Origin: Candidatus Gemmiger stercoravium
GTDB lineage: Bacteria; Bacillota; Clostridia; Oscillospirales; Ruminococcaceae
Length of the DNA stretch: 48,078 bases
Direction: 5' to 3'
Assembly (NCBI GenBank): GCA_019119835.1
Contig: DWWE01000046.1
Location: 1 to 48,078 of the forward strand
Shown piece by piece: positions 1-48,078 of this stretch (its first letter is position 1; every line of letters starts with the position of its first letter). The notes below the pieces were generated by a model. That model was given only the letters and a program-made list of their open reading frames with translations. It had not been told where the DNA came from and did not search any database. Position numbers and translations under genes: made by a program.

Positions 1-2
1 GC

Positions 3-377
3 CCCCGGCTGCTGGTGCTGGACGAGGCCACCAGCGGCCTTTCGCCGGACCTGGACCGCAGCATGATGGAGCTGTGCCGCAAGCTCAGCCACGAAAACTG
101 CACGGTGTTCATGGTCACCCACAACATGTCCAACATCAATCTCTGCGACCGCATCGCCTTTCTGGGTGTGGGCGGGGTGCTGTGCTACTACGGCCCGCCC
201 GAGACCCTCGACGACTATTTCGGCGTGGCCCTGACCAGCGACATCTTTGAAAAGCTGCGGGACCCCGAACAGATCGAACACTACCGCTGCCAGTACTTCA
301 CCACGCCGGAGTTCAACCGGCTGGTGGCCCGGTACCCGGCGGCCGCGCAGGAGGCGGACAAACGATGCAGCAGATAA
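3..377 (+). CDS. ABC transporter ATP-binding protein, C-terminal part (5' end outside window)
   Basis: This is the end of an ATP-binding cassette subunit that energises the membrane protein encoded next. The visible part begins just before Walker B plus D-loop (VLDEATSGLSPD) and has an H-loop (VTHNM) about 30 residues later. It ends with a tail of about 65 residues that includes a GPPETLDDYFG segment typical of ABCG/White-type ATPases. Walker A and the LSGGQ signature lie upstream of the window. The stop codon overlaps the start of the ABC-2 permease by 13 bases, so the two are translationally coupled. Such ATPases often carry N-terminal FHA domains in Clostridia, but that cannot be seen here. 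The substrate is unknown. Confidence 0.85.
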   Translation, partial: PRLLVLDEATSGLSPDLDRSMMELCRKLSHENCTVFMVTHNMSNINLCDRIAFLGVGGVLCYYGPPETLDDYFGVALTSDIFEKLRDPEQIEHYRCQYFTTPEFNRLVARYPAAAQEADKRCSR

Positions 378-1192
378 ACCGATTTTTCCGCCAGCTCTGG
401 GTGCTGACCGGCCGCAATTTCCAGCTGATCTGGAACAACAAGCTGGTGCTGGCCAGCCTGATCCTCCAGGCGCCGCTGATGGTGGGGGTCATCTTCCTGG
501 TGGGGGACCCCGACTGCTTCACCTCCAACCTCATTGATGTGGGCAGCCGCACCGTGCTGTTCATCCTGGCGGCGGTGGCCTCCTTCATGGGGCTGCTCAA
601 CTCCTACCGGGAGATCTGCAAGGAACGGGAGATCATCTTCCGGGAAGCCAGCGTCGGCATCTCGCTGGGGGCCACCGTGCTGGCCAAGGCGGTCACGCTG
701 TTTCTGGTGGCGGCGGTGCAGGCGGCCATCCTGACCTTCGGCTTTGTGCGGGTCATCCATGTGCCCCAGAACGACCTGCTGTTCGACACCGACTGGGAGA
801 TCTACCTCACCGTCCTGCTCATCCTCGTCGCCTCGGCGGCCATGGGGCTGTTGGTGTCGGCCTCCTTCAAAAGCAGCGAGTCGGCCATCCTCTTCGTGCT
901 GGTGCTCATCATCGCCCAGGTGGTGTTCAGCGGGGCGCTGTTCCCGGTCAGCGGCGCCATGACCGCCATCGGCTATCTGGTGGTCTGCCGCTGGGGCATG
1001 GGGGCGCTGGGCGCTTCCACCGACCTGAACAGCCGGCTGGTCTGGCTCAACGTGGGGCTGGACAGCCCGATGTACGACGCCACCGTCCCCAACCTGGTCC
1101 ACAGCTGGCAGATGCTCGGCCTGCTCACCGTCGTCTGCCTGGTGGCCGCCTGGCTGGTGCTCAAGGCCGGCTTTGCCCGGCGCAAAGGCTGA
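365..1192 (+). CDS. ABC-2 type (ABCG-like) transporter permease
   Basis: A 275-residue integral membrane protein, the permease partner of the preceding ATPase. It has an N-terminal cytoplasmic segment, then six hydrophobic stretches at roughly residues 30-48, 65-85, 110-135, 152-172, 178-205 and 245-268. The EICKEREIIFREASVGIS segment after the second helix matches the ABCG membrane-domain pattern of coupling helix followed by E-x-x-x-x-R-E. The start ATG lies inside the end of the ATPase gene. It could export a lipid, peptide or surface component; nothing in the window identifies the cargo. A perfect 16-bp inverted repeat follows the gene. Confidence 0.85.
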   Translation: MQQINRFFRQLWVLTGRNFQLIWNNKLVLASLILQAPLMVGVIFLVGDPDCFTSNLIDVGSRTVLFILAAVASFMGLLNSYREICKEREIIFREASVGISLGATVLAKAVTLFLVAAVQAAILTFGFVRVIHVPQNDLLFDTDWEIYLTVLLILVASAAMGLLVSASFKSSESAILFVLVLIIAQVVFSGALFPVSGAMTAIGYLVVCRWGMGALGASTDLNSRLVWLNVGLDSPMYDATVPNLVHSWQMLGLLTVVCLVAAWLVLKAGFARRKG

Positions 1193-1243
1193 AGCGCCGG
1201 CGGTTCGCCTTTGTGCAGCAGATCGAGCTTCTTGATACGCAGT

Positions 1244-1279
1244 GCGGCCCCGTCCCTGCATCGGCAGGGACGGGGCCGC
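1244..1279. terminator. Perfect 16-bp inverted repeat between convergent genes
   Basis: GCGGCCCCGTCCCTGC at 1244-1259 is exactly complementary to 1264-1279 across a four-base loop. It sits between the stop of the ABC permease and the stop of the convergent cyclophilin gene. There is no clear T-run on either side, so it may act as a bidirectional but imperfect terminator or a transcript-end stabiliser. Confidence 0.6.
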
Positions 1280-1301
1280 ATAAGATGGCGTATCGGCAGG
1301 T

Positions 1302-2075
1302 TCACTCCCCCTCGGCGGTTTCGGCGGTGGCCGGGCCGGGATAGGTGGCGATGGTCACGGTGTTGATCGTGATGGTGGCTTCCTCGGTGGGGCGGTGGGT
1401 GTCGGCGCCGTCCTCGGTCTGCACGGTGTCCACGCAGGCCATGGCGTCCACCACCTCCATGCCCGCATACACCTGGCCGAACACCGTGTCGGTGTTGTCC
1501 AGGTAGGGCAGGCCGCCGGCGTCGGCATAGGCAGCGATCTGGGCTTCGGTGTAGCCGTTGGCGGCAAGTTCCTCCTGCATGGTCTTGTCCACACTGTCGG
1601 GCAGCGCGGTGACAAAGTAGAACTGGCTGTTGCCGCCCTCCTCCTCGCCGCCGCTGGCAAAGGCGGCGCACAGTGCGCCGGCGTAGTGCTTCAGGCTGGC
1701 GTCGGCCTCCAGCGGGTAGGCGTGGTTGCTCCAGATGGTGGACCCGCCGGTGCCGGTGCCGGTGGCGTCGCCCCCCTGCACCGCAAAGCCGTACTCGCTG
1801 CGCCAGATGATGGTGCCGTCATAGTAGCCGTTGCGGGCCAGGCCCACAAAGTTCTGCACCGCCATCGGGGCGGCGTCGGGGTAAAGCACGGCCCGCACTT
1901 CGCCAAGGCTCGTGTCAAAAATGGCGATCAGGTCGCCGTCGGCCGGGGCGGTGAACTGCCGTTCGCCGCTTTGCACGGCGGGGCGGTCGGGGACCCTTTC
2001 GGACGTGCCGCCCGAACACCCGGACAGCGACAGGGCCAGCACAGCGGCGCAGAGCGCCGCAGCCAATCGTTTCAT
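1302..2075 (-). CDS. Cyclophilin-type peptidyl-prolyl cis-trans isomerase, lipoprotein
   Basis: Catalyses proline cis-trans isomerisation, probably for proteins folding outside the membrane. The 257-residue product starts with a lipoprotein signal (MKRLAAALCAAVLALSLSGC), so the mature protein should be anchored through Cys20. The cyclophilin domain begins near residue 50 with ALVVFDTS-type sequence (here AIFDTSLGEVRAVLYP) and includes VQNFVGLARNGYYDGT and NSQFYFVTALP, matching the F-x-R/Q-N-F and S-Q-F-F-I family motifs. The usual catalytic Arg after the GTIIWR strand is kept in form. The start was chosen at the second methionine because it is preceded by GGAGGTT. The gene is monocistronic and ends facing the ABC operon. 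Confidence 0.92.
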   Translation of the reverse strand: MKRLAAALCAAVLALSLSGCSGGTSERVPDRPAVQSGERQFTAPADGDLIAIFDTSLGEVRAVLYPDAAPMAVQNFVGLARNGYYDGTIIWRSEYGFAVQGGDATGTGTGGSTIWSNHAYPLEADASLKHYAGALCAAFASGGEEEGGNSQFYFVTALPDSVDKTMQEELAANGYTEAQIAAYADAGGLPYLDNTDTVFGQVYAGMEVVDAMACVDTVQTEDGADTHRPTEEATITINTVTIATYPGPATAETAEGE

Positions 2076-2120
2076 AGGCGCAGAACCTCCGTGGAGACAG
2101 TGTTGCGAAAAGATGGAACT

Positions 2121-2129
2121 ATTATACCA
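2121..2129 (-). promoter_or_regulatory. Extended -10 promoter for the cyclophilin lipoprotein
   Basis: Reading the minus strand, TGGTATAAT is a perfect extended -10 element about 46 bases before the start codon. No good -35 box is seen, as expected for an extended -10 promoter. Confidence 0.6.
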
Positions 2130-2151
2130 CAATTTTCTTAAAAAGCATAGC

Positions 2152-2180
2152 TTGACGGAATCGTAAAAAACAAGTACACT
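2152..2180 (+). promoter_or_regulatory. Sigma-A-like promoter for the DUF1292 gene
   Basis: TTGACG (2152-2157) and TACACT (2175-2180) are separated by 17 bases. Transcription would start about 55 bases ahead of the DUF1292 start codon. Confidence 0.6.
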
Positions 2181-2245
2181 ATAGGTACAAGGAATGTGCT
2201 TCCCATTACAAGGGCCCGAGGGCCCGGCTTTTCAGGAGAAGGATT

Positions 2246-2575
2246 ATGGCTGAAGAATTGACCCCCGAAATGCTGGAAGAGGCCGCCCCCGACCTGCTCA
2301 CGCTGGAGGATGAGGACGGCAAGGAATGTACCTTTGAGGTGATCGATGTCACCGAGATCGACGGCACCCGCTACATGGCCGTGGTCCCTTATCAGGAGGA
2401 CCCCGAGAACCTGCAGGAAGATGCCGAGCTGATCCTGATGCGCATTGGCACCGATGAGGACGGCGAGTATATGGACATCGTGGACGACGACGAGGAACTG
2501 CTGAAGGTCGGCAAGGTCTTTGAAGAGCGGCTGAAAGCGATGTTCGACATCGACGATTCCGAACTGGAAGAGTGA
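2246..2575 (+). CDS. DUF1292 family protein
   Basis: A 109-residue, strongly acidic protein with no membrane segment or signal. Residues 15-75 fit the DUF1292 pattern: LTLEDEDGKECTFEVIDV, then Y-x-A-V-V-P and LILMRIGTDEDGEYMDIVDD. DUF1292 proteins are widespread in Firmicutes, often near the Holliday-junction resolvase RuvX/YrrK genes, and have no proven biochemical role. Here the gene stands alone behind its own promoter and an AGGAGAAGG ribosome site. It is followed within a few bases by the candidate 6S RNA. The C-terminal acidic tail (DIDDSELEE) is typical. Family assignment is firm; function is unknown. Confidence 0.88.
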   Translation: MAEELTPEMLEEAAPDLLTLEDEDGKECTFEVIDVTEIDGTRYMAVVPYQEDPENLQEDAELILMRIGTDEDGEYMDIVDDDEELLKVGKVFEERLKAMFDIDDSELEE

Positions 2576-2579
2576 TCTG

Positions 2580-2800
2580 ACCCCGGAACCCTGCGCAGTT
2601 CGATTTGTTGCGGTTTATATGATCCTACTAATCAAATTCAGGGAGCCCGGCCGTCTGCCGCCGGAACGCAGACCTCCCGCCGCCGCTTTGCGCGGCGTGC
2701 GGAGGAAGGGAGTGCGAAAGCGGCAGCAGGGCACCCACCTGCTCATACAAGTAGGTTTTGATTGATCGCAGACGGCTGATGCGGGGGTTTTCGGGTAGAT
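2580..2800 (+). ncRNA. ssrS: Candidate 6S RNA (ssrS)
   Basis: A structured, non-coding stretch of about 200 bases ending just before a strong terminator. Three things suggest 6S RNA. GGCACCCACCT followed by a 7-bp hairpin (ACCTGCT at 2733-2739 with AGTAGGT) resembles the conserved 3' strand of the 6S central bubble (E. coli has ACATTCACCTTGAA). AATCAAA (2630-2636) pairs with TTTGATT near 2757. Apical stems GGGAG/CTCCC and GTCTGC/GCAGAC stack above these. An outer stem from about 2579-2598 with 2775-2796 is possible but imperfect. Ends are approximate. 6S RNA binds sigma-A holoenzyme as a promoter mimic. A different structured RNA is not excluded. Confidence 0.5.
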
Positions 2801-2803
2801 AGA

Positions 2804-2847
2804 CAGCCGGGCGGCCCCTGGACGGCGCCCGGCTGTTGTTTGTTTTG
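2804..2847 (+). terminator. Intrinsic terminator after the candidate 6S RNA
   Basis: CAGCCGGGCG (2804-2813) pairs with CGCCCGGCTG (2826-2835), followed by TTGTTTGTTTTG. It is positioned to end the structured RNA and lies upstream of the redoxin-like gene. Confidence 0.75.
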
Positions 2848-2901
2848 TGGAAACGGGCGGCAAGGCCGCCCGGCGGGAAGAAGAAAAACGAGGTGATCTG
2901 T

Positions 2902-3621
2902 GTGGCCGGCCGTGTTTCGCCGGGGGACAAGCTGCCCTTTTTCCGGTATGATACGCCCTACAGCGCCCAGAACCGGTTCCGCGACCTGCTGGCGGAACAG
3001 GCGCCCCTGATCCTGGTGTTTATGAACAATTTCGGCCACCCGGTCACCCGCACCTTCGCCATGCGGTATGCCGATACCTACGCCGGCCTGCGGGACGGCG
3101 GGTTTGCGCTGGTGGTGCGCTCCCGGGCGGACAAGCTGGCCCGCAGCATCGGGCCGGACACGCTGCCCTATCCGCTTTTGTGCGACGCCGACGGCGTGCT
3201 GTACGACCTGCTGGACATCCCCCAGCGCAGCGGCGGGCTGACCAGTTACAGCCTGGAAGCCTGGCAGATTTTGCGCCAGGCAAAGAAAAACGGCTACCGC
3301 CCGCCCAAGGACGCGGTGCTGGACCTGCCGCTGACCCTGATTTTGGACGCCGACGGCACCGTGCTGTTCTGCCATTACGGCAGCAGCCTGACCGATGTGC
3401 CCGAGGACTGCGAGGCCATGCAGGCCCTGCTGGAAGACCTGGACCTGGTGCCGGAGGAGGGCGGGCTGCCCGAGGCGGAGGACGACGGGGACGTGACCAT
3501 CTACACCCCGGCCGACGAGACCCCCCGCATCCCCGGCCTGGAAGGCCGGGATGACCGGGACGACACCCTGGACAAGACCGGCGTGCTGCGCCTGTTTGAA
3601 GATACCCTCAACGACCGCTGA
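2902..3621 (+). CDS. AhpC/TSA-2 (Prx-like2) fold protein lacking active-site cysteines
   Basis: A 239-residue protein with a thioredoxin-fold core. The sequence APLILVFMNNFGHPVTRTFA (residues about 34-53) aligns with the redox motif of Prx-like2/AhpC-TSA_2 proteins, normally F-x-x-x-x-G-C-x-x-C-R. Here the two Cys positions are His46 and Thr49, so thiol chemistry at that site is not possible. The later fold elements are kept (YPLLCDADGVLYDLL, then LDLPLTLILDADGTVLFCHYG). The acidic C-terminus (residues 190-239) is variable. I chose GTG 2902 because AGGTG lies six bases before it; an ATG at 2836 would run through the terminator. A binding or chaperone-like role is possible, but no function is established. 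Confidence 0.72.
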   Translation: MAGRVSPGDKLPFFRYDTPYSAQNRFRDLLAEQAPLILVFMNNFGHPVTRTFAMRYADTYAGLRDGGFALVVRSRADKLARSIGPDTLPYPLLCDADGVLYDLLDIPQRSGGLTSYSLEAWQILRQAKKNGYRPPKDAVLDLPLTLILDADGTVLFCHYGSSLTDVPEDCEAMQALLEDLDLVPEEGGLPEAEDDGDVTIYTPADETPRIPGLEGRDDRDDTLDKTGVLRLFEDTLNDR

Positions 3622-3642
3622 CCCGCCCCGCTGACTGAACAC

Positions 3643-3672
3643 AAAAGCCCTGCCGTTTGGCAGGGCTTTTTG
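3643..3672. terminator. Bidirectional intrinsic terminator
   Basis: AAAAGCCCTGCC (3643-3654) pairs with GGCAGGGCTTTT (3659-3670) around a GTTT loop, with A- and T-runs on the two sides. It serves the redoxin-like gene and the convergent MerR gene. Confidence 0.9.
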
Positions 3673-3680
3673 CATCGGCT

Positions 3681-4481
3681 TCAGCGGGCGGGGGCCACCC
3701 GCAGCTGCAGTTCGGTCACATGGTCGGCGTCGTCGGCCGAGGTGTGGATGTCCGCCAGCAAAAATTCCAGCAGCGGGCCGGCGGGCGCAAGGTCCCGGGC
3801 GCGGGCTTCGGCCAGCAGCCGGGGCACCAGCTCGGCGTTGCGGGTGTTGGGCCCCCGGTAGCCCAGGCACAGGTAGGTGCCGGCGTCCAGCTGGCTTTCC
3901 CCGCCGGGGTGCAGGATGAAAACGCCGGTGTACTCCTGGCAGCGGCCGGCCAGCGCCCCCTCCACCGACAGGTAGGACCCGATGCCGTCGTTGCCCCACA
4001 CATACAGGTGTTCGGGGTCAAAGCGGCGCAGTTCCTGGATCAGCGGGTCCATCTCGGCGTCGGTGCGGTAGGGCCGGGCCAGGCTGTGGCACCGCCGCGC
4101 CGGAAACTCCTGGGCAAAGCACTGTTCCAACGGCAGGGTGAATGCCCGGGTGCAGCTGTCCAGCCGCCGCTGCACCGTGCGGCGCAGGGCCTGCAGGTGG
4201 GCGATCTGCCCGTCCAGCAGGGCCAGTTCGTCCTGCAGCAGCTGGCGGGTGGTGGCGGCGCTGTGACTGTCCAGATACCGGCGGATGGTCTCCACCGGCA
4301 CATCCAGCACCCGCAGGTCCCGGATCACGTTCAGCCGCCACACATCCTGCACCCGGTAGGCGCGGTAGCCGTTTTCCTGCCGCCGGGGGCAGAGCAGACC
4401 CTTTTCCTCATAGTAGCGCAGCAGGTCGGGGCTGACGCCGTACAGCTTCGCCAGTTCCCCCACCCGGTAATAGCGTTTCAT
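3681..4481 (-). CDS. MerR family transcriptional regulator with C-terminal effector domain
   Basis: A 266-residue activator/repressor. Residues 5-70 form the winged-helix MerR domain (YRVGELAKLYGVSPDLLRYY, then EEKGLLCPRR and a YRVQDV wing). A dimerising coiled coil follows (about residues 78-115). Residues 120-266 look like a GyrI/BmrR-type ligand-binding domain, with no metal-binding Cys pattern. The start ATG follows AGGAGG. The gene diverges from the hybrid histidine kinase. The two promoters share the sequence at 4539-4544, so binding by this regulator could influence both. No multidrug pump lies beside it; the nearest exporters are 17 kb away, so its target is unclear. Confidence 0.88.
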   Translation of the reverse strand: MKRYYRVGELAKLYGVSPDLLRYYEEKGLLCPRRQENGYRAYRVQDVWRLNVIRDLRVLDVPVETIRRYLDSHSAATTRQLLQDELALLDGQIAHLQALRRTVQRRLDSCTRAFTLPLEQCFAQEFPARRCHSLARPYRTDAEMDPLIQELRRFDPEHLYVWGNDGIGSYLSVEGALAGRCQEYTGVFILHPGGESQLDAGTYLCLGYRGPNTRNAELVPRLLAEARARDLAPAGPLLEFLLADIHTSADDADHVTELQLRVAPAR

Positions 4482-4515
4482 CCGCCGGCCCTCCTTTCCG
4501 GTTGATTCTGCTACC

Positions 4516-4544
4516 AGTATACCAGCAAATGCCCCGCCTTGAAA
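4516..4544 (-). promoter_or_regulatory. Candidate promoter of the MerR gene
   Basis: On the minus strand TATACT (complement of 4516-4521) lies 17 bases from TTTCAA (complement of 4539-4544). The -35 box is weak and is the reverse complement of the divergent kinase -35 box, so the two promoters overlap. Confidence 0.45.
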
Positions 4545-4568
4545 GGCCCCCCGGCGATTTGGTATAAT
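4539..4568 (+). promoter_or_regulatory. Promoter of the hybrid histidine kinase
   Basis: TTGAAA (4539-4544) and a perfect TATAAT (4563-4568) with 18-base spacing, about 50 bases upstream of the kinase start codon. Confidence 0.65.
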
Positions 4569-4619
4569 AAGCAGAGAGACCGCGCTCCCGCAGGGGGCGG
4601 CCGGCAAAGGAGCAGTACC

Positions 4620-7148
4620 ATGAAAAAAATCATCCGCAAGATCGGGGAAAACCTGCCCGGCTTCCTGAAAGGGGCGCTGGCCGTCAGCCTGCTGTGCCTG
4701 GTGGTCCTGTGCATCGTTCTGGTGCGGGAAAAGCTGCTGAAAAACGCCAACGAGATGGGGATGCTGCTGGCGGAAAGCTATGCCATGGAGGAGGAAAACC
4801 GCATCAGCGTCTACAGCATGCTGCTGGAACTGGGGGTGATGTCGGTGGAAGACACCCTCCACACCGACGGGGCGCAGGGCGTCCAGGCCCGGCTGGCGGC
4901 CTATGCCGGCCAGCTCACCGAGCTGCTGGGCGGGGAGATCCTGGACCCCTTCGCGGTGATCGACAGGCAGATCCTGGCGGCCGACCCCTGGGAAGGGGAC
5001 GGGGACTTTGACTACGCCGGGGCCGACTGGTACCAGCGGGCGCTGGATGCCGGCGGCCGGGTGGTATACACCGACGGCTACCAGGACGCCATCACCGGCA
5101 AGATGGTGGTCACGCTGGCCTGCGCGCTGGACGACGGGGCAGACGGCAACGTGCTGGCCTTCGACATCCTGATGGAAAACTTCCACGCCCACCGCAACCG
5201 GGCTTCGCTGCCCCTGAACAGCTCCTACTACCTCTTCGATTCGGCCGACCGGCTGCTGTACGCCATGACCGGCCTGGATGTGGAGGAGACCGAAAGCCAC
5301 GCCTATATCGAAGAGCTGGTTAGCAGCATCCGGGCGGGGGAGTATGCCGCCCACGACTCGGTGGTGCGGGACACCCGGGACGTGACCCGCACGGTCTATT
5401 ATTATGAGATGAGCAACGGCTGGCTGGCGGTGATCACCATTCCGGCCGGAACCATCCTGCAGGAAGGGTGGGACGGCGTGGTGGTGCTGATGATGGGGGT
5501 CAGTGTGGCGCTGGGCATCGCCATGGCCGGCATCATGCTGCACAACCGGGCCAACGAGCGCAAGATGCGCAGCGTCAACGAAAGCCTGCAGATCCTCGGG
5601 GATTCCTACTACGCGATCTACCGGGTGAACTACCGGGAGGGCACCTACCAGACCGTCAAGGGCTCCCCCGATGTGCGGGAACAGCTGGGCCAGCAGGGCC
5701 GCTACGAGCATCTGCTGGAGGTGGTCAAGCGGGTGGTGGACGAGACCACCCACGAGGAGTTTGAGCGTAATCTCTCCGCCGACCGCATCCGCAGCCTGAT
5801 CGAGCAGGGGGTCTACGATTTCGGCGGGGACTACCGCCGCAACTTCGGCGGCACCTTCAAGTGGGTCAACATCCAGGTGCTGTACAACCGGGGCCTGCAC
5901 CTGGACGAAGTGCTGCTGGCCTTCCGGGAGATCGACACCGCCAAGCGGCGGGAACTGCAGCAGCGCCAGCTGCTGGAAGCGGCCCTCGCCGCCGCCGAGA
6001 AGACGGTGGAGCAGAAGGCGATGTTCTTCTCCAACGCCTCCCATGACATGCGCACCCCCCTCAACGCCATCATCGGCCTGTCCCGCCTGGCCCAGAACCC
6101 CGACAATCCGCCCGAAAAGGTGCAGGACTACCTGCACAAGATCGAGCGTTCCGGCGCCCAGCTGCTCACCCTGGTCAACGACGTGCTGGACATGTCCCGC
6201 CTGGAACACGGCAAGGGCGGTTCGCTGGATTACCTGCCCATGAACATCGAAACCTGCCTGCGGGAACAGGTGGAGGCTTTCCGTGACCAGGCGGCCGCCC
6301 AGAACAAGCGGGTGGAATGGAACGGCGGCATCCCCCACCCCGGGGTGCTGTGCGACCCCGCCCGCCTGGGGCAGATCCTCAACAACCTGGTCTCCAACTC
6401 CCTCAAATACAGCGAACCCGGCGCCCGGGTCACCGTCACCCTGCGGGAAGTCAACCACCAGAACGGCCACGGCAAGTACCAGCTGGTGGTGGAGGATACC
6501 GGCATCGGCATGTCGGAGGAGTTCCAGCAGCATCTGTTCGAGCCCTTCTCCCGGGAGCAGCAGACCTTTGCCTCCCGCAAGGTCACCGGCACCGGGCTGG
6601 GCATGCCCATTGTCAAGGCGCTGGTCCAGCAGATGAGCGGCGAGCTGACGGTGCGCAGCGCCCTGGGCCGGGGCACCACCGTAACCATCACCCTGCCGCT
6701 GCAGACCAGCGACCAGGGCCTTGCCCGCCCGGACAAGCAGCAGACCCTGCCCCAGCAGGACGTTCTGCAGGGGCGCACCGTCCTGCTGGCCGAGGACAAC
6801 GAGATCAACATGGAGGTGGCCGGCGAGTGCCTGGGAATGATGGGCGCCCGGGTGCTGCCTGCCTGGAACGGCCGGGAGGCGGTGGAGTGCTTCAGCCGCA
6901 GCGCCATCGGGGAGATCGACGTGGTGCTGATGGATATGCAGATGCCCGAACTGGACGGCTGCGGCGCGGCCGAGGCCATCCGCGCCCTGGACCGGCCGGA
7001 CGCGGCCACCGTGCCCATCGTGGCGGTGACCGCCAACGTCTTTGCCGAGGACATCGCCCGCACCACGGCGGCCGGCATGAACGGCCACATCGCCAAGCCC
7101 ATCGACTTCAAGGAACTGCAGGAGGTGCTGCGCGGGCTGCTGCCCTGA
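4620..7148 (+). CDS. Membrane-bound hybrid sensor histidine kinase with receiver domain
   Basis: An 842-residue two-component protein. TM1 is about residues 15-35. An extracytoplasmic sensor of about 245 residues (Cache-like by position) follows, with TM2 near 285-307. A PAS-like cytoplasmic linker (about 318-440) leads to the dimerisation domain with phospho-acceptor His475 in FSNASHDMRTPLN. The ATPase domain has an N-box (NNLVSNSLKYS from residue 588), a G1 box (VEDTGIGM) and a G2 box (GTGLGMPIV). The C-terminal receiver (about 718-842) has the acidic pair E725/D726, Asp772 in VLMDMQMPELDG, and T and K in VAVTAN and HIAKP. AAAGGAG precedes the chosen ATG. No output regulator is adjacent, so a phosphotransfer partner must lie elsewhere or the protein signals through its own receiver. 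Confidence 0.93.
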   Translation: MKKIIRKIGENLPGFLKGALAVSLLCLVVLCIVLVREKLLKNANEMGMLLAESYAMEEENRISVYSMLLELGVMSVEDTLHTDGAQGVQARLAAYAGQLTELLGGEILDPFAVIDRQILAADPWEGDGDFDYAGADWYQRALDAGGRVVYTDGYQDAITGKMVVTLACALDDGADGNVLAFDILMENFHAHRNRASLPLNSSYYLFDSADRLLYAMTGLDVEETESHAYIEELVSSIRAGEYAAHDSVVRDTRDVTRTVYYYEMSNGWLAVITIPAGTILQEGWDGVVVLMMGVSVALGIAMAGIMLHNRANERKMRSVNESLQILGDSYYAIYRVNYREGTYQTVKGSPDVREQLGQQGRYEHLLEVVKRVVDETTHEEFERNLSADRIRSLIEQGVYDFGGDYRRNFGGTFKWVNIQVLYNRGLHLDEVLLAFREIDTAKRRELQQRQLLEAALAAAEKTVEQKAMFFSNASHDMRTPLNAIIGLSRLAQNPDNPPEKVQDYLHKIERSGAQLLTLVNDVLDMSRLEHGKGGSLDYLPMNIETCLREQVEAFRDQAAAQNKRVEWNGGIPHPGVLCDPARLGQILNNLVSNSLKYSEPGARVTVTLREVNHQNGHGKYQLVVEDTGIGMSEEFQQHLFEPFSREQQTFASRKVTGTGLGMPIVKALVQQMSGELTVRSALGRGTTVTITLPLQTSDQGLARPDKQQTLPQQDVLQGRTVLLAEDNEINMEVAGECLGMMGARVLPAWNGREAVECFSRSAIGEIDVVLMDMQMPELDGCGAAEAIRALDRPDAATVPIVAVTANVFAEDIARTTAAGMNGHIAKPIDFKELQEVLRGLLP

Positions 7149-7166
7149 CCCCGGCCGGGGCCGGTA

Positions 7167-7196
7167 TTGACAAGGCGGGATGCCGCTTGGTATTAT
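7167..7196 (+). promoter_or_regulatory. Promoter of the DAHP synthase gene
   Basis: A perfect TTGACA (7167-7172), an 18-base spacer and TATTAT (7191-7196). It is placed right after the kinase stop, so DAHP synthase has its own transcript. Confidence 0.7.
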
Positions 7197-7202
7197 TATA
7201 AA

Positions 7203-7343
7203 TGCGCCCCCGGGCCCTGGGGGCGGGCCTGCCGCCCGCCGCCGCCCGCCCGGCGCCTGCCCCCTGTGCAGCCTGTGGCGGGGCAGCCATCCGCCGGCTG
7301 GCCCGGCGGGAATGTGCGGAAAGAGAAAGGTCTTGAAACAAAG
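7203..7343 (+). other. Long GC-rich leader before DAHP synthase
   Basis: About 140 bases of untranslated leader, almost entirely G and C at first, with competing complementary runs (GCGCCCCC with GGGGGCGGGC; GGGCGGGC with several GCCGCCCGCC runs). The sequence permits alternative hairpins. No leader peptide with aromatic codon runs, no T-box motif and no clear terminator T-run is visible, so attenuation is only a possibility. Confidence 0.35.
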
Positions 7344-8372
7344 ATGAGCTTTACCTACCTGAAAAAACTGCCGACCCCGGCCGAGATCCGGGCGCGGTAC
7401 CCCCTTTCGGAACACGGCCGGGCGGTCAAGGCGGCCCGGGACGCCGAGATCACCGCGGCGATCACCGGCCGGTCGGACAAATTCCTGGTGGTCATCGGCC
7501 CCTGCTCGGCCGACAATGAGGACGCCGTCTGCGAATATGTCAGCCGCCTGGCCCGCGTGCAGGAGAAGGTGGCGGACAAGCTGGTGCTGGTGCCCCGCAT
7601 CTACACCTACAAGCCCCGCACCAACGGCGACGGGTACAAGGGCATCGCCTACCAGCCCAACCCCGAGGAACGTCCCGACCTGGAGACCGGCCTGATCACG
7701 GTGCGGCGGATGCTTATGCGCGCCATCGAGGAATTCGGCATGGCCCCGGCCGACGAGATGCTCTACCCCGAAAACTGGGGCTATGTGGAGGATCTTTTGA
7801 GCTATGTGGCCATCGGCGCCCGCAGTGTCGAGGACCAGCACCACCGCCAGACCGCCAGCGGCTTTGACGTGGCCACCGGCATGAAGAACCCCACCAGCGG
7901 CGACTTCTCGGTCATGCTCAACTCCATCTACGCGGCCCAGCACCCCCAGCACTACGCCTACGCCGGCAGCGAGGTGGAAACCAGCGGCAACCCGCTGGCC
8001 CATGCGATCCTGCGCGGCGGGGTCAACAAGCGGGGTGTCTCCCAGCCCAACTACCACTATGAGGACATCATGCGGCTGCTGGAGCTGTACAACAAGATGG
8101 ACCTGCAGAACCCGGCGGTCATCGTGGACGCCAACCACTCCAACTCGGACAAGCAGTACCACGAGCAGATCCGCATTGTCAAGGAAGTCATGCACAACCG
8201 CCAGCTTTCCCCCGAGATCCGCACCCTGGTCAAGGGCGTCATGGTGGAAAGCTACCTGGAACCCGGCCGCCAGGCCATCGGGGAACACATCTACGGCAAG
8301 TCCATCACCGACCCCTGCCTGGGCTGGGACGACTCCGAACAGCTGATCTACACCATCGCCGAAATGTGCTGA
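7344..8372 (+). CDS. aroF: 3-deoxy-7-phosphoheptulonate (DAHP) synthase, class I alpha
   Basis: Condenses phosphoenolpyruvate with erythrose-4-phosphate, the first step of the shikimate pathway. The 342-residue length fits the AroF/G/H type. Seen motifs are VVIGPCSADNEDA (residues about 49-61, PEP site), VPRIYTYKPRTNGDGYKG, ARSVEDQHHRQTASG, AILRGGVNKRGVSQPNY and VIVDANHSNSDKQ (metal-binding His), then SITDPCLGWDDS near the C-terminus. The N-terminal extension used for allosteric aromatic amino acid sensing is present (about 45 residues). The start ATG has only a weak AAAGG 13 bases upstream. The gene is monocistronic between its promoter and a strong terminator. Which aromatic acid inhibits it (AroF, G or H type) cannot be told. 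Confidence 0.93.
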   Translation: MSFTYLKKLPTPAEIRARYPLSEHGRAVKAARDAEITAAITGRSDKFLVVIGPCSADNEDAVCEYVSRLARVQEKVADKLVLVPRIYTYKPRTNGDGYKGIAYQPNPEERPDLETGLITVRRMLMRAIEEFGMAPADEMLYPENWGYVEDLLSYVAIGARSVEDQHHRQTASGFDVATGMKNPTSGDFSVMLNSIYAAQHPQHYAYAGSEVETSGNPLAHAILRGGVNKRGVSQPNYHYEDIMRLLELYNKMDLQNPAVIVDANHSNSDKQYHEQIRIVKEVMHNRQLSPEIRTLVKGVMVESYLEPGRQAIGEHIYGKSITDPCLGWDDSEQLIYTIAEMC

Positions 8373-8405
8373 CGCCGCGGGAAGTCCCGCCGCATCCAAC
8401 CTGCA

Positions 8406-8442
8406 AAAACGGACGCACGCCGGAAAGGCGTGCGTCCGTTTT
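8406..8442. terminator. Bidirectional intrinsic terminator
   Basis: AAAACGGACGCACGCC (8406-8421) pairs with GGCGTGCGTCCGTTTT (8427-8442). It lies between the convergent DAHP synthase and DUF2752 genes. Confidence 0.9.
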
Positions 8443-8446
8443 CCGT

Positions 8447-8785
8447 TTATCTCAATCGAAAAATGTACAGCAGAAAATTTGCTGAACAGATCACCGGGAC
8501 AGCGTAGGTCATGATCTCCCTGACAACGCCGTTTGCCTTGTGTATGTGGAGACAGCAGAGGATGGCGACCAGCAGAGGGATGGCCATGGGCTGAAGCTGA
8601 AGATAGGTGCGCAGGTCGCCGCGCAGCAGAGATAAAATGGCCCGGCTTGTGCCGCAGGTGGGGCAGGGAATGCCGGTTAGCCACCGAAACGGACAGGGAA
8701 GAGAGAGTGCGTACCAGCCGCCCCACAGCCCGGCTGCGGCAATGAACCTGCACAGATGCCGGAGGACTGACCTGCGGTCAGACAA
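8447..8785 (-). CDS. DUF2752 family membrane protein
   Basis: A 112-residue membrane protein with about three hydrophobic segments (residues 12-28, 66-82, 90-108). Residues 36-58 carry the DUF2752 signature: GIPCPTCGTSRAILSLLRGD, with its C-P-x-C-G-x-x-R core and a following P-M. The family has no proven role. The start is TTG at 8785, inside the end of the TM2 gene (8-base overlap), so it depends on translational coupling. It forms a two-gene unit with the TM2-domain gene, a common pairing in Firmicutes and Bacteroidetes. Base composition is clearly less GC-rich than the flanking genes. Confidence 0.85.
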   Translation of the reverse strand: MSDRRSVLRHLCRFIAAAGLWGGWYALSLPCPFRWLTGIPCPTCGTSRAILSLLRGDLRTYLQLQPMAIPLLVAILCCLHIHKANGVVREIMTYAVPVICSANFLLYIFRLR

Positions 8786-9116
8786 GGCTCATGACCTTGT
8801 TGAAGTTGTAATTCTTGGCTTTCTTGGAAACCGTAAACCAGTCAATGATGGTCAGAACACCGCAGCAGCCGAGTGTCAGCAGCTTGAGAATACCCATGCC
8901 GGTCTCTCCCAGCATAAAGCGGTCAATACCCAGGCCGCCCAGGAAGATCGAAACGAGCAGCAGGGTGGTGGGGTCCTTTAGTTCGATGGTGGAGATCAAG
9001 GAAAACTTTTCATCGTCCATCGTGCGCAGCTTGTCTTTCAGATAGACAATTTTTTCCTCCGGGAAATACTTCTGATTGGTCATGATGTACATGTCAATTT
9101 TTTGCTGGTCCAGCAT
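8778..9116 (-). CDS. TM2 domain-containing membrane protein
   Basis: A 112-residue protein. An N-terminal cytoplasmic region of about 50 residues (MLDQQKIDMYIMTNQKYFPE) precedes the TM2 domain at about residues 53-100, made of two helices joined by a tight turn, with the family signature FLGGLGIDRFMLGE and a LGCCGVLTIIDWF second helix. TM2 proteins are of unknown function. The chosen ATG follows GAGGAGGATT. The gene reads away from the XRE regulator across a palindromic, AT-rich control region, which suggests regulation by that protein. Confidence 0.88.
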   Translation of the reverse strand: MLDQQKIDMYIMTNQKYFPEEKIVYLKDKLRTMDDEKFSLISTIELKDPTTLLLVSIFLGGLGIDRFMLGETGMGILKLLTLGCCGVLTIIDWFTVSKKAKNYNFNKVMSLV

Positions 9117-9176
9117 AGCGAAATCCTCCTCTTTCTTTTGTCGGCCGCATCGGGATGGATGCTGTCTGTTAGACAT

Positions 9177-9210
9177 AAACTGTATAGGCATAAAATAGCC
9201 TTTACAGTTT
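9177..9210. promoter_or_regulatory. Palindromic operator candidate between TM2 and XRE genes
   Basis: AAACTGTATAGGC (9177-9189) is an inverted copy, 12 of 13 bases, of GCCTTTACAGTTT (9198-9210). Half-site-like copies TATAGGCAT recur near 9183 and 9260. TATAAT at 9246-9251 is a likely -10 for the XRE gene. The layout fits an operator bound by the adjacent HTH protein. Confidence 0.5.
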
Positions 9211-9283
9211 ATTAAATATTAGCACATAAACCTATATAATTCAAGTATAATTTAACCCTATAGGCATATGTGCAGGGAAAAAT

Positions 9284-9622
9284 ATGGATTACTATGCAAT
9301 CGGACAAAGGATTAGGAACGCCAGAAAGGCCCATCGACTTTCCCAGGAGGAATTGGCCGGGCTGGTGGGGATTTCTGTTACCCACATGAGTCACATCGAA
9401 ACAGGGAATACCAAGTTGAGTCTTGCGGTCCTTGTCGATTTGGCGCAGGCCCTTCAGGTTCGGACGGATGACCTGCTGTTCGGGATCAGGCCGCTGGAAC
9501 ATACGGCGGCATTGGATTCCATTGACAAACTGCTGGAAGGCTGCACAACCCGGCAGCTGCGTGTCATTGAAGATCTGATTCGTGCGGCCAGAACGTCGCT
9601 GGAGCGGTATGATCAGGCATAG
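9284..9622 (+). CDS. XRE-family HTH transcriptional regulator
   Basis: A 112-residue DNA-binding protein. Residues 6-62 are a lambda-repressor-like helix-turn-helix: IGQRIRNARKAHRLSQEELA, then GLVGISVTHMSHIETGNTKL with recognition helix around VTHMSHIE, and LVDLAQALQVRTDDLLFG. The C-terminal part (about 70-112) is helical (SIDKLLEGCTTRQLRVIEDLI) as in many short Clostridial regulators. It diverges from the TM2/DUF2752 pair and shares a palindrome with it, so autoregulation plus control of that pair is likely. Like its neighbours it is more AT-rich than the rest of the window. Confidence 0.88.
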   Translation: MDYYAIGQRIRNARKAHRLSQEELAGLVGISVTHMSHIETGNTKLSLAVLVDLAQALQVRTDDLLFGIRPLEHTAALDSIDKLLEGCTTRQLRVIEDLIRAARTSLERYDQA

Positions 9623-9694
9623 CGGTGCGCTTTGCCGTTCCGGGCGGGGCGGGCAGGGCGTCCGCTTCCGGAAAAACAGACAGGGTACAAGCGA

Positions 9695-9730
9695 AACAAC
9701 CCCGGGCGTTTGAGAACGCCCGGGGTTGTT
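9695..9730. terminator. Strong bidirectional terminator
   Basis: AACAACCCCGGGCGTT (9695-9710) pairs exactly with AACGCCCGGGGTTGTT (9715-9730) around TGAG. It ends both the XRE gene and the convergent GDP-fucose operon. Confidence 0.85.
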
Positions 9731-9763
9731 CTGCACGGTCTTGCGCTGTTCTGGCGGCCGGGT

Positions 9764-11089
9764 TTACAGCGGCCAGTCGTATTTCTGCTTGTCGGCCACG
9801 TCGATCTCGGCGCCGATCTGCACCTCGACGGCCTGCAGCGGGCTGTCGGCGATCAGGGTATGGCGCACGCCGGCGGGCATCGCCACCACGTCGCCGGGGT
9901 GGACCGGGCGCTCCACCCCGTCAATGACGGTGCGCCCCAGCCCGGACACGATGGTCCACACCTCGTCCCGATGTTCGTGGCTGTGGTAGGTCAGCCGGTG
10001 GCCGCTGTTCAGCGCGATCCGGATGGTGGTGGCCTCGGGCTGCACATCCAGCACCGTGAAGGACCCCCAGCTCTTTTCCGCAAACCGGGCTTCGCCCTCC
10101 ACCTGTTCCACATAGGGCTTGATATGGCTGGACCGCCCCTTGTCGCTGACCAGGATGCCGTCGCTGGACGCCGCCACCACCATGTTCTGCAGCCCCATGC
10201 AGATGATGGGGATGTTCAGCTGGTTGATGACGTTGGAGTTGCGGCAGGTCTCGTCCATCTGCACCTTGCCGATGGTCGGGTCGGACATCACCTCGCAGAA
10301 GGTGTTCCAGGTCCCCACGTCCTTCCACTCGCCGGCGTAGCGCATCACCGCGATGTCGGGTTCCTTTTCGGCCACAGCGTAGTCGAAGCTGATCCGCTTC
10401 TGCAGCGCGTAGTTGGCCTGCAGGTCGGCAAAATGGCGGAAGTCCAGCTGCTTGTGGGCGGCTTTGAGCAGGTAGCCCAGCTGGAAGGCAAACACCCCGC
10501 CGTTCCACAGCGCACCGCGGGCGATGTAGCCGGCGGCGGTCTGCTCGTCAGGCTTTTCCTTGAAGCTCACCACCCGGCTCACCGGGTCCTTGCCGGCCGG
10601 GATGATGTACCCGAACTTGGCGCTGGGGTAGGTGGGTTCAATGCCCATCAGGGTCAGGTGGGCGGCGTTCGGGTTGCCGGGACCGGCCAGTTCGGCCATG
10701 CGGCGCACCGCCGCAAAGTAGCTGTCGTCCACATAGGGGTCCACCGGGCAGACCACCACCGGCTCCCGGGGGCCCACCCCCTTCACGTCGGCCAGGTAGG
10801 CGCAGGCCAGCACAATGGCCGGGAAGGTGTCCCGCCGGCAGGGTTCCACGCAGACGCTCACCTTGTCGCCCAGCTGGTTCTTGATGGTGCTGACCTGCCG
10901 CTTGCCGGTGGCCACCACAATGTTGGCCTGGGGGTCGGCGGCCATGATCTGGCGGTAGACCCGCTGCACCATGCTCTCATGTTCGCCGCGGTCGTTTTTC
11001 AGCAGCGGCACGAACTGTTTGGACCGGATGTTGTTGGACAGCGGCCACAGCCGCTGCCCGCTGCCGCCCGAAAGTAGGATCAGGTTCAC
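9764..11089 (-). CDS. manC: Mannose-1-phosphate guanylyltransferase / mannose-6-phosphate isomerase
   Basis: Makes GDP-mannose from mannose-1-phosphate and GTP, and may isomerise fructose-6-phosphate to mannose-6-phosphate. The 441-residue product has the nucleotidyltransferase signature LLSGGSGQRLWPLS at residues 4-17, the FVPLL and CVEPCRRDTFPAI segments and the Lys-containing SFKEKPD motif. The C-terminal cupin (about 340-441) has HSHEHRDEVWTIVSGLG and GDVVAMPAGVRHTL. Start codon is GTG 11089 behind AGGAG. It is the last of three genes, gmd-fcl-manC, supplying GDP-L-fucose from the mannose-phosphate pool. The bifunctional form is usually about 470 residues, so it is slightly short. Confidence 0.92.
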   Translation of the reverse strand: MNLILLSGGSGQRLWPLSNNIRSKQFVPLLKNDRGEHESMVQRVYRQIMAADPQANIVVATGKRQVSTIKNQLGDKVSVCVEPCRRDTFPAIVLACAYLADVKGVGPREPVVVCPVDPYVDDSYFAAVRRMAELAGPGNPNAAHLTLMGIEPTYPSAKFGYIIPAGKDPVSRVVSFKEKPDEQTAAGYIARGALWNGGVFAFQLGYLLKAAHKQLDFRHFADLQANYALQKRISFDYAVAEKEPDIAVMRYAGEWKDVGTWNTFCEVMSDPTIGKVQMDETCRNSNVINQLNIPIICMGLQNMVVAASSDGILVSDKGRSSHIKPYVEQVEGEARFAEKSWGSFTVLDVQPEATTIRIALNSGHRLTYHSHEHRDEVWTIVSGLGRTVIDGVERPVHPGDVVAMPAGVRHTLIADSPLQAVEVQIGAEIDVADKQKYDWPL

Positions 11090-11110
11090 GGTGGGCTCCT
11101 TTCTGCCGTT

Positions 11111-12055
11111 TCAGCGCTCGGCCCGCATGGGGTTGTTCAAAAAGTCCTGGTAGGTCAGCCGGATGCCCTCCTCCAGCTCGGTCCTGTAGGTCCAGCCCAG
11201 GGCGGCGGCCTTGCTCACGTCCAGCAGCTTGCGGGGGGTGCCGTTGGGCTTGGTGGGGTCCCAGCGGATCTCGCCGGTGTAGCCCACCACCTTCGCCACC
11301 AGCTCGGTCAGCTCCCTGATGGTCAGCTCCTTGCCGGTGCCGGCGTTGACCGTCTCGTTGCCGGAATACCGGTTCATCAAAAACACGCAGAGGTTGGCCA
11401 GGTCGTCCACATACAGGAACTCCCGCAGCGGACTGCCGTCGCCCCAGCAGGTCACAAAGGGCAGGTTCTGCTCCTTCGCCTCATGGAACCGGCGGATCAG
11501 CGCCGGCAGCACATGGCTGTGGGTGGGGTGGTAGTTGTCGTTGGGGCCGTAGAGGTTGGTGGGCATCACGCTGATATAGTCGGTGCCGTACTGGCGGTTC
11601 AGGTACTCGCAGTATTTCAGCCCCGAGATCTTGGCCAGGGCGTAGGCTTCGTTGGTCTTTTCCAGCGCCGAGGTCAGCAGGCAGCTCTCCTTCATCGGCT
11701 GGGGGGCCATGCGGGGGTAGATGCAGGAGGAGCCCAGGAACTCCAGCTTCCTGCAGCCGTTCTGCCAGGCCGCGTGGATGACGTTCATCTCCAGGATCAT
11801 GTTGTCATACATGAAGTCGGCCAGCGCTTCGCTGTTGGCCTCGATGCCGCCCACCTTCGCCGCGGCCAGAAAGACATACTCGGGCTTTTCCTCGGCAAAA
11901 AAGCGTTCCACCGCCTCCTGCCGGCACAGGTCCAGCTCCTTGTGGGTGCGGGTGATGATGTTCGTGTACCCCTGGCGCTCCAGTTCCCGCAGGATGGCCG
12001 AGCCCACCATGCCCCGGTGGCCGGCCACATAAATCTTGGCATTTTTTTCCATCAT
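11111..12055 (-). CDS. fcl: GDP-L-fucose synthase
   Basis: Epimerises and reduces GDP-4-keto-6-deoxymannose to GDP-L-fucose using NADPH. The 314-residue short-chain dehydrogenase has the dinucleotide loop [10 protein letters not shown] near residues 11-20. The fcl-type motifs [28 protein letters not shown] (catalytic Ser and Cys109-type residue) and [10 protein letters not shown] (Y-x-x-x-K) are present. [13 protein letters not shown] and [14 protein letters not shown] follow. Two adjacent ATGs occur at 12055 and 12052; AGAAGG lies about 11 bases before. It is the middle gene, 49 bases after gmd and 22 before manC. Confidence 0.95.
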
Positions 12056-12103
12056 AGCGAAAAAACCTTCTCTCGTTCCATTCAAAATCCGGCAGTCGGC
12101 CGC

Positions 12104-13192
12104 TTATTTCACAACGCCTTTTTCCAGGTATTCCTCCAGGTTGCAGCGGATGCGCTCCTCGGCGCGCTCCACCGCCACCTTCTGCATGTCGTGCTCCACC
12201 ATGATCCGCACCAGTTCCTCAAAGCTGGTCTTGGTGGGGTTCCAGCCCAGCTGGGTGCGGGCCTTGGTGGGGTCGCCCCACAGGTTCACCACGTCGGTGA
12301 GGCGGTAAAAGTCGGGGCTGACCTCCACCAGCACCCGGCCGGTGGCCTTGTCGATGCCCTTTTCCTCCAGCCCTTCGCCCTCGAATTCCAGCTCGATGCC
12401 CGCATAGTGGAAGGCCAGCCGGCAGAAATCCCGCACGCTGTGCTGTACGCCGGTGGCGATCACAAAATCCTCCGGTTCCTTGTTCTGCAGGATCAGCCAC
12501 ATGCACTCCACATAATCCTTGGCATAGCCCCAGTCCCGCAGGCTGGACAGGTTGCCCAGGTACAGCTTGTCCTGCTTGCCCTGTTGGATGCGGGCGGCGG
12601 CCAGCGTGATCTTGCGGGTCACGAAGGTCTCGCCCCGCCGCTCGGACTCGTGGTTGAACAGGATGCCCGAACAGGCGAACATGCCGTAGGCTTCCCGGTA
12701 TTCCTTGGTGATCCAGAACCCGTACTGCTTGGCCACCGCGTAGGGGCTGTAGGGGTGGAAGGGGGTGTTCTCGTTCTGGGGCACCTCCTCCACCTTGCCG
12801 TACAGTTCGCTGGTGGATGCCTGGTAGATGCGGCAGGTCTTGGTCAGGCCGCACAGCCGCACGGCCTCCAGCACCCGCAGCACGCCGGTGGCGTCCACGT
12901 CGGCGGTGAACTCGGGCACATCGAAGCTGACCTGCACATGGCTCTGGGCGGCCAGGTTGTAGATCTCGTCCGGCCGCACGCTGCCGATGACCGAGAGCAG
13001 GCTCATCGAATCGCCCATGTCGCCGTAGTGCAGGTGGAAGCGGGGGTCGCCCTCCAGGTGGGCGATCCGCTCCCGGTAATCCACCGAGGAACGGCGGATG
13101 ATGCCGTGAACGTCGTAGCCTTTTTCCAGCAGGAACTCGGCCAGATAGCTGCCGTCCTGGCCGGTGATGCCGGTGATCAGTGCTTTTTTCAT
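12104..13192 (-). CDS. gmd: GDP-mannose 4,6-dehydratase
   Basis: Converts GDP-D-mannose to GDP-4-keto-6-deoxy-D-mannose, the committed step to GDP-L-fucose (also used for GDP-rhamnose). The 362-residue extended SDR protein begins [20 protein letters not shown] with the G-x-x-G-x-x-G loop, then [12 protein letters not shown]. It contains the active-site Thr/Glu region [12 protein letters not shown] and Y-x-x-x-K in [12 protein letters not shown]. The [11 protein letters not shown] segment is diagnostic of Gmd. AAAGGAG precedes the ATG. It is the first gene of the operon, with a promoter overlapping that of the divergent AraC gene. Confidence 0.96.
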
Positions 13193-13305
13193 TCGGGAAC
13201 TCCTTTTGCGGTTTTTACGGTTTTCGCCGCCGCCCGGCGGGCCGGGGGCGGGGTCATGCACATTCTTGCAAAGCGGCGGGCGGCTGCCGGCGGACGGCAG
13301 GGCCC

Positions 13306-13333
13306 TTGAAAATGGCCGCTAATTCAGTATAAT
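13306..13333 (+). promoter_or_regulatory. Promoter of the AraC regulator gene
   Basis: TTGAAA (13306-13311) and a perfect TATAAT (13328-13333), spacing 16. The -10 element overlaps the -10 of the divergent gmd promoter. Confidence 0.6.
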
Positions 13334-13354
13334 GGTTTTGTCGGAAAGTTACAA
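13326..13354 (-). promoter_or_regulatory. Promoter of the gmd-fcl-manC operon
   Basis: On the minus strand TTGTAA (complement of 13349-13354), a 17-base spacer and TATACT (complement of 13326-13331). It is face-to-face with the AraC promoter, so RNA polymerase can occupy only one at a time. The leader to gmd is about 130 bases. Confidence 0.6.
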
Positions 13355-13403
13355 GGCATGATGTTGCCGCAGTTTTTGCACGATCTTGCTATGGAGGTGC
13401 CCC

Positions 13404-14276
13404 ATGCCCCAGTCCAGCCAGTTCCCCGCCTGCTACCACCCGTCCAGCGTGCGGGTCATCCTGACGCCCAGCCCCTTCGCCCGGGAGAACCTGTTCTACC
13501 TGCAGGAAGCCGGGCACATCCGCCTGGTGCAGAGCCACGCAGGCACCCAGCGCAGCAGCCTGGACAGTTTTTTGATCGTGCAGGTGGCGGCGGGCAGCGG
13601 AAGCCTGCAGTACGGCGGCCGCAGCTGGCCGCTGCAGGCGGGGCAGTGCTTCTGGGTGGACTGCCGGCGCCCCCACGGCTACCGCAGCGCCCCCGACGAC
13701 CCCTGGGAGCTGCGCTGGGTCCACTTCAACGGCCGCAGCGCCCCGGCCTTCTACCGCCGGTTCGGCTCGGCCGAACCGGTCTTCACCCCCGCCGACGCCG
13801 GCGCCGTGGCCCGGCGGCTGGACGCGGTGCTGGACCTGGCCCGCCGCTGGGACGCCACCGCCGAGCTGGAAGCCTCCGCCGAGGTGGCGGGGCTGCTGGC
13901 CTCGGTGCTGGCCGGCCGGGCCCGGGGCGCCGCCCCGGCCGGCCCCGCCGCCCGGCTGGAACAGGTGCGCACCTACCTGCTGGAACACTGCACCGAGCCG
14001 CTGACGCTGGACGAACTGGCCGCCCGGTTCTATGTGAGCAAATACTACCTGGCCCGCAGCTTCAAGCAGCGCTACGGCGAGACCATCGTGGGCTGCCTGC
14101 ACGCGGCCCGCATCGACCGGGCCAAGCAGATGCTGCGCTACACCGACCTGACCCTGGGCCAGATCGCCGCGGCCTGCGGTTTCCGGGAGCAAGCCTACTT
14201 CACCCGCCGCTTCCGGGCGGCCGAAGGCCAGACCGCCACCGACTACCGCCGGGCCTGGCGGGGGCGGCAGGGATAG
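13404..14276 (+). CDS. AraC family transcriptional regulator
   Basis: A 290-residue regulator. Residues about 10-135 form a cupin-like sugar-sensing domain (LQAGQCFWVDCRRPHGYRSA, WELRWVHFNG) as in lactose/raffinose-type AraC proteins. The C-terminal 100 residues carry two helix-turn-helix motifs (LTLDELAARFYVSKYYLARS and LTLGQIAAACGFREQAYFTR) and end in the family FRAAEGQTATDYRR signature. GGAGG lies six bases before the ATG. It sits between the divergent GDP-fucose operon and the GH2 glycosidase 147 bases downstream. Control of the glycosidase is the likelier job, but its promoter also overlaps that of gmd. Confidence 0.9.
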   Translation: MPQSSQFPACYHPSSVRVILTPSPFARENLFYLQEAGHIRLVQSHAGTQRSSLDSFLIVQVAAGSGSLQYGGRSWPLQAGQCFWVDCRRPHGYRSAPDDPWELRWVHFNGRSAPAFYRRFGSAEPVFTPADAGAVARRLDAVLDLARRWDATAELEASAEVAGLLASVLAGRARGAAPAGPAARLEQVRTYLLEHCTEPLTLDELAARFYVSKYYLARSFKQRYGETIVGCLHAARIDRAKQMLRYTDLTLGQIAAACGFREQAYFTRRFRAAEGQTATDYRRAWRGRQG

Positions 14277-14340
14277 GAAAATTTTTGAAAAATTCACAAT
14301 TTGTTCAGAAAGGCGGTGCCCCAAATCCGGCGTTTTACGC

Positions 14341-14346
14341 TATAAT
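14341..14346 (+). promoter_or_regulatory. -10 element of the GH2 gene promoter
   Basis: TATAAT without a recognisable -35 box at the right distance, typical of an activator-dependent promoter. An AT-rich patch just upstream (14278-14305) and CCCGTTT/AAACGGG inverted repeats (14360-14366 and 14383-14389) are candidate AraC-protein sites. Confidence 0.5.
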
Positions 14347-14396
14347 AATAAAAAGTATGCCCGTTTTTTGAAAGAATTGTGCAAACGGGCCAAATG

Positions 14397-14411
14397 TTGC
14401 GTGCAACGCAA
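14397..14411 (+). promoter_or_regulatory. Palindrome abutting the GH2 ribosome-binding site
   Basis: TTGCGTGCAACGCAA is a 6-3-6 perfect inverted repeat ending immediately before the AGGAGG of the GH2 gene. It could be a LacI-type operator or an RNA hairpin that controls access to the ribosome site. Confidence 0.45.
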
Positions 14412-14423
14412 GGAGGAACGAAC

Positions 14424-16622
14424 ATGCGCACCATCACTCAACTGACCGAAGCTCTGTTCGCCAAAGACGGCGACGCCCCCGTCAAGGTCGCCCTGCCCCA
14501 TACCTGGAACGCCCAGGACGGCCAGGACGGCGAGGACGACGGCGCCTATTGGCGCGGCATGGGCAGCTACCATCTGGACCTGCCCGCCCCCATCCCCGGC
14601 ACCCGCCAGTACATCGAATTCCAGGGCGCCAACCATGTGGCCACCGTCTACTGCAACGGCCGGGAGATCGGCACCCACCGGGGCGGCTTCTCCACCTTCC
14701 GCTATGATCTGACCGAGGCCATGACCGAGAAGGAAAACATCCTGACGGTGGAGGTCACCAACGCCCCCTCGGACGTTTACCCCCAGATGGCCGACTTCAC
14801 CTTCTTCGGCGGTCTGTACCGGCCGGTGCGGCTCATCCAGGTGCCCGCCGCCCACTTTGACCTGCTCAAGACCGGCACCACCGGCCTCTTCATCACCCCG
14901 CATGTGGCCGGCCTGGTGCGGGTGGACGCTTTCCCGGTGAACGCCGAGGGCTGCACGGTCCGGGTGGATCTGTGCGACGCTTCGGGGACCGTGGTGGCCA
15001 CCGGCACCGCCCCGGCCGAAGCCCACACCGTCCTCAAACTCCAGGTGGCGGACCCCCATTTGTGGAACGGCCGCATCGACCCCTACCTGTACACCGCCAA
15101 GGCCACCCTGCTGGACGGCGGCGACGAGATGGACGAAGTCACCGCCACCTTCGGTTTCCGCAGCTTCCATGTGGACTCCAACCAGGGCTTCTTCCTCAAC
15201 GGCAAGTCCTACCCGCTGCACGGCGTCGCCCGCCATCAGGACCGGCTGGACATGGGCTGGGCCATCACCCCGAAGGAACACGCCGAGGACATCGCCCTCA
15301 TCCAGGAAGTGGGCGCCAACACCATCCGGCTGGCCCACTACCAGCATGACCAGGTGTTCTACGACCTGTGCGACCAGACCGGTATGGTCATCTGGGCCGA
15401 GATCCCCTTCATCAGCCGGTTCAACCCCAGCCAGGCCGCCCACGACAACACCATCAGCCAGATGACCGAGCTGATCGCCCAGAACTACAACCACCCCTCC
15501 ATCTGCTTCTGGGGCATCTCCAACGAGATCACCATTGGCGGCGAGTGCGAACCCCTCTACCAGAATCTGTGCGAACTCAACGCCCTGTGCAAGCGCCTGG
15601 ACCCCAGCCGCCTGACCACCATGGCCGAGCTCACCATGGTCCCGATGGATTCCGAACATGTCTACATCACCGATGTGCTCAGCTACAACCACTACTACGG
15701 CTGGTACATGGGCGATGTGTCCGAAAACGGTCCCTGGCTGGATGAGTTCCACAAAAAGAACCCCGACCGCCCGGTGGGCATTTCGGAATACGGCGCCGAG
15801 TGTATCCTGAGCTGGCACAGCGCCAAGCCGGAAAACCACGACTATACCGAGGAATACCAGGCCTACTACCACCACGAGATGCTCAAGACCTTCGCCCAGC
15901 GGCCCTACATCTGGTCCACCCATGTGTGGAACATGTTCGACTTTGCCGCCGACGCCCGGGACGAGGGCGGCTGCAAGGGCCGCAACAACAAGGGCCTTGT
16001 GACCTATGACCGCAAGATCAAGAAGGACGCCTTCTACGTCTACAAAGCCTACTGGACCACCGAGCCGATGGTGCATGTGTCCGGCCGCCGCTTTACCGAC
16101 CGCGCCCCCGGCGAGCGGACCGTCACCGTCTACACCAACCTGCCCGAAGTGACCCTGCTGCTCAACGGCGAGGTGGTGGGCACCCAGCCGGCCGTGGACC
16201 ATGCCGCGGTCTTTGCCGAACTGCCGCTGCAGGACGGCGCCAACACCATCACCGCCCGTGCCGGCGATGTGGAGGATACCATCACCCTCAACGGCGTGGC
16301 CGAATCCAACCCCGCCTATGTGCTGCCCAAGGACGACACCAAGGCCGGCAACTGGTTCGTGCCCGAAGGGGAGGACGCCCCCGGCGAGCTGGAATTCATC
16401 GAAGGCCACTTCTCCATCAACGACAAGATCGGCGACATCCTGGCCCATCCGGTGGCCGGCAAGATCCTGTCCGAGATGTTTGACCGGGCCGGCGTCGGCA
16501 CCGGCATGATGGGGATGCTCTCCGGCTTCACGCTGGCCAACATGCTCAAGATGGCCGGCAAGAACATGCCCGCCTCGGTGCCCTTTGCACTGAATGACAA
16601 ACTGAACAAGATCGCCAAATAA
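14424..16622 (+). CDS. Glycoside hydrolase family 2 (beta-galactosidase-type) protein
   Basis: A 732-residue cytoplasmic exo-glycosidase (no signal peptide). It starts with the sugar-binding domain (LPHTWNAQDGQDG; FQGANHVATVYCNGREIGTH), then an Ig-like domain, then the catalytic barrel from about residue 255 (GFFLNGKSYPLHGVARHQDR; GANTIRLAHYQHDQVFYDLC). The general acid/base is Glu368 in WGISNEIT and the nucleophile Glu455 in GISEYGAE. A beta-sandwich domain follows, then an unusual tail of about 70 residues beginning EGHFSINDKIGDILAHPVAG with a helical, methionine-rich end. Beta-galactosidase is the most likely activity; glucuronidase is less likely because the N-x-K motif is missing. AGGAGG precedes the ATG. 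Confidence 0.9.
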   Translation: MRTITQLTEALFAKDGDAPVKVALPHTWNAQDGQDGEDDGAYWRGMGSYHLDLPAPIPGTRQYIEFQGANHVATVYCNGREIGTHRGGFSTFRYDLTEAMTEKENILTVEVTNAPSDVYPQMADFTFFGGLYRPVRLIQVPAAHFDLLKTGTTGLFITPHVAGLVRVDAFPVNAEGCTVRVDLCDASGTVVATGTAPAEAHTVLKLQVADPHLWNGRIDPYLYTAKATLLDGGDEMDEVTATFGFRSFHVDSNQGFFLNGKSYPLHGVARHQDRLDMGWAITPKEHAEDIALIQEVGANTIRLAHYQHDQVFYDLCDQTGMVIWAEIPFISRFNPSQAAHDNTISQMTELIAQNYNHPSICFWGISNEITIGGECEPLYQNLCELNALCKRLDPSRLTTMAELTMVPMDSEHVYITDVLSYNHYYGWYMGDVSENGPWLDEFHKKNPDRPVGISEYGAECILSWHSAKPENHDYTEEYQAYYHHEMLKTFAQRPYIWSTHVWNMFDFAADARDEGGCKGRNNKGLVTYDRKIKKDAFYVYKAYWTTEPMVHVSGRRFTDRAPGERTVTVYTNLPEVTLLLNGEVVGTQPAVDHAAVFAELPLQDGANTITARAGDVEDTITLNGVAESNPAYVLPKDDTKAGNWFVPEGEDAPGELEFIEGHFSINDKIGDILAHPVAGKILSEMFDRAGVGTGMMGMLSGFTLANMLKMAGKNMPASVPFALNDKLNKIAK

Positions 16623-16652
16623 TCCGAACTGTATAGCGGAAGGCGATCAGCA

Positions 16653-16686
16653 AGCCGGCCCGGGTCAGCCCGGGCCGGCTTTGTTG
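16653..16686 (+). terminator. Intrinsic terminator of the GH2 gene
   Basis: AGCCGGCCCG (16653-16662) pairs with CGGGCCGGCT (16671-16680), followed by TTGTTG. The tandem repeat array starts in its tail. Confidence 0.75.
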
Positions 16687-16737
16687 TGCGGATGTTGTGC
16701 GGATGTTGTGCGGCCGCTGTGCGGCTGTTGTGCGGAA
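16683..16737. repeat. Five tandem 11-bp repeats
   Basis: Five head-to-tail units: GTTGTGCGGAT twice, then GTTGTGCGGCC, GCTGTGCGGCT and GTTGTGCGGAA. The core KTGTGCGG is invariant from the third base on. The array lies between the GH2 terminator and the decayed solute-binding protein. No coding or CRISPR character. Confidence 0.9.
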
Positions 16738-16847
16738 AAACAGGGGAGCGGGCGGCGGCCTTTTTGTCCATCGCGGATCGTTCAAAAGAAGCCGGCTTCG
16801 TCAGGATTTCGCCGCAAAAGCATCGAAACGCCGGTTTTTGCCAAAAT

Positions 16848-16877
16848 TTCACAAATTGTTCATGAAATATTTACAAT
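16848..16877 (+). promoter_or_regulatory. Orphan promoter-like element before the SBP remnant
   Basis: TTCACA (16848-16853) and TACAAT (16872-16877) with 18-base spacing. The sequence AAAATTTCACAAATTGTTCA here closely matches AAAAATTCACAATTTGTTCA near 14287-14306 upstream of the GH2 gene, suggesting a shared regulatory site or duplicated promoter. Confidence 0.45.
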
Positions 16878-16887
16878 CTTCATCTGA

Positions 16888-17308
16888 ACTCCACGCCAAG
16901 ATCACCCTCTCGGTGGCCGTGAGCAACAGCAGCCCCAACCTGCAGAACGCTTACGAGTTCATCAAGTTCCTGCTCAGCGAGCAGTTCCAGCTGGACACAA
17001 TGGATTGGCGCTGGCAGAATTTTTCGGTGCTGGACGCCACCAACGAAGAACACTTCCGCTACAACACCACCGACCGCCACACCGCGCTGATCCGGCCCGA
17101 CAATTCCGGCGGCTTTACCGATGTGGAACCCCGGTGGGAAGATTTTGACGCGGTGATGGCCTATGCCGATCAGGTCGCCGGCGTCTTTTACCCCTGCGAG
17201 CAGACCCGGTTTGTCGATGTCATGGAGAAGTACCTGAGCGGCGAGACCAGCTACGCAAACGCTGCCAAAGCCGCCCAAAGCCAGCTGAACATCTACCTTT
17301 CCGAATAG
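16888..17308 (+). pseudogene. C-terminal remnant of an extracellular solute-binding protein
   Basis: About 139 codons encode the C-terminal lobe of a carbohydrate ABC-transporter binding protein. Typical pieces are LHAKITLSVAVSNSSPNLQ, AYEFIKFLLSEQFQ and the terminal VMEKYLSGETSYANAAKAAQ. The N-terminal two thirds, including signal peptide and lipobox, are gone. Upstream the open frame runs through the tandem repeats and promoter-like DNA with no protein similarity and no ribosome site, so it is not expected to make a working protein. It likely derives from a sugar transporter that once accompanied the GH2 and AraC genes. The downstream neighbour on the other strand is DNA polymerase IV. Confidence 0.75.
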
Positions 17309-17332
17309 CGGGGGCTGTCCTGCGCCGGCCTG

Positions 17333-18595
17333 CTACCGTCCATCGCCGGACCGCCGTTTGTCCCGGGCCTTGGCTGCGCCCAGCGCCCGGGGCGCGGCGG
17401 TCTTTTCGTCGGGGTGCAGCAGTTTGGCCCGCAGCACGGCGCCCTCGCCAAAGCGGGCCCGCAGCGCGTCGGCGGCCCGGTCCAGCTTTTCCTGCTTGTC
17501 CCGGCGGGTGGGGTCGCTGAACAGATCCAGCTGTTCAAAATTGTCGGTGCCGGTGCGCTCGGCCGTCACCCCCACCAGCCGCACCGGGCGGCCGGGCCAG
17601 GCCTGGCGCAGCAGCTGCCGGGCAATGCGGTACAGCGCGTCGGTGGAGTTGGTGGGGTTGTCCAGCGTGACCTGGTGGCTTTTGCGGCGGAAGGCGTTGT
17701 CCACCAGCTGCACCGACACCACCCGGGCGGTCCGGCCGTCCATCCGCAGCCGGCTCCCCACCGACTCGCACAGCGCCAGCAGCGTGGCGTCGGCCTCCGC
17801 CGGGGCGGTCAGGTCGCCGGGGGTGGTCACGCTGTTGCCGTAGGTGCTGTCCCGGGCGTGCTGTTTGGTCACCGGGTCGCTCTCCCGCCCGTTGGCGTAG
17901 TTCCAGAAAGTGTCCCCCCGGGCGCCGAACACCTCCACCAGCCGGCCCCGGTCGGCGGCGGCCAGCTCCCTGATGGTGCAGATCCCCATGCCGTTCAGCC
18001 GCCGGGCCGCGCTGGGCCCCACCCCGAACAGCGCCTGCACCGGCAGCGGCCAGAGCCGGGCGGGCACATCCTCCGGCGGCAGCAGGTGTACCTTGTCCGG
18101 CTTTTCAAAGTCGCTGGCCATCTTGGCCAGCAGCCGGTTGGGGGCCACCCCGATGTTCACGGTGAAGCCCAGTTCCTCCCGCACCCGGTTGCGGATGGCG
18201 TGGGCGGTGTCCACCACCGGGCCGAACAGCGCCTCGGTGCCGGTCATGTCCAGAAACGCCTCGTCGATGCTGTACTGCTCGATGTCGGGGGAATAGTCGC
18301 TCAAAATGCGGATCAGCGCCTTGGAATTCTGCACATACCAGTCGAAATCCGGCGCCACCACCGTCAGGCCGGGGCACTTGGCCCGGGCGGCGAACAGCGA
18401 TTCGCCGGTGCGCACCCCGAACCGCTTGGCGGGCAGGCTCTTGGCCAGCACCACGCCGTGGCGCTTTTCCTCGTCGCCGCCCACCGCCGAAGGGATGTCG
18501 CGCAGATCCACCGCGCTGCCCTCCCGCAGTGCCTTGAGGGCCGACCAGGACAAAAACGCCGAGTTCACATCCACATGAAAATACACCCTGGCCAT
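17333..18595 (-). CDS. dinB: DNA polymerase IV (Y-family translesion polymerase)
   Basis: Error-prone DNA synthesis past lesions. The 420-residue protein starts MARVYFHVDVNSAFLSW with metal ligand Asp9. The second catalytic pair is D111/E112 in QYSIDEAFLDMTG. GVAPNRLLAKMASDFEKPD is the palm/thumb signature. The helix-hairpin-helix is FGVGPSAARRLNGMGICTIRELA. The little-finger domain follows, and EQLDLFSD near residue 370 is the beta-clamp-binding motif. GGGAGG precedes the ATG. The catalytic residues are intact. No LexA-type operator is visible in the upstream region, so SOS control is not shown. Convergent with the SBP remnant and divergent from the ECF gene. Confidence 0.94.
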   Translation of the reverse strand: MARVYFHVDVNSAFLSWSALKALREGSAVDLRDIPSAVGGDEEKRHGVVLAKSLPAKRFGVRTGESLFAARAKCPGLTVVAPDFDWYVQNSKALIRILSDYSPDIEQYSIDEAFLDMTGTEALFGPVVDTAHAIRNRVREELGFTVNIGVAPNRLLAKMASDFEKPDKVHLLPPEDVPARLWPLPVQALFGVGPSAARRLNGMGICTIRELAAADRGRLVEVFGARGDTFWNYANGRESDPVTKQHARDSTYGNSVTTPGDLTAPAEADATLLALCESVGSRLRMDGRTARVVSVQLVDNAFRRKSHQVTLDNPTNSTDALYRIARQLLRQAWPGRPVRLVGVTAERTGTDNFEQLDLFSDPTRRDKQEKLDRAADALRARFGEGAVLRAKLLHPDEKTAAPRALGAAKARDKRRSGDGR

Positions 18596-18660
18596 GGCGC
18601 GTTCCCTCCCTTTTTGGCTGTTGTATGCGATAATTTCAGTATACCACACCGCAAAACCCC

Positions 18661-18689
18661 TTGCAATCGACCGGCGGGGCGAGTATACT
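18661..18689 (+). promoter_or_regulatory. Promoter of the ECF S-component gene
   Basis: TTGCAA (18661-18666) and TATACT (18684-18689) with exactly 17 bases between. The leader of about 70 bases shows no riboswitch I recognise. Confidence 0.6.
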
Positions 18690-18763
18690 GGTCTTGCGGG
18701 CAGGGCCCGCAAATAAATGCGCTGTACCTTGTAGAAAGGACGGCAGCAGGAGGAAAATCGAAT

Positions 18764-19378
18764 ATGGAACGCAAACCGAACGCACGCACCCGCCGCCTGA
18801 CCCAGCTGGCATTGCTGCTGGCGCTGGTGCTCATCATGTCCTACACCCCGCTGGGGTATCTGCCGGTGGGGCCGCTGGTGCTCAGCCTGCTCACCATCCC
18901 GGTGGCGGTGGGGGCCATCGTCATGGGGCCGGCATCGGGGGCCATCCTGGGCGGGGCCTTCGGGCTGACCAGCTTCTTCAACGCCGTGCGCGGCGGGGGC
19001 GGCATGACCAGCATCTTCTTCACCCTCAATCCGCTGGGCACCTTCCTGCTCTGCTTCGGCGCCCGGCTGGCCATGGGCTGGCTGTGCGGCCTGGTCTACC
19101 GGGCGGCCCGGCGGCTGTGGCCCCAGCGCCGGCGCCTGTGCTGTGCCATCGGCGGTCTGGCGGCCCCGCTGCTCAATACCCTGCTGTTCATGGGGCTGCT
19201 GGTGCTCCTGTTCTACCAAACCGACTATGTCCAGGGCCTTGTGGCCGAGATGGGCGCCGCCAACCCCTTCGTCTTCGTGGTGGGGATGGTGGGCATCCAG
19301 GGCCTGGTGGAAGCGCTGCTGGGCTGCCTGGTGGGCGCCGCCGTCACCGCCCCGCTGCTGCGGGTGGTGGAACGCTGA
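18764..19378 (+). CDS. ECF transporter substrate-binding (S) component
   Basis: A 204-residue membrane protein with about six helices (near residues 13-32, 38-62, 66-85, 92-112, 125-150 and 165-195). The N-terminal LTQLALLLALVLIMSYTPLG, with aromatic and proline residues entering loop 1, and IPVAVGAIVMGPASGAILGG are typical of energy-coupling-factor S units such as the pantothenate and folate types. The shared ATPase/T module (EcfA, EcfA', EcfT) is not in this window, so it belongs to group II and borrows it. The vitamin transported is not established; a PanT-like role is a guess from the GAIVMGPASGAILG motif. AGGAGG lies 10 bases before the ATG. Confidence 0.85.
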   Translation: MERKPNARTRRLTQLALLLALVLIMSYTPLGYLPVGPLVLSLLTIPVAVGAIVMGPASGAILGGAFGLTSFFNAVRGGGGMTSIFFTLNPLGTFLLCFGARLAMGWLCGLVYRAARRLWPQRRRLCCAIGGLAAPLLNTLLFMGLLVLLFYQTDYVQGLVAEMGAANPFVFVVGMVGIQGLVEALLGCLVGAAVTAPLLRVVER

Positions 19379-19463
19379 CAGCCGGTCTGCGCCCTTTGGC
19401 CGCGCCGGGCCGCTTTTTCGTCCTTGTGCGGAACGCCCCGACCGATGCAAAGCCGAAATAAAC

Positions 19464-19498
19464 AAAAAACGCTGAAACTGGTCGTTTCAGCGTTTTTT
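19464..19498. terminator. Bidirectional intrinsic terminator
   Basis: AAAAAACGCTGAAAC (19464-19478) pairs perfectly with GTTTCAGCGTTTTTT (19484-19498). It closes the ECF gene and the convergent collagen-like lipoprotein gene. Confidence 0.92.
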
Positions 19499-19627
19499 GT
19501 TTGGTGCCGGCAAGATGGCTGATTGGGCAGAAAAAGTGCTGCGAAAAACATGATTCCCTGTACATGTCCTGCCGTGATGGATTGTTGCCGGCGCTCGGAT
19601 GCGGTACAAACAAGAGAGCGGAAACTT

Positions 19628-20338
19628 TTACTGTTCGACCAGGACTATAGAATCTGGGCTCACAGCTGACTCTGCAGGCGGCTCAGTGGGGGCAGCTGGC
19701 TCTGGGGGAAGAACTGGCGTCGGTTCTGGGGTGGGGGGTGGCGTGGGAGCAAGTGTCGGTGCGGGAGTGGGTGCTGCCGTCGGCACAGGGGTAGAAGACG
19801 GCACCGGCGTCGCGGTCGGAGCTGGAGGTGTTGGCGTCGGTGATGGCGCCGGATAGTCCCGGATCATGGTCAGGGTTACGCCGCAGAGCTGGCAGCGATA
19901 TTTCTCTGTGTGGCGGGTTGAGCCATCGGTATGGTTTTCCCGGATGTCGTCGGTCATATAGTAGATATGGTTGCAGGACACAACGTTCTGACCATCTTTT
20001 CCGTCTCGACCGGCGGCACCGTCTTTACCGTCTTGACCGTCCTGGCCGTTCATCCCCGGCTGCCCGGCGGGACCGGTCGCGCCGTTCTTCCCGTCGATGC
20101 CATCTTGCCCGTCGGTCCCGTCCTGTCCGGCGTTGCCGTTCTGCCCGGCGGGACCTTGCTCTCCACGCAGTTCGTTCAGGGAAACCAGGTCTACCCAATC
20201 TGTTCCGTCATAGTACTGTATGTATCCACCTTCGCTGCGCATCTGTGGCGGAGTGTTCTGGGTGCGCCCTGCTTGGCAGGCCCCTAGTGTCAGGGCCAGA
20301 AACACCGCCAGGGCTGCGGTTTGTATTCTTCTTTTCAT
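19628..20338 (-). CDS. Collagen-like surface lipoprotein with Pro/Thr-rich C-terminus
   Basis: A 236-residue predicted surface lipoprotein: signal peptide with lipobox LGAC (Cys near 20), then GYIQYYDGTDWVDLVSLNEL (about 38-57), a motif that often precedes bacterial collagen repeats. About 19 Gly-X-Y triplets follow (residues 59-116), rich in Gln-Asn-Asp-Lys (GQDG, GKDG, GPAG). A short globular part has a Cys-x-His and a Cys-x-x-Cys (SCNHIYYM and YRCQLCG), a possible zinc knuckle. The C-terminus (about 165-225) is a run of TP/PTP repeats, probably an extended stalk. The second of two adjacent ATGs was chosen because GGAG lies seven bases upstream. Such proteins form triple-helical stalks in other bacteria. 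Less GC-rich than its neighbours. Confidence 0.85.
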   Translation of the reverse strand: MKRRIQTAALAVFLALTLGACQAGRTQNTPPQMRSEGGYIQYYDGTDWVDLVSLNELRGEQGPAGQNGNAGQDGTDGQDGIDGKNGATGPAGQPGMNGQDGQDGKDGAAGRDGKDGQNVVSCNHIYYMTDDIRENHTDGSTRHTEKYRCQLCGVTLTMIRDYPAPSPTPTPPAPTATPVPSSTPVPTAAPTPAPTLAPTPPPTPEPTPVLPPEPAAPTEPPAESAVSPDSIVLVEQ

Positions 20339-20341
20339 CAT

Positions 20342-20511
20342 TATTCTCCTGGTGTCAATCAGCGTACTTGTTTCATCGTTTCTATTGTAGCTTGCAAGAG
20401 AGCGAAAGGCAAGATAAGAGAATGGAAATTCGACGATACAGCGTCAGACTGCACAAGAGATTTTTATTCGATCTTGCTGTGGCAATACCTGCGTTTCCTG
20501 ATAAAAAACTG
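20342..20511. other. AT-richer intergenic stretch
   Basis: About 170 bases between the lipoprotein start and the tRNA terminator. Apart from the lipoprotein ribosome site I see no gene or promoter I can defend. Confidence 0.5.
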
Positions 20512-20552
20512 AAAAAATCCGAACCCGTCTCTCCTCGGAAACAAGTTCGGAT
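20512..20552 (-). terminator. Terminator of the tRNA-Leu transcript
   Basis: On the minus strand ATCCGAAC (complement of 20545-20552) pairs with GTTCGGAT, followed by six T residues, 10 bases after the tRNA CCA end. Confidence 0.85.
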
Positions 20553-20562
20553 CATATCGGTT

Positions 20563-20649
20563 TGGTGCCGGTGATGGGGGTCGAACCCATACGCCCTCAC
20601 GGGCAACGGATTTTGAGTCCGTCTCGTCTGCCAATTCCAACACACCGGC
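20563..20649 (-). tRNA. tRNA-Leu (anticodon CAA)
   Basis: An 87-base class II tRNA. Acceptor GCCGGTG (5' end at 20649) pairs with CACCGGC and is followed by A and an encoded CCA (20563-20565). The anticodon stem CGGA/TCCG holds the seven-base loop CTCAAAA, giving anticodon CAA at 20613-20615 (decodes UUG). A long variable arm TGCCCGTGAGGGCGT and the T-arm with GGTTCGACCCC complete the fold. It has its own promoter and terminator, so it is a solitary tRNA gene. Confidence 0.95.
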
Positions 20650-20660
20650 ATAGCTTTTAT

Positions 20661-20689
20661 AGTATACTATATCCGGTGGGGAAAATCAA
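20661..20689 (-). promoter_or_regulatory. Promoter of tRNA-Leu
   Basis: On the minus strand TTGATT (complement of 20684-20689) and TATACT (complement of 20661-20666), spacing 17, placed about 12 bases before the mature 5' end. Confidence 0.75.
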
Positions 20690-20723
20690 GCCGTCGTCCG
20701 CAAAATCTCGGCAGGGCCGGCGC

Positions 20724-21065
20724 TCAGAAGTTGCTGCCGTTCCAGCCCCAGTCGCTTACCGGGCGGTAGGTCACATACACATTCTTGCCCGGGATGCCCA
20801 GCTGCTCGGCCAGGATGCGGCAGATCTCGCCGGTCATGGCCTCGTAGTCGGCGGGGGCGGCGCTGCCGAACAGGCTCACCGCCACATAGGCGCCCTGGTC
20901 CAGCTTGCGCCCGCCCATCCACAGGTCATAGTTGTCCTCAATGCCCACCATCAGGTAGGTCTCGGTCTTGTGCAGCGTCGGGATCGCCCGGCCCAGCGCG
21001 GTCTTGATGGCTTCCTTCTTGTCGGCGGGCACAGGCCCCGCGATCTTCGAATCAATAAACGGCAT
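20724..21065 (-). CDS. MIF-family tautomerase (phenylpyruvate tautomerase-like)
   Basis: A 113-residue member of the macrophage migration inhibitory factor fold, expected to form a trimer of beta-alpha-beta units. After removal of Met the N-terminal residue is Pro (MPFIDSKIAG), the catalytic base of the superfamily. ETYLMVGIEDNYDLWMGG matches the second strand plus active-site region, and the C-terminus NVYVTYRPVSDWGWNGSNF parallels the human MIF ending (VYINY ... VGWNNSTF). The C-x-x-C redox motif of mammalian MIF is missing. There is no signal peptide. AAGGAGG precedes the ATG and the gene has its own promoter. The natural substrate in bacteria is unknown. Confidence 0.9.
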   Translation of the reverse strand: MPFIDSKIAGPVPADKKEAIKTALGRAIPTLHKTETYLMVGIEDNYDLWMGGRKLDQGAYVAVSLFGSAAPADYEAMTGEICRILAEQLGIPGKNVYVTYRPVSDWGWNGSNF

Positions 21066-21121
21066 GGTGATACCTCCTTGGCGGCAGTTGGGGCAAAACC
21101 GGTGTGCGTCTTGCCGTTTCC

Positions 21122-21150
21122 ATTATACCCCGCCCCGGGTCCGCCTGCAA
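21122..21150 (-). promoter_or_regulatory. Promoter of the MIF-like gene
   Basis: On the minus strand TTGCAG (complement of 21145-21150), 17 bases, and a perfect TATAAT (complement of 21122-21127). Confidence 0.7.
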
Positions 21151-21160
21151 GGGCTGGGGA

Positions 21161-21188
21161 TTGACACCGCTGCCGGAAGGGGTATAAT
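21161..21188 (+). promoter_or_regulatory. Promoter of the MarR-ABC exporter operon
   Basis: Consensus TTGACA (21161-21166) and TATAAT (21183-21188) with 16-base spacing. Confidence 0.75.
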
Positions 21189-21204
21189 AGAAAGACAGAA
21201 GTCG

Positions 21205-21232
21205 TTGACATATCAATCATTGCGCTATCAAT
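21205..21232 (+). promoter_or_regulatory. Candidate MarR operator
   Basis: TTGACATATCAA (21205-21216) is an inverted repeat (TTGA/TCAA), and TATCAAT occurs twice in direct orientation (21211-21217 and 21226-21232). The sites lie just downstream of the promoter, where a bound MarR repressor would block transcription. Confidence 0.5.
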
Positions 21233-21252
21233 TCCGGGAGGAAGCTGAAGTT

Positions 21253-21675
21253 ATGGAATACGCCATTCACACCCTGCTGTACCGCACGGCCCACCGGCAG
21301 CGCAGCGCGATGCGGCCGTATCTGCGCCGGCTGGGCCTGGGCCCCGGCCAGCCGCGGCTGCTGGTGAGCCTGGAGCGGGACGGCCCCAGCAGCCAGAAAC
21401 GCCTGGCCGATTCGCTGGAGGTGGACCCGTCGGCGGTGTGCCGGATGCTGGACACACTGGAAAAAGGCGGCTTTGTCAGCCGCGGGGTGGACCGCAACGA
21501 CCGCCGCGCCGACACCATCGCCATCACCGACAAGGGCCGCCGTGCGCTGGAAGCCTGGCAGCAGGTGGGCCGCCAGATCGACCGGCAGATGCTGCAGGGC
21601 TTTACCGATGAAGAGGTGAAACAGCTGGCGGAGTATCTGGAACGGCTGCGCGTCAACCTGCAGCCGCAAGAGTAA
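21253..21675 (+). CDS. MarR family transcriptional regulator
   Basis: A 140-residue dimeric winged-helix protein. The recognition region is SSQKRLADSLEVDPSAVCRM followed by LDTLEKGGFVSRGVDRNDRR, including the D-x-R-x-x-R wing motif of the family, and ITDKGRRALEAW. The N- and C-terminal helices provide dimerisation. It is the first gene of an operon with two ABC exporter subunits (41 bases to the next gene), the usual arrangement for a drug- or metabolite-sensing repressor of its own pump. Candidate operators lie between its promoter and start. GGAGG sits 12 bases before the ATG, slightly far. Confidence 0.92.
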   Translation: MEYAIHTLLYRTAHRQRSAMRPYLRRLGLGPGQPRLLVSLERDGPSSQKRLADSLEVDPSAVCRMLDTLEKGGFVSRGVDRNDRRADTIAITDKGRRALEAWQQVGRQIDRQMLQGFTDEEVKQLAEYLERLRVNLQPQE

Positions 21676-21715
21676 CAGGGCGCCTGCGCCGCGCCCGGGG
21701 AAGGAAACGATCTGT

Positions 21716-23467
21716 ATGAAAGACCTCAAACGCCTGTTTGGGTATATGGGCCCCTACCGAAAGGACATGGCCCTGGGGATGCTGCTGGTGGTGGTGGAAA
21801 GCAGCTTCGAGATGGTCATTCCGGTGCTGATGAGCGACATCATCGACGTGGGGGTGGCCCGGCAGGACATCCCCAGCATCCTGCGCACCGGGCTGTGGAT
21901 GGCGGTGTGTGCGCTGCTGTCGCTGATCACCGGCCTGCTCTACGCCAAATACGCGGCCAGGGCCTCCTACGGGTTCGGCGCCCGCATCCGGGAGGCCGAG
22001 TACGCCAAGGTCCAGACCTACGCCTTCGGCAACCTGGACCATTTCGAGACCTCCTCGCTGATCACCCGCATGACCACCGATGTCTCGGTGCTGCAGAACG
22101 CCATCAACGGCGGTTTCCGCCCGATGGTGCGCGGCCCGGCCATGCTGGTGCTGGGGGTGCTGCTCTCCTTTATGATGAGCCCGCAGCTGGCTGTCGTCTT
22201 TTTCATCTGTGCGCCCATCCTGGGGGTGGTGCTGTTCCTTGTGGTGCGGCGGATCGCGCCCATGTACATCCGGCTGCAGCAGGCCATGGATCACCTGAAC
22301 AACGTCGTGCAGGAATGCCTGACCGCCATCCGGGCGGTCAAGGCTTTCGTGCGGGGCGACTATGAGGAAAAGAAGTTCGAATCGGTCAACGGCGAGCTGA
22401 CCCGGGTCAGCCTGGGGACCTTCCGCACGGCGGTGCTCAATCTGCCGGCCTTCCAGCTGACGATGTACGCGGCCTGCGTGCTGATCCTCTGGATGGGCGG
22501 CAACATGATCCTGCAGGGCACGCTTACGGTGGGGCGGCTGACCAGCTTCCTGAGCTATGTCATGCAGGTGATGAACTCGCTGATGATGATTTCCAACGTC
22601 TTCCTGCTCATGACCCGCTCGCTGGCCAGCGCCCGCCGGGTGGCCGAAGTGCTGGACGAACCGGTGGAGCTGGTGAGCCCGGACAAGGCGGTCGCCGAGA
22701 TTCCCGACGGCGGCATCGTCTTTGAGAACGTCTCCTTCAAATACCACCCGGACGCCGCCGAATATGCCCTGGCCGACATCAATCTGACCATCCGCCCCGG
22801 GCAGACGGTGGGGGTGCTGGGGGGCACCGGTTCGGCCAAGTCCACCCTGGTGCAGCTGATTCCCCGGCTGTACGACGCCACCGAAGGCCGGGTGCTGGTG
22901 GGCGGCCGGGATGTGCGGGACTATGACCTGGTGGCCCTGCGGGACGCCGTCGGCATCGTGCTGCAGAAAAACGTGCTGTTTTCCGGCACCGTGCGGGACA
23001 ACCTGCGCTGGGGCGATCCCCGGGCCGATGACGAGACCCTCTGGGCGGCCTGCCGGGCCGCCTGTGCCGACGAGTTCCTGGAACGGATGCCCGGCGGGCT
23101 GGACGCCGACCTGGGCCAGGGCGGCGTGAACGTATCCGGCGGGCAGAAGCAGCGGCTGTGCATCGCCCGCACCCTGCTCAAACACCCCAAGGTGCTGATC
23201 TTTGACGACTCCACCAGCGCGGTGGACACCGCCACCGAGGCAAAGATCCGCAAGGCGCTGCGGGCGCTGCCCGATGTGACCAAGATCATCATTGCCCAGC
23301 GCATCACCTCGGTCATGGGGACCGACCAGATCATCCTGCTGGAGGACGGCCGCATCCATGCGGTGGGCACCCACAGCGAACTGCTGGCCCGCGACCCGAT
23401 CTATCAGGAGATCTATCATTCCCAGATGAAAGGAGGCGGCGAGGATGGCGCGGCAGATCTCGGGTAA
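21716..23467 (+). CDS. Heterodimeric ABC exporter subunit with degenerate ATPase site
   Basis: A 583-residue half-transporter: six membrane helices (about residues 15-300) and a C-terminal ATPase. Walker A is GGTGSAKST with Ala374 before Lys375, in place of the usual Gly. The signature is VSGGQKQR, Walker B is VLIFDDSTSAVDT with Asp498 where the catalytic Glu normally sits, and the switch is TKIIIAQRITSV (Gln, not His). Those changes mark the non-hydrolytic site of asymmetric exporters such as TM287/288, BmrC/D and LmrC/D. It overlaps the partner gene by 23 bases. It likely exports drugs or hydrophobic metabolites, under MarR control. Confidence 0.93.
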   Translation: MKDLKRLFGYMGPYRKDMALGMLLVVVESSFEMVIPVLMSDIIDVGVARQDIPSILRTGLWMAVCALLSLITGLLYAKYAARASYGFGARIREAEYAKVQTYAFGNLDHFETSSLITRMTTDVSVLQNAINGGFRPMVRGPAMLVLGVLLSFMMSPQLAVVFFICAPILGVVLFLVVRRIAPMYIRLQQAMDHLNNVVQECLTAIRAVKAFVRGDYEEKKFESVNGELTRVSLGTFRTAVLNLPAFQLTMYAACVLILWMGGNMILQGTLTVGRLTSFLSYVMQVMNSLMMISNVFLLMTRSLASARRVAEVLDEPVELVSPDKAVAEIPDGGIVFENVSFKYHPDAAEYALADINLTIRPGQTVGVLGGTGSAKSTLVQLIPRLYDATEGRVLVGGRDVRDYDLVALRDAVGIVLQKNVLFSGTVRDNLRWGDPRADDETLWAACRAACADEFLERMPGGLDADLGQGGVNVSGGQKQRLCIARTLLKHPKVLIFDDSTSAVDTATEAKIRKALRALPDVTKIIIAQRITSVMGTDQIILLEDGRIHAVGTHSELLARDPIYQEIYHSQMKGGGEDGAADLG

Positions 23468-25286
23468 GAAACCCAAAAACTTCGGCTTTACCCTCCAGGC
23501 GCTGCTCTCCTACATGGGGCGGCACAAGTTCCTCTTCCTGGTGGTGGCGGTGCTGGTCACCGTCAGCGCCATGGGCAACCTGCTGGGCACCTACATGATC
23601 CGCCCGGTGGTCAACAGCGTGGGCCAGGGGGATATGGCGGCCCTGGTGCAGGGGGTGGCTGTCACGGCGGCCATCTACGGCGTCGGCGTGCTGGCTGCCC
23701 TGGGCTATACCCAGACGATGGTCTACGCCGCCCAGAAGGTGCTCTACGACATCCGCCGCGACCTGTTCGCCCACATCCAGCGGCTGCCGCTGCGCTTCTT
23801 TGACACCCAGCGCCACGGCGACATCATGAGCTACTTCACCAACGATGTGGACACGGTGGCCGATGCGCTGAACAACAGCTTCGCCATGACCATCCAGAGC
23901 TTCATCCAGATGACCGGCACGCTGGTGCTGCTGTTCGTGCTGAACTGGCGCCTTTCGCTGATCGTGGTGCTGGGGTATGCGGTCATGTTCCTCTACATCC
24001 GGTTCAGCGCCCGGCGCAGCACCGCCTTCTACACCGACCAGCAGGCGGCGCTGGGGGATGTGAACGGCTATATCGAGGAGATGGTCAGCAGCCAGAAGAT
24101 CATCAAGGTCTTCAACCACGAGCCGGCCAACCTGCGGGTCTTCCTGGACAAGAACGAGACGCTGCGCAAGGCCGGTACCGGCGCCCAGGGCTATGCGGCC
24201 ACCATGGTGCCGGCGGTGGTCAGCATCTCCTACATCAACTACGCCGTCGTGGCGGTGGTGGGCGGCCTGATGGCGCTGCACGGCATGACCGACATCGGCA
24301 GCCTGTCCAGCTACCTGATTTTTGTGCGTCAGGCGGCCATGCCCATCAACCAGTTCACCCAGCAAAGCAACTTCCTGCTGGCGGCCATGGCCGGCGCCGA
24401 GCGTATCTTTGAGGCCATGCGGATGGAACCGGAGCCGGACGAAGGCAAGATCCGGCTGGTCAACGTGCGGCAGGAGGGAGGAACCCTGGCCGCCTGCAGC
24501 GAAAAGACCGGCCGCTGGGCCTGGCAGAAACCGGACAGCGCGCTGGTGACGCTGCGGGGGGACGTGCGGTTCGAGGATGTGAGCTTCGGCTACGACAAAG
24601 ACCACACCATCCTGCAAAAGATCAGCCTGTACGCCAAGCCCGGGCAGAAGATCGCCTTTGTGGGCTCCACCGGCGCCGGCAAGACCACCATCACCAACCT
24701 GATCAACCGGTTTTATGATGTCAGCGCCGGGCGCATCACCTTCGACGGCATCAACGTGCAGGACATCCGCAAGGACGACCTGCGCCGGTCCCTGGGGGTG
24801 GTGCTGCAGGACACCCACCTGTTCACCGGCACCGTGGCGGACAACATCCGCTTCGGCAAGCTGGACGCGACCCGGGAGGAGATCGAGCAGGCGGCCCGCA
24901 TCGCCAACGCCGACAGTTTTATCCGCCGTCTGCCCAAGGGGTACGACACCCTGGTCACCAGCGACGGCGCCAACCTGAGCCAGGGTCAGCGGCAGCTGCT
25001 GGCCATCGCCCGGGCCGCCGTGGCCGACCCGCCGGTGCTGATCCTGGATGAAGCGACTTCCTCCATCGACACCCGCACCGAAGCCCTGATCGAAAAGGGG
25101 ATGGACAGCCTGATGGAAGGGCGCACGGTGTTTGTCATCGCCCACCGCCTGTCCACAGTGCGCAACGCCAACGCGATCATCGTGCTGGAACACGGCGCCA
25201 TCGTCGAGCGCGGCGACCACGAGGAACTCCTGGCCCATAAGGGCGAATACTACCAGCTTTACCACGGCATGTTCGAACTGTCCTGA
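23445..25286 (+). CDS. Heterodimeric ABC exporter subunit with consensus ATPase site
   Basis: A 613-residue partner of the preceding half-transporter. Membrane domain about residues 20-330 (six helices), then a connector of about 30 extra residues (VNVRQEGGTLAACSEKTG) before the ATPase. Walker A is GSTGAGKTT, signature LSQGQRQ (LSQGQ rather than LSGGQ, common in this subfamily), Walker B VLILDEATSSIDTRTE with catalytic Glu536, and H-loop VIAHRLSTV. Paired with the degenerate subunit it should give one active and one inactive ATP site. The ribosome site AAAGGAGG lies within the upstream coding sequence. Substrate unknown. Confidence 0.93.
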   Translation: MARQISGKKPKNFGFTLQALLSYMGRHKFLFLVVAVLVTVSAMGNLLGTYMIRPVVNSVGQGDMAALVQGVAVTAAIYGVGVLAALGYTQTMVYAAQKVLYDIRRDLFAHIQRLPLRFFDTQRHGDIMSYFTNDVDTVADALNNSFAMTIQSFIQMTGTLVLLFVLNWRLSLIVVLGYAVMFLYIRFSARRSTAFYTDQQAALGDVNGYIEEMVSSQKIIKVFNHEPANLRVFLDKNETLRKAGTGAQGYAATMVPAVVSISYINYAVVAVVGGLMALHGMTDIGSLSSYLIFVRQAAMPINQFTQQSNFLLAAMAGAERIFEAMRMEPEPDEGKIRLVNVRQEGGTLAACSEKTGRWAWQKPDSALVTLRGDVRFEDVSFGYDKDHTILQKISLYAKPGQKIAFVGSTGAGKTTITNLINRFYDVSAGRITFDGINVQDIRKDDLRRSLGVVLQDTHLFTGTVADNIRFGKLDATREEIEQAARIANADSFIRRLPKGYDTLVTSDGANLSQGQRQLLAIARAAVADPPVLILDEATSSIDTRTEALIEKGMDSLMEGRTVFVIAHRLSTVRNANAIIVLEHGAIVERGDHEELLAHKGEYYQLYHGMFELS

Positions 25287-25460
25287 GGAAGCCGAATCAC
25301 CTTGAACCAAAAAGAGACAGCCCCGGCGGGAGAGCTCAGCATATTGAGAGACCCGGTACGCAGCACAAAAGGGAAACAGCCGCCCACTGCGCCCGCAGAC
25401 CCGGTTCTCAGGGCGGAGATCGTCCGCCGACAGCGAAGATTTTCACGTTTTGACAAGTTG
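25287..25460. other. Intergenic stretch with short repeats
   Basis: No gene supported. CAAAAAGAGACAGCCCC (25309 region) recurs near 33584, and GACCCGGT occurs twice (near 25350 and 25398) inside flanks TTGAGAG and TTCTCAG. This looks like a decayed dispersed element or a structured transcript tail. Open frames here have no ribosome site or protein character. Confidence 0.4.
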
Positions 25461-25501
25461 AGGCGCGTTGCAGATTTCTGCTCTGCAACGCGCCTTTTTT
25501 G
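25461..25501 (+). terminator. Intrinsic terminator of the ABC exporter operon
   Basis: AGGCGCGTTGCAGA (25461-25474) pairs with TCTGCAACGCGCCT (25482-25495), followed by TTTTTG. It lies 175 bases after the exporter stop. Confidence 0.88.
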
Positions 25502-25531
25502 TTTGTTCCCCCCGCCGCCCTTGCCAAAGGG

Positions 25532-25578
25532 AACAGGCCCTGCCCCGTGGAACTGCATCCGTGGGGCGGGGCCTGTTG
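25532..25578. terminator. Long GC-rich hairpin after the VanZ-like gene
   Basis: AACAGGCCCTGCCCC pairs with GGGGCGGGGCCTGTT across an 18-base loop. It sits 20 bases past the minus-strand VanZ stop. There is no T-run on that strand, so it may be a weak terminator or RNA-end protector. Confidence 0.45.
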
Positions 25579-25597
25579 TGTCGGGGCGCCGTTTCCC

Positions 25598-25984
25598 TTA
25601 ACCCAGAAGGCAGACCGCGGCGGCGCCGAGGAGGGTGCCGAGAAGGTTGAGGGCGACATCGAGCCAGGAAAAGTGGCGGCCCTGGATCCAGCGCTTGGTG
25701 GCCTCGTCCGCCCAGGCCCAGAAGATCAGGGCCGCGGCCGGCCAGCGGGGCAGCCGCCCCAGCCGCAGGGTGCAGACAAAGAGGGCGGCCAGCACCGCGT
25801 ACACCCCCACATGGGCCAGGCGGCGCAGCGCACAGTTCAGCCGCTCGGTGTCCTTTTCAAGAAAGGACAACCTTTCGGCCAGTTCCAGGCTGGTGCGGCT
25901 GGTGTGTTCCCCGTCCTGGTGGGACAGGAAGGTCATGAAGGCAAACCAGAGCAGCGTCAGGGTCAGGGAGATGAAAAACTTCAA
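25598..25984 (-). CDS. VanZ-like family membrane protein
   Basis: A 128-residue membrane protein with about four helices (near 3-20, 62-82, 85-100 and 110-128). The family pattern is visible: an N-terminal helix (LTLTLLWFAFMTFLSHQ) whose end carries the S-x-x-D/G segment, RLAHVGVYAVLAALF (H and Y conserved), then DEATKRWIQGRHFSWLDVALN, the E/D-x-x-Q-x-F-x-x-R-x-x-S/D signature region. Members are named after VanZ (teicoplanin resistance) but most have no proven role. I chose TTG 25984 because AGGAGG lies 10 bases before it; a further TTG at 26005 is upstream of that site. Not part of an operon. Confidence 0.85.
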   Translation of the reverse strand: MKFFISLTLTLLWFAFMTFLSHQDGEHTSRTSLELAERLSFLEKDTERLNCALRRLAHVGVYAVLAALFVCTLRLGRLPRWPAAALIFWAWADEATKRWIQGRHFSWLDVALNLLGTLLGAAAVCLLG

Positions 25985-26079
25985 GGGTAGACAGCCTCCT
26001 GCCAAAACAGAATGACACCATCATACCACAGCCTGACCCGGTTGACCAGTGGCAGCAGCCGGCGCAGGGCCCGGAGCCC

Positions 26080-27444
26080 TCAGCCGCGGAAGTTTTTCGG
26101 CAGGTCCCGGGCCGATTCCATATACTCCCTGTAGAAGCCCAGAAAGTGCTGGGGGTCGCGCACGACGCAGCCGGTCGGCTTGTGGGCCCGGATCAGGTCG
26201 CCGCATTTGCCGCAGGTCACGCAGACACGCTTGGGGTCGATGCGGCCGTCGTGCAGGATCTGGTTGGCGAAGGCCGGGTCGGCAAAGGCCATCCGGCCGA
26301 AGAGCATCCCGTCGCACAGCCCCTGCTCCACCGCGCCGGCGCTGTACAGGTCCGCATACTGGCGCAGATAGCTGGGGGCCGAAGCGTAGATAACCAGGTC
26401 GGGCACCGCCTGCTTGACCGCGCCGATGCCCCGGATCATCCGGGCAAGACCTTCCAGCGGATGTTCATCCGGCAGGTACTTGCCGGCGTCGAAGGGGCGG
26501 GTCACATGGGTCGTGACATAGGGGTTCCCCATCGTCAGGTTGACCATCGTGAGCCCGTACTCCTCCTTCAGCTGGCGGACCAGGCGGATCGGCTCGGTGT
26601 AGTCCGGTTCCCGGCCGCCGTTTTCCCGCACGCCGAAGCCGTAGGGATACTCGTACCCGTCATAGATACCCAGCCGGCAGGTCACCTGAAAGCCGGAATC
26701 CTCCTGGACTTTGGCCGCCGCGATGGCGTTGCGCAGCAGACGGGTGCGGTTTTCAAAGCTGCCGCCGTAGGCGCCGGGCCGGGTGTAGGCGGAGGTGAGC
26801 TCCGCCAGCAGGTAGCCGTGGCAGGACTTGATGTCCACCGCGTCAAACCCCGCCGCTTTGGCCAGGGCGGCGGCCTGGCCGAACTTTTCTTCCAGCGCCT
26901 TGAGATAATCGTCCGAGACGATGCAGCTGTCGTCGGCGGCGCGGAACTGCTCGTAATAGGGGTTGCGGTAGGCGATGAGGGGGGCCGGCCTGTTGTCCGG
27001 GTTGGAGTAGCGGCCCGAATGGTTCGCCTGCATGACCAGGTACGGCGCATACCCGTTGGCGCGCAGGCCGGCTTCCTTGATGGCGGCCGTGAATGCCTGG
27101 TAGGCGGCGAGGTTTTCCCGGCAGAGGTAGAGCTGGGTCTTGCCGGAGCGCCCCTCCGGCACAATGGAGATCGCCTCAAACCAGATGACCGCGCTGCCCC
27201 CTTCCGCCTCCTGCACATAGCGGCGGAGGGTGTATTCCGACGGGGCGCCGTCATCCTGCGAGTCGGCGCCCTCCATCGGGGCGATGCCCAGGCGGTTGGG
27301 CACCGTTACCGGGCCGAAGGACACCGGCTCGGCCAGTACCCGCGTATCCGCCGCGAAGGGAAGGTCCGCCCCCAGCGCCTGCGCCCTGGCTTTGAGCTCC
27401 TCCAGATTCTTGTAATGGAACCGTTCATGCGCCACAACGATCAT
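26080..27444 (-). CDS. Old Yellow Enzyme-type flavin oxidoreductase with C-terminal Cys cluster
   Basis: A 454-residue NAD(P)H:flavin oxidoreductase of the OYE / 2,4-dienoyl-CoA reductase superfamily, lacking the C-terminal FAD/NAD domain of the long members. The TIM barrel begins about residue 45 (VTVPNRLGIAPMEGADSQDDG, FMN and Thr/Cys-site region). VMQANHSGRYSN and DAVDIKSCHGYLLAEL, which are the FMN and substrate His motifs, and TCRLG follow. A late LFGRMAFADP precedes CVTCGKCGDLIR with Cys408, 411, 414 and, 11 residues on, Cys426, the position of the 4Fe-4S ligands in dienoyl-CoA reductase. It probably reduces an unsaturated carbonyl. AraC-type gene 27602 diverges from it. Confidence 0.88.
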   Translation of the reverse strand: MIVVAHERFHYKNLEELKARAQALGADLPFAADTRVLAEPVSFGPVTVPNRLGIAPMEGADSQDDGAPSEYTLRRYVQEAEGGSAVIWFEAISIVPEGRSGKTQLYLCRENLAAYQAFTAAIKEAGLRANGYAPYLVMQANHSGRYSNPDNRPAPLIAYRNPYYEQFRAADDSCIVSDDYLKALEEKFGQAAALAKAAGFDAVDIKSCHGYLLAELTSAYTRPGAYGGSFENRTRLLRNAIAAAKVQEDSGFQVTCRLGIYDGYEYPYGFGVRENGGREPDYTEPIRLVRQLKEEYGLTMVNLTMGNPYVTTHVTRPFDAGKYLPDEHPLEGLARMIRGIGAVKQAVPDLVIYASAPSYLRQYADLYSAGAVEQGLCDGMLFGRMAFADPAFANQILHDGRIDPKRVCVTCGKCGDLIRAHKPTGCVVRDPQHFLGFYREYMESARDLPKNFRG

Positions 27445-27466
27445 CCTTTCCGTTTGCTGAAAATGT

Positions 27467-27474
27467 GGTATACT
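27467..27474 (+). promoter_or_regulatory. Extended -10 element in the OYE/AraC divergent region
   Basis: TGGTATACT reads as an extended -10 toward the AraC gene, and its complement contains TATAGT toward the OYE gene. No clear -35 box on either strand, which fits activator-dependent control. Confidence 0.4.
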
Positions 27475-27601
27475 ATAAAAAATACGCTTTCGTGCGCGTG
27501 GCCGGCCGGGGCTCCGCTTTTGCGCAAGGGCATGGCCCCGGCCGCCGGGCCCTGCGGCCCTGCCTTACCCCGGCTGCGCGCCGTGTCAGGAGGTTTTTCC
27601 C

Positions 27602-28438
27602 ATGCCGTGCAGCGACCGCCCGCCCTTTGCCTGCCGCTATGAGACCGACGCCGTCCCCCTGCAGATCCACGAGCCGGTGGGACATTTTGAGTACACCGTC
27701 CTGCTGGTTCTGGCCGGCGGGGCGGACGCCGCCATCACCCACCGCACCTACCGGCTGCGCCGGGGGTCGCTGCTCTTCATCGGGCGGCTGGAAAGCCACG
27801 CCATCCGGATCCAAACCACGCCTTACGAGCGGTATGTGGCCAGGCTGTCCCTGGACATGCTGCTGAAAAGCGTGCCGGATACCCCGCTGCTCTCCATCTT
27901 CATCCGCCGGCCGGAGGATTTCCGACATCTCATCCAGCTGGACGAACCGGAGCTGGAGCGGATCCTGCCCGTTTTCAGCCGGCTGGCGCAGGAAAGCCCG
28001 GGGCAGGCGCCCTTCGCCCTGTCCCGCTGCAGCAGCCTGCTGAATCTCTTTTTGATCGAGCTGTACCGGATGGCCCCGCAGGCGTTCCCCAGCTGGTCCA
28101 ACTGCACCACCCAGACTGCGGTGGTGGCCGCCCAGCAGTACATGACCCGGAACTTCCGGCGGCCGCTGACCCTGGAGGAGGTGGCCGAACACGCCTTTGT
28201 CTCCCGCCATACCCTGTCGCTGGCCTTCCGGCAGAACGTCGGCATGACCTACAAGGATTACCTGATCCTGCTGCGGATCACCGAAGCCAAGCGCCTGCTG
28301 GTCACGACCGACGCCCCGGTCTCCAAAATCGGGGAGCTTGTGGGGTATTCCAACGTGAACAACTTCATCAAGATCTTTCGGGAACGGATGCACACCACCC
28401 CGCTGCAGTACCGGCTCGCCCGGGGCCGGCCCGAATAA
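27602..28438 (+). CDS. AraC family transcriptional regulator
   Basis: A 278-residue regulator. Residues 15-90 form a cupin-like sensing fold (YTVLLVLAGGADAAITHRTY, RLRRGSLLFIGRLESHAI). Two helix-turn-helix motifs occupy about residues 185-275: LTLEEVAEHAFVSRHTLSLA and SKIGELVGYSNVNNFIKIF, ending in RMHTTPLQYR. AGGAGG lies nine bases before the ATG. The gene diverges from the OYE-like enzyme with only 157 bases between, so it is the natural candidate to control that enzyme in response to its substrate. The leader is unusually GC-rich. It shows no close resemblance to the other AraC protein beyond the family fold. Confidence 0.88.
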   Translation: MPCSDRPPFACRYETDAVPLQIHEPVGHFEYTVLLVLAGGADAAITHRTYRLRRGSLLFIGRLESHAIRIQTTPYERYVARLSLDMLLKSVPDTPLLSIFIRRPEDFRHLIQLDEPELERILPVFSRLAQESPGQAPFALSRCSSLLNLFLIELYRMAPQAFPSWSNCTTQTAVVAAQQYMTRNFRRPLTLEEVAEHAFVSRHTLSLAFRQNVGMTYKDYLILLRITEAKRLLVTTDAPVSKIGELVGYSNVNNFIKIFRERMHTTPLQYRLARGRPE

Positions 28439-28662
28439 AGTGTACCATATCCGCCACGGGGTCTCTATAGCCAAGGCCGCACAAAAATATGCCTTTTGTT
28501 ACCTCTCCCGGCCGGGGCATCCCGCCCGGGCCGCCGCCTGCCCCGGGGCGGGCCCCGCTGCCCTTGCGCCGCCGCCGGAAGGTATGCTATGATGGAATCA
28601 GATGCAGGAACGTTTGTTTGCAGCGACCCTGCAGCGCTGCGGAAGATAAGGAGGCGAACCGG

Positions 28663-29952
28663 ATGAAAAAGTTTGGCGCAGGGCTGCTGGCGGCAGCCCT
28701 ACTGCTCAGCGGCTGTCAGCGCGAGGCCCCGGCCGAGGGACCCGCCCTGACCGATGACATCGACTATATGCCGGTGGTGGAGGCGACCGATCTGGCTTCG
28801 GCCGGCATCACGCTGGCGGACGATCTGCACGGCGTTCCCACCCAGGCCAGGACCGAAATCACCGAGCAGGGCATCTTCTTCTTTGATTGGGACGCCGGGC
28901 TGCTGATGTTCAATGACTGGCAGACCAACGCCACCTACCCGCTGTGTGCCAAAGCAAACTGCACCCACAGCGACGCGGGCTGCAACGCCTGGTTTGATAC
29001 CGCCGCCGGCACCCCCTCCGGGCTGCACAGCGACGGCGACCGCCTGTACTATTTCACCACGAACTACCCGGCCGCCTGCTATGTGCAGGATTTCGACGGC
29101 GAAAACTGCCGGGAAGTCTTCTCGTTTGAGGGCGACATTTACCCGCAATTTGTCTACGAGGGCGACAGCGTCTATTTTGTGGCAAACGGCTACCAGATGA
29201 ATGCCGAGCCGGACGAGACCGGCAGCACCGTCGCCGTCGGCGGCGATCAGATTCTGCGGGCCGACCTCCAGACCGGGGCGCTCGAGACAATCCCGCTGAC
29301 GCTGCCGGATGATACCGGTAAAATCACCCGCCTGGCCATCACGGGGAAATACGGCGATTCCCTCTGCCTTTACTATGAGGAAATCGACCGCGGCCTTTTC
29401 GCCAACTTTTTGCAAAACCTCGAACGCACCCGTTTTTTGCTGGATCTTGAAACCGGGCAGATTCAGGGGATGATGGAAGATCGCAAGCGCGCCAACCAGA
29501 TGAGCAGTTCCGACGGCACCGCTTGCGGCCTGTACGCCTACCTCGACATTGATTGGGATACCGAAAAGTCCTTCACCCTCGGGTCCCATACCGCCGACGC
29601 GGCCGACGGCGTCCCGATCCTGATCGACTTTGCCAACCGGGTTGAGTATCACTTTCCGTCTCAGCCGAGCCTCTCGGTCGGGTTTAGCCTCCACGATGGC
29701 AAGCTGTTCTACACCCGCCCCGCCGACGACGGGCAAAGCCTGCGGCTGTTCTACTTCGACTTTGCAACCCAAACCGAACAGCCTGTGCCGGACTTTTTCC
29801 AGGATTATATCATCCGGGAGGAGACCGAAAACTGGTTTGCCATCGCCCCGCGGCAGGATGCGAACACGCTGCCGTCCTATTCCCGCGTGCTGAAAAGCGA
29901 CTATTTTGCCGGGAACCCTGCGCTCATCGAGATGGGCGAGATCCAGCTGTAA
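28663..29952 (+). CDS. Lipoprotein, probable beta-propeller, linked to an ABC-2 transporter
   Basis: A 429-residue lipoprotein: MKKFGAGLLAAALLLSGCQ with lipobox LSGC. The mature part has repeated units of the DUF5050 / WD-like kind (GIFFFDWDAGLLMFNDWQ, DGDRLYYFTTNYPAACYVQ, GDSVYFVANGYQ, DGKLFYTRPADDGQSLRLF). Each unit has a Y/F-x-x-aromatic strand and acidic turns, suggesting a six- to seven-bladed propeller. The segment CAKANCTHSDAGCNAW, with three Cys, matches a pattern often seen in Clostridial lipoproteins beside transporters. It starts after AAGGAGG and is 13 bases from the ATPase gene, so the three genes form one operon. The role, sensing or cargo binding, is unknown. Confidence 0.8.
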   Translation: MKKFGAGLLAAALLLSGCQREAPAEGPALTDDIDYMPVVEATDLASAGITLADDLHGVPTQARTEITEQGIFFFDWDAGLLMFNDWQTNATYPLCAKANCTHSDAGCNAWFDTAAGTPSGLHSDGDRLYYFTTNYPAACYVQDFDGENCREVFSFEGDIYPQFVYEGDSVYFVANGYQMNAEPDETGSTVAVGGDQILRADLQTGALETIPLTLPDDTGKITRLAITGKYGDSLCLYYEEIDRGLFANFLQNLERTRFLLDLETGQIQGMMEDRKRANQMSSSDGTACGLYAYLDIDWDTEKSFTLGSHTADAADGVPILIDFANRVEYHFPSQPSLSVGFSLHDGKLFYTRPADDGQSLRLFYFDFATQTEQPVPDFFQDYIIREETENWFAIAPRQDANTLPSYSRVLKSDYFAGNPALIEMGEIQL

Positions 29953-29965
29953 GGGGGGCGCCGCC

Positions 29966-30868
29966 ATGCAAAAGGACCGGACCCCCGCGCTCACAGCGCA
30001 GCACCTGAGCAAGCGGTATGGCAAGACCCGGGCGCTGAGCGATTTCAGCTACACCTTCACCCCCGGCATCTACGGGCTGCTGGGGCCCAACGGCGCGGGC
30101 AAAAGCACCCTGATGAGCCTGATCAGCAGCACCCTGCGCCCCACCGGGGGCCGGGTGCAGTACGGCGGCCGGGATGTGCTTGCGCTGGGCGCCGCCTACC
30201 GCGCCGTGCTGGGCGTGGTGCCCCAGCAGATGCCGCTGTACGACTTTTTCACCGGGCAGGAATACCTGGAATACATCGCCGCCCTCAAGGGCATGGCCCG
30301 CCGCCCGGCCGCCGAGGCCGCCCGCCGTGCGCTGGAAAGCGTCGAGCTGGCCGACCAGGGCGGGGCGCGGGTGGGCGGTTATTCCGGCGGCATGAAGCAG
30401 CGGCTGCTGCTGGCCCAGGCGCTGCTGGGCGACCCGGCCGTCCTGATCCTGGACGAGCCGACCGCCGGGCTGGACCCCCGCCAGCGGATCGTGCTGCGCA
30501 ACCTGATCACCCGCATCAGCGAAAACAAGATCGTGATCTTCGCCACCCATGTGGTGCCGGACATCGAACCCATCGCCCGGGAAGTGCTGCTGCTGCGCCG
30601 CGGCCGGCTGATCGACGCCGGCCCGGTGGCCCGGCTCTGCCGGTCGATCGAGGGCTGTGTGGCGGAGGAGGAACTGGACCCGGACGCCTTCGCCGCGGTG
30701 GCCGCCACCGGCCGGGTGGTGAATTTTCAGCCGCTGGGGGCGCGGTATCGGGTGCGGTATCTGCTGCAGGCCCCCGACCCCGGGCACCCCGGCGCCGCAG
30801 CCCCCACGCTGGAGGATGTGTACCTCTACCATTTTCACGACAGCGAGAAAAGCGGGGCGGCGCTATGA
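29966..30868 (+). CDS. ABC transporter ATP-binding protein (ABC-2 / bacitracin-type)
   Basis: A 300-residue ATPase that powers the following permease. Walker A is GPNGAGKST (residues about 40-48), Q-loop VVPQQMPLYDFFTG, signature GYSGGMKQR (YSGGM variant), Walker B LILDEPTAGLDPRQR, and H-loop FATHVVPDIE. The last 90 residues form the accessory domain of this family and end in LEDVYLYHFHD. It overlaps the permease by four bases (ATGA). The operon with a lipoprotein and a very long permease resembles transporters for antimicrobial peptides or membrane-stress compounds, but the cargo is unknown. Confidence 0.92.
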   Translation: MQKDRTPALTAQHLSKRYGKTRALSDFSYTFTPGIYGLLGPNGAGKSTLMSLISSTLRPTGGRVQYGGRDVLALGAAYRAVLGVVPQQMPLYDFFTGQEYLEYIAALKGMARRPAAEAARRALESVELADQGGARVGGYSGGMKQRLLLAQALLGDPAVLILDEPTAGLDPRQRIVLRNLITRISENKIVIFATHVVPDIEPIAREVLLLRRGRLIDAGPVARLCRSIEGCVAEEELDPDAFAAVAATGRVVNFQPLGARYRVRYLLQAPDPGHPGAAAPTLEDVYLYHFHDSEKSGAAL

Positions 30869-33210
30869 GGACGGTTTTTGTCTGCGAGCTGCGCAAGCTC
30901 TGCCGCAACAGCTCCTTCATGCTGTTCGGGGCGCTTTTGCTGCTGGCGTCGGTGCTCTATCCCTTCGGCCGGGCGCTGGCCCCGGATGCCAACGGTGTGA
31001 ACCTGCTGAAAAAGCAGGCGGTCTTTGCCGCCTACCCCGACAGCACGCCGGCCGAGGCCGCGGCCGACCTCGCGGCCCGGCAGGATGCGCTGGATGTCTC
31101 GGTGGCGCTGCTGATGCTGCAGCAGGCCCCGAACCAGACGGTGCGGGACATGGCGCTGCGGATGCTGGCCGACCGCGGCTACACGGCGGAGGATCTGCCC
31201 GCCCTGCGCGAAGCCGGCGCGCTGCGGTTCGGCAGCAGCATCGCCCAGGAGCGGGTCATTCTGCAGGAAGGTCTCGACCAGGCCGAGCGGGCGTTCGCCT
31301 ACCCGGACTATCTGCAGCAGATCGCGCAGCGGGCCGACCAGCTCGGCCAGACCATCTTTGCCCGCAGCGGCGGGCTGGACATCCAAATCGCCCGGCGCAC
31401 CGCCGAACAGTACGCGGCGCTGGACGGCCTGACCATCCCCTATGCTTCCCCCTACGGGGCCGAGATCGGGCTGGGGGACGGCGTTTCCGACTGCCTTGTG
31501 CTGCTGTTTGCCTTTTTGCTGGCCATGTCGGTCTTTGCCCAGGACCGGCGCCCCATGGCCGCGCCGGTGGTGCGGGCCGCCCGCTGCGGCCTGGGGCGCA
31601 GCTACGCCGCCAAAGCCCTGCTGAGCGGCGGGCTGCTCCTGCTGTTCTGGGCGGTCAGCCTGGCGGCCCAGATGGGATGCGGCGGTTTGCTGCTGGGCTT
31701 CGGGGACCTGGACCGGTGCGTGCAGTCGCTGCCGGACTTTTTCCGCGCCCCGGGGCGGATGACGGTGGGCGGGCTGCTTGCCGCCGCGCCGGTCTGCCGG
31801 CTGCTGGGCGCCCTGGTGGCGCTGGCGCTGTTTGCGGTGTTCTGCTGCCTGCTGGCCGGGGCGCCGGCTTACGGGGCCTGCGCCGCAGCGGCGGCACTGG
31901 GGTGGGGGCTGTACGCCCTCGTCCCGGAATCCAGTCCGCTGCGGCTGCTCAAATACCTGACCCCCGCCGCCTGGCTGCGGCCGGAACTGCTGTTCGGGGA
32001 TTATCTGCTCTTCCCCTTCGGTCCGGCGCTGGTCCCCTACACGGCGCTGTACGGGGGGCTGGTCGCCGCCAGCCTGGCCGGGCTGACGGCGCTGGGCCGC
32101 GCCGCCTACGGCGGCCAGGTCGTTGCGCTGCCGGCGCTGCGCCGCCCGGGGCTGCGCCGGCGCAAGCGGCGTCCGACGCTGTTCGGGTTTGAACTGCGCA
32201 AGCTGCTGCGCACCCAGGGCGCGGTGGCCGTGCTGCTGTTGCTGACGGCGGCGCAGCTGTTTGCCGCCTCCACCTTCACGACCCTGACCACCGAGGAGGA
32301 CGCCCGCTACGAAGCCTGGCTGACCACCCTGCAGGGCCCCTATACCGAGCAAAAGCACCAGCAGGTGCTGGACGCCTACGAGAAGATCCGGGAGCTGGAA
32401 GCCGAGATCGCCCCCGACCGGAACAGCGCCGAGAGTGCGCTGCTGCAGACCGTCCTGCAGGACAAGCCGGTGTTGGTCCGGCTCGGGCAGCTGAGCAACC
32501 GGCTCAAAGCCCGGGCGGAGAGCGGCCGGACCGCCTTCTACCTGCCCGGGGCCGGCTATGCCCGGATGCTGGGGTTCGAGTCGGTCGGCCCGCGTTACCA
32601 GCCCTTCCTGGTTGCCGCGCTGCTGGTCCTGGCCCTGTCGGGGCTGTTTGCCGTCGAGCGGGAAACCGGGCTGATCCTGCTGGACAAGACCCTGCCCTGC
32701 GCCACCGGCCGGCTGTACTGGACCAAGGCGGGCGTCTGCTGCGCGGTCGCGGTGGTGATCCATGCTGCGGTCTGGCTGCCCGAGACGGTGTTCCTTTTCC
32801 GGCACTATTCCTTCCCGCTGCCCTGGGCCGAGGCCGGCAGCCTGACGGAACTGGCCGGCGCGCCGCAGGGGATGCCGCTGTGGGGGGCGGTGCTGGCCGC
32901 CTGGCTGATCCGGCTGACCGGATCGCTCTGCTTTGCCGCGCTGCTCTTTGCGGCGGGGATACGGGCCCCCTCCACCGTCAGCGCCCTGCTGGGCGGCGCG
33001 GGGCTGCTGCTGGCGGTGTTCCTGCTGGACGCCCTGGCGCCGGCCCCCCTTGACCGCTTCACCCTCGTCTGGCTGATGCAGGGCGACACGGCGGCTGTGC
33101 TGGACGCGCCGGTGCTGGCAACTGCCCTGACCTGCCTGGCGCTGACCATCCTGCTGTTCGGCCTGGGGGAGTACCGCTGGCTGAAGGCGCTGGACAAACC
33201 CAACTTTTAG
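30865..33210 (+). CDS. Large ABC-2 family permease (two repeated halves)
   Basis: A 781-residue membrane protein. Two homologous starts are visible: VFVCELRKLCRNSSFMLFGAL at residues about 4-24 and LFGFELRKLLRTQGAVAVLL near 437-456. Each is a cytoplasmic E-L-R-K-L amphipathic helix followed by TM1 and then a long extracytoplasmic loop (about residues 38-205 and 470-590) before a bundle of about five further helices. The layout means two ABC-2 units fused in one chain, so one polypeptide may serve as the complete membrane partner of the ATPase. The C-terminus ends in a helix (LTILLFGLGEYRWLKALD). Confidence 0.82.
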   Translation: MRTVFVCELRKLCRNSSFMLFGALLLLASVLYPFGRALAPDANGVNLLKKQAVFAAYPDSTPAEAAADLAARQDALDVSVALLMLQQAPNQTVRDMALRMLADRGYTAEDLPALREAGALRFGSSIAQERVILQEGLDQAERAFAYPDYLQQIAQRADQLGQTIFARSGGLDIQIARRTAEQYAALDGLTIPYASPYGAEIGLGDGVSDCLVLLFAFLLAMSVFAQDRRPMAAPVVRAARCGLGRSYAAKALLSGGLLLLFWAVSLAAQMGCGGLLLGFGDLDRCVQSLPDFFRAPGRMTVGGLLAAAPVCRLLGALVALALFAVFCCLLAGAPAYGACAAAAALGWGLYALVPESSPLRLLKYLTPAAWLRPELLFGDYLLFPFGPALVPYTALYGGLVAASLAGLTALGRAAYGGQVVALPALRRPGLRRRKRRPTLFGFELRKLLRTQGAVAVLLLLTAAQLFAASTFTTLTTEEDARYEAWLTTLQGPYTEQKHQQVLDAYEKIRELEAEIAPDRNSAESALLQTVLQDKPVLVRLGQLSNRLKARAESGRTAFYLPGAGYARMLGFESVGPRYQPFLVAALLVLALSGLFAVERETGLILLDKTLPCATGRLYWTKAGVCCAVAVVIHAAVWLPETVFLFRHYSFPLPWAEAGSLTELAGAPQGMPLWGAVLAAWLIRLTGSLCFAALLFAAGIRAPSTVSALLGGAGLLLAVFLLDALAPAPLDRFTLVWLMQGDTAAVLDAPVLATALTCLALTILLFGLGEYRWLKALDKPNF

Positions 33211-33706
33211 CCGGGGGGCGGATTCATAGTTTGGTCAAACAAAGTTCCCTTTTCTTTCAAATTGTTTTTATATTCCTGCTACATTTCGGCGGTATCTTAT
33301 GTACATAGATAAGCGGAGCCGGAATACCGGCACCGCCTCCACCGCACAAGGCCATCCTGGGCTGGGCCGAATGCGGACAACCAACAAGGCTTCGTGCCAT
33401 GACATAGATGCAAACCGCCGCGGCTGAGCCGGGGTCCCCGCGATCCCCCTTTCCGCGGCGTTTGCCTGCCCGCCAAACGCCACCCCGCCCCGATAGCCCG
33501 GACTGGACGGGGAAGTCAAACAGCGCGGCAGCCCGGCCGCGTGGACCGACCGGCAAAGCGAGCCGCCCAAACCGTGCAATCAAAAAGAGACAGCCCCCGG
33601 CCGGGGCCTATTTACAGACAAAATCTTGAACACTATCTTAGACACTATGCAAATGAATGTAATGACAGTCAGGATTTAGTATCAAAATCAAAAAATGGCG
33701 CAAAAC
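33211..33706. other. Gene-free gap, AT-rich at its right end
   Basis: About 500 bases without a supportable gene. The left part includes the palindrome GTTTGGTCAAAC (33229-33240) and a T-rich patch. The middle is GC-rich with open frames that lack ribosome sites and protein character. The element AAAAAGAGACAGCCCC (near 33585), shared with the 25.3 kb gap, leads into a hairpin AGCCCCCGGCCGGGGCCT. From 33605 to 33706 the sequence is unusually AT-rich for this genome. It could be the remnant of an insertion next to tRNA-Lys. Confidence 0.4.
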
Positions 33707-33749
33707 AAAAAGTCGCGGTACAGCAACACAAAATTGCAAATACCGCGAC
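33707..33749 (-). terminator. Terminator of the tRNA-Lys transcript
   Basis: On the minus strand GTCGCGGTA pairs with TACCGCGAC across a long loop, followed by TTTTTG. It starts six bases after the tRNA 3' end. Confidence 0.8.
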
Positions 33750-33754
33750 ATTTT

Positions 33755-33830
33755 TGGTGCGCCCGCAGGAACTCGAATCCTGGACCCTCTGATTAAAAGT
33801 CAGATGCTCTACCAACTGAGCTACGGGCAC
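33755..33830 (-). tRNA. tRNA-Lys (anticodon TTT)
   Basis: A 76-base tRNA. Acceptor GTGCCCG (5' end at 33830) pairs with CGGGCGC, followed by A and an encoded CCA. D-arm GCTCAGTTGGTAGAGC, anticodon stem CTGA/TCAG with loop CTTTTAA, variable AGGGTC and T-arm CAGGATTCGAGTTCCTG. Anticodon TTT decodes AAA/AAG. Own promoter and terminator; the gene lies just downstream of thrS on the same strand. Confidence 0.96.
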
Positions 33831-33860
33831 AAAAGCAAGCTGCCTTACAACAGCTTACCT

Positions 33861-33889
33861 ATTATAGCAGGCGCACATGGTTTTGTCAA
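33861..33889 (-). promoter_or_regulatory. Consensus promoter of tRNA-Lys
   Basis: On the minus strand TTGACA (complement of 33884-33889), exactly 17 bases, TATAAT (complement of 33861-33866): a perfect match to the sigma-A consensus, 17 bases after the thrS stop. Confidence 0.9.
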
Positions 33890-33905
33890 GATGATTTTTC
33901 CCGTT

Positions 33906-35687
33906 TCAGCGGCGTTCCTTGATCTCGGCCACGACCTGGTCGCGGAATTCCTCCAGCGTCATCGTGGTGGTCTCGCCCTGGCGGCTGCGCACGCTCACGG
34001 TGCCGGCTTCGGCCTCCTTGGCGCCCAGCACCAGCATATAGGGGGCCCGGTCCACCTGCTGGGCTTCGCGGATCTTGTAGCCGATCTTTTCATTGGACTC
34101 GTCCAGCACGGCGCGCACGCCGGCTTTCTGCAGGGTCTCGGCGGCCCGGGCGGCGTAGTCCATCGTCTTTTCGCTGACCGGCAGCACCTTGACCTGGGTG
34201 GGGGCCAGCCAGGTGGGGAAGCGGCCCTTGGTCTCCTCGATCAGGTAGGCCATGAACCGGTCCAGCGAACCCAGGATCGCCCGGTGCAGCACCACGGGGG
34301 TCTTTTCGCTGCCGTCGGAATCCACATAGGTCAGGTGGAACTTGGCCGGCAGGCAGAAGTCCAGCTGGCAGGTGGACAGGGTGTACTCGGCGCCCACGGC
34401 GGGCCGGACGTTCACGTCCAGTTTGGGGCCGTAGAAGGCCGCTTCGCCGATCTCCTCGGTAAAGTCGATGCCCAGGTCGGTGAGCACTTCCCGCAGGGCG
34501 GCCTCGGCGTGTTCCCACATGGCGTCGTCATCGTGGTACTTCTTCTTGTCGTTGGGGTCCCGCAGCGACAGCACACAGCGGTAGTCGGTGATGTGGAAGT
34601 CCTTGTACACATCAAAGATCAGGTCGCAGACGCTGGCGACCTCGCTCTTGATCTGGTCGGGGGTCACGAACAGATGGGCGTCGTTCTGGCAGAAATGCCG
34701 GCCGCGCTCGATGCCCTTCAGCGTGCCGCTGGCCTCATAGCGGAAGTCGTGGGCGATCTCGCCGATGCGGATGGGCAGCTGCCGGTAGGAATGGGGCCGG
34801 TTGGCGTAGATCATCATGTGATGGGGGCAGTTCATCGGGCGCAGCACATAGCTTTCGCCCTCCATCTCCATGGCGGGGAACATGTTCTCCCGGTAATGGT
34901 CCCAGTGGCCGGAGGTCTTGTACAGGTTCACGGTGCCCACGCAGGGGGTCATGACATGCTGGTAGCCCCGGGCGCGCTCCTTTTCCTTGATATAGTTTTC
35001 CAGTTCCTGCCAGACCGTGTAGCCGTTGGGCAGGAACATCGGCAGACCGCGGCCCACCAGGTCGTCGGTCATGAACAGCCGCATCTCCTTGCCGATCTTG
35101 CGGTGGTCCCGCTCGCGGGCTTCCTGCTGCTGCTTCTCCCAGGCGTCCAGCTCCTCCTGGTTGTGGAAGGCCACGCCGTTGATGCGGGTGAGCATCTTGT
35201 TGTCCTTGTCGTTCTTCCAGTAGGCACCCGACTGCTGGGTGATCTTGAAAGCCTTCAGCGCCTTGGTGTAGGTCAGGTGGGGCCCGATGCACATGTCGAT
35301 GTACTCGCCCTGCTGATAGAAGCTGAACTCGGTCTCATCGGCCAGGTCTGCGATGTGCTCGATCTTGTAATGCTCGCCCCGCTCCTCCATGAGCTTGACG
35401 GCCTCGTCCCGGGGCAGGATGAACGGCTTGACGGCCAGATTCTCCTTGCAGATCTTCTTCATTTCCTTCTCGATGGCGGCCAGGTCCTCGTCGCTGAGCT
35501 TGGTGTCGCCCAGGTCCACGTCATAGTAAAAGCCGTTCTCGGTGGCGGGGCCGAAGGCGAAATCCGCCTGGGGATACAGCCGCTTGATGGCCTGGGCCAT
35601 GATGTGGGCCGCGGTGTGGCGCAGAACGTGCAGTTCCTCTTCCTTCGGGCACTCGGCCACGGTCCCGTCCTTGTAGATGATCTTCAT
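33906..35687 (-). CDS. thrS: Threonyl-tRNA synthetase lacking the TGS domain
   Basis: Charges tRNA-Thr with threonine. The 593-residue protein begins MKIIYKDGTVAECPKEEEL and goes directly into the editing domain (VLRHTAAHIMAQA with its H-x-x-x-H, residues about 27-38; then the second editing motif with C-I-G-P-H). The N-terminal TGS domain of about 60 residues in standard ThrRS is missing. The catalytic core has motif 2 (FRYEASGTLKGIERGRHF), the zinc ligands Cys in RPMNCPHHM with two His, and motif 3 (VVLHRAILGSLDRF). The anticodon-binding domain follows (APTQVKVLPVSEKTMDYA). GGAGGG precedes the ATG. Expression is under a T-box leader. Confidence 0.95.
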   Translation of the reverse strand: MKIIYKDGTVAECPKEEELHVLRHTAAHIMAQAIKRLYPQADFAFGPATENGFYYDVDLGDTKLSDEDLAAIEKEMKKICKENLAVKPFILPRDEAVKLMEERGEHYKIEHIADLADETEFSFYQQGEYIDMCIGPHLTYTKALKAFKITQQSGAYWKNDKDNKMLTRINGVAFHNQEELDAWEKQQQEARERDHRKIGKEMRLFMTDDLVGRGLPMFLPNGYTVWQELENYIKEKERARGYQHVMTPCVGTVNLYKTSGHWDHYRENMFPAMEMEGESYVLRPMNCPHHMMIYANRPHSYRQLPIRIGEIAHDFRYEASGTLKGIERGRHFCQNDAHLFVTPDQIKSEVASVCDLIFDVYKDFHITDYRCVLSLRDPNDKKKYHDDDAMWEHAEAALREVLTDLGIDFTEEIGEAAFYGPKLDVNVRPAVGAEYTLSTCQLDFCLPAKFHLTYVDSDGSEKTPVVLHRAILGSLDRFMAYLIEETKGRFPTWLAPTQVKVLPVSEKTMDYAARAAETLQKAGVRAVLDESNEKIGYKIREAQQVDRAPYMLVLGAKEAEAGTVSVRSRQGETTTMTLEEFRDQVVAEIKERR

Positions 35688-35744
35688 ACAGGTTCCCTCC
35701 AATCAAAAGGTGCGCGGGTGGCGGGCGGATGGTCCGCCGCAGAT

Positions 35745-36006
35745 GAAAAAATGCCCCACCCCGCCTGACAGCGGGATGAAGCATTCGACATACTCCACGG
35801 TTCCACCCGGATTGGGCGCACAGACGGCGCCCCACTCAAACTGGCTGTAACGGGCCGCCCGGCGGGGGTTCGCCCCCGCGCTCTGCGGTGGTAGCACAAA
35901 CGCCGGCAGCCCCGGGCCGCTTGCAGCACGCCGTCAGGCGGCGGCCTTCTCTGAAGGGGACGGAGGATGTGCTGTGTCCGCATCAACGCTTTTGCGGGAT
36001 GAGATC
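35745..36006 (-). promoter_or_regulatory. T-box riboswitch upstream of thrS
   Basis: On the minus strand the leader carries the canonical T-box GGGTGGAACCGTGGA (complement of 35794-35808), which pairs with the antiterminator. The terminator helix is at 35751-35784, ATGCTTCATCCCGC with GCGGGGTGGGGCAT, a continuous 14-bp stem counting G-T pairs, followed by six T residues (35745-35750). Further upstream a long structured region with CAGAGAAGG fits Stem I. A candidate threonine specifier ACC lies in GTGCTACCACCGC near 35885-35897. Uncharged tRNA-Thr should stabilise the antiterminator and switch thrS on. Confidence 0.88.
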
Positions 36007-36012
36007 CTCTTT

Positions 36013-36041
36013 ACTATACCCATCCCGGCGGGAAAAGTCAA
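36013..36041 (-). promoter_or_regulatory. Promoter of the T-box-thrS transcript
   Basis: On the minus strand TTGACT (complement of 36036-36041), a 17-base spacer and TATAGT (complement of 36013-36018). It predicts a leader of roughly 320 bases. Confidence 0.8.
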
Positions 36042-36124
36042 GGGGACGGGGAAATTTTCCCGCCGGACGGCTTCGGCCGGAGGGCGCCGGTCCCCCGCAG
36101 CCCGAAGGAAGCCGGGCCCGGCGC

Positions 36125-36153
36125 TGGAAAAAGACAGAAGGATATGATATAAT
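36125..36153 (+). promoter_or_regulatory. Promoter of the surface glycan operon
   Basis: TGGAAA (36125-36130) and a perfect TATAAT (36148-36153), 17-base spacing. It stands 37 bases before the first glycosyltransferase and is back-to-back with the thrS promoter. Confidence 0.6.
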
Positions 36154-36189
36154 CAAAAAGATTATAAAATGGGAAAGAAGGCGCACTGT

Positions 36190-37410
36190 ATGGGGCGGGA
36201 CAAACCGACGATTCTGCTGGTACACTGCCATTACCGCCTGCCCGGCGGCGAGGACGTGGTTTTTGCCGCCGAACGGGCGATGCTGGAGCGCCGCGGCCAC
36301 CGGGTGGTGGTGTACGAGCGCAGCAACGAGGAACCCGGCCTGGCCGCCAGGGCCCTGATGCCGCTGCGGGCGGTGTTCAGCCTGAAAGCCTGGCGGGAGG
36401 TCCGCGCCCTGATCCGCAGCGAGGGGGTGGACCTGGTCCATGTCCACAACACACTGTTCGCGGTGAGCCCTTCGGTGTTCTGGGCGGCCCGCAGCGAGAA
36501 GGTGCCGGTGGTGCAGACGCTGCACAACTTCCGGCTGTTCTGCCCGGCGGGGGTGCTGCTGCGGGACGGCCGGGTCTGTGAGGACTGCCCCCGCCAGCCC
36601 GGCGGGCTGCTCTGCGCGGTGCGCCATGCCTGCTACCGGCAAAGCCGGCTGCAGAGCGCGGTCTGTGCGGGCATCTACGCCTTCCACCGGCTGCTGCGCA
36701 CCTACCGCCGGGTGGACCTGATCGCCCTGACCGACTTTGACCGGGAGAAGCTGCTGGACTTCAACGCCCGCCGGCGGGTCTTTGACCCGCGGCGGCTGTG
36801 GGTCAAACCCAACGCCCTGAGCGCGGACCGGCCCCTGCCGCCGCTGCAGCCGCTGCAGGGGCGGAAAAACCAGGTGGTGTTCGTGGGCCGGCTGGAAGAG
36901 CTGAAGGGGCTGCGCACGGCGGTGGAGGCCTGGCGGCTGCTGGAAGGCGACCCGGCCGCCCCCGAACTGCTGCTGGTGGGCAGCGGCCCGCTGGAAGACT
37001 GGGTACGCCGGCAGGGGGTGGCCCGGGTCCGGCTTTTGGGGCGGCTGCCCCGCGAACGGCTCTACCCGCTGCTGGCCGAAAGCCGTGCGGCGCTGGCCCC
37101 GAGCCTGTGTTATGAAAGTTTCGCCCTGGTCCCCGCCGAGGCCCACGCCATGGGGACCCCGGTGCTGGCCAGCGACCTGGGGAATGTGGGGGCGATGGTG
37201 CGCCCCGGGGTGGACGGGCTGCGGTTCACCCCCGGCGACCCGGCCGCCCTGGCGGCGGCCGTGCGGGCGCTGCCCGGCCTGGAAGCCGCCGCCGACCCGG
37301 CCGCCATGCGCGCCGAAGCACTGGACCGCTTCGGCGAAGAGAAAAACTATGCCCAGCTGCTGGCGATCTACCGGCGGATGCTGGCCGGTGATGAAGGAGC
37401 CGATTCATGA
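36190..37410 (+). CDS. GT4-type glycosyltransferase
   Basis: A 406-residue retaining GT-B transferase, predicted to act on a nucleotide sugar at the inner membrane face. N-terminal half: TILLVHCHYRLPGGEDVVFA (G-G-E loop) and DLVHVHNTLFAVSPSV, then LHNFRLFCPAGVLLRDGRVC with the extra C-x-D-C pair seen in a subgroup of GT4 enzymes. C-terminal Rossmann half: VVFVGRLEELKGL, LLLVGSGPLEDWV, and the nucleotide-sugar E-x-x-x-x-x-x-x-E (ESFALVPAEAHAMGTPVLAS). AGAAGG lies eight bases before the chosen ATG; an in-frame ATG at 36169 has none. It is the first gene of the operon, overlapping the next by four bases. Confidence 0.9.
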   Translation: MGRDKPTILLVHCHYRLPGGEDVVFAAERAMLERRGHRVVVYERSNEEPGLAARALMPLRAVFSLKAWREVRALIRSEGVDLVHVHNTLFAVSPSVFWAARSEKVPVVQTLHNFRLFCPAGVLLRDGRVCEDCPRQPGGLLCAVRHACYRQSRLQSAVCAGIYAFHRLLRTYRRVDLIALTDFDREKLLDFNARRRVFDPRRLWVKPNALSADRPLPPLQPLQGRKNQVVFVGRLEELKGLRTAVEAWRLLEGDPAAPELLLVGSGPLEDWVRRQGVARVRLLGRLPRERLYPLLAESRAALAPSLCYESFALVPAEAHAMGTPVLASDLGNVGAMVRPGVDGLRFTPGDPAALAAAVRALPGLEAAADPAAMRAEALDRFGEEKNYAQLLAIYRRMLAGDEGADS

Positions 37411-38336
37411 ACCAACTGTACCGCCTGCTGCACACGCCGCCGGCCAGCCTGCTCAAAACGCTGGCCGGCTGGAAGGAGACCTACGCCATCGCCCTGCGCC
37501 CGGTGCCTACCGCCCCCGGCTGCGACCCGCTGCCCGCGCTGGGCCAGGGGCGGTATACCTGCCTGCCCGGCACGCCCGGGCACTGGTACACCGACCCGCA
37601 GCTGTTTGCGCGGGCGGGGGAGCGCTGGCTGTTCTTTGAGGACTTTGACCTGGCGGCGAACAAGGGCGCCATCGCGGCGCTGCCGCTTCCGGTGGACGGC
37701 CGGCCCGGCGAACCCCGCACCCTGCTGCAGGGGGAAAGCCACCTCACCTTTCCCACCGTGTTTGAATGGAACGGCGAGGTCTGGCTGATCCCCGGCACCG
37801 GCGAGGACCGCACCCTCTGCCTCTACCGCTGCCGCCGCTTCCCCGACGACTGGGAGCTTGTGCGCGCCTTCCCGGTGGGGATGGAGCTGGCCGGCACCAT
37901 CCTGCTGGACGCCGCGCCCGAAGCGATGACCCTGCTGTCCGCCCAGAGACAGCCGGAGGGCGGCCCCGCGGCCCGGCTGCGCCGGTTCACCCTGCGCCCC
38001 GACCCGGCCGCCGAGGGCGGGTTCGCCCTGGAGGAGGACGAGCCCTTCGGGCTGGAACACCGGGCCTATGGCCTGGATGTCTGCAATGCCGGGCCGCTTT
38101 TTTGCTGGGGCGGGCAGCAGATCCGCCCGGCCCGGGGCGGCACCCGGGCGCAGGAGGATGCCTACCTGCAGTTCTGGGCGCGGCGGGACGGCCGGGAGAC
38201 CCCGCTGTGCGCGGCCACGCCCCGCAACATCGAGGTGGAGGGGGTGGACCCCTCGGCGCTGCTCGGCATCCGGAGCTACTGCCGGGACGAGCAGCTGGAG
38301 GTGCTGGGCATCCGCTGTCTGGCGCGGCCGCGCTGA
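37407..38336 (+). CDS. GINT1 N-terminal-like beta-propeller protein of a glycan locus
   Basis: A 309-residue protein resembling the beta-propeller (glycosyl-hydrolase-43-like) domain found N-terminal to glucosamine inositolphosphorylceramide transferases and alone in bacterial polysaccharide clusters. Recognisable repeats are HWYTDPQLFARAGERWLFFE, the SHLTFPTVFEWNGEVWLIPG strand pair, and ELAGTILLDAAPEAMTLL. It has no transferase domain and no signal peptide. Position between two GT4 genes, with a four-base overlap upstream and a 21-base gap downstream, ties it to glycan assembly. It may be a glycan-binding or modifying partner; the activity is unknown. Confidence 0.72.
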   Translation: MNQLYRLLHTPPASLLKTLAGWKETYAIALRPVPTAPGCDPLPALGQGRYTCLPGTPGHWYTDPQLFARAGERWLFFEDFDLAANKGAIAALPLPVDGRPGEPRTLLQGESHLTFPTVFEWNGEVWLIPGTGEDRTLCLYRCRRFPDDWELVRAFPVGMELAGTILLDAAPEAMTLLSAQRQPEGGPAARLRRFTLRPDPAAEGGFALEEDEPFGLEHRAYGLDVCNAGPLFCWGGQQIRPARGGTRAQEDAYLQFWARRDGRETPLCAATPRNIEVEGVDPSALLGIRSYCRDEQLEVLGIRCLARPR

Positions 38337-38357
38337 CAGCCAAAAGGAGGAAAAACC

Positions 38358-39494
38358 ATGCGTACCATTGCGATCCCCCGCCTGTACTGCGGCGCATCCG
38401 GCCAGCGGGGCGCCTACAACCGGCAGGAGGTGGGCCTGGCCCGTGCCTTTGCGGAGCTGGGCTGCCGTGTGCTGGTGCTGTACCCGGCCGTGGGGGCCCA
38501 TACCGTCGAGACCGAGACCCCGGCCCCCGGCGTCAAGGTGCTGTACCTGCCGGCCCGGGCGCTGCGGGGCAATGCGTTTTACAAAAGCTGGCAGGTCCTG
38601 CTGGACGAAAAGGTGGATGCGGTCCACCTGATGTCGGACAACGCGCTGGCGGTGCCGGGGCTGTACCGGTTCTGCCGCCGGCACGGCATTTTTCTGTACA
38701 ATGTGGTGGGGGTGACCCGCTCCCGGTCGGACAGTGCGGCCATCCGGCTGGTGATGGACCTGCTGGGCCGGCGCAACCGGGCCGTCTACCGGCGCACCCC
38801 CACCTACGCCAAGACCGCCGCGGTGGCCGGGGAACTGCAGGCCATGGGGGTGCCCTGCGCCGGTGTGCTGCTGGTGGGGCTGGACACCGCCATCATCCCC
38901 CAAGTCACCGAGACCCGCGCCGCCCTGCGGGCCCGGCTGGGGCTGGACCCGGCGGCCCGCTACCTGCTGTTTGTCGGCCGGCTGGACCCCTACAAGCGGC
39001 CGCTGGATGTGGCCGGGGTGCTGGCGGCGCTGCCGGCGGACTGGCAGGCGGTGGTCATCGGCCAGGGCAGCCTGACCGAAGAACTGCGCCGCGCCATGGA
39101 GGCCGCCGGCCTGGACGGGCGCTGGCGGCACATCCCCAAACTTCCCAACGAGGAAGTGCAGCTGTACTACCATGCCTGCGATGTCTTTCTCAACTGCAAC
39201 GACCAGGAGATCTTCGGCATGAGCCTGCTGGAAGCCATGTACGCCGGCTGCACACCGGTGGCCCGGCGGGCCCCCGGCCCCGACGAGATCATTGAGGACG
39301 GGGTCAGCGGATTTCTTGTGCCCCCGGCCCCCGGCGACACCGCGGCGCTGGCCGCCGCCGTGGAGAAGGCCGCCGCCGACCCGGCCATGGCCCGGGCGGC
39401 CGAGACACGCATCCGGGAGCATTTCCTCTGGCGAAACAGCGCCGAAAAAGCCCTGCAGATGCTGCGGGAGAAGGGGGTGGGGACCGATGGATAA
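38358..39494 (+). CDS. GT4-type glycosyltransferase
   Basis: A 378-residue GT-B transferase. It starts with TIAIPRLYCGASGQRGAYNR and GLARAFAELGCRVLVLYPA. The C-terminal half has YLLFVGRLDPYKRPLDVAGV, VVIGQGSLTEELR and QEIFGMSLLEAMYAGCTPVA, the nucleotide-binding E-x-x-x-x-x-x-x-E motif (here Glu-Ile-Phe-Gly-Met-Ser-Leu-Leu-Glu). AAGGAGG precedes the ATG. The end overlaps the next gene by eight bases. The mature sugar linkage cannot be read from sequence. Confidence 0.9.
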   Translation: MRTIAIPRLYCGASGQRGAYNRQEVGLARAFAELGCRVLVLYPAVGAHTVETETPAPGVKVLYLPARALRGNAFYKSWQVLLDEKVDAVHLMSDNALAVPGLYRFCRRHGIFLYNVVGVTRSRSDSAAIRLVMDLLGRRNRAVYRRTPTYAKTAAVAGELQAMGVPCAGVLLVGLDTAIIPQVTETRAALRARLGLDPAARYLLFVGRLDPYKRPLDVAGVLAALPADWQAVVIGQGSLTEELRRAMEAAGLDGRWRHIPKLPNEEVQLYYHACDVFLNCNDQEIFGMSLLEAMYAGCTPVARRAPGPDEIIEDGVSGFLVPPAPGDTAALAAAVEKAAADPAMARAAETRIREHFLWRNSAEKALQMLREKGVGTDG

Positions 39495-40395
39495 CGATGC
39501 CAAGTGGAAAAACCTGGCCCGCAACCTTTACAAAGGGGCGCGGTTCGGCTGGAAATACCGGGGCGTGCCGATCCTATCGGCCCAGGCGGGCAACGACCTG
39601 GCAGCCGAATGGCTGCGGCAGGGCCGGGCTTTCTGTTTCGGCCGCTGCGGCGCCACCGAAATGCGCACCGCCGCCGAGTACCTGCGCCCCGGCGGCCAGC
39701 CCTTCGGGGAGACGGTGCGGCGGGAGATCCGGGACCTGTCCGGCGTTTTCCCCACCGACGACGAGACGCTGCGCCGATTCTGCGAGCTGTACATCGACTG
39801 CGCCCACCGTGCCGACCTGCTGGCGCTGTGGGATGTGGGGGCCGAGCGGGCGGTGATCCGCGGCTGCCGGGACACGCAGTTCACCCGGCTGCGGGCGCTG
39901 GAACCCTACTACCATCCCCATCCCTGGAGCGCCGCGCTGGCGGGCCGGCGGGTGCTGGTGGTCCACCCCTTCCGGGACACCATCCTGCGCCAGTATGCCC
40001 GGCGGGAACAGCTCTTCCCCGGCAGCGAGGTGCTGCCGGCCTTCGCCTCCCTCACCGTCGTGCAGGCGGTGCAGGGGCTGGGCGGCCAGCAGACCGGCTA
40101 TGCTTCCTGGTTTGACGCGCTGGCCGACATGCAGCGCCGGATGGACGCGGCGGACTACGAGGTGGCCGTCATCGGGGCGGGGGCCTACGGCCTGCCGCTG
40201 GCCGTCCACGCCCGGGACACCGGCCATGCCGCGATCCAGATGAGCGGCGCCACCCAGCTTTTGTTCGGCATACGGGGCCGCCGGTGGGACACCCACCCCC
40301 AGATCAGCCGGCTGTACAACGACGCCTGGGTCCGCCCGGCCGAAAACGAGGGCATCGCCCGCCGGGACGCGGTGGAGGGCGGAAGTTACTGGTAG
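39487..40395 (+). CDS. Glycan-locus protein of unknown activity (GT-D-like)
   Basis: A 302-residue soluble protein. Visible pieces are FCFGRCGATEMRTAAEYLRP near residues 50-69, SGVFPTDDETLRRFCELYID, GRRVLVVHPFRDTIL and a C-terminal block VAVIGAGAYGLPLAVHARD followed by QMSGATQLLFGIRGRRW. This pattern recurs in hypothetical proteins of capsule clusters. The R-x-G-x-x-E segment is reminiscent of the GT-D fold transferases (DUF1792), which use an acidic motif there; that link is inference. It overlaps the preceding GT4 by eight bases and precedes another GT4 by 19. Transferase is the most likely activity, not proven. Confidence 0.6.
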   Translation: MDNDAKWKNLARNLYKGARFGWKYRGVPILSAQAGNDLAAEWLRQGRAFCFGRCGATEMRTAAEYLRPGGQPFGETVRREIRDLSGVFPTDDETLRRFCELYIDCAHRADLLALWDVGAERAVIRGCRDTQFTRLRALEPYYHPHPWSAALAGRRVLVVHPFRDTILRQYARREQLFPGSEVLPAFASLTVVQAVQGLGGQQTGYASWFDALADMQRRMDAADYEVAVIGAGAYGLPLAVHARDTGHAAIQMSGATQLLFGIRGRRWDTHPQISRLYNDAWVRPAENEGIARRDAVEGGSYW

Positions 40396-40414
40396 ACCGA
40401 AAGGGAAGTCCGTT

Positions 40415-41521
40415 ATGAAGATTTTGATGATCAGCAACCACCTGGGCGTCCAGAGCGGGGTGCAGCGCTATGCGCAGAACCTGCTGCTGAACATGGACCT
40501 GACCCGCTACCGGGTCGATCTGTTCGTGGGGCGCTGCCCGCCGGACCAGGCGTCCTCGGCGCCGCCGCTGGAGGCGGCCGGCGTGCGGATCTTTGCGGTG
40601 CCGGACAACAAAAAGGACCGCACCCGGGCGCTGTGGCGGCACCTGCGCACCCACCGGGATTACGACATCATCCACTACCACACAGCCAGCAAGATCGGGG
40701 CGCTGACCTGCGTGATGATCCGCGCCCTGTGCCCCAAGGCCCGGCTCATTGTACACAGCCACATCGTCTACCCGCCCATCACGCTGGCCTGGCATGTGGC
40801 CCACCGGCTCTACCAGGCCACGGCGGATTACTTCCTGGGCTGCGGGCTGGCCGCCGGGCGGTTCGTGTTCGGCAGCCGCATCGACCGGAAGCCCAACTTC
40901 GCCGTGGCCTGCAATGCGGTGGACCGCAGCCGCTTCCACCCGGATGCAGACGCCCGTGCCCGCATCCGGGCACAGTACGGCATCGCCGACAGCGACCGGC
41001 TGGCCGGCTTCGTGGGGCGGCTCAACCACCAGAAAAACCCGCTGTTTCTGCTGCAGGTCTTCGGGGCGCTGGCCAAGGCGGACCCGGCCTGGAAGCTGCT
41101 GCTGGTGGGCACCGGCGAGATGGAAGCCGAGATGCGCCGGACGGTGCAGCAGCAGGGGCTGGAGACCAGGGTGTTGTTTGCCGGCGTGCAGACCGACGTG
41201 CCCGCCTACATGAATGCCTTCGACCTGTTTTTGCTGCCCAGCAACTTCGAGGGCAGCCCGGTCACGCTGGTGGAGGCCCAGGGCTGCGGGGTGCCCTGCC
41301 TGACCAGCACCAACGTGCCGGACGACGGCGCCGTGACCGAGCTGGTCCACTTCCTGCCGCTGTCCGCCCCGCTGAGCCGCTGGGCGGACACGGCCCGGGC
41401 CATTGCCGGGCAGGGCCCCCACGCCGACCACTGGGACCGGCTGACCGCCGCCGGCTATGAGCAGCGGGACGCCGCCCGGCGGATGGAACGCCTTTACGAC
41501 GAATTGGCAGGTGGAAGATGA
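40415..41521 (+). CDS. GT4-type glycosyltransferase (EpsF-like)
   Basis: A 368-residue GT-B transferase. N-terminus KILMISNHLGVQSGVQRYAQ has the G-G/S-G-V-x-R loop typical of EpsF/EpsD-like enzymes; YDIIHYHTASKIGAL and LIVHSHIVYPP follow. C-terminal half has GFVGRLNHQKNPLFLLQVF, LLLVGTGEMEAEM and NFEGSPVTLVEAQGCGVPC with the E-x-x-x-x-x-x-x-E core. GAAAGGGAA precedes the ATG. It overlaps the fucosyltransferase by four bases (ATGA), so the two are likely made in step and may act in sequence. Confidence 0.92.
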   Translation: MKILMISNHLGVQSGVQRYAQNLLLNMDLTRYRVDLFVGRCPPDQASSAPPLEAAGVRIFAVPDNKKDRTRALWRHLRTHRDYDIIHYHTASKIGALTCVMIRALCPKARLIVHSHIVYPPITLAWHVAHRLYQATADYFLGCGLAAGRFVFGSRIDRKPNFAVACNAVDRSRFHPDADARARIRAQYGIADSDRLAGFVGRLNHQKNPLFLLQVFGALAKADPAWKLLLVGTGEMEAEMRRTVQQQGLETRVLFAGVQTDVPAYMNAFDLFLLPSNFEGSPVTLVEAQGCGVPCLTSTNVPDDGAVTELVHFLPLSAPLSRWADTARAIAGQGPHADHWDRLTAAGYEQRDAARRMERLYDELAGGR

Positions 41522-42444
41522 TTTACGCAGAACTTGCCGGCGGGCTCGGCAACCAGATGTTTGTCTATGCCTTCGGGCGGGCGCTGGCCCTGCAGGGCGG
41601 GGAGGAACTGACCCTGCTGGACCGGCGGGACTGGCAGGCCGGCGCGCCCGCCCACACCGCCTGCGCCCTCACCGCGCTGTCGCTGCCCGCCGGGGTGCGC
41701 ATCCTGACCGAGCCGCAGTACGCCAAACGGCATCTGCCCCGGCAGAACCTGGCCAAGACACTGATGATCAAGGCCGAACAGCGCGGCGGCATGATGGCCC
41801 GGGACTGGCACGGCTTCGAAGCCCGCATGGCCCCGCTGCTCAACCTGGCAGGGCTGCACTTTGTCACCGACGGGTATGTGCCGGTGCGCCGGGGCCCGGC
41901 CCGGGACTTTTTGTGCTGGGGCTATTTCCAGAGCCCCCGGTATTTTGCCGGCGCCGAGGCGGCGATCCGCCGGGAACTGCGCAGCCCGGCCCCGCCGGCG
42001 GGGCCGCTGGCCGAAGAGATCCGGGCGGCGGCCCACCCGGTCTGCGTCCACCTGCGCCGGGGGGATTACCAGGCCCCCGAAAACGCGATCTTCCAGGTCT
42101 GCACGCCGGCCTACTACGCCGCCGCGGTGGCCGCCGCCGCCCGCACCTGGCCGGACGCCCGGCTGTTCGTATTCAGCGACGACCCGGACTGGGCCCGCGC
42201 CCACCTGCAGACCGGCGGCCTGCCGGCGACCTACGCCCCCCGCGGGTCGGCCGCCGGGGACCTGGCCCTGATGCAGCTGTGCCGGGGGTTTGTGATGAGC
42301 AATTCCACCTACAGCTGGTGGGCCCAGTACCTGGCCCCGGCCCAGGACAAGCGGGTGTGGGCGCCCGACCGCTGGTACGCCCACACCAAACAAACCGACC
42401 TCTACCTGCCGGATTGGCAGAAAATCCCCACCCAGCCGGCCTGA
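41518..42444 (+). CDS. Alpha-1,2-fucosyltransferase, family GT11
   Basis: Transfers L-fucose from GDP-fucose to a beta-galactose (or similar) acceptor through an alpha-1,2 bond, giving an H-type unit. The 308-residue GT-B protein has the family start MIYAELAGGLGNQMFVYAFG, the diagnostic H-x-R-R-x-D motif at residues 178-183 (VCVHLRRGDYQ) and SNSTYSWWAQYL at about 261-272. DLALMQLCRGFVMSN lies between. The donor can be provided by gmd-fcl-manC 28 kb upstream. It has no membrane segment, as usual for bacterial GT11. The overlap with the preceding GT4 and proximity to GT6 point to a shared repeat unit. Confidence 0.93.
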   Translation: MIYAELAGGLGNQMFVYAFGRALALQGGEELTLLDRRDWQAGAPAHTACALTALSLPAGVRILTEPQYAKRHLPRQNLAKTLMIKAEQRGGMMARDWHGFEARMAPLLNLAGLHFVTDGYVPVRRGPARDFLCWGYFQSPRYFAGAEAAIRRELRSPAPPAGPLAEEIRAAAHPVCVHLRRGDYQAPENAIFQVCTPAYYAAAVAAAARTWPDARLFVFSDDPDWARAHLQTGGLPATYAPRGSAAGDLALMQLCRGFVMSNSTYSWWAQYLAPAQDKRVWAPDRWYAHTKQTDLYLPDWQKIPTQPA

Positions 42445-42471
42445 GCGCGGCTGCCGCAGAAAGGAACGATC

Positions 42472-43998
42472 TTGAGAAGCAAACGCACCCTCATCAACAT
42501 CGCCTACGCGCTGGGCACCAGCCTGCTGTTGCTGCTGCTGGGGCTGGCCACCCGCCGCCTCATGGTCTTCAACTTCGGCGACGGCATCGCCCAGGCCACC
42601 GGCGTGGTGGAAAAACTGTTCAACTTCTTCTCCATCGCCGAGTTCGGGGTGGGCAGCGTCATCAGCTACCGGCTGTATGAGCAGATCGCCGCCCGGGACC
42701 ACGAAAAGATCAGCAAGTACATGTCCATGTACAAGTGGGCCTACCGGGCGGTGGGGCTGCTGATCTGCCTGCTGGCCCTGGCGGGGGCGGCGGCCCTGCC
42801 CTGGATCATGCCCGGCGCCGACATGCAGGCCGCCTGCACCGTCTACGGGCTGCACGCGCTGTCCACCCTGTCCAGCTACTTCCTGGTCACCCGGCGGCTG
42901 ATGTACACCTGCACCCAGCAGGGGTATGTCTGCACCCGCATCGACTTCCTGTTCAACGTGGCCACCTACCTGGCCCGCATCGGCATCGCCCTGTGGTGGC
43001 CCAACTATGTGCTGTATTTCGGCGTCACCATCCTCATGAACACCGCCGCCAACCTGGTGGTGGCCTGGCGTTTCCGGCGGGATTTCCCCTATGTGCGGGA
43101 TGTCCGGGTCACGCTGGACGACTTCCGCAGCCTGGGGATCTTCCACGACCTGCGGTACTACCTGGTCCACCGGCTCTCCAACACGATCTACGGCTCCTCC
43201 GACACCATCGTCACCTCCCGCATGGGGGGCGCGGCCCTCACCACCAACCTGGGCAACTACACCTCCATCGCCGACAGCGCCACCAACATCGGCAACAAGA
43301 TCATGGACAGCTTCTCGGCGGGCATCGGCAACATCGTCTACGACAAGGAGGCCGGCCGCAACGACCACGACAAGCAGGTCTTCTGGGGGCTGGACCTGTT
43401 CAGCTACCTCTTTGCCAGCTTTGTGGCCACCGCCTACTTCTGCCTGTTCCAGCCCTTCATGACGCTGTGGATGGGCGCCGACCGGCTGCTGCCCTTCGCC
43501 TTCCTTCTTTTGTTCTGCCTCAATGAGTATGTGGGCTGGAACCACCGGATGCTGGGGTCCTACCGCGCCGTGCTGGGCCATTTCGAGCAGGACCAGTGGT
43601 TCATGGTGGCTTCGGCGGCCGTCAACCTGATCCTCAGCTTCGCGCTGTTCCCGGCGTTCGACATCACCGGCGCGCTGGCCGCCACCGTGGCGGCCCACTG
43701 CATCATGTGGGCGGGGCGTATCGTGGTGGTGTTCCGGCAGTATATGCGGGGCAGCATGGGCCATTACCTGTGCATGCAGGCGCTGCACGCCGTCACGCTG
43801 GCGGCCTGCATGGGGCTGACCTGGGCGGCCTGCAGGGCCGTGCCCCTGGGCGGCTGGCTGGGCCTGGCGCCGCGGGCCGTCATCGTCTGCCTGCTGCCCA
43901 ACCTGCTGAACCTGGCGTTTTACGGCTGGAGCAGCGACGCCGCCTACCTGCGGGAATATGCGGCGCGCATCGTACGGAAAAGGAGGGACCGCACATGA
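42472..43998 (+). CDS. Wzx-like polysaccharide flippase (PST/MATE-type)
   Basis: A 508-residue membrane protein with about 12-14 helices, starting TLINIAYALGTSLLLLLLGL and VFNFGDGIAQATG. It fits the polysaccharide transporter (PST) branch of the MOP superfamily that flips lipid-linked repeat units across the membrane. Loops such as GSSDTIVTSRMGGAALTTNL correspond to the family's conserved SDTIVIS-type segment. The start is TTG 42472, with AAAGGA six bases before. It overlaps the GT6 gene by four bases. It implies a Wzx/Wzy-like assembly; the likely polymerase or ligase is the GT-C type protein encoded two genes on, or lies outside. Confidence 0.88.
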   Translation: MRSKRTLINIAYALGTSLLLLLLGLATRRLMVFNFGDGIAQATGVVEKLFNFFSIAEFGVGSVISYRLYEQIAARDHEKISKYMSMYKWAYRAVGLLICLLALAGAAALPWIMPGADMQAACTVYGLHALSTLSSYFLVTRRLMYTCTQQGYVCTRIDFLFNVATYLARIGIALWWPNYVLYFGVTILMNTAANLVVAWRFRRDFPYVRDVRVTLDDFRSLGIFHDLRYYLVHRLSNTIYGSSDTIVTSRMGGAALTTNLGNYTSIADSATNIGNKIMDSFSAGIGNIVYDKEAGRNDHDKQVFWGLDLFSYLFASFVATAYFCLFQPFMTLWMGADRLLPFAFLLLFCLNEYVGWNHRMLGSYRAVLGHFEQDQWFMVASAAVNLILSFALFPAFDITGALAATVAAHCIMWAGRIVVVFRQYMRGSMGHYLCMQALHAVTLAACMGLTWAACRAVPLGGWLGLAPRAVIVCLLPNLLNLAFYGWSSDAAYLREYAARIVRKRRDRT

Positions 43999-44834
43999 AC
44001 CGAACGCCGCGCGTGGCGGTGCTGTATCTGTGCACCGGCGCCTACCGGGTGTTCTGGCATGACTTCTACCCCAATTTCAAGGAACATTTTCTGCCGGACT
44101 GCGAACGCACCTTCTTTGTCTTTACCGACGCGCCGGACCTTGCCTATACGGACCGGCCCGATGTGCGGCGCATCGAACAGCAGGCCCTGCCCTGGCCCTA
44201 CAGTACGATGCAGCGGTTCGACGCTTTTCTGGGGCAGGCGGAAACACTGGCCGGGTACGACTACCTGTTTTTTGCCAACGCCAACCTGCGCTGCCTGCGG
44301 GATGTGACGGCGGCGGAACTGCTGCCCGATGCCGCCGGGGGCCGGGACCTGACGGTGGTCTGCCACCTGCCCTACTATGGCAAAAACCCGATCTTCCACC
44401 CCTATGAGCGGCGCCGCAAAAGCCGGGCGTGCATCCCCTACAACTGCGGGACCTGGTATGTGGCGGGGGGCCTCAACGGCGGGCAGAGCGCCGCCTACCT
44501 GGAACTGTGCCGGGAACTCAAAGCCCGCACCGACGAGGACCTGCGGCGGGGCGTCATCGCCCGCTTCCATGACGAAAGCCAGCTCAACCGGCTGGTGGCC
44601 GAGCAGCCCGGGCGGTTCCGGGTGCTGGGCCCGGACTACTGCACCCCCGAGGAGACCCCCACCGGCAGGGAGGCCGTCCGGGTATTGCAGAAATCGCACT
44701 ATATCGACATGCGTTCGGTCAGGGGGCCGGTCCGGCGGCAGAACTGCCTGCAGCGCAAGTGGGGGGCGTTCTGCGAAAACTGGCTGCCCTACCTGTGGTG
44801 GGCGCGGGACGCCCTGCTGCGGCGCAGTGTTTAG
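43995..44834 (+). CDS. Family GT6 glycosyltransferase (ABO blood-group-like, NXN type)
   Basis: A 279-residue single-domain retaining GT-A enzyme. Matches to vertebrate ABO transferases run the length of the domain: RTFFVFTDAPD (VFTDQP in human), WPYSTMQRFDAF, YDYLFFANANLRC, YERRRKSRACIPYNCGTWYV and FHDESQLNRLV (HDESHLN in human). The metal-binding D-x-D is replaced by Asn95-Ala-Asn97, as in bacterial GT6 enzymes such as Bacteroides ovatus BoGT6a, which is metal independent and transfers GalNAc to Fuc-alpha-1,2-Gal. HDES begins at His192. At the A/B-deciding site it has Ala and Gly (266/268 numbering) rather than Leu/Gly or Met/Ala, so donor choice is open. Confidence 0.92.
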   Translation: MNRTPRVAVLYLCTGAYRVFWHDFYPNFKEHFLPDCERTFFVFTDAPDLAYTDRPDVRRIEQQALPWPYSTMQRFDAFLGQAETLAGYDYLFFANANLRCLRDVTAAELLPDAAGGRDLTVVCHLPYYGKNPIFHPYERRRKSRACIPYNCGTWYVAGGLNGGQSAAYLELCRELKARTDEDLRRGVIARFHDESQLNRLVAEQPGRFRVLGPDYCTPEETPTGREAVRVLQKSHYIDMRSVRGPVRRQNCLQRKWGAFCENWLPYLWWARDALLRRSV

Positions 44835-44858
44835 AGCGGATGGAAAGGAGACGGCGTT

Positions 44859-46589
44859 TTGCAGTTGACAAAAAATGAGCGGGCGGTGCAGGGCAGTCTG
44901 GCCGTACTGGCCCTGGTGTGCGCCGCCGTGCTGGTGCGCACGGCGCTGACCGGGCTGGAGATCGACGAACCCTACGCGCTGGCCCTGGGGTACCGGCTGG
45001 TCAGCGGCGACCGCCTGTTTGCCTCCATGTGGGAGCCACACCAGCTTTCCGCCCTGCCTTCCGCCGCGCTGATGGCCCTTTACCTGGGCCTGACGGGCAC
45101 CACCACCGGCGTGCTGCTCTTCTTCCGGGCGGTGGCGCTGGCGTGCAAGGCGGCCCTGAGCTGGGCCTTTTACCGGGAATTCCGCCGCGACCTGGGGCCG
45201 GCGGGGGCCGGTCTGGCGGCGCTGGTGCTGGCGCTTTACACCCCCAAGTGGTTCCTGGGGCCGGACTACACCGGCCAGCAGTTCCATTTTACGCTGGCGG
45301 CCTTCCTCTGCCTGCACCACTATGTGACCCGCGGGTTCCGCCGCCCCTGGCTGGTGGTGCTGGGGGCGGTGTGCGCCTGCTTCGGCTTCCTGGCATTCCC
45401 CCAGAGCGCTGCGGCCTTCGCGGTGCTGTGGCCCGGTATGTTCCTGCTGGGCCGCCGGGGCGGCGAACCGCGCTTTGCCGGGGTGCCGCGGGGCGCGTGG
45501 CTGCTGCTGGGCACCTGCGCGGTCTGCGGCGGGGCGTTCCTGGCCTGGGCGCTGCAGGGCATGGGGTTCGACCTGGCCGCGTTTCTCGAACGCGTGCAGC
45601 TGATCCTCCACGACCCGCAGTATGATTTCACCGCGGCCGAGCGTCTGGCCCAGCTGGGGCAGCAGGCGCTGCCGGTGCTGCGCGGCCTGCTGTGGCCGCT
45701 GCTGGCCGCAGGGGCGTTCTGCCTTGCGGTGCGTCTGCGGCGGGGCGCCGTGCCCGGCGGCGCGGGGCTGTTCCTGGGCCTCTGGGGGCTGCTGGCCGTT
45801 ATGCAGTGCGCCCTGCGCGCCGTGCGGGATGGCAGCCTGGATGAGCGGCAGTTCCTGCCGGTGCTGGTGCTGGCCGGGGCCTGGGGCTTCTGGCGCGCCC
45901 GGCGGCAGCCCGGGGCGGCGGCGCTGTTCTGGCTGGGATACCTGACGGGGCTGGCGGCCTACGCCTTTATCCTGCGTTCCACGCTGGTGGGGCTGCCCGC
46001 CACCTTCATGTACCTGACCTGGCCGGCGGTGTGCGGCGTGATGATGCTGGCGGGCGCGGACCACCGCCTCCTGCGCTGGCTGGGCGGGGCGCTGCTGGCG
46101 GCGGTGCTGCTGTTCCTGGCGGTCTGCCGGGTCTGGTGCGTCCAGGTCACCGGCTGGAAGCCCGCCACCGTGGCCGATACCCCGCTGGTGCAGATCGAAC
46201 ACGGTCCGGCCAAAGGCATTTGGGCCGACGAAAAAGCCGCCGATATGCAGGAATGTCTCTACGAGGCGCTGCAGCCCTTTGCAGGGCAGGCGGTGCTGCA
46301 GGCCATCGGGGAACAGAACGGCCTGGGCTTCCTCATGGCCGACGGCACGCTGACGGTGGCCCAGGCGTCGGTGATCTCGGGCACCGACAGCGACCCGCGC
46401 TTTACGCTGTACTACACGCTGCTGCCGGAAAAACTGCCCGCCGTGGTCCTGTACGACGACGCCGAAGTGCGGGACATGGACGCCTTCCATGCCTGGATCG
46501 AGGAAAACTTTGCCGTTACCGGCCGCCATACCGTCACCCACGGCACGGCCAGCCTGCAGGTGCTGACCATCGGCGGCTGGGCCGGGTGA
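44859..46589 (+). CDS. GT-C fold membrane glycosyltransferase (PMT/ArnT-like)
   Basis: A 576-residue protein with about ten membrane helices over residues 12-430 and a C-terminal soluble domain of about 145 residues. The first extracytoplasmic loop has IDEPYALALGYRLVSGDRLF, matching the catalytic D-E motif of the GT-C / ArnT-PMT superfamily, then WEPHQLSALPSAALMALYLG. Such enzymes use lipid-phosphate sugars at the outer face of the membrane. It could modify the exported glycan or act in place of a Wzy polymerase. The start is TTG 44859, behind AAAGGAG. A hairpin follows the gene. Confidence 0.78.
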   Translation: MQLTKNERAVQGSLAVLALVCAAVLVRTALTGLEIDEPYALALGYRLVSGDRLFASMWEPHQLSALPSAALMALYLGLTGTTTGVLLFFRAVALACKAALSWAFYREFRRDLGPAGAGLAALVLALYTPKWFLGPDYTGQQFHFTLAAFLCLHHYVTRGFRRPWLVVLGAVCACFGFLAFPQSAAAFAVLWPGMFLLGRRGGEPRFAGVPRGAWLLLGTCAVCGGAFLAWALQGMGFDLAAFLERVQLILHDPQYDFTAAERLAQLGQQALPVLRGLLWPLLAAGAFCLAVRLRRGAVPGGAGLFLGLWGLLAVMQCALRAVRDGSLDERQFLPVLVLAGAWGFWRARRQPGAAALFWLGYLTGLAAYAFILRSTLVGLPATFMYLTWPAVCGVMMLAGADHRLLRWLGGALLAAVLLFLAVCRVWCVQVTGWKPATVADTPLVQIEHGPAKGIWADEKAADMQECLYEALQPFAGQAVLQAIGEQNGLGFLMADGTLTVAQASVISGTDSDPRFTLYYTLLPEKLPAVVLYDDAEVRDMDAFHAWIEENFAVTGRHTVTHGTASLQVLTIGGWAG

Positions 46590-46591
46590 CC

Positions 46592-46624
46592 CGCCGCGCC
46601 CCGTTGCGGGCGGCGCTGTTTTGT
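46592..46624 (+). terminator. Weak intrinsic terminator inside the glycan cluster
   Basis: CGCCGCGCCC and GGGCGGCG form a stem with a small bulge, followed by CTGTTTTGTG. It sits in the only gap longer than 30 bases in the cluster and may reduce read-through to the last two genes. Confidence 0.4.
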
Positions 46625-46683
46625 GCTATTGTTACTATAAGAACCGGCTCGCCCTGCGCCTGCCGCCAAAGGAGCTTTCACCG

Positions 46684-47478
46684 ATGGAAAAACTGCTGGT
46701 ATTTATCCCCGCCTACAACTGCGAAAAACAGGTGCCCCGCGTCCTGACCCAACTGCTGGACCCCCGGGTGGCCCCGTGGGTGGGGGCGTGCATCGTGGTC
46801 AACAACCGTTCTGCCGACGGCACCGAAGCCGCCGTGCAGGACTGGCGCCGCCGCCACCCCGAAGCGCCGGTGCATCTGCTGCGCAACGACCAGAACTACG
46901 GCCTGGGCGGCAGCCATAAGGTGGCTTTCGGCTACGCGGCGGCCCACGGGTACGGGCATCTGGTGGTGCTCCACGGGGACGACCAGGGAGCCATCGCCGA
47001 CCTGCTGCCCATCCTGGAGAGCGGCGCCTACAAACAGTACGACTGCTGCCTGGGTTCCCGTTTCATGAAAGGCAGCCGCATCAAGGGCTACAGCGCGCTG
47101 CGGGTGGTGGGCAACCACGGCTTCAACGCCCTGTTCAGCCTGGTGGCCCGCCGCCGCATCACCGACCTGGGCAGCGGGCTCAATCTCTACGCCGTGGCCC
47201 CGCTCAAAAACGGGTATTACAAAAAATTCCCCGATACGCTGTATTTCAACGACTGCATGATCCTGGCGCTCTGCCAGATGAAGCAGAAGGTCCTGTTTTT
47301 CCCCATCAGCTGGCGGGAGGAGGACCAGGTCAGCAACAACAAGCTCACCAGCTTCGGCGTCAGCCTGCTCAAGCTCTGCGGGCGGTATCTGCGCGGGCCC
47401 CGGGCTTTCGTCGAGCGGGAATGGCGCAGCAAGATCATCGACGACTATACCTACACCGAGATCCCGGTGCAGCAGTAA
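46684..47478 (+). CDS. GT2-type glycosyltransferase
   Basis: A 264-residue GT-A transferase of the dolichyl-phosphate mannose synthase-like kind. LVFIPAYNCEKQVPRVLTQL opens the Rossmann-like fold; VVNNRSADGTEAAV, NDQNYGLGGSHKVAFGYA and the acidic metal site LVVLHGDDQG follow (H-G-D-D), then GSRF and DLGSGLNLYAV. WREEDQVSN provides the C-terminal E-D pair. No trailing membrane helices, so it is soluble or peripheral. It may make the polyprenyl-phosphate sugar used by the GT-C enzyme. AAAGGAG lies ten bases before the ATG, and the epimerase gene follows 12 bases on. Confidence 0.9.
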   Translation: MEKLLVFIPAYNCEKQVPRVLTQLLDPRVAPWVGACIVVNNRSADGTEAAVQDWRRRHPEAPVHLLRNDQNYGLGGSHKVAFGYAAAHGYGHLVVLHGDDQGAIADLLPILESGAYKQYDCCLGSRFMKGSRIKGYSALRVVGNHGFNALFSLVARRRITDLGSGLNLYAVAPLKNGYYKKFPDTLYFNDCMILALCQMKQKVLFFPISWREEDQVSNNKLTSFGVSLLKLCGRYLRGPRAFVEREWRSKIIDDYTYTEIPVQQ

Positions 47479-47490
47479 GGAGGTATCCCT

Positions 47491-48078
47491 ATGAAGGTTC
47501 TGGTAACGGGCGCGGCCGGGTTTATCGGCGGCCAGCTGTGGCATGCGCTGTGGAAGCGCGGCGATGCGGTCGTGGGCATCGACAATTTTTCCTACGGCAA
47601 TCTGGACAACCTGAAATTCGAGGACCACGACTTCGGCCCCGAGGTGCGCCGCATGGACATCCGGGACCGGGAGGCCATCCCCGCCCTGTTCGAACAGGAA
47701 AAGTTCGACGTGGTCTACAACATTGCGGGTATCGCGCCGCTGCCCGACTGCCAGAGCGACCCCGTGCAGGCCGTGGAGGTCAACACGCTGGGCCTGGTGC
47801 ATCTGCTGGAATGCGCCCGCCGCACCGGCGTGCGCCAGCTGGTGCAGGCTTCCACCAACGCCATGTATGAGAACGAGACCGAGTTCCCCACCGTGGAGGA
47901 CCGCTTTGCCCCGCCCACGCTGATCTACCCCAACACCAAGTACTGCGGCGAGCGTTTCTGCCAGAGTTTTGCCGATACCTACGGCATGACAGTCACCTGC
48001 CTGCGCTTTGCCAACGTCTACGGCCCCCACATCGACTGCCTGCGCAAGCAGCCGCCGTTCGTGGGCTACATGATCCGG
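47491..48078 (+). CDS. NAD-dependent epimerase/dehydratase (3' end outside window)
   Basis: The first 196 codons of an extended SDR enzyme, cut off by the window end. It starts MKVLVTGAAGFIGGQLWHAL with the G-x-x-G-x-x-G NAD loop, then VVGIDNFSYGNLDNL. DVVYNIAGIAPLPDCQSDP and QASTNAMYEN provide the catalytic Ser/Thr area, and YPNTKYCGERFCQSF the Y-x-x-x-K. RFANVYGP is the family signature. The sequence resembles UDP-glucose/GlcNAc 4-epimerases and UDP-glucuronate epimerases; the exact substrate is not clear. AAGGAGG precedes the ATG. It probably provides a nucleotide sugar (for example UDP-GalNAc or UDP-Gal) for this locus. Confidence 0.88.
   Translation, partial: MKVLVTGAAGFIGGQLWHALWKRGDAVVGIDNFSYGNLDNLKFEDHDFGPEVRRMDIRDREAIPALFEQEKFDVVYNIAGIAPLPDCQSDPVQAVEVNTLGLVHLLECARRTGVRQLVQASTNAMYENETEFPTVEDRFAPPTLIYPNTKYCGERFCQSFADTYGMTVTCLRFANVYGPHIDCLRKQPPFVGYMIR

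Follow-up and report, generated by a model that had tools for sequence, protein, structure and literature searches.

A Gemmiger operon pairing GT11 and GT6 glycosyltransferases, and the ABO-like glycan cap it may build

Does a gut bacterium of the Bacillota carry what it needs to cap a surface glycan in the manner of human ABO blood-group sugars? The question is raised by an operon in the window, the 48,078-nt stretch of DNA analysed here, whose host, described beforehand as a Gram-positive gut bacterium, is of the genus Gemmiger. This sugar-coat cluster holds both enzyme families behind the human ABO blood-group sugars, GT11 and GT6. The reading we favor, with moderate confidence, is that the operon makes a lipid-linked surface oligosaccharide in which GT11 would fucosylate beta-Gal, GT6 would add an A-like cap, probably GalNAc, and a MOP flippase would export the product. 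We infer the order in which the enzymes act, the donor, the linkage, and the structure of the cap, as well as its export and its location at the surface.

Strong profile scores and near full-length alignments rule out chance or misannotation of the genes (Table 1). The preliminary description listed GT11, a Wzx-like flippase, and GT6 as consecutive, overlapping genes of one operon. All three are present on the plus strand within it, and the flippase and GT6 genes overlap by 4 nt, as do GT4c and GT11, but GT11 and the flippase are separated by 27 nt. The promoter-like site lies 15 nt upstream of the operon's first start codon, the ATG at 36169, and three such matches were seen in the region versus 1.1 expected from shuffles. 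A phase-variable promoter was considered and rejected: three inverted repeat pairs lie near the operon start, none of them flanking the promoter-like site. A tRNA-Lys was the only RNA element seen in 33000-48078. The eleven-gene order is not common to all Gemmiger loci, some of which lack genes downstream of GT6.

Table 1. Features of the glycan operon and of the GDP-fucose genes in the window
Feature	Coordinates	Strand	Evidence
manC, mannose-1-phosphate guanylyltransferase-like	9764..11089	-	PF00483 and PF01050; TIGR01479 191.2 bits (cut-off 372.95)
fcl, GDP-L-fucose synthase	11111..12085	-	NF047922 478.3 bits, slightly under cut-off of 500
gmd, GDP-mannose 4,6-dehydratase	12104..13261	-	TIGR01472 517.6 bits, above cut-off of 415
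Promoter-like site, TGGAAA-17-TATAAT, extended -10	36125..36153	+	Consensus match only
Operon	36169..48078 (contig end)	+	Tightly spaced genes
GT4a, GT4 glycosyltransferase	36169..37410	+	PF13692 95.4 bits
GINT1_N-like protein	37407..38336	+	PF24793 42.1 bits
GT4b, GT4 glycosyltransferase	38358..39494	+	PF00534 102 bits
Possible GT-D-like glycosyltransferase	39487..40395	+	No profile match itself; ortholog in related locus L077, PF22882 20.4 bits, under cut-off of 27
GT4c, GT4 glycosyltransferase	40415..41521	+	PF00534 88.5 bits
GT11 fucosyltransferase	41518..42444	+	PF01531 90.6 bits; HLRRGD 178-183
27-nt gap, site of a GT2 gene in 27/28 fetched Gemmiger loci	42445..42471		Locus comparison
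MOP-superfamily flippase, Wzx/MurJ fold	42472..43998	+	Predicted structure
GT6 (ABO-family), type I allele	43995..44834	+	PF03414; NAN 95-97, A157-G158-G159, E194, K233
GT-C-like membrane glycosyltransferase, tentative	44859..46589	+	Best structure match 3waj, E 1.3e-4, TM 0.35
GT2, distantly dolichyl-phosphate mannose synthase-like	46684..47478	+	5mlz, E 4.4e-4
NAD-dependent sugar-nucleotide epimerase/dehydratase, truncated by contig end	47491..48078	+	L077 ortholog

The GT11 protein scores well above the PF01531 cut-off (23.9 bits), and its HxRRGD family motif lies exactly at the residues reported earlier. A PDB sequence search with this protein returned nothing up to E 1. It is a putative alpha-1,2-fucosyltransferase acting on Gal; the family also contains an alpha1,3 enzyme, HhFT2, according to PMC4202792. 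GDP-fucose enzymes had likewise been placed in the window, and manC, fcl, and gmd were identified there, about 28 kb from GT11 and outside the operon. The Gmd and Fcl pair for GDP-L-fucose synthesis is present. Across Gemmiger, an Fcl-like match (>170 bits) was found in 27/30 genomes with GT11 versus 0/5 without it (Fisher p 1.7e-4); a true Fcl is missing in three of the GT11 genomes.

GT6 exceeds the Pfam family cut-off (63.2 versus 25 bits) and falls under that of NCBIfam NF041524 (225.6 versus 250 bits), which marks it as a divergent family member. The NAN motif noted earlier was confirmed (N95-A96-N97), and NXN in place of DXD places the protein with the bacterial, metal-independent GT6 type; both Asn are kept in 40/40 rows of the GT6 alignment and in every row of the residue count. 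E194 corresponds to the catalytic Glu (E192) of BoGT6a from Bacteroides ovatus. K233, invariant in the 40 alignment rows, was paired with BoGT6a Lys231 by position near the C-terminus, without a full BoGT6a alignment. Twelve of 15 BoGT6a positions (ligand contacts, NXN motif, and catalytic Glu) are conserved. The W189 equivalent is Phe, with Trp in 39/39 GT11-linked GT6 proteins outside Gemmiger, and the T134 equivalent is Pro, a residue shared by 21 of those 39.

Whether the enzyme is of A or B type is a residue-based guess, leaning to A, since its triad (A157-G158-G159) is that of BoGT6a, a UDP-GalNAc enzyme. Specificity positions follow the human GTA numbering (233, 234, 235, 245, 266, 268, 300, and 303). 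The 266 and 235 equivalents in the window enzyme, Ala and Pro, differ from those of GTA, and donor positions vary widely among bacterial GT6. Together with E. coli O86 WbnI, which makes B (PMC4202792), these differences leave a modest chance that the cap is galactose (B-like) or another sugar, but the shared triad and a 268-position Gly conserved in 29/29 Gemmiger locus enzymes speak for GalNAc.

The acceptor can be approached through gene linkage. We identified GT6 in 29/35 Gemmiger genomes and GT11 in 30/35. All 29 GT6 genomes carry GT11, on the same contig in 28 and 1.6-3.5 kb away; in the remaining genome (G317) each gene is close to a contig end. In the one genome with GT11 and no GT6 (G307), the contig stops within the flippase. 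No flippase match was found in the five Gemmiger genomes lacking GT11. Outside the genus, 39/54 GT6 loci include a GT11 gene no more than 10 kb away, compared with any GT11 in 11/328 other Bacillota genomes, and two proteins (L173 and L192) combine GT6 and GT11 in a single chain. The fetched flanks of the other 15 outside loci contain no GT11; several of these are limited by contig ends and some have full flanks, including both Helicobacter loci (L145 and L159). The preliminary description had named Fuc-alpha1,2-Gal as the likely acceptor and proposed checking co-occurrence across genomes. The acceptor is supported by GT11-GT6 linkage, seen both inside Gemmiger and between phyla, by the fusions, and by the Fcl co-occurrence: GT6 probably caps the Fuc-alpha1,2-Gal that GT11 would make. 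More broadly, the cross-phylum linkage and fusions argue for fucosylated galactose as a common acceptor among bacterial GT6.

GT6 and GT11 might instead act on separate residues, with an unfucosylated GT6 acceptor and no H-, A-, or B-like branch. Both main alleles do carry acceptor-pocket substitutions (in type II, the type at L077, Gln stands in for H122; in type I, W189 is replaced by Phe, Cys, or His), and nine further Gemmiger GT6 loci, including an orphan copy in the window genome, have no GT11; three of these were scanned, and in each the GT6 gene comes after those for an ABC-2 permease and an ATPase. The adjacency in 39/54 loci across phyla and the two fusions run against such separate action, which we consider unlikely.

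For export, the preliminary description had called on a Wzx-like flippase, and the fold of the predicted model agrees, while Wzx sequence profiles gave no match. Neither the window protein nor its L077 counterpart matched a Pfam or NCBIfam family. The AlphaFold2 model (mean pLDDT 84.9) resembles MurJ (7waw; TM 0.72 by query and 0.73 by target, Foldseek E 2.6e-7) and WzxE (9g9n; TM 0.61 by query and 0.73 by target, Foldseek E 3.3e-5), and the product is thus predicted to be a MOP-fold flippase of the Wzx/MurJ type. No polymerase or ligase was identified, and no Wzy was assigned; on the Wzy question, the 44859-46589 product appears GT-C-like, at a low TM (0.35).

Under the capped-oligosaccharide reading, the GT4 enzymes, with a GT2 that is absent here and present in relatives, would build a chain with terminal beta-Gal. 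Of these two families, GT4 works with retention and GT2 with inversion. The manC-gmd-fcl products would supply GDP-fucose, from which GT11 would add Fuc-alpha1,2 to the chain; GT6 would then complete the A-like cap by attaching a sugar, probably GalNAc, in alpha1,3 linkage. The MOP flippase would export the glycan, which may then undergo modification or transfer by the GT-C enzyme on the outside. The GT2 gene lies between GT11 and the flippase in 27/28 fetched Gemmiger relatives, and among the 39 GT11-linked loci outside the genus, GT2 is fused to GT11 in three and within 200 nt of it in 22. That its loss removed the acceptor and stranded GT11 and GT6 in this strain seems improbable: the closest remaining match to that GT2 in this genome reaches only 42% identity, but GT11, flippase, and GT6 are full-length, tightly spaced open frames, and another locus without the GT2 (L084) keeps all three, with three downstream genes also gone.

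The GT6 slot itself varies. At least three alleles occur in Gemmiger, two of them interleaved across species, and in three close pairs GT6 is 51-52% identical versus 79-97% for the rest of the flanking genes; the exception is the GT-C gene, which diverged along with GT6. A thrS test was run within one thrS lineage, thrS being deeply split. Judging from these comparisons, GT6 alleles appear to have been swapped between Gemmiger species. We tentatively suggest an ABO-like polymorphism, possible though short of probable: a locus fixed for H building, with ancient last-step GT6 alleles that recombination would have moved from species to species (in the compared pairs, along with the GT-C gene), so that near relatives would differ in the cap they show on a shared core, perhaps as a result of immune or phage selection. 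Such swapped alleles would be a bacterial counterpart to ABO polymorphism.

No earlier paper on a Gemmiger GT11-GT6 locus was found in openly licensed PMC text. What appears new is the near genus-wide GT11-GT6 locus in a Bacillota genus and its multi-allele GT6 slot with two alleles interleaved across species. A near-universal locus of this kind in a Bacillota gut genus is a directly testable candidate source. The logic of capping after GT11 already has precedents in E. coli O86 and B. ovatus. The O86 genes for GT11 and GT6 presumably share one cluster. That system, likened to the window by its enzyme families, differs in being a Gram-negative O antigen of B type; there, a GT11 alpha1,2-fucosyltransferase and the GT6 enzyme WbnI yield H and then B structures (PMC4202792). 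BoGT6a (PDB 4AYJ, 4CJ8) transfers GalNAc onto 2'-fucosyllactose, as described in PMC3961637, and is identical to the window GT6 at 83/212 aligned residues, with the NAN motif, AGG triad, catalytic Glu, and C-terminal Lys in common. Between the two, N69 is changed to S, T134 to P136, W189 to F191, and P123-G124 to L-P; T134 and W189 line the BoGT6a ligand pocket, and the window enzyme differs at both. It is also longer (279 residues versus 246 in the BoGT6a crystal chain) and its host belongs to the Bacillota; the 2014 view, in PMC3961637, was that bacterial GT6 came from Gram-negative species with a single exception. The human ABO transferases GTA and GTB are GT6 enzymes that match the window protein at about 50 bits, with the His233 and Glu303 equivalents kept, but they are metal-dependent type II membrane proteins with DXD where the window enzyme has NXN (PMC3961637).

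Two of the components that the preliminary description assigned to the window operon, a GT11 fucosyltransferase and an ABO-family GT6, were identified by profile matches (listed in the table with the coordinates of all features). For the third, a Wzx-like flippase, a family profile search returned no match, though the predicted model has a fold resembling those of MurJ and WzxE. The GDP-fucose genes manC, fcl and gmd also lie within the window, as had been claimed, on the strand opposite to the operon. Because the window is the whole of contig C117 (assembly size 2.36 Mb), the locus may continue beyond 48078; in L077, a fetched Gemmiger locus, the epimerase gene is followed by a nucleotidyltransferase-like gene.

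Coordinates of features in the window (no prefix) and in other fetched loci (L-numbers)
Feature	Location	Strand	Remarks
manC, fcl, gmd	9764-13261	-	GDP-fucose genes
thrS	33906-35702
Eleven-gene run	36169-48078	+	Intergenic gaps -8 to 94 nt
GT11	41518-42444	+	PF01531 90.6 bits; motif HLRRGD, residues 178-183
Flippase	42472-43998	+	Predicted model, MurJ- and WzxE-like fold
GT6	43995-44834	+	PF03414 63.2 bits; NF041524 225.6 bits, slightly below the 250-bit cut-off
Orphan type II GT6	L106:10851-11684		Window genome, contig C47
ABC-2 permease, ATPase, second GT6 paralog	L107:9465-12466; L110:9325-12314; L112:3093-6119		Gemmiger, three loci scanned
GT6 then GT11, single protein	L173:1223-2803		Magasanikbacteria; both domains over Pfam cut-off
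GT6 then GT11, single protein	L192:9413-11587		Hoeflea; both domains over Pfam cut-off
GT2-GT11 fusion proteins	L142:8187-10013; L144:8241-10001; L174:5583-7670		In GT6 loci
GT6 proteins with ~300 extra C-terminal residues	L150:10001-11593; L155:9998-11575		Nomurabacteria; no Pfam match in the extra residues

The closest named relatives of the window genome are Gemmiger, members of the Bacillota, apparently from gut samples of chicken, rabbit and others; a few records within the same group are named Subdoligranulum or Faecalibacterium. GT11 was found in 30 and GT6 in 29 of the 35 Gemmiger genomes searched. All 29 genomes with GT6 have GT11; in 28 the two genes share a contig and are separated by 1.6-3.5 kb. 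In the other (G317), the genes are on two contigs, each close to a contig end. A GTDB family sample yielded GT6 in 6/297 genomes and GT11 in 14/297, and a phylum sample GT6 in 1/329 (the window's own) and GT11 in 12/329. Among 30 fetched Gemmiger stretches, GT4c (the GT4 gene preceding GT11), GT11, flippase and GT6 are co-present in 27 and the complete eleven-gene set in 17, with contig ends accounting for part of the shortfall. L075 lacks the four genes preceding GT4c, L083 the last two operon genes, and L084, L098, L100, L101 and L102 the GT-C, GT2 and epimerase genes, despite >7 kb of downstream sequence. Since tail genes are absent from several loci, the constant part is the GT11-to-GT6 block. 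The locus is genuine, and its setting in Gemmiger is unexpected and near-universal.

No Gemmiger genome (0/35) reached the Fcl model cut-off of 500 bits; 27 have a match above 170 bits (next lower score, 70), 26 of these exceeding 470 bits and one being a 117-position fragment at 170.8 bits. Such matches occur in 27/30 genomes with GT11 versus 0/5 without (p 1.7e-4, a guide only because related genomes are not independent). The three GT11 genomes lacking one (G298, G299 and G323) are 82-93% complete. The five GT11-less genomes, none with a flippase match, are 71-99% complete, and their gene absences may be due in part to missing contigs.

The new feature is the apparent swapping of ABO-family gene alleles between species, which was not found in the openly licensed PMC text searched. 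Three types of locus GT6 were distinguished: I (9 rows, including the window), II (15) and III (4). Each occupies one side of a branch (support 100/100, 100/99 and 99/98) in a tree built without L102, from the split G317 locus. In the thrS tree, type III is one clade and types I and II are interleaved. A single clade for type I on the wider thrS tree gave p 9e-7, a value heavily weighted by G325, which belongs to a deep, separate thrS lineage; this tree omits G297, G307, G310, G312, G317 and G323, whose thrS was fragmentary or whose locus was split or not returned, and keeps the partial rows G298 and G316. When the test was confined to a single thrS lineage (16 rows; 6 of type I, 8 of type II), one clade was rejected (lnL 223.6 lower, p-AU 3.5e-36), and concatenation of five locus genes gave the same outcome (15 rows, p 6.6e-6). 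The starred branches of the lineage tree and those of the five-gene tree each require four or more changes. In three close type I/II pairs, hand-picked from the trees, GT6 is 51-52%, the GT-C gene 56-60% and other genes 79-97% identical; thus GT6, in these pairs together with GT-C, was most likely exchanged. The window GT-C protein is 98% identical to that of L097 (type I), 68-75% to six type II loci (L077-L080, L085, L086), 56-61% to five other type I loci and 50-55% to the remaining type II loci. Being closer to the six type II loci than to the five of type I, it indicates that the two genes are not always inherited as a pair.

Gemmiger thrS itself forms two deeply split lineages; for rows included in the tree, identity to the window is 61-66% in one and 88-93% in the other, a hint that thrS has been replaced through transfer. 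Besides the type I GT6 of its main locus, the window genome carries an orphan type II GT6 (81% to L075/L082) at a distance of ~0.6 kb from a tRNA-Lys. None of the genes beside this copy belongs to the window locus, and it may represent a relic, a mobile copy or assembly contamination. In the three loci scanned, a second Gemmiger GT6 paralog follows an ABC-2 permease and ATPase; its 266-268 triad is CGG in all eight copies read, and GT11 was absent from the 16-20 kb fetched around each.

Between GT11 and flippase, 27 of the 28 fetched Gemmiger loci holding both genes have a GT2 ortholog in a 1.0-1.9 kb gap, with 59-100% identity to one of the three GT2 copies used as queries. It was not found there in L084 or the window, and the best other GT2 match in the window genome is only 42% identical. 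Should this GT2 be the enzyme that forms the Gal acceptor, the glycan of the window strain may be altered or absent.

A scan with a GT6 alignment, extending beyond Gemmiger, gave 131 confirmed loci. Among the best 80, GT11 was detected within fetched flanks at 61, using a profile built in this analysis, and at 39 of the 54 non-Gemmiger loci, which are not a random draw and for which the GT11 background rate comes from Bacillota alone, so that a binomial probability for this linkage serves as illustration only. The 39 span Bacteroidota, Bacillota, Pseudomonadota and others; contig ends cut several of the 15 without GT11. Pfam confirmed GT11 in all six checked (L138, L142, L144, L173, L174 and L192). 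GT6 and GT11 are joined in single proteins of two loci, and GT2 and GT11 in three; in 22 further loci of the 39, no more than 200 nt separate a GT2 gene from GT11, an uncontrolled count, GT2 being commonplace in such loci. These fusions and the proximity of GT2 to GT11 suggest that GT2, GT11 and GT6 work in sequence, in which GT2 would add beta-Gal, GT11 fucose and GT6 the cap. Two Nomurabacteria GT6 proteins are extended at the C terminus.

At position 268 (human GTA numbering), Gly is kept in all 29 Gemmiger locus GT6 enzymes. Position 233 is His in 39/39 GT11-linked non-Gemmiger GT6 and 14/15 of the others, whereas all 15 enzymes of type II have Gln there. Position 300 is Trp in 39/39 and 12/15, respectively; the nine enzymes of type I, including the window's, carry Phe, Cys or His instead. 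Given these changed residues, acceptor preference may be shifted in Gemmiger. In GT11, HWRCGDY replaces HxRRGDY in 7/29 Gemmiger orthologs, with loss of the second Arg.

Blood-group-like capping by a GT11-GT6 pair is already known. The window GT6 matches the Bacteroides ovatus enzyme BoGT6a at 83/212 aligned positions and shares its donor triad, AGG. It keeps 12 of the 15 listed BoGT6a positions, and differs where N69, T134 and W189 are replaced by S70, P136 and F191.
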